Shown piece by piece: positions 1 to 64,000 of a stretch of DNA of 64,000 nucleotides. Source of the DNA: Glossina fuscipes. Taxonomy: Eukaryota > Arthropoda > Insecta > Diptera > Glossinidae. Both the position numbers and the translations under genes were made by a program. The notes under the pieces were generated by a model. The model was not told the DNA's origin and made no database searches. It was given only the letters and a program-made list of their open reading frames with translations. Location of the stretch: NCBI RefSeq assembly GCF_014805625.2, contig NW_023998423.1, positions 1,382,277 to 1,446,276 on the forward strand, written 5' to 3'. Positions within the stretch are counted from its first letter, which is position 1. Each line of letters begins with the position of its first letter.

Positions 1-635
1 TTCTTTAAATTCCCAGAATACATGTATTGTGCCGCTTTGAGAATAAGCGTATATTCGTTCTCATTTGTTATGCATGTATTGTGCCGCTTTGAGAATAAGC
101 GTAAAACTCTGCTTAAATACTGCTTATGCAGTTCAGAATACGATCCCTTTCGCTCCTGATTGTCATTTTACATTTCACGTTCTCACTTTTCAATCTCTTC
201 ATAAATGACTAGATTTCTTTTCCAATATTGAACTTCTCCCCATATCCAGGCAAATATTTTTTACTGGTCACAATAAATTTGCTACCTATGCTAAAAGCAT
301 ATTGAAGTTGATCAAGGTTGAAGAAGGCTAAAGAAAAATTTGTGTGTAATTTTTGATTTAGGTTGAGATGGTGGGTACCAGACATTCAAATTAATATATT
401 ATTAATTTATATTTATGATGTTATTTATTGTCTTACTTATTTCTTAGTGATTCTAACGGTTTTACCTAAATTTAGTAAACGCAAACGCATTTTTTATGTG
501 ATAGGATAGGATAGCCCTATATAGTGGGTCAATATGATCTTTTTAAGTTTAAAAATGGCAATCAAGCAGTGCTACTAAAGTGTGACTACTAATAAGAAAG
601 AACGTTAAGAAAATTAATTAGAAAAGATGAAAAAA
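1..635. other. Non-coding flank downstream of the hydroxyacid oxidase gene
   Basis: I see no convincing coding exon. It contains a 31-nt direct repeat (21-51 and 73-103) and AT-rich sequence. TTTATT near 424 reads AATAAA on the minus strand and could serve the oxidase gene, about 210 nt past its stop. Confidence 0.5.
21..103. repeat. 31-nt direct repeat, two copies with 52-nt period
   Basis: The segment 21-51 recurs identically at 73-103. The 21-nt spacer is not repeated. It may be part of a longer tandem array cut off by the left window edge. Confidence 0.8.
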
Positions 636-1931
636 TTACAAATTCGCGTACTCTAGTTGATGCGCTACCATACTACGTTTTATATCTTCTAAAGAACGGC
701 AACCACTTAATGCTAGAGTATCTTCGAAATCTTTTTTGAGCACAGCAAGCATACCTCTGACACCGGCTTCGCCATCACAAGCTAAACCCCATAGAGCTGG
801 GCGACCTACGAAAACCATCTTGGCACCCAAAGCTAAACAAAGTAACAAATTAGTTGACGATATAAAGCTTCATCAAAAGTTTTTAAATGAGTGCAGTTCA
901 CCTAAAGCTTTAAATATATCACTTCCTTGTCTGACTCCACCGTCTAACATAACCGGCAATTTATCGCCGACCGCTTTAACAACCTCAGGCAAAGCTTCAA
1001 TTGAGGCAGGCACATGATCTAACTGCCGCGCACCATGGTTTGAAACAATTATACCGGCGCAACCAAATTCCTGAGCCATAATTGCATCTTCAGCGGTAAG
1101 GACACCTTTAACAATGACCGGCAAATGTGTTAGCTTAACTAACCATTCAACATCTTTCCAGGTGAGAGCCGCATCAAATTGACTGGTTACGTATTTATTG
1201 ATACCAGAAGTACCCGCTTCACCTCGCACGCCATCTGATTGCGTAGATTTGGTGACAAAATTTCCCAAACACAAGTGCGGTGGTAAACTAAAATTATTGC
1301 GTATATCAGCCCAGCGTTGACCAAAAATTGGAGCATCTATGGTAAGCACAATAGCTTTGAAATTTTCCTTTTCCGCACGCCTTACAAGCTGTTCTGTTAT
1401 GGAACTAAATTTAAAAATAATTTACTTTGCAGCAACACCTGTAATCACTGTGAATAAGTACCGATTTTTATAAACATATAACTGAAACCATTTATACGTG
1501 TTGGGGGCCGCCTGAGCAACTTCTTCAATCGACGTCGTGGATAGGGTACTTAGTATAAAAACGGAGCCCATTTTGCCTGCGGCCTTAGCATTCGCTACTT
1601 CACCATCTGGATGGGCTAACTTTTGCATAGCCGTTGGTGCTATTCCCACAGGCCATCGGAGATGCTTGCCAAAGATCTGGCAACTTGCATCTAACTGAGA
1701 AACATCACGCAAACATCGCGGTCTTATACGTATTCTAGCGACAATTTTTAAGTTAAGTTAAGCACTCGTTACTCATTACATACGAAAACATGTGTACCTG
1801 TTAAAGGCTTTTCTATTTAAATTCAAAGTAAATTCATCGCCTGCTCCACTACGATAATAATCCAAAGCCGTCTTTTCAATGACCTTAAAAGCCTCATTCT
1901 CGAAATCTTTTAAACACACGAAAGATGTCAT
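636..1931 (-). CDS. (S)-2-hydroxy-acid oxidase (glycolate oxidase type), 4 exons
   Basis: FMN-dependent peroxisomal enzyme oxidising short 2-hydroxy acids such as glycolate to 2-oxo acids with release of H2O2. Coding exons: 1931-1798, 1734-1462, 1404-902, 832-636; introns of 63, 57 and 69 nt with GT-AG ends and consistent phases. The joined protein is 368 aa, matching the usual ~370. Visible family marks: the Tyr-Tyr of ALDYYRSGAGDE near residue 25 (substrate Tyr), PVGIAPTAMQ (FMN loop), FQLYVYKNR (second active-site Tyr), VIVKG (FMN Lys), SNHGARQLD (catalytic His and substrate Arg), DGGVRQGSDIFKAL and FVGRP (phosphate binding). I chose the ATG at 1931 because it aligns with family N-termini; an in-frame ATG at 1964 would add 11 residues. 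The C-terminus is ANL, the catalase-type variant of the SKL peroxisomal signal. Equivalent to Drosophila CG18003-like genes; HAO1 and HAO2 cannot be told apart here. Confidence 0.93.
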
Positions 1932-3652
1932 TTTGCCAATGGAAACTAAAACTAAACTAATCAAAACCTTTTATTTAAATATTACTCATATTTATTAACG
2001 TCAGAAAGCAGCTTCTCTATGAAGAAGATAAGGCCCGTTATCAAATAAATTTGCAAGTAACAGCCTCTTATGTTGCCTATGTAAGTAAAAAAAACTATTT
2101 ATAAGTTCCTCTTTATGATGTACGAAGAAAGAGAGATTGTTTTTAATCTAGGTTTTGCAAAACACGAAAAGAAAGAAAAGGTGTAAAAATGGGAGTGGAC
2201 ATTATGTAATAAAAGCGGTCCTTTAATTTAAAAAGAGATCTAAACGCCCTTTTGTAACATTTAAGTGTGAAAAGTGGAAATGAAAGTCTCCGAAGTGTCC
2301 TAAAATATATTTTCACAAGAGAAAAAATCGATAGATATTCAAATTCCTATTGCCGTTGTTTACATATAAAAATTGCTTCAATGGGAATGGGAAGCAAGCA
2401 AATATGACCGAGCTTGCAACAATAAGATTGTGACGATAAGAAATGAATCTAGTGTTTATGCACTCTTTGTATTTATTTGCTATTTGTTATACCCTACACG
2501 GCTTGAGTTATAAGAAGTTAAGTTTATGCGATGTATGCAAGATGTACAAGGGCTTGAGGTAAGGGCAAGTCATATTATATCGATAGATTCAGAACCCCTT
2601 TCAAGGACAGTTTGTCTGTCTATCCGTCACACAAATGCTAATCAAACCTCTACGAGATGTGATCGCCTGGATAATGTGCCAATAGAAACGCAAGTCAAAG
2701 TCAGCGAAAATGAAAGGTTGAAAGAAAATAAAAGACTTGATAAAATCGAAAGTTTAACAAAATATGCAGTACATTGAAGGGAATCAAAGTAAACAAGCTT
2801 TTAACATGGTCGACCAAATTCTGAAGGATGACTACAGGCCACAGTCTTTGAGATATTTTGATGAAATGTGGTACACTGCCGTGCCTTGGCCCAAGAAGGA
2901 ACTGCATTAAAAATGAAAATGGTTCGGATCAGGATATTTTTCCAACTTTTTCCCAAATAAAGCCTTATTTTGAAAAGCGATTACGTGAGTAATTGTACGG
3001 TGTTTTAAGATGTTTTATGGCCCACTTTAGCTGTTTTGTTTCTATTATAAAGTAAAATGTAATGTTCTGTCCGTAACTACATGAAATCAGCTGATTTAAA
3101 TATAACCGCATATATTATCGGCTTAGTTAACAATTGTAATATAAATCTTCACACATAGGATTTTTTTTAAAAAAAATTAATTCCAAAAACTTGCGGTTCT
3201 TTTAATAAAAAAAATTTTACGTCGTAGCACTAATCAAAAGGTGCTCAGAAAACCCGCCAAAGTGAGCCAATTACAAAAACAAAAAATTTGACGTGTTTCA
3301 CCAAGAGCAATAATGAAGTATTCCGCTTCAAATTATTCTTCCTCGAAAAAAATGTTAAGAAATTGAATTTATGAATTATCTAGAGGTACTTTCAAAAGTC
3401 TCTCTTGCATCCAAAGAAAAAAAAAAAACTATACAAATTTTTAATATATTTTTCCTCCAAAGACGGGAGATAATTTCTACAAAGTTATATATATAGAATA
3501 GTTAAATGGAGTAGAGTCAGCAGTGGGGGTTAATATCCAAGCCCGCTAAAACAACTGCAAGCACACAGACTTTTTCGCGCTTCGTATAAGCTTTGAATTC
3601 CTTAGGCGAAACAAATGGTTTTAATCATTGACGAAAAAAAACGTCTACATGA
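1932..3652. other. Intergenic region between oxidase promoter and BOP1 3' end
   Basis: It holds the oxidase upstream region, with AATCGATA at 2327-2334 (one mismatch from the fly DRE TATCGATA). A decayed dispersed repeat lies at 2485-3050. The remainder is AT-rich, with no coding exon that I can support. Confidence 0.5.
2485..3050 (+). repeat. Dispersed repeat family A copy
   Basis: It shares the family landmarks: TACCCTACAC start, a GTCTGTCTATCC pyrimidine stretch, TTGATGAAATGTGGTACA, TGGCCCAAG, a GGTTCGGATC core, AAGCCTTATTTTGAAAAG and a TGGCCCAC end. The small ORFs at 2526-2777 and 2701-2907 fall inside the repeat and are not genes. Confidence 0.6.
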
Positions 3653-6395
3653 TTATGTATATAATCGAACTGTGCAGTCAGCACCTGAGGAAAATACCCA
3701 AGGCTGTACGGGATGCCATACTACATCCAGTGCGCCAAACACGTCACGTTTCTCATGAGTTTGTAATTTTTTAAGAGGAACGATTAGCGGATTTTGTAGT
3801 AAATCGCTGCAATAAAAACAGATTTTTTTACGTAATGAACAAATAATTAAATTACATTAGAATTTTGAACTTACTTGTAAACCATGCCATGTGATACTAT
3901 AACGGATTGATCGTCACTTGCAGATGCGAACAATGGATAACGTAAATGAAAAGCAACATTACGAACAGCACCTTTATGCAGGCGCATAGTTTGATACGGC
4001 TTAGTTGACAAATCCAAGTCAAACCATAACATTTTTTTATCAAAAGTAGAAACTAAAAGGTTATCACCCTTCGGATGTATACACATGCCAGATATCCATT
4101 TTGAATTAGTTAATAATTTTTTGATTAGTTCCTGTTTAACCAAATCGTAGATACGTATATTATGCTGGGTCTGTAAGTATTAAGTAAACAGTACTGAAAA
4201 GAATACATTTCGCGAAAGAAATAAAAGTACCGCCACAAAGAAGCACGGTTTGATGGGATGGAACAGAACGCATTGAATGAATCCTTTACTTTTGTTAAAA
4301 GGTATCTGAGAACGTCTTTTGGATAGTTGATGAATTAAAGCCGAACGATTGGCTCCCTCTGGCATAACTGTTGCAAAATAATCGCCTCTACCGTGCCAAG
4401 TAACCTGTCGTATCACCTTAAAATGCGTAAGTATTAAACGTACGCCTTTCTCCTGTTCTTTTGCGTCAGCAGTCGCCCACTGGACAGCAGTTTTAATGCG
4501 CTCGTTTTCCATTGCGTCAAGTTGTGGAGCTTCAGATAGCAACTCGTCGGTTTTCTTAACCAACATTTTATCACCAACCTTAGGATTAATTAACAGTAAA
4601 CGATTACCAGAGGCAACCGCTATTATAGAGAGCTTAGGATTGGGACACCAAGCCACACTACGCACTACATCTTCTGTTTCGATAGTACGTATACAACGGC
4701 CAGTCGCAATCTCCCAAACTGAAAAAGAAAACCTTTTTAAAAGGAAGTTATTTTAGAAACTCATTATAACTTACTTTTAACAGTTTTATCATCCGATCCC
4801 GAGACCATGTATTCACCTTTGGGTTCCACGCTAATTCTACGTACCAAGTCTTTATGGCCTTCATAAATCATACTCTCCACGGTAGGGAACGGTTGCAGAT
4901 CTTTAGGCGACGGCAATTTCGGTATTAAATACTCAGCGTCTATATTTAACTTAACTCTTCTAGCTCTAGGGCATAGGTAGAGGTCAAGACAACGTAAGAA
5001 TCTCTCGCGCAAATAACGTGGATAAGCAGGAACTTCGCGCAGAGATTTATATTTCTGTGGCATGAAATGCAATTTTCGCTTATGAGGTTCCTCCTTCAAT
5101 TTCAACCATTCTCTTTCTTCTCTTTCATCAAACAAATACTCAGGCGGAGGATTATAGGATTCAGCATGACCAGGCAAATCTCGTTTCGGTGCAGAAACTG
5201 GGTCGTGTATACGTCGCATTGCCTCGCGGCCAGTATCTGTCTCCCAAAGCATATAAAATTTAGGTCCCCGTTTAGCTTTACGCTCCTTCTCCAACTCCTC
5301 GGTTGTCTTCATCCAGCCCATCTTGAGGGCGTGCACCATACGACCAACTTTCTTTTTCTCTGAAACCGAAGGTAGAAATGATCTCTTGTGGTCAGGGACG
5401 TTTTTTATAGGCATTTTCTCCACTTCTCTTGTGAACCAATCGATCCAAGGTTCATATTCATCGTGCTCAGGATTCGGTATGCGTGACGAATTAATGCGTT
5501 TAATTAATTCGATATCAGCATCCGTTAATACTACCTCTTGTCCAGTTTGAGGATCTTTAACAGTACGCCAAAAGTTGGGATCTTCTATTTTACGCAAGAA
5601 ATCGTCGATTTGATCTCCTTTAGGAGGTTTAATAATTTTTTTGGCATCCCAATCGTACCCAATGTGCCTATACTCATCATACCAATGCATAGGTATATTG
5701 CCGACCGTATTTCGTATATCTTCTTCATCGGAAGTATCTGAATTCTCGTATTCTTTGCCAATTTGATACTTTTTTAAGAGATTTTTCCGTTCTTTCGATT
5801 TTGGCGAAGTTTTCAGTTCTTTACCAAATTCCTGGAGGACAGAAACCTTAGATTTACAGAGGGTGGACGTGGAAGGTTGAACATCCTCCAATTTTTGATT
5901 GTTTTTCTTTGCAGATTTCTTAGTCTTTTCAATTTTCTTAGATATTATGGTTTCCTGTTCTTTATCTTCCAAATCTTTTACCCCATCTTCATCGCTTGTG
6001 GAAATATCTTCAATCTCGGCTTCATTTATTGAGTCGTCATCGGTGTCATTACTAACATTTTTATCATCATCCTTAACATTCTCTTCGTCAGAAAACTGCT
6101 CGTCGCCGCTTTCAAATTCCAATTCAGTGCTACTACCACTATTGCCCGAATGAAATGTTTGATCGATGCCCTCATCAGCATCACTACTATCTTCGATAGC
6201 ATCATCATCTAGTGTTTGCAACAAATCCTGAATGTGAAACCAAATTATTTAAGCAAAGGGAGGGATAACAATATTATTCTTTACCTCTTCTTCATTATCC
6301 GTTAAGGTGCCATTCTTTTCAGCTTCTGAATTTAATTCATTTGGTACTTCATTTTCAACACCCTCAGACTTCCTTTTCCTAAATCTTTTAATCAT
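3653..6395 (-). CDS. Bop1: Ribosome biogenesis protein BOP1, 5 exons
   Basis: Nucleolar WD40 protein of the PeBoW complex (Pes-Bop1-WDR12), needed for ITS2 processing and 60S subunit maturation. Exons: 6395-6285, 6227-4775, 4718-4231, 4170-3875, 3806-3653; introns of 56-68 nt; phases join cleanly to 833 aa, comparable with fly orthologues. The N-terminus is basic, then strongly acidic (about residues 35-110), followed by a Lys-rich stretch. The BOP1 N-terminal domain follows ([54 protein letters not shown]). WD40 repeats fill the C-terminal half ([33 protein letters not shown] at the end). Exon 5 closes the last blade exactly as expected. A CACGTG box lies 66 bp upstream of the ATG. A damaged copy of exon 5 occurs at 9082-9305. 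Confidence 0.96.
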
Positions 6396-6460
6396 TTTTA
6401 ATTTAAAAAGCAAAAATGCTCATACACAAAAATGCCCTTTTTACACAAAAAGTTTTATCA

Positions 6461-6466
6461 CACGTG
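6461..6466. promoter_or_regulatory. CACGTG E-box in the BOP1 promoter
   Basis: Perfect palindromic Myc/Max E-box 66 bp upstream of the BOP1 start codon. In Drosophila, CACGTG close to the transcription start is a known mark of Myc-driven ribosome-biogenesis genes. Function here is inferred from position only. Confidence 0.5.
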
Positions 6467-7085
6467 TTGACAGCAAAGAACACTGTTGACAACTGAAGTA
6501 GTTTCAAAGAAATTCGCGGTTTTTTCTTTGTGATTTTTTATACGGTATTGCCAGATAATGCAATAGCGAAATGAAACAATTGAAATTCTTTATAATAGAT
6601 TATTAAAAATCATTATCATAATTATTATCATATGAAAATATATATATTATATATACTATATATATAATTTTATTTATTCCGCATATTGATTTTTTTTTTA
6701 AAGATACCGCCGAATAATATAATTTTCAACGTTTAGATTTTTAACCGTATTCCCATGAACCCAAGATATTTTGTGTTAAATTAGCTGAAACTGTTCTTAA
6801 AATTAAATATACTTTTGATATAAGCACAACAATTATTAGCTAGAATGTTGTGAGAGTAGTGCTGCATGAACATGGGCTTAGATGTATTGGTTTTAGTACA
6901 TTAAAAATGTTATATTTAAAGTAAATAAAAATTTTTTTTAACGTACTGAAGAAATTTAGTTTTTTACAAAAGAAGGGGAAAAAAGTCAAACAAATGCTTT
7001 TAAGAGGTATTAAGGAAATCCGAAGTGCTCTTTGCGGGGACTAAAAACGAAAACGTCTAGTAAGTACATAAAAGTAAACACAAAT
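6467..7085. other. Non-coding gap between BOP1 promoter and stargazin-like 3' end
   Basis: AT-rich, with a TA-rich stretch around 6635-6670. It must hold the 5' flank of BOP1 and the 3' UTR of the neighbouring gene. No coding exon seen. Confidence 0.5.
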
Positions 7086-10000
7086 TCATCTGCCTATGTT
7101 GACAGCCTCGTCAGCCATTGCTATTTCGTCGGTTGGCGCTTTGCTGCCCTTCTTTTTGCCTGAATACCACAGAAACAAAACACCACAAGCGATGTTGACC
7201 GCAAATGTAAACCAAGCCAAGTAAACACCGTAACCGTAACTAAAAAAAGGAAAAAAATTTGTTTAAAAAATTTGTCAAATATTTAAATTTAATCTCAAGA
7301 AAAAAATTAGCGATTAGTGATCGGCGCAAGTGCTCTTGTATATCCCATATATATTTAATAAATAAGAGAAGCGTTTTTTTTTGGACATGATCAAGCTGAA
7401 ATCATAGAAAAACTTGTTCAAAATTGACAGTTGACTTTTAAAATTTTTTTTAAAACCCACAGGGTATATTAATTAGAGCGGATATATGCAACACACAGAA
7501 TGACTAAAAGTAGACCCTTTTACTACACCTTTTACTACACTAAAGGATGCAGAATGATTTTTCAAATCGCTCTAAGCCTGTCTGTCCGTCTGTCCAGGTA
7601 TTTTTGTGTTCAAACTGCAGGTCGCAATTTTTGAAAAATTTGGTACAGTGACTTGTTTTGACCCAAGGACGAACACTATTGAAATTGATTCGAGTCGATC
7701 CATTCTTGCAACCACTCCCCATATAACGTTCTATTATGAAAAGTTGTCATATGGAAAAAAATTACAATTTTCAAAATTTCTAGGCAAAAGTGATAAAGAA
7801 GTAGTAGTAGAAAATCTTCGAAATTCTGAAAACATAAAACTCACTTAATTTTCATTTCTTTTTTAACTTGTTCCCGACACTTTGCTGCTTGAATTATGTA
7901 CACATACATGGGTAACTAAATATAAAATTTGATTTGTCTTTTGATAATTGTAGACTCGTTTCATAAGAATTGAAAACAAAACAACGCTTTTGGTAGGCTA
8001 CTAGTATTTAGTGAATACAATGGCCAAATTGCTTAGTGTTTGATTATCATTACTAAGCGATCTCGGAACAGCTGTTAGGACCAAGTCTAAGTTGTATGTG
8101 TTGTTCGGAACAACGACGTCAGGAATCTAGATAAAGACGCCGGGCAATGCGTCGTAGGTTGTGAGACTAGGAAATACACACTAGTCTCACAACCCATTCC
8201 CTTACAATAAGCAGAATATGAAAACGGAATAATATATTTTATAAGAAAAGTTGCAAAATTATACTTTTTTTAAATTTCATTAATAAAATAAATAAATAAA
8301 TATGCATCCATTCACATATCAATCTGAGTTTTTAGTAAAAAATTCCATACAGCAAAATGAAATACTTGCCATAGAAACATAAACAAAATAAAAATGTTGC
8401 GGAGAGTATTTTTTTGGGTTGTTGTTCATTTTCATGAGCAAAGATGTGCGGTTTTTGTTTAAATTCATACAAAGATGTGCGTTTTTTGTTCATATTCATA
8501 AAAAGATCTGCGTTTTTCGTTTACGTATTCATTCGTCGCCATATTAATTATTATTCGCCGTTATTTTTCTGCTTATGCAAGAGCAATGGAATCTGAGGGG
8601 AACTTTTCTTTATTGTATTGCATATGCATATGATTTTATCCAAACGATTTGAAGAACTATTATTGAGAATTTGAAAAAAAAATTTCAAAAAAAGCCCATG
8701 TAATGGAAATCATGATAATAATAAACCGCCAATGTAATAATGCGTGCAATATGCGGATTGCGTATGCGTAGTAAGCAGTAGCATAATGACATTCTAAATT
8801 GGTATGAAAACTTTGAATCAGCTGGGGACATTTTTTGAACCCCTTCTCACAGAAGAGGTCGAATTTCCAATATTTCCTGATGAAAATTACGTGATAATAG
8901 TAAATTGACAGAGAAATTTTTCTTAGCAAATTTGGATCACGTAGGTATACCACCGCATATAAGGATTCTCATGAAACGTAAACTCTCATAAGGAAAAAAG
9001 CCTAGTTGTAAATTTTTCTGTGATGAAAATTTGTTCATAATAATTAATAAATAAAAAAATTAAGTGGTCTTAATTTCAACGATGTTTCAACCATTGACGG
9101 AAAAAGATCTCTACAAGATTATGTACATAATCGCATTGTGCAGTCAGCACCTGAGAAAAATACTCAGAGCTGTACGGGATGCCATACTACATCCAGTTTC
9201 TCATGAGTTTGCAATATTTTGAGAGGAACGATTAAAGAATTTTGTAGTAAATCTGCTGCAATAAAAACAAATTTTTTTACATAATGAATAAATAATTAAA
9301 TTAAAACAAAAAATCTACTTGATCAGCGCTCGAGTTCTTTTGAAAAATGTTATGAGTAGCTCTAATTAAACGACTGGATTGGTTTATCGACTGGGATCGT
9401 TCTTCTATCAAAGAATTAAGAAGTGAAACTTGATTCGTAGTATAGAAAATATTTACATTTTCATAAAATAAATGGCAACTATTTCAAAAAATTTAATAAC
9501 TTTTAAATATTATGTGCTACTAACGTTAATTCTGCGCCGTCGGGATAAGCATAGAATAAATGCTCTTTGGTATAATCCACGGAGGCAAACATAACCTGTA
9601 TAACCACCAGAGCCGTCGAAGCAGCTACCAAATTTATGCCGCCCGCCAAACGTTTAAACATGTAACGGGGATTTTTAAAAGTGTAGAAGGAAAACACCGA
9701 ACCCAAACACATAACGAAAACAGTGATGCAGGCGAAAGAAGCCTGCGATCTGATGTAGTCTAAAAAGGGAAAATAAAATAAATAAAATAGATAGATCAAC
9801 TTTATCCCTTTGCTAAGGTTAACATAAAAAATAGCTCATTTTTCTATACACTTTTGAATTTGAATTTTGCTGATATTATTTTTAGACCATATTCAAATTT
9901 TCCCTATGGAAATCAGTGAGGAGTATGCAATCAACTATTAAAGCTTGCGTTTTTTATATTTCGTCTTATAAAAAACCGATCGATTGAGCGACAGAAGGAC

Positions 10001-12892
10001 AATTTTCTATCAACATTATATTTACTTTGTCGGATACCTGAAGGAGATCTTTGATTGTTGTAAACGGAATGACAAAACTAATCTACCTTCTCGTCATCAG
10101 ATATTGAATAAGGAAAACTAAAATTTGATAGCATTTGTTAACCTACCCATTAAAGTATAATCGAATCCGGGATCTGTACGCAATTCGTTCGCATTCGGAA
10201 ACATATCAATGTATTTGCAGCGTCCTACAGAGACAAAAAGATGTTTAAATATTAATTAAAGGAAGGAATATTAATACTTACTGTTGGGAATATAATCATA
10301 GCCATTCGCTTGTCTGCCTTTTTTGGGAGGCTTGGGTGGTACCAGTTGTAATATAACACGATCATCGTTTAGTACAAATGCCGGTAATCCTAGGTCACGC
10401 GCAAAGGGCCAAAATAGTTTCGGAACAAAGCGTTTCTCATTCCAACCTTCAAATATTGCAGCCTGAGCAGTTTCCGGTATGACAAAGTAGTAATGAGTGG
10501 AATTCACTAAAACTTTTTGTAAAGCTGTCCCAAAGACCCGAAGGCCTTGTATACTCCGTATGTCTAATGGATCTATGGGTATTGGCTTAGCTTCTATGGG
10601 ATCCAAATCATTACGCGCTTCGGTTGTAGAGAGAACAATAGATTGAAAAGCATTTTTGAATGCCTGAAATTCCGTTTCTTCGTTCCGCACCCAATGAGCA
10701 AACATACGTTTTCGGGCTGTTTCGGTAAAATTAACTAAAGGTTTATCTACGATCAGTGAACTGAATTCTTCTATAAAATCCAACTTTGAACAGTTCATTT
10801 TGGCTTCATGCAATGTACTAGGATTCTGATAGGCAATTGAGGTGAAGTTACGCACAACGTTGGCAGAAGGTAAAGCGTTTGGAGTGACTGTGAAACGGCA
10901 AAAACGCCACAGACCCGAGTGTGAAGACATGAAAAAGCGACGCGTTTCAGGTATAAAAATGCCTAAAAGTATAATTTTATAAGTAAAAATAATATTAAAT
11001 AGTCGTTGAGCACAGAGCATTTAAGCCATGACAAACGTCTGATTCAGCTCTGCCATTCCCAGTAATTCTTTAACATTTCATAAAATAGATAAATATTAAA
11101 AAAAGAGTTACATTTTGCATAAGAGAAAATGATAGATGTGCTTTAATGATTAAGTCCCATGTGAACTTTCACGTCTTCATGGCCTATTTCAGGTTTTTGC
11201 CTCCCTCTTTTTTTTAGGTTTCACTACAAATAACGATTTTAACTCGACTTTTCCTTCCCAAAAAATACGCTAACTTTACTTAATTAGTTTACATTTTTGG
11301 ACATGTCAACCTATTCAAGAACAAGAATAAAACAAACGTGACTACCACTACCGTATGGTAGTGTATATAAATAAACAAAGTTATTAAAGGAATTAAAGAA
11401 AGAATATAGATATGTGTGTTAAAAGTCCATAAGGAGCAAGGATCTGATATGCCCCCATACTTTACTACTATTATCGTTATAGTAAAGAAAAAACTTCTTT
11501 TAAAGATAGACTAGATGATTAGTCGAATCACTTTATATTGATATTCAGTTCTCTACGCAGAAGTCCATACGATTAGACGCTCCGAAAACGAGACTTGAGA
11601 AGGTCTCGCCATTCTTGAAGGTACGTATTTAATCGCAGGAATGTGTCCTTAATTGCATACTGGAGCAGTAGGTTTCTTAAGAACCCGTTGATGTGTTTCT
11701 GCGGTATGACTAAGGCGGATGCTTGCAAATGTTTTAATCTTGATTTTCTCAATTGATCGATTCGATATAGGGGTGAAATGAGATTAGGATTAACACGCGA
11801 ATAGTGTGCAGTGCGTCAATGTCGATTTTTTCCGTCAATTTTTTTCTAACATATCTTCGCGCCCCCGTTTCTGCCACAGTCGCATCCTAAAGAAATAGTC
11901 TTAGAAGCTTATACTTTACATTCGGCTGAGAGCTTAAGAGTTCTGGAGGCAGTCGGCACTATTCCTCTGAGAGCAAACCCATTCTGTCGACAATCAGTAT
12001 ATATATTTCAGGCTACAAAAACTCAATAACCATCGTAGAGCAAAGCGTCCATTCGAGGAGTCGGTTTGGTTTGGACTACTTACCATATAACGCCTTATTT
12101 TGAAAACATGTGATATTAATAAATGTAGGATGATGTATGGATGTATGGATGTGTGGATGGGTTAATGATACGCCCTTTACGCCGGCACATTTGCGGGAAC
12201 GCAGGCCCTGGCCGCATAGCGTCTTAAATTGGTACTGTCTGCTAAGAATGTTGCCATTTTTTGAAAGTGGTTCAAAATAATTTTTTTTCTATTAACTTTC
12301 TTTCCATCTAAAATAATGGTCAAGAAACCTCTATTTTTGGACTGTTACAGTGCCCTAGCACCTTAAGATGAGCAACAATTTTTTTTTTTTACTTTTTTAG
12401 ATTAAGAGAAGTCAGTATAGCAAGTGACACTTTGTTTCAGCGCTTTTGAGTACCTTTTGTTCTTTTGAGCAAGAATTGCTAACCCGATGAAAATCGAAGA
12501 AGCTTTCCTTTAGTTGTCATTCCACAAGGTTCATGTTTGATCATTAAGCTTCGTAATAAGTGTACGCAGGGAATTCATTTGTACAAATATTAAATGTTCG
12601 AAGTTAGCTACCGTATCTACTTAAGTTTACTTAGACTTACTAGTACAGCTTTCTCTGAGCGGTTTTTTTTTTTTGCTTACCACAATATTTGTTCATTAAA
12701 ATGCTTACCACCAGTCCCGGTTATAATAATCCAATGGTCAGTTGCTATCGCTACAATCCACATAAGCAGCGACAAAACCATTAAACATGAGCAAGAGAAA
12801 AGAACGCGTCGTTGAAACATGTACGCTTTCATTAAAGGACGTCGTGCCTCTTCACGGCCAATTGTCGAAGTGGATCCGTCTCCGTGGTGCAT
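7086..12892 (-). CDS. Stargazin/CACNG-like tetraspan protein with giant extracellular loop 1, 5 exons
   Basis: Four-TM protein of the claudin/PMP22/CACNG superfamily; vertebrate relatives are calcium-channel gamma subunits and AMPA-receptor auxiliary proteins at the plasma membrane. Exons: 12892-12709, 10962-10282, 10224-10147, 9759-9525, 7239-7086; all four joints are phase-consistent (443 aa). TM1 lies about 30-51. The superfamily loop-1 signature follows: W54, then [10 protein letters not shown] (74-83), and after a long insert [11 protein letters not shown], which resembles the vertebrate CKQIDHFPED. TM2 and TM3 are in exon 4 ([30 protein letters not shown]), TM4 in exon 5 ([18 protein letters not shown]). 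About 207 residues separate the two loop cysteines, where vertebrate stargazin has about ten. The insert carries four N-glycosylation sequons (N100, N118, N139, N215), supporting an extracellular position. The C-tail is short and has no PDZ ligand. Function in flies is inferred from family. Confidence 0.85.
7540..7760 (+). repeat. Dispersed repeat family A copy (intron 4 of the stargazin-like gene)
   Basis: It has GTCTGTCCGTCTGTCC, AATTTGGTACAGTGACTTG, CCAAGGACGAACACTATTG and CCCATATAACGTTCTATT, colinear with copies at 30.4 and 49.2 kb. The ORFs at 7540-7722 (minus) and 7606-7848 (plus) fall in it and are not genes. Confidence 0.7.
8100..8194. other. Cluster of three consecutive inverted repeats (structured element)
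   Basis: Hairpin 1 has arms 8100-8106 and 8108-8114. Hairpin 2 pairs GACGC with GCGTC around 8136-8153. Hairpin 3 is a perfect 14-bp stem, 8157-8170 with 8181-8194, around a 10-nt loop. It lies inside intron 4 of the stargazin-like gene. It could be a small transposon remnant or a structured RNA; I recognise no RNA family. Confidence 0.6.
8785..9000 (+). repeat. 3' part of dispersed repeat family A
   Basis: It resembles 49433-49660: both run through ATTTTTTGAA-CC, TTTCCATATTTC-like, TGAAAAT-CGTG-ATAATA and TTGACA blocks in the same order. This suggests that some family A members extend beyond 500 bp. Confidence 0.4.
9082..9305 (-). pseudogene. Broken duplicate of BOP1 exon 5
   Basis: This segment aligns with 3621-3854: the whole last BOP1 exon plus about 48 nt of intron 4, including the acceptor, and some sequence past the stop. 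Differences seen: an 18-nt in-frame deletion removing RDVFGA, a change near the acceptor, and a premature TGA where the parent has Pro-Trp of the last WD repeat. The retained intron sequence and absent poly(A) tail point to DNA-level duplication, not retroposition. It sits in intron 4 of the stargazin-like gene, about 5.4 kb from the parent, in the same orientation. Confidence 0.9.
12040..12115 (+). repeat. Dispersed repeat family A fragment
   Basis: Short piece with GGTTTGGACTACTTACC followed by ATATAACGCCTTATTTTG, the 3' portion of family A. It lies in intron 1 of the stargazin-like gene. Confidence 0.5.
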
Positions 12893-13084
12893 ATTGATCT
12901 ATTTATTAACTATTTGTTGTTTTTGAAAAAAAATTTTGTTTTTTTAATTTTCAAACACTTATGTTCTTTATTTACTTTTTAGCAAGAAAAATTCTTAAAT
13001 AATTCTCCAAATTACTATTTAAATAAAAAAAAAGAACAAATTAAAACACAAAAGTGCGCCACGGCACACGTTTAAATACCCTAT

Positions 13085-13335
13085 TTTGCCCTACACGTAT
13101 TCATGTAATGAGCTTTTAAGTTAAGCAATCGAAAATGGGGCCTGATCCGAAGCATTTTTAAGGATCTTCTGAAAGTTGAACACAAGAATCCAAGACGGAC
13201 AGACAAGTTTATATCATATCACAAAGCGGTTCTGAATCGATGGCGGGTCTATCCTAAGCACTTCTGGGTTTGACCTACATCCGCACAAACGGAGTATACA
13301 CTTGTACAACAAGCGGTGTGGGGTATCAAAGAAAG
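13085..13335 (-). repeat. Dispersed repeat family A copy, inverted
   Basis: Read on the minus strand it gives TACCCCACACCGCTTG, TTGTGCGGATGTAG, a Cys/Thr-free pyrimidine block ACTTGTCTGTCCGTCTTG and TCTTGTGTTCAAC, in the usual family A order. Confidence 0.5.
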
Positions 13336-14671
13336 TTCAATATATTCGCACACATCTTTAGCACACTGCGCTTTTCAACGGTTCGCCTGCAAACAAACAT
13401 TTTCATTTCCGTATACCACCAACTAAGCTGAAATTGCATACTGCAGATAATTTCAAATTGTTTATGTTGTGTGAAGATTAGGTAGATCTATATCTATAGA
13501 TCTTGGGCAAACGAAATATACAAAGAATTAGTTACGACCATCTGTTTGGCTGTAATATGCGTTACGCTTTTTTGAAATTTTATGAAAATGTCGTAGAGAT
13601 GGGTAAGGAGGACAGGTCATATGAAGCTTTACGCATTTGTTTTTTTTTTTTTTTTTTTGCATCAAACACATACTCTATACGATGAGATCTATAATGGGGG
13701 CAATTAAGTTAAGCTGACATCTCTGAGAAGATTTTGGATGCCATCCAATCGTTTTAGCATTATTAACATTTTTGCGTCCTAATTGTCTATTACTAACTCC
13801 TGAATTAACTTGCTTTTCCAAGGCGTAAGAGGAGAAAATTTAATTAGTCAGAAGACGAAACATTGAATATTTGAAAGAAAATATGAAAACATTTAATCAT
13901 TTTAAATAATAGGTGGAATCTGGTTGTTCCAAAAATAGTCAGCTAGAAGAGTGCTGTGACGCACTAGTGGTTCTGGTTAGAAAAGGCAGTAGTCATAAAA
14001 TGTCGTCGACGTAAACGTAGGCTTCACAAAATAGGCGCGACTTCATGCTCATCAAATTATGTAATTTTAATTATTAATGATGTCATTGGATTCCAAGAGG
14101 CCCACTTAGCTAAGAACAATTTCAAGTTAAAAGTCATTGTCTTGAGTAACATGTTTTACAAGGAAATACGCTGTCGACACTTAGTAGTTATAGGAGGGGG
14201 AAGGATTAAAATATCTTACTGACTGAAAATACACACAATCTAGTTCGTCTTAGTTAGTCATATATTTCGCTTCTTTTGTCGGAAAAGAATTGCGAAGGTG
14301 GATTGGCGAACGATCAGAAGGTACGCGTTAGGTAAGAGCAAACCGAACGTGGATATTATCATGAATCGAACAATGTATTGCACATTTCCCTCGCTTCCAT
14401 ATTTATTTTCGCTTTTTTTCAGCGGACTTGGGAAATATTACTAAGGGAAGATAGTCGGCTGTATTGCTTCCACCACAGAATACTATTTGCAGAAAAATGA
14501 AAAAGCGCGTTTTTCAGTTAAGTAATTTTGGTTTGATTTTTAGATAATTTTAGTTCGATATTTATATATAGGTAGAAAGATATCCGCTTTTTATCCAAAC
14601 ATTTCTTTTTCTAAATTTTAGCTTCTACTATAAATATCCGAAGACGAAATATGAAAACATATTTCAAAAAT

Positions 14672-14672
<1 letters not shown>

Positions 14673-14718
<46 letters not shown>
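14673..14718 (+). repeat. Poly(T) run of about 46 nt
   Basis: Uninterrupted T run, one of the longest homopolymers in the window. It could be the tail of a minus-strand retroposon, although no recognisable element body adjoins it. The exact length is unreliable in any assembly. Confidence 0.8.
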
Positions 14719-14722
<4 letters not shown>

Positions 14723-15223
14723 ATTCCAAATACCTTAACGGACTGAAACATTTTGCGATCGTGATATCGACAAGAATATTCACTTTCCTGTCACAAGACT
14801 GATTTCCTCGTTAAATGAAAATATGCGCTCGCACAGTTAGACAGATGGCTGTGCTGTGCAAAATGCCGGGGATTTTCTGTTTTTCCTGTGTTTTTTGTTG
14901 AACGAAACTGTAGAACATTTTTTTTTTATTTTGCGATTTCTGTGTGTGTTACCAAATTGAAGGAGGTATACTAGGCTTGTTATTTCGTTCATAGGAACTA
15001 AAAACCCTATACATGTACATATATATATATATATATACACCTTATATGCGTACATAGGTATATATACATTATTATTTATACATATATAAATATAAGAGAA
15101 ATATATATATATTCTACATGCATGTGCGTACGTTTGTGTGTATGCCTGTGTATGTGAATAGACAGCCAAATCGATGGGTATAAGCAAATCAATTCCAAAT
15201 AGCAAAAATCTATACAAATTATC

Positions 15224-15300
15224 CGCAAGAGTGGCCCATTAGGTAAAGGATCGTGTCTAACAAGTCAATGGCGGATTCCAATCTCAGGTGCGGTTTGGCT
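15224..15300 (+). repeat. tRNA-derived SINE head (diverged copy)
   Basis: GAGTGGCCCATTAGGTAAAGG resembles a pol III A box region, followed by AACAAGTCAATGGCGGATTC and AATCTCAGGTGCGG in the B-box position. The order matches the better copies at 30058 and 52315. Confidence 0.45.
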
Positions 15301-15749
15301 TTCAATACGGACGAGCATATGATCTAAGTTATCCGGCAACCTTCAAAGCCATACTTTTGTAGGATTATTTACAAAATATTATATAGGGCTTTACGCCCTA
15401 AACACCATGAACAGATCCATGGTGCATAGTGTGCAATATGGTTTTTAGTTCAGCAAAGCACGCAAACACGTCGAATTTAATTCTATTTGCAAAGTTGGTT
15501 TATGATGCCTTATGCAAATCCATTAACCAGCTAACTGTGTTTGACGAATATATACGTCATGACCTGTCCATCCAACCTTGTCGGAATTCCTCATAAAATT
15601 TTATCATTATAAATAATGTGCTGTACAAAATATTTTTGCCATTTTGTCAAGTTGTTTCATTACAACCTAATTTCATATTAGTCGCACTCTGTATTTGAGT
15701 TCAGCATGCGAGTATGTCGCTAAAGAGGTCGGCACATTTAACTTGTTAA

Positions 15750-15751
15750 GA

Positions 15752-15784
<33 letters not shown>
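15750..15784 (+). repeat. (GA)n microsatellite
   Basis: About 17 GA dinucleotides with one GGG interruption. Purine tracts of this kind bind GAGA factor in flies; no specific role is shown. Confidence 0.85.
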
Positions 15785-15787
<3 letters not shown>

Positions 15788-17924
15788 GACTATCAAGACA
15801 TGCCCCTAAAATCGTTAACAAAATGATACTGACAGATTCGAAGATCAAAGTGTTTTTCTATTTACACCTATTCTCGCTTGCAATGATGGATATCTAAGAT
15901 TCGTCCCAAGTCGAATATAAATTTATTTTTATTTTTTTGTTGTTGCTGTTGTTGTTCTGTGTTATGCTTGTCTAAAAAAGCAAAGGCGCAACTAGAAAAG
16001 CACGCTGCGGCCGACGACAAATGTATTTTTGAAAAAAAATCCGGACACAACAAGAGTAACAGCAAAAGTTTTACTTATAAATAATAAAAATAAAAGCAAC
16101 AACACGAACAACAATAGCAGATATATTAAAATATAGGTAAAAAGTAGTCGTTTTTTACGTTTACTCTAAATTATCCGAAGAACTGTTGACAGTATTCCTT
16201 CCGCCTACAAAAAAATTCAAATCAAATGGAAGAAGAATTTTTTATGCTTTTTTTCGGTAAAAAGTTGATTAATTTTTGTTCTTTTATTTTCGTGTTTCTT
16301 TCTACAGTATTTTTTAAATTTTTATTAAGTAAATTTTGTTTGAGGTTCAATTAAAACAAAAACACAATATTCTATATCATTTTTTTGTTGTTGTCTTTTT
16401 AGTCAAATAACCAAAATAAATGCTTTCATAATTAATAATTTATACAAATCATTTATTTTTATTTTGTATTTTTTTTTGTCATCTTTTCTTTTGTCATTTT
16501 TTTTTTTTTTTTAGAATTTATTTTTTAAATAATTATTTATTTTATTTTAATCCAGTGTTTATGTTAACATTTGTTGTTCGCCGTTTTAATGATCCATATA
16601 AATATCTCATAAAGATTAGTCGTTAATTATGCAATTAATTACAATATTTTAATTATTAATATTTTAAATAGTTTCCCATTTTTCAATTACTTGCTTTTCG
16701 TAATGAAAGATGTATACTTTATTCATTTTTCGTTTGTAACTTTTTCATCTATAGAGTGTGTGCGACGCGTTATGGCATTCATGTGTGCCTGATTATTTTC
16801 AACGGTCTGTTAAACGTGACTTTTTCTAAACATTTTTCAAAAATGTTAATTTTTTTTATTTTACAAAAAGAAAATATTCTTTTTTTTCGATTTTTTCTCG
16901 GTATCACTCACGCTCGCATTTTCTATTAATCTTGAATTGTTTCAGTTCTTGCTAAAAACTAATTGAAAGATGCTTCATAGTACAGCTAGTAGACCGCCGC
17001 CGAAAAAAACAAAAAAAAATTACCACAAATATCCTCAGAGCGTAATAAAAAGATCGCTGATTGCTGTTGATCGCATGCTGTCGAAGAGCATGCATGACAA
17101 ACAGTTGGTTGTAATAATTATCTCACCCAACCACACGTATACGCATCCAAATTAATTTTTTGCAAATTTTGCTCTTTTATAATATAAGAGTGCATCTCTC
17201 TCTCTACGTCGGTATTTTTCTTTTGGTTTCTTTCTCTTTATTTTTAAAGAATCGCATGGTTTTTAGAATTTTCCTTCAACGATGTAACATCTCTAAAATT
17301 TATTTTCTATTTTTCTTTTTATGCTATTTCCGTTTGTTTGTTTTTATTACACATTTCTGGGAGTCTAGCGACGGGTAGATTTTTTATTATCTATACGAGG
17401 TATTCATATTCACGTGCTTTCTTTGCCATATCAATGAAGAACAAATAGTCTGTAATGCATTTTTATTTCGCTGTTACAGATATTCGCACAACCATTGAAA
17501 AATACATAAATGATGGGCTCTTTAGATATGAATTTAGATGAATTCTCATAATTTTAAGAAGAGTTGTTGGTCTGATAAGAGAGTATGTATTGAGAAGTGC
17601 TTTTGTAATAACAAATAAATGGTCAGAGTTTAAAGGAACAGAGCTCGGAGGATAATATCGAGAATAATACTAAAAGAAATCTGTTGCTTTACATAGATGG
17701 AAAGCGAGGAAAGGCAACGCGTCCTCAAATCAAATGTTCTGAGTATAAAAATTCTTCTTTCTGTATACTTGTGGACGTTCAAATTTATATATAATTTGCC
17801 CGCTCTGAGTTCGCGTTGGCTTATTGTTTTAATTTGTGGTTCTTTTGGCGCTTGAACTTCATTGTCGTTACAAATCTACTAGAAGGCGAGCTTTCTTTGC
17901 TGCCTTGCTAATCGAAGGTTTTTG

Positions 17925-18115
17925 TACTCTACACCATTTGTGGTCCAAAGATATGTTAAGTTTGTGCGCAAAAAGAACTTCATGTGAACTCAGCTCTTAG
18001 TCCATCGGAAATCTTGTCCGCCCTGGATCTTTTACACATTACAGGATGCATTATTTGCGGTATTTTGACGTAATTTGATGCACCGACATTTTTTGGCGTA
18101 AGGAGCAGAATAACA
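17925..18115 (+). repeat. Dispersed repeat family A copy
   Basis: Starts CTCTACACCATTTGTGGTCC, followed by TTAAGTTTGTGCGC, and ends with GGTATTTTGACG, TAATTTGATGCAC and TTTTTTGGC, as in other copies. Confidence 0.55.
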
Positions 18116-19429
18116 GAGTTGCTTTCAATAAATATTTCCCATCCTCTCCCACCATCCTGTTAAAAACAAATATTTCCGACCATTCTATTAAAGTGATTAA
18201 AATATACTTGCCTCAGTTATCAGCATCAAATAATCAGAAAAATACTGATTGAAAAGCTAAATAATGAAAATATTACAGTAACTTACGTACATTGCACCCA
18301 CAGTCGAGAGAAACAAGATGTAAATGTACACTGTCTTGTTCCCTAAACCAGCCAAAATACTTCTCAGGATATACTGTGTCTGTGTATTTTGTCAGCACGA
18401 GACCTTCGGTTAAATCCGTCCTTCAATCCATCTGTTCTCTGTTGTCGAAATTCTTCGAAAAATTTAATAAACGTTATGATAAAACTAGTGCACCCATAAC
18501 CATTGACGAGCGATACAAAAATAAACAATGTTTAAAAATGCATTTAAGCACTTTCACACAAAATTTTTTCAAATAAAAGAAAAAAAATTGCAAAAACACA
18601 AATTGTTTACATATGTTTTTATAGTCATCATCACAAAACATATACTAAATATGTCATCGCATAAGTAACTCGTAACTCGTAGGTTGGTCGTACATTTTCT
18701 CACGCAGCATAAGATTCTCGATGAATATGTTATGACACATGAACTTATTCATTATTGCCAAGTGATAATCACATTTGGATTTGGAGATAAGATTCGCTCT
18801 AAGGGACATCTTAATATTGATAAATAGTCAGTCGTGCCTGTAATAAAACAATGGCTGAAGAATATAAAAGAGACCTGACACTTGCCCGTAGGTTTTGCGC
18901 GAATTTCCATGAAATTAGTTTAAAGGAAGCCTTTTGTGTAAAAAAGTATCATTGAATGTGGGACTGACGTTATATTCCGGCAATCAAAATAACAAGATCA
19001 CAATCACAGAATGTTCATTAGTTCAGTTTATAGCGTATATTATACCACGACTAAGAATTATTTTGTCAACTGCGTAGGCGATGGGTTTTAAAAAAATTGC
19101 TTCAAACTCAAATAATGTTTGTGTTTTGCTATTAATTTTTTTTATAATTGTTGAGAGATGTGCATGCATATTGCGTATATCAAGTAGCCATAGGCAACCG
19201 CGCATCGATCACCAAGCTATTTGTGGACAGTTGAAGGCCATCCATAGATGATGATCTTAATAACTGTACTATTCTGTTTATATGATTAAGAAAGATCTTG
19301 TTCCTTTAATCACTTCTTCAAGAGCCGATGTTGGCAAAATCATCGTTGGGTCAACTTCGACCTATATATCAGAAAGAAGTCATTCATGTACCTACATTGC
19401 TAAAAAGAAATCCGAATTCTTGTACTTAG

Positions 19430-19945
19430 TTATACCACACACCACATGTGGTCCAGGGATGTATAAAGTTTGTGAGGATGTACTTAAGGTAAACCTTATC
19501 TTATCTCTTTTATTTATGTATACTGCAAGTTACACACAAGAAAACAAGGCGGTCAGGCGGATAGATTCAGAAGCACTTTCTGAATCGTTAAAACTTGTCT
19601 TTCTGTCCGCCCGTCTTGTTTTTTAGTGCTTGACAGTGCTATTGTTTACATACCGTTATTTTTGGATGAAATTCGTTAGACTGGCGAGCTTGTGTTCAAT
19701 GACGAAACCTGTTGAACATGTATGTTAATTGTTATACATGTGCTTGTGCACAAATAAAATTATTTATATGTGCAATGAAATTTGCTGGATAAATGATGCT
19801 CTCATGTTGCAAAAAACATGGTTCGGATCCGACTACTTTTCGAACACTTCCTATAAAACATCTGATTTCGAAAAGTCGTCACATGAATATATACAGAGCG
19901 GAATTTTATGATGGACCGTGGCCATCTACAGCGCTTATAATTATA
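19430..19945 (+). repeat. Dispersed repeat family A copy
   Basis: Contains TATACCACACACCACATGTG, AAAGTTTGTGAGGATGTAC, GATTCAGAAGCACTTTCTG, CTTTCTGTCCGCCCGTC, a 150-bp interruption, then GGTTCGGATCCGACTAC and TGGACCGTGGCC. The overlapping ORFs here are repeat noise. Confidence 0.6.
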
Positions 19946-21584
19946 TTTGCACTCTTTATAACAGACGGGGGACGACAAGCTGAATTTTCGTAGATGTAAG
20001 TTATTATGTAAAGGATTGTTAGCTACGATTGACAAATTAACGCAAAATTTCTTAAATAACTTTTTAGCAACAAAGAAGACTCTGTTAAGAACAAAATATC
20101 AGTCTGTTTAAGCTAAGAGAAAGCACAAACCGATTCAGACATGCCGAGTAAAGTAATGACGTTTAAGATTACATGCTCATTGCTCATGAGCTGACTATCT
20201 CTGACATAAATGTGCACATTAACGTTTTATGCGAACGCATTAATAATTTTCAATGTATTTATTGGTTAATAAATAAAGACTTTATTAAATATAAGATAAA
20301 TTAAGTAGTTCTCAATTTTCTAGTGATAGGAAACTCAGCTGTTGTAGATCAAAATTATGCTATTTCCATAGAGACCCAATCAATGAATCGAAATTGTAAA
20401 CTGAAATTTTGATAATTTCTTTTTTTCTGATTTTTCTTTACGATTAGTTGTTGTTTTCGTTGTTGTTTCTTAGTATGCAGACACCTTGTCGTTTTTCTTA
20501 GCTATCTCGTTCGTTCAATTAAAATATTTCATAATGAAATCTCATTTCTTGTAATCCGGGCAAAGACACCAAGAACCACTTGTTGAAATCGTTTTTTTCT
20601 TTTTGGCAAACAGACCTACTTACATATTTCGTTGTTGATTGTTGTTCATAATTGCCGATTGAAAATAATTTCTTTTGTAATTGCCTGAGAGTTTTCGTGC
20701 TTGAGAGCTTTTGCGGTCTTCTTTTCTTTTCGGATGAGGAGTGAGTGTTGACTGCTTGCCAAAAATTTTAAATATTGAAATACGAAATAATGCCAGAAAT
20801 ATGTAATTAAGTAATTTGTTCGATTTTACATTAATAAGAATTCATTTAATAGGCTTTGCTGCTCTGCAACATAGGTATTATAAACGAGACAGAAATAAAG
20901 TACAATGAATTTTTCTTAATTATAAGCCACTTGATTAAACAGGCTTTCACCTTTCAATCTCTTTAAAAAAAAACTATATCAATGGAATAGATGTCACGAA
21001 ATTATGAAACCGTTCTTAAATCTTCAGCAGTAGTTTAGCTTAAACTCAATGCTTTAATTTCATTTGTTTTAAAACTGATCTGATCAATAATGTCAACTGT
21101 CCAAGACTTAAGTCAAAGTGCCAAAGTTTATACGTGTACAACAATTGGCGCGTTCGCACGCAACGCATTTGAATTAGAAATGAATTCCTCTCTTTTTTTA
21201 AAAACAAATATGCAAATAATGTTTAATGCAAAGAAATGGTTTATTACAAATACGAACTTTTTGAACACTCTAAGAAATTCTTTCGCAAAATCATTCCGCT
21301 TAAAAGAGGTAGCAAATTCTCATTTAGCAGAATTGTTTAGGTATTTTTCCACCGCTTATTCTCATTTAGCGGAATTGTTTTGTCATCCAAGGAAGTATCA
21401 ATCGTTATCTGCAATAAAAGGCTAAACTTTTTTCCACCCCACTTCCTCTTTTTAAATTTGCAAAAAACCCACTCTTTTCACTTGATTTATTTCCCACAAA
21501 TATTTTTCTATAACACTATGAACAGAAATAAAATTTTCCTTTTTAATGTGTACGAGCAGAAGTAAGTGTATAAGCTTTTATTAA

Positions 21585-23000
21585 TTAATCTTTTCCGGGA
21601 CTTATTCTTAAAGAGCCCATTTCTAAATTCAATTCTTTTAAAATATCATTTGATGCAGGTCCCTTTTGCGTTAAATTTGCTATGATTTCTTGTATTTCAG
21701 GACAACCTAGGCAGGCGTTACGTATAGCCAATACACTCCATTCTTTTATCACTAAAAAAATTATAAAACAAAATACAATTAATTTTCAAATTAGGGAATA
21801 TGTGACGTTCTTTAACTCACAAGGATTACGGGCATCCGTATTAGTGCATTCCAATAAAACGGGCATTAACTGTGTGTCGCGGCAATAAGTCTGATTGGTT
21901 GAATTTTTGTATAATAAATTCGCGATACATCGCACTAGCAAGGTTTTCAATTCATACGTAATTTCGCATTGATACTCACGCGATACCTTTGAAGACGGTG
22001 CCACTTCTTCCAATTTGTTAAGAGGTTTATATAAATCATTTGAACGTTCTTTGCTAAGAGTTGCCAGTGCCCTTAATAAACTGCTGATATTTAAAAACAA
22101 TGAATGATCGATACTGTAGAATTCTGCGTAATTCTCCGAGCCAGTAGCAGAGGCAATGCATTTCAGTAGATTGTAGACTTCTTGAGGTTTTATATTATCG
22201 ACCTCTTGTATAGATGATACTCGTAGTAAGCAATCGGACTTCATTTTAAATTGCTTCGATAGATCTTGCAAGAGAAAAGTGTGAACTAAACCATTCGGAC
22301 TGTCTTGTTTCAGATAATTGTGCAGATAATCTAAAAAAGATAGACGGTCTTCGACATCCAGCTGAGAATAAAATCTTACTGTAGACCGTGCATCCGTTAC
22401 TAAAAAATCTTCCAATATAAAATGTAAGAACTCAATAGGTAAGGAACTTTTTTGTTCTATCATGTTTTGCCATATGGCGACACAAGCTTTTAGGATCTTC
22501 CCTCTACTTAAAACTATGTCGGGTAATGATAATTTCAAGATATTATATATAATCATTAAACGTATATCAGTGCTAGAATCTAAAGGCTGCCTTTTGTTAC
22601 TGCATTGCTGAAGAATATAGTCGCCATATAACTGCCATAAAAGTTCCTGACTCTTTCTATTGTTAACTATGCTGTTGGCCATTAACTGCCATGCCATTAA
22701 TTGTAAACGCTTGTAAAAGTCATTATTACTGTGCAGTTCCTTCTCAGAAAATAGTAGAAGTCTTAGGTATTCTTGTAAGTTTTTGTCTCCAATAATTTCT
22801 ATTTGGCAGTCGGCGCCACAAGCGCATAAATTTCTTAAAGTTTTCAAATCGTGTAAGGCAGCTTCCCAATTACTCTGGTTAATGCGCTCTAAAGGCAGAA
22901 GATTTCCCACAATTGTGCGAATATCCTTCACAGAATCGCTGAAAATAAAAAAATATTGAAAACATGAAGAATTTTATAGACACCTTCAATTTTACCACAT
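21585..23000 (-). CDS. Atxn10: Ataxin-10 homologue, 3 exons
   Basis: Cytoplasmic armadillo-like helical repeat protein; vertebrate ataxin-10 is implicated in neuronal survival, cytokinesis and cilia. Exons: 23000-22996 (only ATGTG, inferred), 22938-21821, 21751-21585, giving about 429 aa (human 475). The C-terminal ataxin-10 domain spans the last intron: LMPVLLECTNTDARNP, then IKEWSVLAIRNACLGCPE, the family hallmark. The body is all helical, with Leu-rich repeats and IRTIVGN near the start. No ATG opens the large exon in frame. A GT donor at 22995 and an acceptor at 22939 restore frame to an upstream ATG through a 57-nt intron, so I favour that start. An AATAAA overlaps the region just past the stop (21577-21582), implying a very short 3' UTR. 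Divergent neighbour: ALKBH8, 559 bp away. Confidence 0.88.
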
Positions 23001-23559
23001 TTTCACAGCTGCTGCTTTCTGCTAGATTTAAATAATCACAAAGTGTTAACAGAATAACATTTGCTTAAATAGTGTGGAAAACGAACCCCGTAACGCTTAC
23101 AAGGCTTTTTACAAAATGTATAAAAAGATATTTTTTTTCTGCTGCATTCAATAATATTTTTTTTCTTCTGATTGTTATAAATTTTAGCACAACACTTTGT
23201 ACCTGTTGTTCTGCCTCTTCTTCATCTGTTATTCAGCAAATTAACAACAGAAAATTCACTGAGATATGTGCTTAGTACTGATACAATGTGAAGAATAAAA
23301 TATAAATATCTTGCACTACACTCATTGTTGTAAAATTCGGTATTAAATATATTTTTGTACCGTAGCATTTGTTGAAGAGATGGAGAAGGAAACTAGCAAC
23401 CAGCTGATAATAACTAAAATTTTTAAAATAATTTTATTCTTAGGCAACATGGACATATAAGCCACAAATTTATTGGCAAAACAATTGGTTCATCTTAACT
23501 CAACATCCACAAAAAAAAAAAGAAAATTTGGTTAGGCAATCAATTTTTATAAGTTTGCA
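23001..23559. promoter_or_regulatory. Divergent promoter region of ataxin-10 and ALKBH8
   Basis: The 559 bp between the two start codons must hold both promoters. It is AT-rich, with CAGCTG at about 23007 and CAGCTGATAA near 23400. I see no TATA box at a convincing distance. The ORF at 23072-23275 has no support. Confidence 0.5.
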
Positions 23560-25431
23560 ATGCCTCGTTCTTATGAGAAGCGAAAAGTGGAGAGAAAACA
23601 AAGACGCTGCGAAGCCATTATACAAAAAGAGTGTCACATCCAAGCGCAAGAAGAATCGTCAAAATACTTGGCGATACTAAACGCCGGCCTAGCGACGGGT
23701 CTCACGGAGGAGCTAGTTTTGCTTACTGCCGAACAATACGGGAAAGTTGCAAAACTTCTAATGTTACCCAACAAGTCGTATTGCTTTTTAGAGTGCATGG
23801 GTCAAGAAGATGCTGAGTTAATATTTGCTAATATGCATGGCAGAGCCAATGTTGGGCAAAACGAAACTGTTATATATATGAGTTACTTTCAGCAATTACC
23901 TGCTCTCGGAGTTGACACGTGGTCAAAATCTTTGCCAAAAGGCTTGGTATTAATTAAAGATTTCATTAGTGAGGAAGATGAACTTGCTATCTTAGAAGCT
24001 ATTGATATGGAATCTGTAACTGATGATTCACTGAAACATCGTAAGGTTAAACATTTTGGCTATGAATTTCTGTACGGCGTAAACATCGTAGATGTAAAGC
24101 ATCCCTTAGACCGAAAGATACCCAAGGAATGCACAAAGTTATGGGTCAAACTGGCCACAGTGAATGAGCGGGAGCATTATAATTTTGAATGGCTCGTACC
24201 CGACCAATTAACGGTAAATGCTTATGAGCCCGGCCAAGGCATACCGCCGCATGTTGATACGCACAGCGCTTTCTTGGATCCGATACTATCTTTGTCTTTA
24301 AAAAGCGATGTAGTCATGGATTTCCGTAATGGTGCGCAAAAAGTGTCTGTTATCTTGCCACGCCGTTCGTTGTTAATAATGTCGGGGGAATCAAGATTTA
24401 ATTGGACTCACGGTATAACGCCTCGTTTGATGGACGTTGTAACCACGACAAAGGGAAATCTTACTGTAAAGAAAAGAAAACAAAGAATTTCATTAACGTT
24501 TAGAAAACTGCGAAAAGGTGCATGCAATTGTGATTTTCCTCTTTTGTGTGACAGTAAACAAAGTGGTATAATAAAAGACAAGAAAGAAGTCATACAACAA
24601 GAAAATGCTGTACAACTTGAAGAATTTAATGTGCACAGTGTTTATGAGCAAATAGCAGAGCATTTCAACGAAACCCGTCATACTCCATGGCCGAAAGTTA
24701 CGGAATTTCTTCATAGCTTTCCACAGGGTTCAGTGTTACTTGATGTAGGATGCGGTAATGGTAAATATTTAGATTGCAATTCAAACATTTTAAATGTCGG
24801 TTGTGATCGTAGTCAAGGTTTGCTGCAAGTGTGTAAAAGTTTACACTACAATATTTTACGTTGTGACTGTCTTCAATTGCCTATACGAAGCAGAAGCATA
24901 GATGGGTGTATTAGCATTGCTGTTATACATCACTTGTCTACTGCAGAAAGACGTTTAAAAAGTTTGCAAGAACTGCTGCGAATCTTAAGACCATCGGGAA
25001 AGGCTTTGATTTATGTCTGGGCTAAAAATCAAAGCAATGATAATAAAAAATCAAGTTACCTAAGGCAAAATAAAGCTTTAAATAAGGAAAAGACCACCGC
25101 CGACCAACAAAGACAAGAGACTTTAAAGCAATTGGAAGAAAAAGCAAGTCAATCACCCGTTCTATTGCCGATACATACGAATCGCACTGAATTCTTGCAA
25201 CAAGACGTTCTAGTGCCCTGGAAGCTAAAATCCAAAGAAACTCAAAAGAATGCAGACACTTTCCTACGTTACTACCATGTTTTCGAAAAAGAGGAGCTTC
25301 AAAATTTAGTCAAACAAATCGAGGGAGTGACTATATTGAGTAGTTATTATGATCAGGGCAATCATTGTGTTATAATTGAAAAAACTGAAAATCAAGAAAC
25401 TACTAGGAAGACAATAAAAACAGCCCTTTAA
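23560..25431 (+). CDS. ALKBH8: ALKBH8: tRNA wobble-uridine methyltransferase/hydroxylase, single exon
   Basis: Bifunctional enzyme that completes mcm5U34 (methyltransferase domain, with TRMT112) and hydroxylates it (AlkB domain) in selected tRNAs. The 623-aa intronless frame has, in order: a basic N-terminus; an RRM-like domain about 35-115 (KLLMLPNKSYCFLE); an AlkB Fe(II)/2-oxoglutarate dioxygenase about 125-316 with H231-x-D233 (PPHVDTHSAF), distal H284 (NWTHGI) and R309/R315 (RISLTFR); a Cys motif (CNCDFPLLC, 322-330); and a class I SAM methyltransferase from about 360 with motif I VLLDVGCGNGKY (392-403) and the later NILRCDCLQLPIRS and ISIAVIHHL. All catalytic residues I can check are present, so it looks active. 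Corresponds to fly CG17807-type genes. An AATAAA lies 7 nt past the stop. Confidence 0.96.
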   Translation: MPRSYEKRKVERKQRRCEAIIQKECHIQAQEESSKYLAILNAGLATGLTEELVLLTAEQYGKVAKLLMLPNKSYCFLECMGQEDAELIFANMHGRANVGQNETVIYMSYFQQLPALGVDTWSKSLPKGLVLIKDFISEEDELAILEAIDMESVTDDSLKHRKVKHFGYEFLYGVNIVDVKHPLDRKIPKECTKLWVKLATVNEREHYNFEWLVPDQLTVNAYEPGQGIPPHVDTHSAFLDPILSLSLKSDVVMDFRNGAQKVSVILPRRSLLIMSGESRFNWTHGITPRLMDVVTTTKGNLTVKKRKQRISLTFRKLRKGACNCDFPLLCDSKQSGIIKDKKEVIQQENAVQLEEFNVHSVYEQIAEHFNETRHTPWPKVTEFLHSFPQGSVLLDVGCGNGKYLDCNSNILNVGCDRSQGLLQVCKSLHYNILRCDCLQLPIRSRSIDGCISIAVIHHLSTAERRLKSLQELLRILRPSGKALIYVWAKNQSNDNKKSSYLRQNKALNKEKTTADQQRQETLKQLEEKASQSPVLLPIHTNRTEFLQQDVLVPWKLKSKETQKNADTFLRYYHVFEKEELQNLVKQIEGVTILSSYYDQGNHCVIIEKTENQETTRKTIKTAL

Positions 25432-25437
25432 TTTTCC

Positions 25438-25443
25438 AATAAA
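25438..25443 (+). terminator. Poly(A) signal AATAAA 7 nt after the ALKBH8 stop
   Basis: Canonical hexamer. A second cluster follows near 25547-25558, so the real cleavage site may use either. Confidence 0.5.
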
Positions 25444-25700
25444 TTTTAGAAAACTCTTTTATAAGCCCTATTGTATGTTGTGCGTAAATCCGCACAAACG
25501 TATATGTGCTTGTGCAAGAACGGATGTAGGATAAAAAGACGTCGTAATAAAAATAAAAAGTAGTAAGAACACTATAGTCAGCCGATTCGAGATCGCATTG
25601 TAATTAAGAATACTGCCTGCATTATATATAACATATGACATGATCACTTTGTGTGAAATTGTATTCGTTTAATATCGGGCCTCCTAGGCTTGTTAGGCGC

Positions 25701-25958
25701 CTAACTTTCCGCTAGTCCTAGTTCTTTACTATGAGGAAGTATTTTGTTTATCTGTCCAGCAGTCTCTTTCATCTGACGAGTACATAAGGGTATGTATGTA
25801 ATAAGCACAGATTCGCATTCATTAATTTTGAAAAGTAACTTAATATCCATGATAAATGTTTTGTTGCGTTCATCAAACGCTTTTGACGCTAAGAACAAAA
25901 CGCAGAAGGTCTTGTAAGTCAGTCTTTCCAGTTGGCTATGGTAACTTAAACCACACAT
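25701..25958 (-). other. Possible terminal exon of an unidentified gene
   Basis: An 85-codon minus-strand frame with plausible protein composition (MDIKLLFKINECESVL, ending KELGLAES). No family is recognised. It lies downstream, on the same strand, of the coding-like pieces at 26518-27226 and could be their last exon, but I could not connect them in phase. It may also be chance. Confidence 0.25.
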
Positions 25959-26517
25959 AAATAAATAAATCGTGGTATGTAAATATAATTCTTAATTTGC
26001 AACTTGGCAATCCATCTTTGAGCATCCATAGTGCTTTAAGGCTATGTATACGGACGGCTCTATTGCTACACGGTTTGTGAAGCGGTGGCGTTAATGCGTG
26101 AGTTCTGTAAGATCGCGCCTCTATGTGTAAATCCTACACCGAAGTGTCAAAAAAATAGAAATTGGGAAATGTTTTATTGTATTTAGCAAACATAGTGAAG
26201 TTGACATTACAGACGCTTGCATATGTCAAATGCGAGATTATTAAAAGCTTATCTTTAATGGTAAGACGAACATTTAACTTTATATTATTCATCTAACTCA
26301 TGCAATCACTTACCTTCGTAGTTTTGTAAAAGTTTTAAGTTCACTTCTTTCTAGTTTAATTAATTTAGTTATCAAACATAATTAGAAAATGCTTTGAATT
26401 GTGTTATTATATAAACGGCTCTATAAGTTGGAGAGAGAAATGCCCAACTTTATGAAAACGATGCGTATTGCACACATTTGGTTCATCACTAATATCCATA
26501 AGGGAATTCTTTCTAAG

Positions 26518-27226
26518 TCAGCACGTATGAAGCAGTAATCGCAGTATCAAATCTACGTCAATATTACTACAGCAGCTTTCAATAAATAAGTGTTTTGCAT
26601 GACTTATGCTATTACAACTTCTGGGATGCACGTTTAATGTTGAAAGGAGTTGAGAAAAAAAAAATAGTATTAAAAAGCAAAGTCCTTCCTCCTCGCACAC
26701 TGGCGCGTAATTACCATAAATTATTATATTTCATTGTAGTGGTCCAGTATACATAAGTTGAAAGCATGTTCATACTTTTATCCTGCACGTCAGATGGGCG
26801 GACATGGGCGATTTATTCATAAAGTTATGCAACAGATCAATAAGCTTGGAAAATTGGTTATATCCTACCTTTGACTCTCCTGGTCTATCTGCAACAAGCA
26901 TAGATATAATTAAGAAAAAAAAGCGATAAAAAATGTGAACCGATTAAGGTTTATTAAGCCTTTTTTGAATATATTCAATATAAATATTACCATTAGGTGA
27001 CACCGTTCAACCATACCTACCACTTCATTGGTCATAACAAAATCACAAGTAAAAATATATTTCTCCAAAGAATTTGAGTCTAGAATGGGTATCCGAAGTT
27101 CGTCTTGAATCGCAAATAATTCATTCTCTTGTTTAATATCAAAATTGAACTTTTTGTTTCAAAACAATAATTTTTTTGCTTTTTGCACATTTGCGTGCAT
27201 TCCATAAATACCGCGAAATTTTTCAT
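26518..27226 (-). other. Candidate small spliced gene, unidentified
   Basis: Coding-like segments join in phase on the minus strand. ATG at 27226 with exon 27226-27212; 62-nt intron; exon 27149-27021 (or to 26991), encoding ENELFAIQDELRIPILDSN and KYIFTCDFVMTNEV; micro-exon 26888-26869; and a segment from 26620 to the stop at 26518. Splice sites are GT-AG and the 62-nt intron fits the size class of neighbouring genes. No domain is recognised. Alternative joints exist: for example, the first exon could be read in another frame with an 84-nt intron. Weak acceptors leave open a pseudogene or chance. Confidence 0.33.
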
Positions 27227-27454
27227 TTGTAAAAGTTTCGTAATAATCGGCCACCGGACAATTAAAATTTATCAATTATAGAATACGCCGTAAATAGAAT
27301 TATCACACGAATTTTATGTATATGTATATATCTGTCGATTCTTTAATTGAATGTTTTTTTTTTTGGGTAAAATTGCATAACGGCAAGAAAATTCAAATTA
27401 AATTACAGCTTTTTATATCTACCACCGAAAAATGGGGACATTGGTGATTGGTGA

Positions 27455-27880
27455 ATAACAAGTAAGAAAGTGGTATTCGGCGAGGGCCGAATCTCGCATA
27501 CCCATCGCATTCTACTTCCTAAGTTTTTTTATTTGATACCCACATCACTGGTATTATTATAAAAAATTAATTCCGGTCTCTATCAAATCCTCTTTAGATT
27601 TAACTTGTTTTTAGGCAGCTAATATATCTTCACTTAAGGAATGTTCAAAATAGTTTTACACATTGTGTGTACGTTGCGTTAAGATAAATAGGCATAAAAC
27701 ATTATTGACGTCGATATCTTCATTTTTGCGATAAGGAGAGGGCCAACCACAAACACCATATCGACACACAGACGGACAGACATGGGTAAATCAATTTAGA
27801 ATTTCACAGTGAGCAAGAACACAGACAGATTCTGTAATCTCTGGAACACCTTGGATGTTACATACGTTATAAAAAAAAAA
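27455..27880 (+). repeat. Dispersed repeat family B copy
   Basis: Runs from GGTATTCGGCGAGGGCC through GCATTCTAC-TCC-AAGTT, CTCTATCAAATCC and CTTCACTTAAGGAATGT to GACGGACAGACATGGGTAAA and TTAGAATTTCACAGTGAGC. It is colinear with 31755-32420. Confidence 0.7.
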
Positions 27881-28875
27881 ACAAAATGAGTATTCCACCA
27901 TCTTACAGTGGACCGTGTAAAAATATGAAATGGAAGTGTTGTGTAAGTTACGCAGATAATGCTTATCTGCTACATGGAGAAGTATTATGCTGCGTTACAA
28001 TCTATTTAATTGCATTGGATGTTCTAGCAATAACAATTAAATATCGCGGGCATCACGACGTGGTGGATTGAGATTTTCTCCACAATGCCGTTGTGATGGG
28101 TGTCAAATAAAAGAGCTTTTTAAGTAGACATATGTTAAACAGAATAACGATGAAGGGTATAAAAGAGATTTGGTCGCGGCCGAATATTAATTGCTTAGTT
28201 ATTTGGACGTCTGGCTTATTTTAAAAACGAAATCACTTTCAACTGAGTAGACAAATGACATGAACGTCTAGTGAATAAGTAGGGATATGGCGAGCTGTGT
28301 AGTCTCACTTTCTCTTTCAATTTTGCGATACACAAAAATATATATAGCGAATAAAGAGGATTGTGATCTTTGTCATGACCGATCGAAATAAGTGAACGAA
28401 TAATACCTAAAAATTACATTTTGGATTATTCCAAACTAAGTGATTTCCATGACATGAAAACATGGTTTGTTAAATATTTGCATGCAAATTAAGTTTAATT
28501 GTGCTCTTAGAGCAAAATTCTTACTGGGTCCTTTTTCGACATCTACACTGATACCTGCACTATCCCGTTACCTATAATCATTAAGCATGTGTTTATGAGC
28601 ACATGCAAACCGTAGAAACCATTTAACCGTAAGTTTTACCTCAAAAAGTAATACTCATCTTTTGTTTAGGATACAAAGACCTTATTCCCCAGTGAAATAA
28701 ATAAAATTTAAAACAAATTGTATGGCAAGACTTGTTTGAGTATTTACTCGTATCCATTTTTTTTACAATAAAATTTTGTGGTTACGGTCTAAGGAAAAGA
28801 AGCAATTTTTGGTGAAAGCAAACGGCTCCAAAGAGTTAAGTTACAATCAGTTTTCTTTTCTTACATTCAATCAAT

Positions 28876-28878
<3 letters not shown>

Positions 28879-28924
<46 letters not shown>
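28879..28924 (+). repeat. (TC)n microsatellite
   Basis: About 23 perfect TC units followed by a CT-rich tail. It produces the poly Ser-Leu stretch of a spurious ORF at 28776-29012. Confidence 0.9.
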
Positions 28925-28927
<3 letters not shown>

Positions 28928-29749
28928 TTCTCCCTATCTCGCTTTCATTAAAATTGATTTTTACATTCAAGTTGTCGCACATTCACCAATATATAGTTTT
29001 GCACCAATTTGAGCAATGTATAGCGAACGAACGAAGTGGCATTTCTCTAACCTCAGTTTTTTGGCTTGCCAACAATCTCGGCTCGAATTAGAGCAGGAAT
29101 AAGGCGATGCACACCTTTAAGGCTTGACGCATCTTATAATAAAATCCATTTAAACGATTTACGATAAATTATTTTAAATTTTTATTTAAGTTTTTTTCTT
29201 TTAATTATGTATTTGTGTTATTAATGATTTTAATTTTAGTTTTTATATAATAATGGCAATAAATTCTTAAACTTTTAGTTACATTTAATTGAAAAATGAT
29301 ATTTTATTTTTAATTATCATTAAAATTAATGCACATTAATTATTATTAATTAACGCAATTATAATAATTAATAAATATCTGTCTCTCATTGCATGCAAAC
29401 GGAAATCAAAAACTACGAAAAAAAAGGTATCCAAAGCCTTAACGTAAACATTCTCAAATTACCAACCGTAACTTACGAGCATATTAAAGACAAGAAAAAA
29501 AATTGTACTCGGTCGCAACCGAATTTTTTGTACCCACTAGCGTTATTCGTCGTGACGTCCGCAATGTTTAATTTGGGATTAACACACTTAGCTTGTAGCA
29601 TTCCAGTCTCCAAGTCCTTCTATTTATTATTTAATCCATTATACTGCCAAGAAATAACGAATCCACCAACGCTATGAGGTTCACCCATATTTATTAATTT
29701 AGAATCAACACAAATAATATTCAATAGTCTTGTCTTACGAGTAAGAAGC

Positions 29750-30030
29750 AGAAAAGATCAAAAAAGTGAAAATTTAAAATTTGATAACCTAAAAGTTTGC
29801 ATAGGCGTGGCCGATTTTTTCCTTCTTTGTACAGGCGGTGTAGGACTATCAATAGAATATAAATGCAAGTTTTATCGTTGTGTCTGTTTTGGTTTATATG
29901 TAAGGAACAAAAAGCGGAAATGGAGTTGATTTCAGATTACATTTTACTGTGGCCGTGTCCTCCGACCGATTTGCCTCGTTTTCAATGCCAACATGCGTGC
30001 AATGTCTTCTAGCGTTTCTGATGAGTTTGA
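29750..30030 (+). repeat. Dispersed repeat family B fragment
   Basis: Shares GGCGTGGCCGATTTTTTCC, CCGACCGATTTGCC and TTTTCAATGCCAACATGCG with the 31755 copy (which has GGCCAATTTGGCC and TTTTCAATACCAACTTGCG). Confidence 0.5.
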
Positions 30031-30057
30031 AGCCGTTGGCTGCAATGTTGCAATTTG

Positions 30058-30284
30058 CGCCTGAGTAATCGGGTAGGCAAGGGCAGCGACTGCCAAGTCA
30101 GTGTTCGCGGGTTCAAATCTGAAGTGCGGTAGAGTTTTCTTTGATCGTAACTAGTAGTGTATGCTAAGGCGGTGAAGGCNNNNNNNNNNAGTTTTCTTTG
30201 ATCGTAACTAGTAGTGTATGCTAAGGCGGTGAAGGCTTATTGATTAGGCACCAACATAGTGATCGGTCACATAAAAAAAAAAAA
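30058..30284 (+). repeat. tRNA-derived SINE with poly(A) tail, split by an assembly gap
   Basis: GCCTGAGTAATCGGGTAGGC resembles a class II tRNA A-box region, and GCGGGTTCAAATCTG is a near-canonical B box. A body and an A12 tail (about 30271-30282) follow. The head aligns with the minus strand at 52315-52160 and more loosely with 15224. The 47-nt body segment before the N gap is repeated after it, so the true element is probably about 170 bp. Confidence 0.7.
30180..30189. other. Assembly gap (10 N)
   Basis: Ten Ns with the identical 47-nt sequence on both sides (30133-30179 and 30190-30236). Confidence 0.99.
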
Positions 30285-30399
30285 GAATAAATCAGAAGGA
30301 TGTTTATCACATGCATTACACAGGCAGACAGAGGGACAGGCCTATAGTTGCAAATGTCGACTTATCCGTAAATTGGATGTAAATGCTTTAGTTTGATAA

Positions 30400-30675
30400 A
30401 AAAATTTTTTTTTTTCCGAATCGATTCAAGCTTGTCTGTCTCACTGCCTTTCCTGTTTTCGTGTGCTCAATCTAGAAGTCGCAAGTTTTGGAATATTTTG
30501 ATGAAATTTAGTACACAGACTTGTTTTAGTCCAAGGACCAAAGCATTTAAAAATGACTCGGATCGGACCACTATTTCGGCGGCTTCCCATACGACGCCTT
30601 ATTTTCAAAAGACGTTACGTGAATAGCTGTAGGGTGTTTAATAATGGGCCGTGGCCCACGATAGTGCTTTTAGTT
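30400..30675 (+). repeat. Dispersed repeat family A copy (well preserved 3' half)
   Basis: Contains AAGCTTGTCTGTC, TGTGCTCAATCTAGAAGTCG, ATTTTGATGAAATTTAGTAC, GTCCAAGGACC, CGGATCGGACCACTATTTCG, GACGCCTTATTTTC and the GGGCCGTGGCCCACGATAG end. Confidence 0.75.
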
Positions 30676-31208
30676 CTTTTTTAAATTGGTTTACTACATG
30701 AATATCAAAAAAAAAAAACTAATCCATACAAATAATTCTATATGCATTCGACATTTATTGTTAGTTTATTGGACCATGAATTGACAATTCCCTTATTTTA
30801 AAACTGAATTAGAATAGACGGATGTAATAAATGTAAGATTGGGCCTTTTAGTTATAAATGAATTTCATAATCTAAATATATAGGATTTTAATTAATATCG
30901 TTGTTGCAGGGCTTTTTTTTTGTAGGGACTACGCGAATTATTTTGAAAATCTTGATTTAAATTTAAGTAAGAAATAGTAGTTGAAGAGAAGAGATAAAGA
31001 TTTTATATAAATATTGATTATTTTTTCTTTTTATCTGGAATTATTTGTAGTTGTAATGTGTGTGTAAAGGTGTATAATACAAAAAATACAATTACATTTA
31101 TTTCATAGACATATTTATTTATATATATATTTTATTTATTATATATATATACATATATTTATATATACATCTATGCATTGAATACAGATTCTGTCCTTAT
31201 TAATGTTT

Positions 31209-31211
31209 TGC

Positions 31212-31240
<29 letters not shown>
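31209..31240 (+). repeat. (TA)n tract in AT-rich stretch
   Basis: Alternating TA run within the very AT-rich stretch 31080-31370. Confidence 0.7.
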
Positions 31241-31244
<4 letters not shown>

Positions 31245-31754
31245 TATGTATGTATATATTCATTTTTTATATATTTATTTATTTAAATTTAAAAACCATT
31301 TTAGTATTTCAATTAAAATTCGAAAATATATCTTAAAAATACTTAATAAATTTTTTATTTATAGTTAGATTTTTAGTTGATTTTGAGGGTTTTTAGTAAA
31401 GCTTACACCATTGTACCATTGGGCTGGGAGGATGTAAAAAGGTATTTATTTACAAAGAGAATCTAAGTCGATCTGAGCCAAATCTTTGAACACTCATCAT
31501 TATCTTTCGGTGCGATATTTAAATGCTTAATAGAGCGAGGATTCATTCATCCGATATATTGATCGTATCTTATGATGTTCTATTAAATACTATCTAAATC
31601 GTATTATAAGATTTTGTAATACTTTCAACACAGTCACTAGGTGTGGCCATTTTATTTAATTTAGACGAAACTTTGGAAAAATTAGCTGATTTTTTAACCT
31701 GGCGCGCAGTTCTGAACTCAAAGTTCTAGAGTTTTGATGGTTGCATTTAAAGAA

Positions 31755-32420
31755 AGCAAAATATAATAGTCGTATTCGGCGAGGTCGTATCTTGCTTGCC
31801 CACCACTATGCTTTTCGCATTCTACTCTCCAAGTTCTTTTGTTCGATACCTTCATCGATAATATTATTAAGAAAATATTAGTCGCGGTATCTACCATATT
31901 TATTTTAAAATTAACCCATTTTTAGATCGATAATATAACGTCATTTGAGGAGTGTACAAAATACTTTTAAAGATTCTGCCTTGTTTGACTTATGATAAAT
32001 GAGCATAAAACCTCAAAAAAGTGAAGAAAAAAATATTTAATTACTCGTATTTTTGTGTGGGCATTGCCGATTGGACCCAGAGATTAGAATGTTTCACAAC
32101 ATAAATATGGAAAATTTCAGACTTTAATACTTTAATAATTTTCGAGTAAAGAGCAAAAATGCAAAAATTTTTATAAAAAAACTGAGTTGCGTTCAGTTTA
32201 CGTTCCAGCACGCGCTTCTGTTCCGGCCAATTTGGCCCATTTTCAATACCAACTTGCGTGCAGAAACTTTGAAGTCGCCAGGTTCATTTCTGCAATGAGG
32301 AGAATGCCAACGACACACACCACACAGACACACAGATGCACAGACACATAGGGGGACAGACATGACTAAATCAACTTAGAATTTCACGCTGATCGAAAAT
32401 ATATATGCTTTATAGGGGCT
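31755..32420 (+). repeat. Dispersed repeat family B copy (longest seen)
   Basis: Starts CGTATTCGGCGAGGTCG and ends with GGGACAGACATGACTAAATC and TTAGAATTTCACGCTGATCG. It is colinear with 27455-27880 but carries an extra central part including GGCCAATTTGGCCC. Confidence 0.7.
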
Positions 32421-34214
32421 TCGGAGGCCTTCTCCCTGTATTGATTGCTTGTATTGATTAGCTTAATTGCTTGAGTTCTTGTTGGTAGCTTTCGGTAGAA
32501 ATGGGTTCGTGTGTCTTGATCAAATCGTAACACGCTACGCTACCTGAGCGTGCCATGGGTATGCTACTTGTCGTTGACGTAATGACTTTCACAAGAGCTT
32601 TTTGCACTTCACATCTATAAATAAGACGTCGGCTTTATGTGACAGGTCGCAAATCAGCAGCGCTTTCTTAAAAATTAAGCAAGAAGTATAACGCTCATCG
32701 CTTCCCATAATATAACATGTACAGCTACATGCATCCTAATTATATTTTCTATGTGCAGTTGTGGAGGTAATAGCATTTTGTATTTTGCTTTTTGTGATTC
32801 TTATCACATCCATAACTTATTTCAAGTCAACGTCGATACAAACGAAAAGTCCACGTGAAGGGTTAATTAATTTAATCTCTTTCAAAAATTAATTAATAAG
32901 CCTTGTCAACTTTGAACAGTGAAACGTGTAGTTTTTTTTTTTATTATCTACATCAAGGATTATAAAGTAAATTGTACTTCATTGCCCGTTGCAAAATGTA
33001 AAATATGCAAAGGCGTTGCAACACCTGCGGCTGCGTAAGCATAATTTTCTATTTGTAGATATCGTTCTGCTGTAGATTTTATTACTAATTTAGTTGATTA
33101 TAAATATAATTTATACTCTTTGAAGAAACATGTGCAAGTGCAGATGTCATCAAAGCCATAGAATGTCTTCTTAAGGGCAAAAGGGTAGGCCGACTGATAA
33201 CTGCCACTTTAAATATTTGTTTGTCAGTTTGGCAACTTTTGCAGTCGTAACTTATGGTCTAACCGACAACGACGAAGGTTGCAAGTGCTACGTCTTTATA
33301 ACACCTTTAAACATTTTTAGAAAACATAATATTTTAGAGTTTTTTGTGAAAATCGCACTTATTGAGATATGAACTCACTATAAACTTTCTTATTAAATGA
33401 ATGAATGTAATTATGTCAAAAATTGTCCGCATCGCTTTTTCACTTATACGAAAGCTTTGCCAAAGTGGCGACCTAAAACTGAAGATGGCAGCACTTGTCC
33501 ACAAAATTTGGGACATACTTTTGTGCATGCATTCATCCAGTCATTCAAAGGGGTCTGTGTAATTCGTCGCGGTGCAGTTTTGGGCAGTGACTCTACCTAA
33601 GTATAAGGCTTATCTCTTATCGTATATGCATAATAATAAGAGCGGCCAAGAAGAGTAAATCACCGAAGGATGCTGCACGACCTTTGACAGCTAAGAGCGT
33701 CTTTAAACACGTCCAGAGAACATCTTTCTTCACATGGGTGTCACATTTGCTCACACCGAAATAAAAACCGTTTCGAAAAAAAAGTTGCTTCCTGGGCGGG
33801 ATAGCCATGAGGTTATCTTGACCAATTATCTTGAAAAATGGGAAACCCTTGCATTTAACGTATTGTGCATTATTTACACTTGCTTAGGCAGTTAAAGGTG
33901 GCTCATACTTTTGCCGTTGACATGTCGGAACGTTCGATTTTCAGGGCTTGCTTATGTTGACTACCCTTGTTGTTTAACAAATCTAGCCGCAAGTAATCGC
34001 TTTTTATTCCCTAAACCTAAAAATTGCATTCGAACAATGCAGAGACTTTCATCCGGTGATAATTTTTTGGCAGGGAACTCACCTCGAGCACTGGCTGGGA
34101 AAATTATGTACTTGAAATAAATTCGAAGTAAGATGACTTTGTTGTTCAGGCAAGAAAATTTTTTGTGTATAAATATATAAAGAAATATTTAAAATAAATA
34201 ATTTCAACTAAGCC

Positions 34215-34560
34215 TTTTTATACCCCATTTGCGATTCAAAGGTATATTAAGTTTGCACTCATTTTTGTTATTATACTCGTCGATTAAGAAGGTGGTGGTT
34301 GTCTGTCGCGGCTGTACGTCTGATTTTCTCTTGTCCGACATACAGGCCGCAAATTTGTGAGATATTTCGATTTAGAATTCGGATCTGTTTGAGCCTAAGG
34401 CCGGACGCTGTTGAAAATAGTCCTGATTCGATCATTTTTTCGACCCGTTTCAATATAACGCTTTATTTCAAAAATTTCTTGTATGAACGGGGTGGTGTTG
34501 CGCATTCAACGGTCCTGGCCTACTACAGTTTTATCGTCGCTAACCGCTGCTTTGCTTATT
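34215..34560 (+). repeat. Dispersed repeat family A copy
   Basis: Runs ATACCCCATTTGCG, ATTAAGTTTGCAC, TCTGTCGCGGCTGTACGTC, GACATACAGGCCGCAAATTTG, GGCCGGACGCTGTTG, CGATCATTTTTTCGACC and ATATAACGCTTTATTTC. Confidence 0.7.
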
Positions 34561-35564
34561 GGAGTTTGGATACGGATGACTAGATGGTTAAACTCATTTT
34601 TATTTCTTCTTCACTTTCGATATTGTGATTCCATTGCTAAGTGTTTTCAAAACAATTTTCTGTTGTATTTACGAACATATCTAATTCGGACAAGAAAATG
34701 GAAAAAAATAAAGTTTATCTTTATCTATCGATAATATTATCGAATCAATACTCACTAATACTCCAGCAGCTTACTAATTTCGCTCTATTAGCTTAAGAAG
34801 CGGAACTTTATATGTGACTTAGAGAGGGAAATTTTCTACATGGGCGTAGGCATTAAAACGCCGAGCTTCGATTGACTACAACTTAATTGCCTGTAGGCTA
34901 TTATTTATAATATTTATTGCTTTTCAGATTCAACGCGACTATCTTTTATCCCTAAGCATTCATTAGATTTAGATTAGATTTAGTGGTTGGGCGTTGTTGA
35001 TCTTTTTGCAAACGTGTCTATCTACAGTGATTTAGAACGAACAGAGTGTCCCTTACTTGCTAATACCATTGATATGCTTCTTCTTATATATATATATATG
35101 TTGGCCCAATTATTTTCTTTTTTTTCGTTTTGTTTTTCTTAAATAACTTTTCAATATAATTGTGCAACTGCCTCGCATTAATTATATCTACACTTAAGGA
35201 TATTACAAAATAATTTTACTTAAAATATATAAATATTTATAAGTTTGCTTTTGTTTCTTTCTTTTTTAACATATTAAAGCTTCTTTGTTTAGAGTTTCTT
35301 TGTAAGTTTTAATTTATTTGTTTTTTTTTTTTTCATTTTAGAAACCGAAACATTTACTTAAAATTTTGGCCAAGTATAGCTTTTAGAGACATTGAAGAAG
35401 ATCAGGTAATTCAAGATATATAGAATATTATAGAAGTATTTTGAAAATATATATTTCCATACCTCTTTGTGCTGCTTCGCTTAAAAAATGGTGGAGATGG
35501 TGGTTATGATGGTTGGTTGATGGTCTGTGGTTGAATCTTAAATAAATGTTTCGGCAACCATTTG

Positions 35565-38329
35565 TTACAAATATTCGGGCGGTGGTGGTTTTTCATCGGG
35601 TGGCGATGGACCCGACACCGAAACCATTGGTAAATTGCTGATCTTCGGCGTTAAGCATTTCAATTTTATCGCTTTTGGACTATTGTCTTGTGCTTGGAGT
35701 TGAGGAGTTAGGGCCGGTGATGCTGTAGATGAACGCTGTTGTATTAAGATAGGTGATCGACAGATATTGTTATTATTAGTTAACGGGTTAATATTATTAT
35801 AATTGCTGTTTTTTGCATTCATGGTAGTATTATCTATAGGTGTGAGGACTAACTCTTCGACCGTATCAGCCGAATCATGGAAAGTCGAATTTATTGACGC
35901 TGTATTAGCTAAGCTTATCGAAGGAGCTATTGTTGTTACATTGTCACGTTGTTCATGTTGTTGCGGTTGCTGCTGTTGCTGTTGTCGTTGTTGCTGCTGC
36001 TGCTGCTGTTTCTGTTGTTGTCTCTCCATGTCTCTAATATGTGGTGGTGGGGTTTCTATAGATATGCTACCCACGATGCGATTGGAGGTGGTTACAGCAG
36101 CGGAATGACCCAACACTGTAGTGGCAGCCAGTAATTTTTCGACATTATTCTTTAATGCCGCTATCGGATGGTTTTCAACACTCTTTGAACACTCTTGCAA
36201 TTCTATAGAATACTCATTTTGACCATCGGAATCATTGCCGACATCATTGTTATCGTCAGTCTGCCATTGACGTTTTTCCGAAAAACTTTTCTGTTTAAGA
36301 AAAACGAATGTATGTACTTAACGATAGTAAAAAAAAAAATCATGTTTATATGATTTTCCTTTAGAAGCAGAGTGAGTGAGGAGGAAGTATAGCAACAGAT
36401 ATAGTACTTGATTCTTTATCAATTGAAAATGCCGAATGAAAACTAAGTTTAAAGTTTTTTTCTCTAGAGAATGTGGTTTAGAGATATTTAATCTAAAGCT
36501 TTACTAAAAGCGTGGTAGTAATTTTTTATATTCAGAAGTTGTTAATGATAAATAGAAATTTTTTATATATATGAACGATATTTTCTTTCGACTTTAAAAA
36601 CATTTATTAACAGCGAGCGAGTGAGGAGTGTGGGTAAACGTTTTCCGAAGTTTGATTTGACTATAAATCGGTTTTAACAGTCTTTTACAAGAATATTATG
36701 AAAGGGTGTAAAAACATTTAAGAGCCGTTTTTTTGATGAGAAGAATTTACCTAACGGGCAAAAGTCTCTAAAAGTTCCATTCTACAGGTTTTCTATCTCT
36801 AAGTAAATAAATTATGTTTATGAAATTAAATGGAGCTAAAATATTTTAAACTTACGAAAACTATAAACCTTTTCCCAAATTTTTTTCAAGGTTTTCGAGA
36901 CTGCGATTAACCTGAAATGTTCAATTTTCAAACGATTTTCATTGTTTAAGCAGCTTTAAGGTGGGAGGAGCTGGTCCGAGCGGGAGCAATTTTTAAGAGA
37001 CCATTATAAATATTTTGTATTCGTCTCCCTGAATCAATGCGGAATGAGAATTGTTTTTGTAAAGTGCGACCAGTTTCCTAGACTTGGGTTTTTACGCCCA
37101 CTTACTTATACTTTTGGTTTCTGTAGCTATTCCTATTTACTAAGAATATTAGCCACCTTTCTTTTACAGTTTCTAATCTTATGTTAGGCTTTGAGAAGCC
37201 AAGAATCTTCGACATTTTACATATTTACGTTTACTCTTCGGGAAGTGATTCTCGTGCCATTTTTGATAATCTTTTAAAAGATCAAAAACTACGATGCTTT
37301 AAAGCTGTGTTTTTTATTGAATGGAGGTCTACAGCTTTATTCTCTATGTATGATGGGCATACAAATGTTAGATAACAGTTTGCAAGGGTACTTCAAATAA
37401 TATATTCCTCGTCTTGTGAGAATGTGAGAAGAGACGATAGTTTATGCAAAGTTATTTTTTATTTTTGTTACACACTTAATGCTAATCAAGTGAAGTATGA
37501 ATGCGAAGATTTATATAGGAAAGCGTGAAGATTTATGAGAAGAAGAAATTTCTCGAATTTTTAATGAAAACAGAATACAATATTGCTTTCATAATACAAT
37601 CATATGTACCATTAAGAAATATATGTAACTTACCTTTCTACCATTATCCGTAATATTTTCAGCACTTTTTGCCTTCCGACATAATACACTTTGCGAGCCA
37701 TGCCTACGCAAAAATTCTATTGAATCAAAACCCCTACCTTCAGATGAGACAAATATTGCTGAATTAATGCGACTGCGTGTGATACGCTCAGATATGGAGG
37801 CTGAATGCTCCTCCGGAAAAAAGTGGAAGTGCTGAAATCAAGAATAAGAAAAACCCGCACAAGAGAAGAAAGAGCGCACAAAAACGAGAACGGGAGCGCA
37901 CGCGTAAAAGTGAAGAAAAATAAAGAAAGAAAGAAAGAAAAGAGAACAAGAGAAATGCAAAACATACAATTTTAAAATATCACCAACTGTTTATGTCACT
38001 TATGTGCACGCTTTTAAATGAAGCAGCTAAAAAAGAACATTTAAAATGCTTACACGACTACTACTACAGTGTAGTGGTTGATAGGCGGCGAGTGCTCCGC
38101 ATTCGCTACTATCGAACTGAATTTGTCACACAGCCAACCAACATAATGTGGAATTGACACACACAATAGGTATGAAAAATACGAAAAAACAAAAGATACG
38201 GTAAAGAAATTGAAATACACGTTAAACTTTATGTCTTGAAGCTAAGATAATAATAACAATACATTGTGATGGAGTTTGCCGTGTGTGAGTATGTGGAGAG
38301 AGGCTGGATACAAAGAGAGAGATAGAGAT

Positions 38330-38370
<41 letters not shown>

Positions 38371-40851
38371 GAGAGAGAGAGAGAGACTATAGAATGATAT
38401 TTACAAACAAGAATCTTTCAATGGTGATTATAGATTACGGGGAGAGAAACAGAAAGTTAGGGAGAAAGGGAGAGAGCAAAAGCGAGAGATTGGTGAAGGG
38501 AAGAGAGTTTTATTAGAAAAACAAGCGAAAAAGCAATTCATGATTCTTATAGAACATTGCTTTAATTTCTAATATAAAGCAATTTGCCGGTACAAGGGAA
38601 GAATAGTACGGAAATCGATCTTCACATCAATTTTTAAAATCCTTTTTATGGTCTTAAGCCTTTAAAAAATATTTCGCCCAAAAACCTTACTACTTGAAAT
38701 TGAGGCGACTATGAAGTCATTTAACCTTTTAATCTATTCCCTAAACGGTAAGCAACATGAACTTTGAAAAATATAAACAAAAGAACACACAAATAATAAA
38801 AACTTTTAAAAACTGGAAACGATAGAAATTGTAACTTAACCGAAGGAAAAAAGGGGATGCGCGTAATGACGGGTGGGCAAGCAGAAAAGCAGAAATAGAG
38901 ATCAACCAAATAAAAGGCAAACAGAATAAAATTAAAAGAGAGATAGAAGAAAAGAAAGAACATGAGAAGGAAAAGCTATACCAGAACAAAAGCAATCAGT
39001 GAATCAAAGCTGTAGCGCTTTGGTGGATTTATTGGATTCGAGTATGTCGCTCCTTTTTTTTTCATATCGTAATCGACACTGTGTCAACTTAATTGATTGA
39101 TTGATCTGATGGATGATTGCTTGGCTTTGCTAAGTGTTTGTTAACAAAGCAAACTGTGAAAAGAATAAAGCACAACAACAACAAAAAAAAAAAAGAAAAA
39201 ACGAAAGGCAAGAAAAAATTGTAAATATTTTGAGCGAAATGTTAAGTCAAATTTCAAGTCGAATTTCTTTGTGCCAATTGCTTGACTTGGCCAAAATGCT
39301 GTTGAATTTGGTTCGTTGATGAAATATGATAAGGTGGGGCGGATGATTGGAATGCCAATAACTATGCAGGTATGCGAATAGACAGACAACAACAACAAAT
39401 CAAAGACGATGAATTTTATATAAAACTTAATTTACGAGTATTTCCAGTGTTTGTTTGTTTTTCTGAATTGGCGAAAGTGATAGTGCTTTTTTTTGTTTTT
39501 GAAATGTTTTTGTTTGTGGTAATAGTGGTGGTCTTGTGCTCTGCTGTACATAATTCGGTGATAATGGGTGGATGGGTGCTATAATCCAATCACCAACCAC
39601 TACAATAAAATTCTTTAACTTATTTATTTAGTTTATGACGTAACTGATATACTTCAATGTGACGTTAGGTAGAAAAACGTGAAACTTACGCTGTGTCGTT
39701 CGGTCGTGAGATTTGTATGATTGAGTGTAGTGGAATCGGTACGTATAGTATCACTAGCTGCCATACTGTGGCATTTGGGGAGATGATAAGAATCTTTGCT
39801 ATCGTGCGAATCGTCGCGACTACGTTCAGCATAGGAAAATTGTCGTCGATATAGGCGACGCCGTCTAAAAGCATTCGGATTCGTGCTACTCAAGCTGTTC
39901 AAATAATTCGGGCATATGGTCTTATGCAGGGGAAGTAATGATGTTGGTGCTGGTGGTAAGGGCCTATGATAACAATAATCATAACTAAATTGACGACGTC
40001 TCCATTGTTCATATTGACGATAATGACTGAAGAGACGTCTACGCCTTAAAATAAGTTGTTTTTTAGCTTCGAACAAATCGTCTCCTTCATTGGCAGCATT
40101 ATCCTGAGAATTTTTCAAAATACTACGCTGAGCAGCATAACTTTTTTGACGCAATTGCCGATGAAAATCGCATTTTTCCTTTTGGGTATGTACTGGCCGA
40201 CAGTGATGCTCGCAATGATGTTTAACGTCACAGTCTAATAAGCTTTCACGTTCTTCAACTTCTAAAGTAGGCTCGGATAAAGTCATATGACTATTGCTTC
40301 TCATATCCCGAAAGTCATGTTCATCGACACCGCTGTACGTAGTTCTGCGTATACCGCTGCCGCCACTGACGGGACTTTCAATGCTCTCTACGCGTTTATA
40401 ACTCTCTGATGATGTATTACCACCATCGACGCGAGTTGGTTGCTAGCTTTCTACGTCGGCGCGATGTAGCAAAGCAAACTGACAGCCGCAATCACGTTCC
40501 AATTCGCGGCGCGGATATTGAAAGCACCGATCAAATATACCACAGCCTTCACACCGTGGTAAACACTAAATAATCCAACAGCACATAATTGTTAAGCATT
40601 AAGTTTCAAGTAACGGTCATTATTAAAAAAAGAGTAAAGAAAATTTCTAAAAAAAAAATTATTTCACTAAAGTGATAGAACGTAACCGGATTACTCAGGC
40701 AGGACAACAACACAAAAGCTTTCAAAGCAAAATTTCGATAAATACTTCTTAATTTTCTTTTTTTTCATTCTTCTTTTCGATATCAATTCCTACAAGAAAA
40801 TATACATAGAAAAATCAATGCATAGCAGAAGACAGAAATAGAAAGAATGTA

Positions 40852-40888
<37 letters not shown>

Positions 40889-43800
40889 AAAGAGAGATAG
40901 CAAAAAGGAAAAAACGAAGTAAGCTCACATGCCTGTAGATTGAAAAAAAAGAAGTAAATAAATCTGGATTGTGAACAGAGCATCTATCTGGGGGGCACAG
41001 CTCATTACGCAGGCTGTGATTTTTGAAAAAGTTAACCAAAACATCATTTTCATCAATTCATGCAGTTTTTGTTGTTGTGCGATTTGCTTGAAATCTCACG
41101 ATACCTCCTAATTACATACAATTACAATTACAAGTACAAGCAAAATGTTATAGTTCTTAACTAAGCCTTTAGAGGTCTTTCACTTGTCCTATACTTGTTG
41201 TTTTCATGTCGTCGATTGTTATTGTGGCAAGAGCTACTCTGAACAGTTCAGTAAAATTAAGCAAAATAAAAACAGGGGAAAATTCTTTATATAACAAAAA
41301 TTGTTTTAATTAATAATCTAAATGGGGTTTTAATTAATGACCATTTCAATCAATTACGAAAGCATTCCAAAATTATTTTCTAAAAATGCAAGAAATTAAA
41401 TATATTTTAATATATGTCATTACAATTAATTCTATTTGGGACTTGGGTAGGTAAGGCGTGTTCATTGCAAAGAAAGAAAATCGCAAAATGAAGATGTAAT
41501 AATTGATTCAAGGAAAAAGTTCGTGGTATTTTGCTGTTGCAATATAAAGCATAATTAACTTAAGGCCATGTTTGTTTGCGTGGAACTGCTACGAATACTT
41601 TAAGCGAAAACTTTGTCTCGAAATATGCAAAGGAATGCATTCAAACTTTGTGTTGTTTAAAAGCCTGAAAAGTGTTTTATTTCTCAGTTAAAGTAAGCGA
41701 GAAAATCGTTGTACCCATCGTGGGAAAATATTAATTTCCTCATCTCATAGGTAACAACCAAAAACAAACGATGAGGACTTTGAACTTTTGGTTAAGATGA
41801 CGATCGCATAAAGCTCTGCCGCGTTTAATCACAGCTTTCAATCCCATATTCCTAGAAGCGCACCCTACTATTCGACGCAGTCGAAACGCATAATCTCATA
41901 ATCGATCGTGTACCCCTTTGCAAGTGATTTTCTCCGACGCAAATTTAGAAGACATATATATTTGCGAACATCTTAGACTAGCGGATGTGCAGTAGAATGT
42001 TCCGATCAACCCCAAGCCGCGATCATGCAACACACGAGCATGATTGATTTCATTGAAGTTCGTGTCTGGTTTGCTAATGAAATCATTACGTGTTGCTTGC
42101 AACCGAACCTAGGTTTCAAACCGGTCGACTAGCTATACTAATCAAGCTATCGTTTTTATTTTTACTCGACATAGAAAAGTGTCATCCACGTGTCCGCCAT
42201 AAACCACATCATGAAGCCAGACCAGACAGACCAGAAATTGTGAACTACGGATACTTTAAACTTCTTAATATCGTGGATAGATACATTAATACATCAACCA
42301 CGAATGGAGATTAAGGTCGCTCACTAACTATGTTGCCTTAGAACATAGACTATTTTATTGAAGATCGCATCTGCAATATTCGCCAAATGCGAGATACTAT
42401 CGATCTGAAGTTTCGACGGGAATAACCAAAGTTTATATCCGTCTTTATTGGGACCATCCTTTGCCAGTCACGAACCAAGAAGTATGCTGGTTTTTTTTTT
42501 TTCGCGTAAACCACTCCACGTTCAATCTCTTCATCCCGTCTATTCAGAAAATATGAATCAATAGTAGACAATAAATTATGCTGCACTCGCCCATAAATCC
42601 GATACTTGATCGCAAACTGATAACAAGATAATTTAAATTTCGAACGTTGTAGAATTTCCATCGCGTGAGGGTGATATAATGGATTATATGTCTGCCGCAA
42701 ACAAACTAGAGAAACACATCCCGACAGATATCATGCTTTTTTAATGGCGGTCTATAGCACCTTATACGATACGATAGACCTTAAAGGCCATCCTTCGAGA
42801 TCTTCTGGCAACTAAGACTTGCTTATCTAAAAGTGTGCTTTAGTCTAAGTTAATGCCTTGCCTTGTCTTACGTCCATCTTAACGCATTTAATAAGAGTGC
42901 AAGCCTTCCCAATCTTCGTGTGAGTATAGTAAGTTTTACGGGCAACTCGATACGAAGGAAGGTGCCACTTATGCCATATACAATATTTATAAGTGTTCTA
43001 TAGACATTTCATATTTTCCGCTTTATCCCAGAGATGATCATTATTATCACGTGTCTAGTAAGATTGTAAGCTTTCAAGCGTAAAATACGTGCTGACAACT
43101 AAATTCCCAAAGGCTTAGTTTTAGTTGGTTGTTTAAGACTTTGTTTTTGGTTTTCGGTTTCTGGGTTTCCATATCCGATTTGTATTTGTATTTTATATGT
43201 ATATATATATATATAAACACTCCGTTCGCATGCATTAGACGCACAAGCAAAAAACTATTGTATGTATGTGTTAAACTCTCAGAAATTGATTGAGAGACAT
43301 AAGCCATCGCTTGCCAAATTCATAAATAAGAAAAAAAAAAAAAAAAATGTTCTAAAAATCTATTGAACAATATTTCCGAAAAAAGAAGGAAAGACTTAAA
43401 AAAAGTAAATGAAGCGAAATCGGGAGAAAAAGCAAAAGAAAATGTTATGAGAAAAAATTCGATACCTTAACGAACATATCGTGATGTAAATTCTAGAGGA
43501 AAAAGAACAACAAGAACAAGAAGAAATAAGTTTCAATTGCATTTAGGTGAGGGGATAGAAAAAGAAAAAAGAAATTAGAGTGTGAAAGAAACGGTATAAT
43601 TTTAATATCCTCCCAATTTGATTAACGTTTATCGCCCAACACACATAACGTCATTTGAATTTTTCGACATGAGCGGATGTAAAGTTTGTTAAGATATCCC
43701 AACATTTTTGGAGTAAATTTATAAGAGTAAATGTGTTGTGCATGTTTGTGTTGATATGAACTGTTAATGTATTGAAAGAAAATTATAACTGAAACTTTTC

Positions 43801-46800
43801 GAAACTCATGGAAGCGTTTTATTTGTTTGTTCATATAACCTGTCGAAAGTAGGCCAATTATTCTTAATAACGTTGCAAGAGTGTCATTAATGAAAGACAA
43901 AAAAAAAAAAACGATTCCTTTAACAAATAAAAATGAGAATTAATTATTTGGAAAATGCCCCAGTAATTAGTAAAGCGTAGAAGCTTTAATTACATCCACC
44001 GCCAGAAAATAGTTTATTAAAAATGTATTATTTACTTTTTATAAAGCACACAAGGTGTGCATGTCTTTCTGTATTGTATATACGCGTATATATATAAGTA
44101 TGCATGTCCGTATGTTTGGATGTATGTATATATGTATGCATGTGTTTATATTTATATGTGTCAAAATAGATGCAGGTAACATATTAGGGCCGGGCCATTA
44201 ACCTGCACCTTTTCGCCTAATACCATGCTTCACCTGACTGGATATATATAGAAAATTATACTTTGAAAGGCGTGACACATAAAGAAGTGTCCTTCCTGAG
44301 AACCTCACGCAATTAACAGGAGCCGCATTTTAAAAACTTTCCATGGACGAAATAAATGGAGTCTAATGTATGTGTAAATGAGCCTTGCTTTAGATAAGGT
44401 AATGCCATTGTCACATAAGATCAATTCATTGCCTAATAATAAATGTTTTTACATAATAAAGTTGACGTTAATTGGGGATAAGAACTTGTTTTCGTTACGA
44501 ATGCTTAAGCAGTTCGTTGGGTAATTTAATTTTAAAAGCCCTTCAATTCTGAGTTTACTTGCTGGCAGGCAGGCTTACTCGCGCTATACAGAAGACATAT
44601 TACTAAATGGCATTTATATTACGTTTTATTGAAGCCTTGAGTATTTGCATCGAGCGGTACTTTGTTTTATTTCACTCTTCTATTTATTTTTTCATCTACT
44701 TTTTCATGCGTCAGGCAAAGTTAACTGGTTACCGCAGTTCCTGCCGTTTGGGCTATGAGTTCGTGCTACGTGTACCGTGCTCGCAACACGACAGCATATC
44801 CAATCATCTTTAATATACACTCTCTTTTTAAGCGTATAAAGGCAAACGTATTTTCGTCGCAATCATTTAAAAAAGAAATCATTTTATAAATATTGGAAAT
44901 TTTATTAATGATCATTTAATTTAGGCTTATATGGGGGTATTTTAGCTTCGGATACGTTATGTATACGTTAAATGTAATATTCCAATAAGTTTTCAATATT
45001 CATTTTCATGCCCTACACCAGTTGCGGTACAAGGACATATGAAGTTTGTGCGCAAGGACAGCAGATAGAGCTTCTTTCTACTGATCGATCGCTTTCTGAA
45101 CAGAGCTGTTTGACGACGCGTCTAGGCATCCGGTCGTCTGTCTTGTTTTTTGCCTTCAAGCTACGAGTTGCAATTTTTGAGATATTTGCACTGGCACGCT
45201 TTGGCCCAGAAGGCTCTTGAAAATTGTTCAGATCAGACCATTATTTCGAACCCTTCCAATATAAAGTTTTATTTTGAAAAGTCCTTTTGTGAATAATTCT
45301 ATTAAGCGAAATGCTGTAAGGAATTAATGGTTTTACAATAAGTTTAATAAGTTAAATATTTAATCCCGCTAAGCACTTTTTATAATAAAAAGATTACAAA
45401 ATAAAAAGTAATTCATTAACATATAATACAACAACAATTTATTTTTAGATTCTTGTATTTTAATTTGAAAAATTGGCTTACGTAGATGCCGTAAAGAGAT
45501 GTTAAAGGAAAATGACATTGAAATCGTTGAACGCAGTAGAGAATGTGTTAAAAACAGTTTACGTCGACAATTCACACCCACCAGGTGGTGTTGGAATTCA
45601 CAATCAATATGATTATTTGACGGTTTTTGAGTTCGCGCTTGTCGCGGTGACGGCCGTCATAATGTCAATGATATATCGTACCTCTACCGTAAAAAACTAG
45701 TCTACGTGCTTCATTTGGAGCTAGAGAAACGAAAAAACCTATACTTGCCGTTACTAATCTTAAAGAAGCACGACCAGAGCGTCCTCCACAAAGAGGTTAT
45801 GCCCTTAGTTTAGCAGTTCGCGTCATGATAACCGTCGGATTAAATAGGAAAAAGAGGACTTGAGGCCGTGAGAGCGTTTCTTATTTTGTGCAAAGATCTC
45901 TATTTATTCAAAATTTCCAAAAGCTATGTTTTATACAATAAAGCCAAGATGAGAACTTAGACCTAAACTTGATGATTTGGCATAACGTGGAATAGGGTCC
46001 CATGCGTTCTAATACCAATAATGCTCTCCATTGTAAATTGCTTGAAATTGTTTATTTGTTATATTTCCTTAATATTCTCCTAATTTTCAAATTGCATTAT
46101 TTTTTAAAGCTCTTGGAAATTTTAAAAACATTGCATTTTAATTTTTACCGACTTTTTTAAAATGTTCTGCATGAAATCTTTCATACGAGAATAAGAAAGA
46201 AGACAATGAAAAAAGGGGAAGAGAAGAGAAAGACATTATGGAATTTTTTTCCCCTTTTTAATATGCTTGCTCCAAGCATGTTTGTGTAATGTGAGTGATT
46301 GTGCTCGTACTATCCCCGAGGAAATTCTCTGAGGATCTACTCTAAAGGTCTTGTTCATTTCATCGTTTTATTATTATTATTGCTTTTTGTCCTTCTATTT
46401 TGTTACAGGTTTTTTTTTTGTTTTGTTTTGCTCAAATGTAGTTGATTTTCTAAACTCTATTTTTTCTTTTGCCAGGTGTGTGAGTGTGTACGTGTGTTTC
46501 AAAAAGAATAATAAATGTATGCATATTTTGTATATTTATGTAACATGAATATATATATGTACCTGATGCGAATGCTGACCGTTACAAACTCCGCCACTGC
46601 ATACACCAGTGCCGGGAACTTTGAGTTGCTCATGCTTATAGTCAGGCTGATAGGGTAACAGCATGCGTATTTTGCCCCAACGATTAAAGAATAATGCAAT
46701 CGCTCCTGCCCACACCATCAATACTATAAGAACGATGCCAATCTCAACGCCACGTATCTGTAATAAATTTCGCAAAAAAACAGTAGAAAACCAAATAAAA

Positions 46801-47469
46801 CAAAAGAAAAAAAAAAAAACGTAGGAAATAAGTTCAATACTTTTTCTCCACAGTAGAAAAGAAAAGAAAAATAAGACAATAAGTGCAACTTGTTCTTCTT
46901 GTTGCAATGATGAATAACTAGCGATATTGCTATTGAAGAACAATAGTAAAACAAATCAGTTTATCGAGACATTTAAGTTGACATTAAACGGGTTCAGGTT
47001 GATAAAAGTTTCTTCAATAGACATGTGCTCTACAACTAACCGTTGGTAACTCTCGATGCGTTCCATGGGAGAGAGTATTGGTAGCGGTTGAGGTAATGCC
47101 TGCGTCATCATCTCCAGACGTTTCACTGCCATTACTAATTCCGGGCGGTCGGCCATTATTTGGGTTTCCGCCGAAACCTACTCCCGTGCTAGGTGTGAAC
47201 ACCATACCATTCGCTAATAAATCTTGTTGTGAGAGAGGTTTCGGTAAATCTATGAGAGAGCATAACCCAAATACAAAAAAGTGTATTGAAAGTTCATTTT
47301 CCCGTTTGTGTCAATTTATATCAATTTACCTAATGTGCGGAATACTATCTGACGACTGCGATACTTTTTGCCCATCCAAATTGCTGTTACGGTTATTGAG
47401 TACTGAGTGCCAGGCGATAATCGATCCAGTACAATAGCTTCGCTGTTGCCGGCCACGTCCTGCATAACC
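35565..47469 (-). CDS. FNDC4/5-like type I membrane protein with long cytoplasmic tail (5' exons missing), 6 exons in window
   Basis: Exons: 47469-47330, 47249-47041, 46757-46563, 40565-39690, 37831-37634, 36290-35565. All joints are phase-consistent; from the TM exon onward all are phase 0. The first exon gives the C-terminal half of an FNIII domain (SPGTQYSITVTAIW, then VFRTL). A Gly/Ser/Thr-rich linker of about 70 residues follows, then one TM helix (IVLIVLMVWAGAIALFF) resembling vertebrate FNDC5 in order and TM sequence. The cytoplasmic part begins Cys-rich (CLPRCEGCGIFDRC), then meets an in-frame TAG at 40445-40443. Beyond it the frame stays open for 558 residues: Arg-rich blocks, a Gln-rich run (exon 6) and a C-terminal PPPPEYL. 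The signal peptide and N-terminal FNIII half were not found up to 64000. Likely a surface or shed-ectodomain protein; function is inferred. A stop this early could also mean a short-tailed isoform only. Confidence 0.8.
35960..36025 (-). repeat. CAG/CAA repeat encoding a polyglutamine tract
   Basis: Within the last exon of the FNDC5-like gene. The minus strand encodes Gln runs interrupted by Lys, Arg and Pro. The plus-strand Cys/Leu-rich ORFs at 35803-36134 are shadows of it. Confidence 0.9.
38313..38387 (+). repeat. (GA)n/(GATAGA)n microsatellite
   Basis: Long purine tract in the intron between exons 40565-39690 and 37831-37634 of the FNDC5-like gene, with further GA-rich sequence to about 38510. 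It is pyrimidine-rich in the transcript. Confidence 0.9.
40443..40445 (-). other. In-frame TAG stop in CARYYA context (candidate translational read-through)
   Basis: Reads AGC TAG CAA CCA ACT on the minus strand. The codon is in phase with the upstream TM exon (both phase 0) and with the downstream frame (47 codons to the Met at 40304). CAACCA fits the CARYYA consensus that makes UAG leaky in tobacco-mosaic-type read-through. The alternatives are an assembly error, an allele-specific nonsense change, or an unseen intron. Confidence 0.7.
40855..40886 (+). repeat. (GA)n microsatellite
   Basis: About 16 GA units, 290 bp upstream (in the transcript) of the exon carrying the in-frame TAG. It produces the Ser-Leu run in spurious minus-strand ORFs. 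Confidence 0.9.
45005..45330 (+). repeat. Dispersed repeat family A copy
   Basis: Starts CCCTACACCAGTTGCGGTAC, has AGTTTGTGCGC, CGAGTTGCAATTTTTGAG, TGGCCCAGAAGG, GATCAGACCATTATTTCG and AAAGTTTTATTTTGAAAAG. The ORF at 45008-45220 is repeat noise. Confidence 0.7.
45512..45856 (+). other. Two adjoining plus-strand frames of unknown origin
   Basis: An ATG frame 45512-45700 (62 codons, with a hydrophobic stretch EFALVAVTAVIMSMIY) is followed at once by a second open frame to about 45860 containing ARPERPPQRGYALSLAVR. The pair looks like one coding stretch with a frameshift. I recognise no family. It lies within the 6-kb intron, opposite to the host gene. Confidence 0.2.
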
Positions 47470-47794
47470 CTGTAACTTAAATTAATTCAATTACCACTCT
47501 ATGTTGTTTACTAACTAGATAAGCATAAGCGTATTATTATGAGTCTTCGGCCGTACGGCGTACGTGAAAAGTTTGTGTATGTATATCTATTATATATGCC
47601 GCCTTTAACAGGTGAACAGCACAAATCTTAATCGAATGAATACCACCGTAGCAGTGTCGGTGTTTCGACATCAAGCGGTCGGGACTCAGCGCTCAGAATA
47701 TTGAATGTAATAAAATAGCAAGAACATCATATACCGTCTTTAATTATATTATATTTTATAATTATATGATAATATTTCAACTCAAGTTTAAAGT

Positions 47795-48345
47795 CTACAC
47801 ACATTTTTAGGACAAGGAGGTATTAAGTTTGTAAGGATGTATACAACATGCAGAGGACTTGAGGTATATGCCTTATAATATTATATCGACCGATTCAAAG
47901 TCACTTTCTGAAACGATTTAAGCTTGTTTGTCTCTCTGTACGTCTGTCTCCCTGTCCACCCGTTCATCTTGTGGTCTTGTGTTCAACCTACGAGTTGCAA
48001 TTTTCGGGGTATTTTGACGAAATTTGATATACTGGCCCAAGAAAGGACGCTTTTGAAACTGGCTCAGATCGGACCGCTTTTTCGAACACTCCCAATATAC
48101 ACATTGATGAACAGTTGCATTAAGCGATATGGTGTAGAACATTGATTCAGAAAGTGATTCTGGTGTGGACCTAAGCTTCTTTGTCCCTCTGTTCGTCTTG
48201 ATTTTTTGTGCTCAATCGACAATCCGCAATTTTTAAGATATTGTAATGAGTTGGGGAACATTGACATGTTTTGGTCCGCGGTCGAACGCCGCTGAAAATG
48301 GTTCAGAACGGATCACTTTTTGGCGACTTCCGGCATAACTATATA
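47795..48345 (+). repeat. Two head-to-tail family A copies
   Basis: The first (47795-48135) has AAGTTTGTAAGGATGTA, GTCTCTCTGTACGTCTGTC, GAGTTGCAATTTTCGGGG and CAGATCGGACCGCTTTTTCG. The second (48140-48345) restarts with TCAGAAAGTGATTCTGG, CCCTCTGTTCGTCTTG, CAATCCGCAATTTTTAAG and GTCCGCGGTCGAACGCCGC. Confidence 0.7.
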
Positions 48346-49124
48346 CCTGCATCATTGCATTGGTATTTCGATTGGTAGATTTTGTATCATTTCTTTTCTA
48401 ATGGGAGTTGTTCCACCTTTTTTACTTCAATTAAAGAAACTCTAAAAAGTGGATGTAGTTTAACGTATACTTTATAATAAACGTATTTTTTTGATCTTCT
48501 TCCGTACCATTTACGAGATGATGGCAGAGTGCATATCAAGTGAAATAAACTGAATTCCTTATAGTTCTGCCTGAGATAAGGTAACAATAGTTGTATCGCA
48601 TTCGCCTGACATAACGTCCACGTGAAAAGACAAAGCATGTTTTTAAATTAACACAAAAGAAGTCATCGACCTGCGTTTGTGTCCTCCTTCTGTATCTACT
48701 TAACTGAGATATCGTTTACACGGAATTAAGTAAACAAACGTGTAACAAACTTGTGAAAGACTTGCCTCGTTAAGTAACACTCGCATTATTCTACTACGAA
48801 AGTATGAACAGCATAACGTCACCATTGAAATCAGTTTACGAGGTATTAGCTAACAAGACGCACACAACATTTTTCTATGTATTTTGTGGTTTCAGGGAAG
48901 TAATCCAGTTAGTTAACTCAGCGAGTGCTTAATAGAGACCAAGAAGTTGTCAGGAGTTACATTTTAGTTGTTTGAAGTATGAATACTGAGGTCGTTAAGA
49001 TTTAAGGTAAAAAATACAAAACACTAAAAAAACGCTTTTTTGAAAAATCTATAAATAGCGCTCGAAAGAAGAAGTTTCACCAGTAAAAATATGGTTTGCG
49101 TAGAGCGAATTGTTTCGAATGCGA

Positions 49125-49660
49125 TTTTTATGCCCTACATCACATACGGTACAGGACCCGGAAGTATTTGAAATAGATCCATTTTTTGTTATAGCGATCG
49201 ATTTCGAATCCTCTAAGCTTGTCTGTCTGCCTGTCTATGTTTCTTTTGTTCAGCCTACACAGATCGCAGCCATCTTTAGGCTCAAGGATGAACGCTATTA
49301 AAAATGGCTCGGGTCAGACCACTTTTTCGGCCACTCCCAACACGGCCCCTTATTTTGACAAGTTGTTATTTGAAAAAAAATTCCATTTTCGAGAATTTCC
49401 TGAGAAAAACCTCTGAGCAATAGTATTGAGGCGCTCTACATTGATGTGAAAAATTTGGATCGAATGTGGCTATTTTTTGAATCCTCTAACCTAATTTTCC
49501 ATATTTCTTTTTGAAAATGCGTGCATAATAATAAGTTGACACAAACAATAATCTTGCCGAATTTGAACAACGTAGATCTACATTCTGGATCCAATCTCAC
49601 AAAAAGGTTTTAATGAAAAATAATCCTTTACATGGCAAAAATGCCCAATTTTTGGTCAAG
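49125..49660 (+). repeat. Dispersed repeat family A copy with 3' extension
   Basis: Starts ATGCCCTACATCACATACGG and has GCTTGTCTGTCTGCCTGTC, GGCTCGGGTCAGACCAC and CGGCCCCTTATTTTGAC. It continues into sequence resembling 8785-9000. Confidence 0.65.
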
Positions 49661-51084
49661 AAGTCTCATACTTACCATACAAAGAGACTCCCACGACAAG
49701 AAAACACTTCTATGGCAACAAAGTCTAACTTGTAGTGTTTTATGATGGACAAAAGTGGAAGTTGCTAAGACCTTTGACATGTTAATTGACAACATAAAGA
49801 TGCTGAAAACTAAATCTTCGCATAAAAATCGTGTGCAATTTTTAATGTATTACCATGAAAATGAATGAATGTCTGTATTAAGCGAAGTGTTGTAAGATGT
49901 CTAATAGTTGGCCTTTCCCGATTATCGCTATCTTAGATGCTTCGATAAAAGAAAAGCTTAGGGTGTCAACAAGTGTATTGTACGAATCTGTTCACAGTTG
50001 TAGATTGGAGCAAAAGGCTTCGTTTTAGGATCCACTGGTGTGTCGCAATTGTAAGGCGAAGGCGAGTTCTTGCATACGTTTTGATTCCGATTTTGTCGAT
50101 ATTTTTTGCATATAATGGAGGAACTAGGAGCAGAAAGTAATTTGGAAAAATATCTTAATATGAATTAATTTTTTCCAACATAACGTAACAGATGCGGAAA
50201 AATTATTGCGGGACTCATCATGTGTAATTTTTTTAATCAAATTTTTCTTTCATTCAAAATGAATTTTATTTACCCATATATAACTGCTAATATTACCTAC
50301 GAACTTGTGCTACCTTGTGGTAAACGTAATCTTAATAACCTTGCTCTACTTAACTTACATCAACAAGAACTAAAACCAAAAAAGAAAAAATAAGTAAAAA
50401 TACGTAAAATTGAACAAGAATTTCAATTAAACGTCAAAATTAAATCTTACAAACACAAAGAAAATTTTAAATTGAAACCTGGACTACTACTACATAAAAA
50501 TGTAGAAAAGAGGTGAACAATTTATAGAGAAATACAACAGTTGTTCCAGTCCTGTATTCAGTAATCAGCAACAATTGAAGACAAAGTCCTGTTGTTCTTC
50601 TTTTTCTTTTAATCTAAGCGTAATATTTCAATGTTAAGTATATAATTATTTAATCGTTTGAATGCTAACTATGCCAACGTTTAATTATCGAATCGAATAA
50701 AAAAATCGAGGAAAAAATGATATAATACGCATTCTAAAAATTAAAATTAAGAAGAAAATGCACTACCAACAAGTTCGGCGTCAAGCAAAATCACAATGGA
50801 ATATCGAAATGGGGGAACTATCTGATAGGGTAGTGATTTCCCACTACTCTTAAAAGAGCTTTCTCGTGAAACCCCGAAAACCTAATTCGTAAATTAAATG
50901 AACAGATAAGTCTTTGCGTACATACTAACGCTTAAAGGATATAGCAAGTTACGACACCCTAACCGCACGAAAATCGTCGAAAATGTTGATATATACCTCA
51001 GCTATATATGCGCTAGTTCTTAAGCTACGTGTAATTACGGTTTCCTTCTCTTAAACGAATTTAAATCTATGGATAATTTTAGGA

Positions 51085-51450
51085 ACGAAACACTAGCCTA
51101 GTCTTCGATATCCTATAATCTAAATAATAGACGAGGCCGATTTTTTTCCATTTTTGTACAGACGCTTTAAAATATACATGAGAATCTCTATCGGTATATA
51201 CTTTGTAGTTCATGAGTAATTAGAAAAAAATCCAATTATTCCACTTTTGAAAATAAAGCTGTTCTCAGCTTTTTGCCTAATATTACTACCCATGTGCCGC
51301 CAATAACTTGCAATGGTTCTGCAAAATTTGAAAATGCTTCGTCATTGCGACTAGAAAGGTGATATAACACAGATGAGTGAAAAGTAAATGGACAGATAGA
51401 CAGATGAATCTTGATGCTGATCAAAAATTTATACTTTTATATGGTAGCCG
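51085..51450 (+). repeat. Dispersed repeat family B fragment
   Basis: Has GACGAGGCCGATTTTTTTCC, CCATTTTTGTACAGACG and GGACAGATAGACAGATGAATC followed by ATGCTGATCAAAAATTTATAC, matching the central and terminal parts of family B. Confidence 0.45.
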
Positions 51451-51939
51451 ATGTCTATTCTTTGTGGTTGTCGGTATAAATAAATAAAATATACAAACTA
51501 ATAAATGTCTATGTGTGTGATGATAAGGTTAGGGCGCCTTGAATACGGACATAACTCTAAAAGGGTTGTATCTCAATCAATAATCCATCAGGCTGCCAAA
51601 ACTATGGCCTTCTTGTACTTTTCATGGGAATCCTTGATATGCGAAACGTTCCGAAAAATAAACTAATGCGGTACAAAGCTATTATAGCACAATTATATGT
51701 TAAGTCAGTATTATGGATCAATTTTTGTCATAGAAACTTAGAAATCATATCTCATTGATCTAGGAACGCCCCTTTTTTTGTAACAATATTTATAGGTGAG
51801 CAGTTCACGTAATGATCCCGTCCTATTTAAATTTTCGTAATGCATTTCTATATATATGTATATATAGTATGCCAATAAATTGCTTCTCATTGATCTTATT
51901 TGAAAATTACCATAAATTGCAATTATTTTTAGGTGGGGG

Positions 51940-52060
51940 GTTATATGGGGGGCAGCAGTAATAGCGGTGCGATAATTCAGTTTCATTAGTGTTCGTCTTT
52001 GGGCCAAAGCTTGAACCTCATCAGAACACCCCAAAAATTGCGATTATTATATAGGACCGT
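51940..52060 (-). repeat. Dispersed repeat family A fragment, inverted
   Basis: On the minus strand it gives AATTTTTGGGGTGTTCTG, GGCCCAAAGACGAACACTA and AACTGAATTATCGCACC. Confidence 0.45.
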
Positions 52061-52159
52061 AAAAATATATTTTTGAATATGATCAATCATTCGAGCGATG
52101 CCCCCTGTACGTGCGACATGCTGACGGCCAGGAAGAAGAGAAGAAATAGAAAGAGACAG

Positions 52160-52315
52160 GGCGGTGGTTTACCGCGGCCCAGTGGTAAGTATTATGCCTT
52201 TAGTGAGTAAGCAGTCATTACAACTGCGACCAAAGGATAGTTTACTGCACTGAGATTTGCACCCACGAATACTGACTTGAGAGTCGCGGCTCTTATCTAC
52301 TCGGCTACTCAGGCG
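52160..52315 (-). repeat. tRNA-derived SINE copy
   Basis: On the minus strand CGCCTGAGTAGCCGAGTAGA (A-box region) is followed by CGACTCTCAAGTCAGTATTC and GGGTGCAAATCTCAGTGC (B-box region). It matches the 30058 copy across at least 75 nt, and more loosely downstream. A Leu/Ser-type (class II) tRNA ancestor is suggested by the GCCGAGT motif. Confidence 0.65.
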
Positions 52316-55300
52316 AACATTGACATATATTGACGGGAAATACGGACACGCAGCTTAAATCGGTTGAGAATCGTTTTCTACTACAATCAAATCGCGCCTC
52401 TTTGTGGGGGTGCACAAAAGTAACGTACGGTCGCCTCTAGTTAGTGTAGTAGGGAATAAAAAGCAATATTTTGAGTGCAAATGTTCAGTCAATAGTTCAC
52501 TATTTTGAATTGTGGGACAGCAAGTTAGCAAAAACGACTGATACTTTTCTCTCATTGTATTCTTGACGCTTAGAACAAACAATAGCCAGTGAAAGCATTG
52601 ATCATTCGCCTGCTGGAATAGTGTTTCCTTTGTCTAACGAATTATTCATGAAAAGATAAACCGTAGAAGTAGAAAACAATGTTTTGCCTAATGAATGGCC
52701 AGAATTCAAATCAAACACTTAACTTGCAAATATCTACATCACCTAATGCTAAAATTTGTATTCAGATTCTCTACCTCAAACAGCAAATTAAAATCAAAAA
52801 ATCAATCCAGTGTGAAATTAGAAACCTGAAGTAAGATGTCTTTTCAATAACAATAAAATTGGAATGAGGTAATTTTCGAAATAAATGCTTAGATATGGTA
52901 CCTGTACTACACGTGACAACTACACTTACCAGACTTTTTGTTTATTTATTTCAAAACAAAGAAAAAAGTCTTCGAATTTTTGGAATTTCTTCGCTGAGAA
53001 ACTTTTCAGTTCATTTTATCACAAAAAGCTATTGGTAATATATTAATAAAGAACCACGTCATCCATCATCAAGCACATTTAAAAGTTTTCAACAGGATTT
53101 TGCACTGGTAAGCGAAAGTATCGTCACTTTGTTAAGACCAAATTTCTTTTAAAAGTTTACTTTTTACTAATTCTTTTTTTTCAAGCTACGCAAGAGAGAG
53201 AACGAGAGAGAAATTCGTCTCTTACATTTTTGTACTGACGGCCGGAGTTAAAAGTAAACCAATTTGTCATCCTGCTCAGAAGCAGATAGTCAGAGATGCA
53301 TTGTCGTCATTTGGTTAGACAAGAACTTTTACAGTTCACTTAAGACGGCCGCCATGTGAAATTGCGACAACTTCACTGATTAGGAAATTGCTTACCATTC
53401 AAGAAAAAAGATATATTCAATAATAAAAATAGGCACGAAAAGTGATAGATTAGTAAAAGAGACGCTTTTTGAGACAAAGACCTCGTATTGGGTCCTAAAG
53501 TAGAGGAGGATCAAGTGAAAAAATTTTTTCAGTTCTACTGAAAACCGTTATTCATCAAGATTCATTGCACTCGACAAATTTGAATTTCGCACGGAAATAT
53601 ATTCACAGCAAATGCTTTAAAGATAGGAGCTTTTGGTAGAAGGCCGCCTTTAATGTCATATGCATGCTAATAAAAATTTTTAATTTTTCTACAAAAAGGT
53701 CCAGGCTTTCTTCCGTGTACATATTAGAGTATAGGTTGAGCCGATTCATACATATTTTGCCTTTCCGGCAGCGTCTTCTCTTTCGATGGGAACTGATCGC
53801 ATTCGTTTTAGGGAGAAAGTTCTGTTGATATAAATTTGTTAATGTTCTTCTTCTTTTTTTTTGCAACAAAGTAGGGTGTTTAAGGCTTCCTCGGCAGTCC
53901 CATAACTCCATCCACTCCGCGATCATGCGGCAGTGTTTGATATCTTAGAAGCAGCATCATTTTCAATCTTTTTTTCATCTATTTCTCTTCGTGGAATCAA
54001 TTTTGCTATACGATATATATATATACGTAAAAGTCACATTCCATTAACCGCCAGTTTTTTGCTTCTGGCTATTGTATGTCATGAGCAGCTCTTTGGCAAT
54101 AATCGATATTGCGTCTATGCATATTTTAGCGCCTATACCTCTTGAATAACTCAACAATACGAAATGGAAAACGTTTATATTATGTGGAGAAAGGTCAAAT
54201 CAAGGCCAAAATCAACGAATATAATGGTCGTGTGCATTAGTATTTCGCATTACCTTACCATTTTTCCCAATAGATATCGGCATGCAGAAGCGTGCAACAG
54301 TTTTATATGCGTATGTGCACTTCACAACGTAACTCTGACTTTTTCCTTCTTTCTTCGCAACGTTCCCAAGGTTTTGACGAAATGAACATGTCAACCACTC
54401 TTGAATGATTTGTACAAAAATCGACTATGTACACATCGACTGTATAACAATTGCAATGCACACGTATGTCCGCGGTTCATAAGAGTCTCGCAAGCACTGA
54501 ACAAAAGCTGAACAACAGCGATAAAATTACGGCTGTTGTTGTTCAAACATAATGAAGAATGAAAAACAAACGCGTACCATCGATTTCAATTAGCTCAGAT
54601 TGAAAACAAGTAAAATAGTAAACAAGGAAAACAACTGCTACTAAGCAAATTACCTTAAGCTGTCGTCACGAAAAACGTCTGTACAAAAACGACTCTCTTC
54701 TTAATAAATAATGATACTCTATCACGGAACTTATCCTTTGTTGGCTGCCTTTAAATTCAACGTCAAAAGCTTAGCGTTTCTTTCTTCTCTTATAAAAGCT
54801 GGGTGATATAGATCTCAATGACAACTTTTAGATATTTTTCCAAGCCGATGCTGTGCTATCTCGTCGCCCTATCGTTTGCAAGCAACTGTTATAGTGTTTC
54901 CGCTTTTATTACTCTGCAGTATGTGACGATTTGAATAAATATTAAAGCCGTTTAAAACGATCATCGGTTGCGATGCTACACTGCTACTAACGAAAGCTTA
55001 TAAGATTTTCCTTTCCAAGATTTCGATTTCTTTTCAGAAGAGCTACAAAAATTATATTCAACTCTGCTGAAACGAAAATATTTGGATTGCAAAATACTTT
55101 ACAAAATTGTGGGCAACTTGGTTATTGTGAACGCCATTTTCAAACTTTACTTCCGCCAAACCATGGTTAGGGTTGTGGTCAAGAGAGGAGTTGGAAGAAG
55201 GAGGAATACGAGGGCGACCGTTTGTGTGTGTATGAAATAAAGATAAGAACACAAACAAAGTCAGAAAGGATCTTTACAGATAAGGGCGGTCAAGGAGTTT

Positions 55301-55979
55301 AAAGAACATGCAATCGTGGTAGAAAATGTTTTGGAAACCTGAGAAGTGCGGCAGGCCGTCATATTAAAAAGTTCGATTGTTTGATAAACCTTCTTCATTA
55401 CTACAGAACGTCTGTCGTCGAAATACCTACGCATAAGTTGGGTGTAGCCCACGCAAACTAGCGTTCAGTAATGGGGAAAATCCGGACACAATTCCGTTGC
55501 CTACGAACGCGTTAGCCTTTTCAATGCAGGCATGCGAATGCCACGTTTATCCAGAATATTAGACTAATCACGAGGAGCTACACTTTATGGATCCTCTGAA
55601 GCCATTTCTCTGGATAGTACAAACGCAATGAGGGGCTATCGTTCTATAATCATATGTGTGAAAATATATTCTATAAGGATCTGCACTCCTGCAAACATAT
55701 TAGTTTCTCAAATTTTTCCTTTTGTTTTTTCCTACACATTTGTGTTATACATTTTGCTTCACTGAAATCTCGTTTAATCGGGTGTTAAATTTAATCAAAC
55801 ACGAACGTTTATTTTTTGCTGTTAATGTTTTGCTTCTTTCTTATTTTTGTACCTACTGCCGAAGGATGAAGACATATTCATTTTGTCAGAAAGTGTGCGT
55901 CACACTCAGAAGGAAGCGTCAGCTATCTTATAGAATGAATATTTTCCTATTGAACATGAAATTTTGAGCGGATTTAAGC

Positions 55980-56255
55980 ATGTCCATCTTCCTGTCTGTG
56001 TAGTGCGTGTGATGAACATATTCTTCGTTCCAACAATAGAGGGATAGGATTTAAATTCGACAAAAACATTGAATGTTCTTGCACGCAGTTTGACAATGAA
56101 AATGGGTCACAAAGCAATTGAAGGCCGCGATCACAATACAACGAAAAGCGAGAACACGTCTGTTTTCAGAAGCCCAAATAATTTTCACACTTTATTTTAC
56201 AATGAAGGCGGGGGGTATAAAAGAGTCGGTCACAGCCATATGTAATTTTCTTACT
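55980..56255 (-). repeat. Dispersed repeat family B copy, inverted
   Basis: On the minus strand it reads TGACCGACTCTTTTATACCC, CGCGGCCTTCAATTGC, GACCCATTTTCATTGTC, AAACTGCGTGCAAGAAC and CACACAGACAGGAAG-like ends, in family B order. Confidence 0.45.
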
Positions 56256-58289
56256 TGTTCTATCTGATATTTCGTTCTAACAATTTAAGTCATTATCAAC
56301 GGGATGCACTGTAAAAGGTAACAATCTTTTGCTTATTTTCTTTCTGCTTGTCGCATATAAACAGCAACATGATACGTTGTTTCCTATGACCGTACAGAGA
56401 AATCGTACCCAGAAACATATATTATTCACTTGGTCAATTATATTTGTGCACTTTCTTTTCCATAACCCGGACATGTGATGGTTTATTAATTTGTTATGTA
56501 ATTTGCATAGTTTTCAGATATACCTTGTAAATTGTATGTAAGTATTCATAATTAAACTCCTTCTCTCTGCCTTTCTATCCTGTGCTCGAAAATTTGCTTA
56601 GAAAACAACGAAGAACTCTATTGTGGGCCACGGTTCGGTATTGTGTACCCTACCCAGCCCGGATAGAATGAAAGAATTGAAGTTTTTCAATTTGCCAAAA
56701 ACAAGTTGAAACCCATATGCTTATTACAAAGTTATAATCGGGATTAAATGAAAAGTGTTATATAGCATTCGCGTTTAGACGAAAACATGGCATTGGCGCC
56801 ATATCTCATTAGAATATATGGTATGACGTTTGCAGGTTGAATAGGACATCATTGTCAGGTGACCAAGCGTACTTAAAATCGATTCGGATAATGATTAACA
56901 CAAAAAGATGGGTCTGGATGGAGGAGATCACCGCCAAAACTGGTTCACAAAATATCGTTTCGACATTGAATGTGAGTTGCAGCTGATGAGGACAAAATAA
57001 AGGGGTTACCTGGTGCAAGCCGACCAATATCAATTCGCAAAGTAGCTGAGAGATACACTTATCGAATTCGACCGTTTGGAATAATGCATTTATCCACTAT
57101 AAACAACCTAATAGAATGACACATGACTTGAAATTTTGTCTCCTATGAACTTAGAGCAGTTACATATATGCATGGGCCGACAAAATACTTGAGTTCAGAT
57201 TATCCACTTTCATAACACTGCGGCTTTTCTTTGCTCGCAAAGCATTCATCGTAAGCCTCTCTTCGCCTTATATTAAAGCAATGCCTTAACGTAAATGTTA
57301 CCACAACGTTTTCGAACAGAACTTCTATAAAGAAACTTGAAACATGTTTGAGATGATGTAAAGGAAAATGCAGAAGGAAAAGTAGAGGCAACTGCTATAA
57401 AGCGAATTATCGATATCTACAGCGGTAGGATTGTAATTAGTAAAGAAACCGTTCATCGATCTTATCGAACCGATTAGAGGAGTCATATGAAAAAGTTCGT
57501 AAGCTTAGGGTAGAAAAGTTAGAATACAACGAACAGAAAGAATAAAACGAATTGCTTATGTTTTTGCAGGATTGCATTCGCATGCACTCGTGTAAAGAAC
57601 CCTTTCTTTGCAGCAAGAGATATATTTTAAAACGTTTTTCTCCGTTAACTGATGTCGAAGAATGGTCGAAGTTATGTTTCAAGCAGGTGCGTAGAGCGTA
57701 GATAATGGATAATAACTGCGTATACCTGGTTTTTTTATTAATGCTATGCTAATATTGATTGAACGCTAAGCATTTCTATCAACTTTTTTAACCATTTCTT
57801 TATAGCAATAATCAGTGAAGTGTTTCTAACGGGATTAAGTCCGATAAGCACTCTCAGGGAAATAGTAACGTTGCATTCATTTGCTTGTCAAGGAGGATCT
57901 TGAATGAAATCTGTTGACTGGTATGGTAATGGAATTGTTAGTCGGATATTCCCTACTCTAAAAGAAAAGCTCGCTTGACTGTTGGAGTAAACACTTATAA
58001 ATATGGACATACATATGTGTTTCAGCTACCGCTAGATATGCGTGAGTATAGGTTAATACAATTTGTTACTTAAGGTTGAGTTGTTTCCGTCTTTTCCTTA
58101 GGGAAAATTCTCTCGATAGCATTTGTAACAAGTGTTACGCTTAAGGGTTAGGGAGTTGCATGAAATTGGCTGGAAATGCGTCACATTAATTATATGAATG
58201 ACCTAAAAACAAAAAAAGGCATAAACGCTTGTATTACACGCTTATATAAAAAATACCTTTATACCGTACACACTTTTACAATCTTCCCC

Positions 58290-58355
58290 GCTCCCTTTCT
58301 CCCTCTCCCATTGTCTCTCTCTCTCTATCTCCCTCTTTCTTTGTTTCTTTCCATT
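58290..58355 (+). repeat. CT-rich low-complexity tract
   Basis: Imperfect (CT)n/(CCT) tract that generates a spurious Pro-Leu-Ser ORF. Confidence 0.7.
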
Positions 58356-61262
58356 ATGTGGTTATTAAGGTTATTTACAATAAACAGAAGAATATCTTTT
58401 TTAAGGTACAAGAAAGAGGAAAGGAATCATTAAACATAACAACCGAAATTTCTTTACGTAGCACATACTTAGTTAAAAGACTTTACTAGTAGATATTATT
58501 AAAAGAAAACATAACTTTGGGCGATGCATATAAAAAAAAGTGCTATTCGAAAAGACGAAGAGTTAACAGAAAAGCAAACTACAAAACTATGGTTAAAATA
58601 AGAAATATGTATAAATAAAAATACCTGCTCACTCAGTATGCGCTCTTGTTAACACTTGAAGCACTGTTGACAATTTACATTTGAGAATATAAAAACCGCA
58701 AATGGTGTAACAACAAAAGAGAAAACGAAAACTAAATATTTTTTAAATGTTACATGCTGTTGACAGATTTATGAGAAGAATGAGCTTAATTTTTGAACAT
58801 AAAAAGAAAATATACGACGTAGATTTGAGTGAAAAAAGTCATTTCAAGTTTTGCTGAAATTGCGCACAGGTTTCCTATTTTATTTTCTGCTTAATGATTT
58901 AAAAATTTTCAGTCGTAAAAGAAAATTTTATTAAATTTCCGGTTCACTATTTTGGTAAAAGTATATTTTTCGTTGCCTACTTTTTGGTTCAAAATAAAAA
59001 AAATTCTATGCAACTATCTTTAGGCGATTAAAATACTAAAGTATTGTTGCATACTCTAAGTAAAATTATAAAAGTTTTTCATACCGATTTCTAAGAACAA
59101 GATGTTAAAATATTGAATGGCATTGCGTTAAAGGTGAGTAAAATGGTCAAGAGCGTTAAATATATATACTACCTGCTAAAAGTGGTTAGCTAACCAACTA
59201 ACTGGGTAAACATTTCAGCATTTTGCTAGTTTGTTTCTGGTTCGGAAAACATTTTCAATCAATTTATTGCTTACTTAATAAATTAATTTGTATTTTTTCG
59301 CCCTTAGACTAATTAAAGATTTGTTCCACATCTTTTAAAATGAGTAATATTAATTTTCTTGTGGACCTGTCTGAAGATAAATAAACTAGAAACATTTTAC
59401 GTAAAACGATTTTACGTCGAAGGACTAAACCTTTTTTTTTTTTTTTTTTATTACATAAAAGGTTAGTAGACAAAAAAGTATGTGATAGAGGATTAGAAAC
59501 AAATACTGTTGTTTCCTTTGTTGAAAAACACACGAGTTTATTGACATAACTCTGTTGAAAGAATAATGTTTGAAGGAGACAGGCAGAAATCAATTGCTTA
59601 GGAAGGCGTAAGCAAAAAGTAAAAGCGCAACTCAATAAAGTTGTAGGACTTTCAATACAAGTACAACAAGCGTTATTTATATTGATAGGATTCTTGTCAC
59701 CGTCAAGGATTAAAGTAAATCTGCTTGTCCGCGATAATTACTTCTCTAATTGTATTATATATATACGCTATTAGTTACGGATGGAGTTACATTGGAATGC
59801 TTCTCCCTTTGTAACACACCCCGGCGGGTAGAGATCCCATAAGGTATAGCTAAGTTAAGTACTCTGAACCGGTTTATCACCATACGGCTATGCATTTGTC
59901 TGTGTGTTACTTAGCTATCTATCCATGTGCCTGTCCCTTTTAATGGATCTGCTGCCAATTAATGACACTACAAAATTTAGATAAACCATGTCGGAAATGG
60001 TGTAGTGTTATCACGGGATGGATTTCTATGGATCAGTGATCCTTACGTATAATCGTAATAATGGCATATATGTACATATAAATAATAAATAGCAGTAAAC
60101 CACATTGAAAGTCAGTGTAAAAAAAATTAGGCCTACGGCTAAAAAGTTTTTAAATATATTTACATATTCATTGTAAATGTTCGACTGCCTATATTAGTTC
60201 TGAAGTGGATATGACACTTTGCTGTTTGTCTTCCATGTTTTATTTTTTCTTTAAGCGCTGTATACCACCGATATTTATTTACGCCGATATACATAGCTTT
60301 CAAATGTATAAATCAATCGCACGACAACAACATTGACAGCTTTAAGTAAATCAAATACAAAAATTTAATGAAAAAGATTTATTATCATAAAAACAAAGAA
60401 AAAACGTTACTTTTTTTCAAGACAAGTCATAGATCTTCGCGAATTGATGGAGTTATGAATTGTTTGCACAGTTGCCATACTTCTTGAAATCGGCCATCTC
60501 TGGGTGTGTATGTAACTTGGATTTTTTAACAAACGCCAGAAAGTTTCAAATGTCAAGGGTTCCTCAAACGAAGCCGTATGTGAGTATTGTGAAAATTGAT
60601 TTAAAAGTAGAGTAAATAATTTGAATATCATTGAGAAAAATACATTTCTCTTAAATGATTTCTTGAAACACTTAGGGGACGAGAATGTGCTAAGGTCCAA
60701 ACGCATACTAATACTAGCTAATTATCCCATATTGTGTCATTGTGTCATTGTTAGTACACGAACTTTGCCAAATAAAGTGGAGAGGTCACCATCAATAAAA
60801 TTGAAAAGAGTTTAAAAGTGAAAAAGATAACATCTTTCTCTTCTTCTTTTTTGTATTATTTTTGGATTTTTAGTTTCCCTTCTTTTTAAATCATTAAATA
60901 TTTAAATATAGATAAAAATTCACGAGAATTCACCTTAATGCTTATTCGCCTGTTGTTCAACTCATTATACTACTATAGAATTTACTTATTCTTACGAAAC
61001 AATGTATTTCTGCACAATCATATAATGGTTGCATATACATACATATATATATGTATAAGGTTTGTTTATATCTATATACAAATGTGAGTGTGTTTCTGTC
61101 GTTACGTGCTCGTGTCGGATTAATGGAACATGAGACAAACTTACATTTTGTTGATTTTATTGATTAGATATTTTAATGTTCTGGACGTATTTACCAGTAA
61201 TGGTTGGTTTCTGGTTCTTATTGCAATCGCGGTTGTTACTTTTCTTATCGTTGCTGTTGTTG

Positions 61263-61289
61263 TTGTTATTATTATTATTATTATTATTG
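61263..61289 (+). repeat. (TTA)n microsatellite
   Basis: About nine triplets within a GTT/ATT-rich region. It yields a poly-Ile run in a meaningless ORF. Confidence 0.8.
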
Positions 61290-61689
61290 TTCGCTCCTTT
61301 TTTTTTTTTCACTAAGCGTTACTTTGACGAACAAGCGAAGGAGAATGACTGAACAAAATTAATTGACCAATAACATGGTTAAACAAACAAAAACGAGGGG
61401 TTGGCTGCTTCAGTAACTGGAATAAATACATTGTTGCGTGGGAGCAAATAAACCTTTAGCGTATGAGCTATTACTACTACTATGACTACTACTACTGCTG
61501 CTGCCTCTATTGGCACTGGCAGAGGGAAAAACATCCATAGCTAGATTCTACGAACACATTGCTTCCTTAATGACCTAGTTTTAAACTAAAATGAAAAATC
61601 ATATAAAAAAAGGGAAAATTCCAAGTTTTTTATAATATTAAAAAATTTTCAGTTGCCATTTAAAAAAAAAAAACAAGTAGAAGTCTTAT

Positions 61690-62070
61690 AGCAAGCCAGG
61701 GCCCACCATTTAAAACTCTACACCATTTCGCTTAATACAATCATGCACATAAGCACTTTTTAAGATAATGCGCTATATGCGAAGTAGTCGAAAAAGAGAT
61801 CCAATTCGAATCATTTTCAATTGCGTTCGTTTTTGGGCCAAAAGATGTCGGCGCTTCAAGAACCACCAATATATCTCCAAAATTTGCGATTTGTAGGTTG
61901 AGCGAAAATATATGAAACGGATAGGCGAACGAACTGAAGACAAACAAGAGTCAAGAAAGTGATTCTTAACCGATCGATGTAGTGGAAAGTGGTTCTATCT
62001 CAGGACCATCTGGGTGTTGCATGCATCCTCACCAAGTTGATGTACTTCTGTACCACAGGCACTTTAATAA
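61690..62070 (-). repeat. Dispersed repeat family A copy, inverted
   Basis: On the minus strand: CAAATCGCAAATTTTGGAG, TTTTGGCCCAAAAACGAACG, ATTGGATCTCTTTTTCGAC, then a GGGCCCTGGC end. The start region is at 61980-62070 (GTACATCAACTTGGTGAGG). Confidence 0.6.
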
Positions 62071-64000
62071 GAGAAATATATTTACTATAAATAGTTCCCC
62101 GAATGCTTTCCTCAAATGACTACACGAAATATGCTTAGCTTCTGGCTAAAGTGCCGGATGGATTTTATTTTTTTGTTAAAGTTATTTTAGTCTTTCAGCA
62201 TTTTTAAGATGTGCACGGACAATCATATGAACAAATAGACACACGGCAAAGCAGATAATTAGAGTAACATACAAATGCGTGTACGATGGGATCTTGGCCA
62301 GTTACATAAGCTAACGTACAGACAGACGGCCAGATAAACGTAATAACACACGAGAATGTAAACGCATGAACAAAGACAGATTAATATGCATTTACATAAA
62401 CATGAATGTAATGATATATTGTCGGTCGAAGCGGACAAAGTACCACACCGCTGCAGAGGAATATGGACATGTTGACTTTGAGTTCCTCAAATGCGTTTTC
62501 AAGTTCTCAATATCTAAATTACTGCATCTTTGCCTTTACTCTACTTTATTCTCTTGCCGTCTATTACATTTATTCTTTCCCTCTACATTGTTCTTCACTT
62601 TTACTCTACTTTATTACTATGCTTCAATTAGCGAATACAATTGTTGTTCATAATAATGTTTGCACTGCATGAGGGGTGTTTCAAGAAAATGTGCTGTCGC
62701 ATCAGAAATGCCTATATCTTAGTAATCCAAGGTGCCATTCACCGATTTTTGTCCTTGAATAATGAAAATCGAAAGGTTTTTTTTTCTTTCAATTATAGAG
62801 ACTTTCTTAGAATAGCTCCTAAAGAGCTGTCCAACAATCCAACAATCCAACACAGTTGAAATAGCGTTCGTGCTTGGAATATATTGCTGCAATGAGTCTC
62901 ATCAAAATGTAAATTGAACACAACATATGTTGGCACGCAACAAGTAAAAAAGATTGCATTCGGGTGGGATCGAATCTTTTATACGTACCAACCTTGTCCT
63001 AACTTATCTATCTCTAAGATGGATGGATGGCTGAACTTTGCCATATATGCAGAAATTTTAATATTATCTTTATTGTAGTTTCTGTACAGGTGTTTTTAAT
63101 TCATGTGCACTGCAGGCGTATCCTTGGATCGAATTGACCAATTTTCAGTTCGAACCTATGTACAAATGTTTTTGCAAAGTTTGAAACAAATAGCCTCATT
63201 TTTGCAGTCAGGACAACATTTCCTGTAGACACTGCGTAGATCGGCAGACGCACATGCCTAATGGCTTCAGAATTTTGTCCTTAACACCTACTTTGCGAGG
63301 TCTTTGAAGCTTCTTATTGCAAACGATCAATTAAAGAAATGAGAGACGGACAGGTTGACCGATATACATAGCACACATACCAATGGTCTGCAGGGCCTAC
63401 ATGCTATCTTTCCGGGTGTTGCATACATTCATATAAATTTGATAAACTCTTCACGCAAGTACTGCCGGATGGAATAATAAAATATTACTACAATATGCTT
63501 AGAATGTAAGATTCTGAGGAATAAGTTTTTGAAAACTAATAAAAAACACACAACGAAAACTTTTTCTTTTTCTTCCACGGAAGAAAACAAAAGACAACCT
63601 TTACAATATATCGCGGACATGTAACTGCCATTTAAGCATGCTTGGAAGGCAATTATCTGAACCTGTCAGAAGCACTTAACAAAATTTCAAATTCTCGTCG
63701 CATTTCAATTTAAATTGAAGACAAAGCTTTAAAGGACTTACATTTTTATAAGTAAACAATGGCCATCTTTTCAGGTAAGAGAAAGCAATGAAGTAGAAGA
63801 AAGGCCTTTGAATTACTAGAGTTCTTGGAGTAACATTTTATTTACTATACATCGATGGCTTTTCTACCTGAAAATTGCTTTGAGGAAATGTTTTCTTTTC
63901 TAATAATATGGCTCAACTTTGTACTGCACATGTGCCAACGAAAACATTCAGACTTTTGTGCGGTTATAAATGGAAAGTAATGCAAATTAATTTTTCACTT

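Follow-up and report, generated by a model that had tools for sequence, protein, structure and literature searches.

Read-through of a UAG followed by CAAUCA occurs in Drosophila dfr/vvl, where a hairpin at +10 to +58 promotes it (PMC13170385); peptides and an antibody have proved this read-through, and glutamine is inserted at the UAG (PMC8417969). The stringent hairpin of the dfr study is at least 35 nt long, with a loop of 3-10 nt and no bulge larger than 2 nt, and is found in a subset of read-through genes only (PMC13170385). More widely, 328 FlyBase genes were recorded as read-through genes as of a 2015 survey, with annotated fly extensions of 4 to more than 1000 amino acids (most 8-300) and with read-through sites in alternative exons in Oamb and CG34377 (PMC4528330). 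Recent nonsense changes and alternative splicing were excluded via conservation in the candidate lists for mosquito and fly (PMC5100048). UGA is favoured over UAG as the read-through stop (PMC13170385, PMC5100048), which counts against read-through of the UAG described here. The described fly homologue of FNDC5 is Iditarod (CG33143; PMC10523451), and the main text of that paper contains neither “readthrough” nor “read-through”.

We analysed a 64,000-nt stretch of the Glossina fuscipes genome (the window), which includes ten Ns at 30180-30189 whose flanks share an exact 47-nt overlap, the end of the left flank being the start of the right, left unmerged as a small assembly artefact. By its predicted exons, a gene on the minus strand encodes an FNDC5-like/DUF4808 membrane protein, in the order FN3-like half domain, linker, TM exon and cytoplasmic tail. 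The tail comprises four phase-0 exons 3' of the TM exon, of 876 nt, 63 nt and 198 nt followed by the last coding exon. The sequence anatomy and phases are direct observations, and exon borders throughout the gene are predicted from sequence. The features, all on the minus strand, are:

47330..47469, minus strand: FN3-like exon, second half of an irisin-type domain (ends picked by eye; fn3 and fibronectin structure matches).
47041..47249, minus strand: linker exon between the FN3-like and TM exons (ends picked by eye; acceptor ATAG, donor GTTAGT).
46563..46757, minus strand: TM exon of 65 codons with a phase-0 end, holding the start of DUF4808 (donor CAG/gtacat; Pfam match).
39690..40565, minus strand: TAG-bearing exon of 876 nt, phase 0 at both ends and frame-neutral, absent from the DUF4808 profile (sequence, splice phases and Pfam; donor AGC/gtaagt).
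38054..38116, minus strand: candidate phase-0 exon of 63 nt, FDSSECGALAAYQPLHCSSSR (sequence; borders look usable).
37634..37831, minus strand: phase-0 exon of 198 nt and 66 codons, second half of DUF4808 (phases, Pfam).
35565..36290, minus strand: last coding exon of 241 codons and a TAA, with polyQ and a C-terminal PPEYL (sequence).

The first-pass annotation of this locus had called the product FNDC5-like, an identity borne out by the FN3-like exon together with the DUF4808 match. The FN3 half domain (ORF 47486-47319) scores 19.5 bits against Pfam fn3, below the cut-off of 25 bits, and the same ORF matches fibronectin structures with a best E of 2.2e-9. For the first half of the domain, three frames of ~47500-64000 matched 0 families. 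A PDB search with the TM segment and short tail gave two weak matches (E 0.075 and 0.31), and a scan of 36000-52000 at Rfam gathering thresholds gave 0 matches. At the C-terminus, PPPPEYL (35582, minus strand) holds a PPxY motif, presumably of the kind bound by WW domains. Iditarod has been described as combining an irisin-type (FN3) extracellular domain, one TM segment and an intracellular domain, a plan that the gene resembles in its FN3-like half domain, TM exon and cytoplasmic tail; we do not claim orthology to CG33143, CG12541 or CG42389. CG42389 has been reported as a polyQ locus in a stalk-eyed fly (PMC3055267), and its equation with the present gene is a guess. The word CG42389 is absent from the main texts of PMC3840789 and PMC13170385, and the passages that mention CG42389 in PMC5932544 and PMC5499145, or DUF4808 in PMC8615036, are uninformative for the present gene.

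The DUF4808 family profile (PF16066), which is Pfam's own and was built independently of the window, matches the TM exon at columns 2-62 (columns 2-61 and 94.0 bits for this exon alone) and, separately, the exon beginning at 37831 at columns 76-120. Direct joining of these two exons yields a single match that covers columns 2-120 of 121 and scores 136.6 bits (cut-off 27 bits). Insertion of the 63-nt exon brings the score to 137.0 bits, and the profile is thus uninformative on the use of that exon. When the 251 codons that follow the TAG are placed between the two exons, the match splits in two, at 133.1 bits. The profile thus lacks the TAG exon, which suggests that the usual DUF4808 family form is made without it; the profile bears on the family form and does not demonstrate skipping in Glossina fuscipes itself. 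Because all the exons are in phase 0, skipping the TAG exon would keep the frame, and the exon is probably optional, that is, a cassette.

This arrangement changes what the long downstream frame can mean. The first-pass annotation had proposed a 558-codon extension reachable by read-through, on the grounds that such a frame, with clean splice joints, is not expected after a true terminator. Its 251 + 66 + 241 codons, of which 307 lie in the two later exons, are present as claimed, but the 63-nt exon was omitted, and the extension would be 579 codons if that exon is used. Since the family profile passes directly from the TM exon to the 37831 exon, ordinary splicing that skips the TAG exon would suffice for the shared tail, and its assumed dependence on read-through is not supported. 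We therefore rejected the 307 later-exon codons as support for read-through, as they are coding in a family form that lacks the TAG exon; the argument from an open frame is weak for them and counts for the 251 exon-specific codons only, which alone need read-through or some other explanation. The trap is a general one: where in-frame skipping of the stop-bearing exon is possible, the exons beyond it code for protein anyway, and a long frame after the stop is weak evidence of read-through.

Within the TAG exon the following features are distinguished:

40446..40565, minus strand: 40 codons before the TAG, for a Cys-rich short tail beginning CLPRCEGCGIFDRC (sequence, codon score).
40443..40445, minus strand: in-frame TAG (sequence).
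40437..40442, minus strand: CAACCA at +4 to +9, which fits CARYYA (sequence).
40400..40437, minus strand: predicted hairpin of 38 nt with a loop of 6, at +9 to +46 (folding).
39690..40442, minus strand: 251 open, coding-like codons after the TAG (codon score).

The TAG, the CAACCA and the phase-0 open frame of 40 + 251 codons reported earlier are thus all present in the sequence. Given the base composition of this segment, an open run of 251 codons has a chance probability of ~3e-7. Counted from the TAG, codons 47, 53 and 227 are in-frame ATGs. The local context at 40445-40437 combines UAG, a C at +4 and CARYYA. We take UAG CAACCA to be a leaky context of the CARYYA type, a label carried over from the first-pass annotation; the papers searched for that term do not contain it. 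With both strands of the window counted, CARYYA follows three of 1564 TAGs, the present TAG included, and in frame it follows 7/1943 codons in a control set of five stretches that includes the gene's own last exon; these counts of rarity are non-blind, as the motif had already been named. The 251-codon part also holds two putative motifs, a dileucine-like ERESLL and an SH3-like RPLPPAP. Pattern searches for relatives of this part gave one viral match and 23 in the prokaryotic collection, of which tblastn confirmed 0, and are silent on flies. As a separate observation, a frame read on beyond the donor of the TAG exon reaches a stop at 39654, and soon past it lies an AATAAA (39628, minus strand), a possible intronic polyadenylation site.

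Codon composition was scored with a table trained on five stretches of the window assumed to be coding. Three of these lie within Pfam-matched ORFs (BOP1NT, ataxin-10 domain and ALKBH8-like) and the other two are 10950-10300, whose ORF (10274-11020, minus strand) had no match in a Pfam scan, and 4660-4280; z values are relative to composition shuffles from which stops were removed. In frame 0 the 40 codons that precede the TAG score 0.230 per codon, as against -0.148 and -0.399 in the other forward frames (z 2.10, reached by 2.3% of shuffles). The 251 codons after it score 0.222 in frame 0, as against -0.156 and -0.241 (z 5.03, reached by 0/2000 shuffles). The frame is thus seen directly to be coding-like in composition both before and after the TAG. 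The signal begins immediately after the stop, ahead of any in-frame ATG or candidate acceptor, the first 46 codons having a z of 2.64 (0.35% of shuffles as high), and it continues through codons 41-120 (z 4.08), is weak over codons 121-200 (z 1.09) and rises again over codons 201-251 (z 2.63). The 63-nt exon is too short to give a clear coding signal by itself (z 0.25). With an intron-based score, 0/1237 open, overlapping 40-codon intron windows reach the value of the pre-TAG segment, a comparison that in part reflects base composition, the segment having 51% G+C and the introns being more AT-rich.

The predicted hairpin after the stop is suggestive at best of read-through. For the 46 nt that follow the TAG, the predicted fold has an energy of -13.4 kcal/mol (z -3.24, 0/200 shuffles as good), in a window picked after the longer fold was known. 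The z value is -2.10 over 56 nt and -0.97 over 123 nt, where 40/200 shuffles are as good. With a fixed length of 60 nt it is -1.70, and among 1896 control coding windows (TAG exon included) 93 have as low a z and 139 as low a minimum free energy. A hairpin of like place and size occurs at 1169/6378 control positions, and one of like energy as well at 134, these positions being overlapping, non-independent and inclusive of the TAG exon. One side of the stem carries three unpaired bases, which puts the hairpin outside the stringent dfr rule.

Taken together, these features make UAG read-through the best single explanation and a moderately likely one, with about an even chance of being correct. 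In the proposed mechanism, the UAG stands near the start of a frame-neutral cassette exon of an FNDC5-like/DUF4808 membrane protein. Skipping of the exon would give the usual family protein, with the TM segment joined to the conserved tail, and inclusion would give a short, Cys-rich cytoplasmic tail ending at the UAG. Some rounds of translation would go further: with help from CAACCA at +4 to +9, and perhaps from the hairpin that starts at +9, a near-cognate tRNA (for glutamine, on the dfr precedent) would decode the UAG, and translation would continue through the 251 exon-specific codons into the shared tail. We infer the splicing as drawn, both skipping and inclusion in this fly, and read-through itself; a cassette exon whose leaky UAG yields skipped, short and extended forms is the explanation we favour, with roughly balanced confidence. 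The further idea of a splicing-gated leaky stop, in which one gene has three cytoplasmic tails and splicing decides whether read-through is possible at all, is more tentative and falls somewhat short of an even prospect.

The locus resembles dfr in its UAG followed by CAA YCA, in a predicted hairpin that starts at ~+9/+10 and in its long downstream frame (286 aa in dfr). Unlike dfr, which is intronless and experimentally proven, it has its stop in a probable alternative exon with further exons after it, and its read-through is a prediction. It also resembles the read-through genes of FlyBase in its long in-frame second ORF and in a stop placed in a probable alternative exon, whereas the evidence for those genes is mainly conservation across species and that presented here is codon composition. 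Among the matches listed in our literature searches there was no report of read-through of the present gene, and we do not claim that it is absent from print. If the proposal is right, a gene of the FNDC5/irisin family joins the read-through repertoire of flies, and a single exon shows splicing and read-through together determining which cytoplasmic tail a membrane protein carries.

The same pattern would arise from an ordinary cassette exon of 292 codons, with a sense codon at this position in most flies, if the TAG were a recent nonsense allele or an error of assembly. A fresh nonsense change would leave one continuous coding frame across the TAG, as is found here, and codon composition alone does not separate such a change from read-through. 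The assembly is moreover not flawless, given the 10-N gap at 30180-30189 with its unmerged 47-nt overlap. On this account, however, the CARYYA that follows the TAG (3/1564 TAGs) would be a coincidence, and we regard such an origin as unlikely.

Slightly less probable is use of the exon from a point past the TAG, by alternative splicing to a 3' splice site or from an internal start served by a downstream promoter, so that the TAG is never read. An in-frame stop would be mimicked by any phase-0 acceptor ending in TAG. Splice sites were scored with rough matrices. As an acceptor the TAG scores -4.0, at the 39th percentile of 3233 AGs, in purine-rich sequence with other AGs close upstream, and we hold it unlikely to be the last three bases of an intron; its poor score agrees with the earlier reading of an in-frame stop within an exon. 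The exon's own acceptor scores -0.8 (74th percentile). Nine in-frame AGs lie between the TAG and the donor, and seven of them, the TAG included, score -2.2 to -5.2. The other two, at 40127 (0.5) and 40103 (1.8), outscore the exon's own acceptor, and the three in-frame ATGs past the TAG (codons 47, 53 and 227) could serve as internal starts. Entry at 40127 or 40103 would nevertheless leave more than 100 codons from the TAG onwards unexplained, the 46 codons before the first ATG are coding-like, and the strong signal of codons 41-120 lies mostly above 40103. Since the coding signal runs up to and beyond the TAG, read-through or a fresh nonsense change fits better than an acceptor far downstream.

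Should the TAG exon act as a poison or terminal exon, its inclusion would yield the short form only, and the coding marks downstream would stem from history or from another use; we consider this rather improbable. The TAG stands 753 nt above the exon end with introns downstream, a position that may trigger mRNA decay, and the AATAAA at 39628 follows shortly after the read-on stop at 39654. That hexamer is common locally (15 in 5701 intron bases), and coding signal is absent (z -1.23) from the 11 codons read on beyond the donor. A poison or terminal exon would also leave 251 stop-free codons with a strong frame-0 signal to be accounted for. A-to-I editing of the UAG to UGG (Trp), which would remove the stop in the mRNA and for which there is ample precedent in the 2005 putative sites over 1307 genes reported in flies (PMC4528330), is very improbable here, as the TAG lies in none of the 14 inverted-repeat pairs of at least 14 nt in 38900-42200, so that no duplex for editing is evident, and in a 1.2-kb fold a short local hairpin is the only structure in which its A is paired. 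Selenocysteine insertion was set aside because it uses UGA and the stop here is UAG.

Elsewhere in the window, Pfam matches mark several further ORFs: BOP1NT at 4766-6248 (minus strand), an ataxin-10 domain at 21788-22973 (minus strand), an FMN-dependent dehydrogenase at 875-1421 (minus strand), and a 2OG-Fe(II) oxygenase with a methyltransferase, an ALKBH8-like combination, at 23536-25431 (plus strand).
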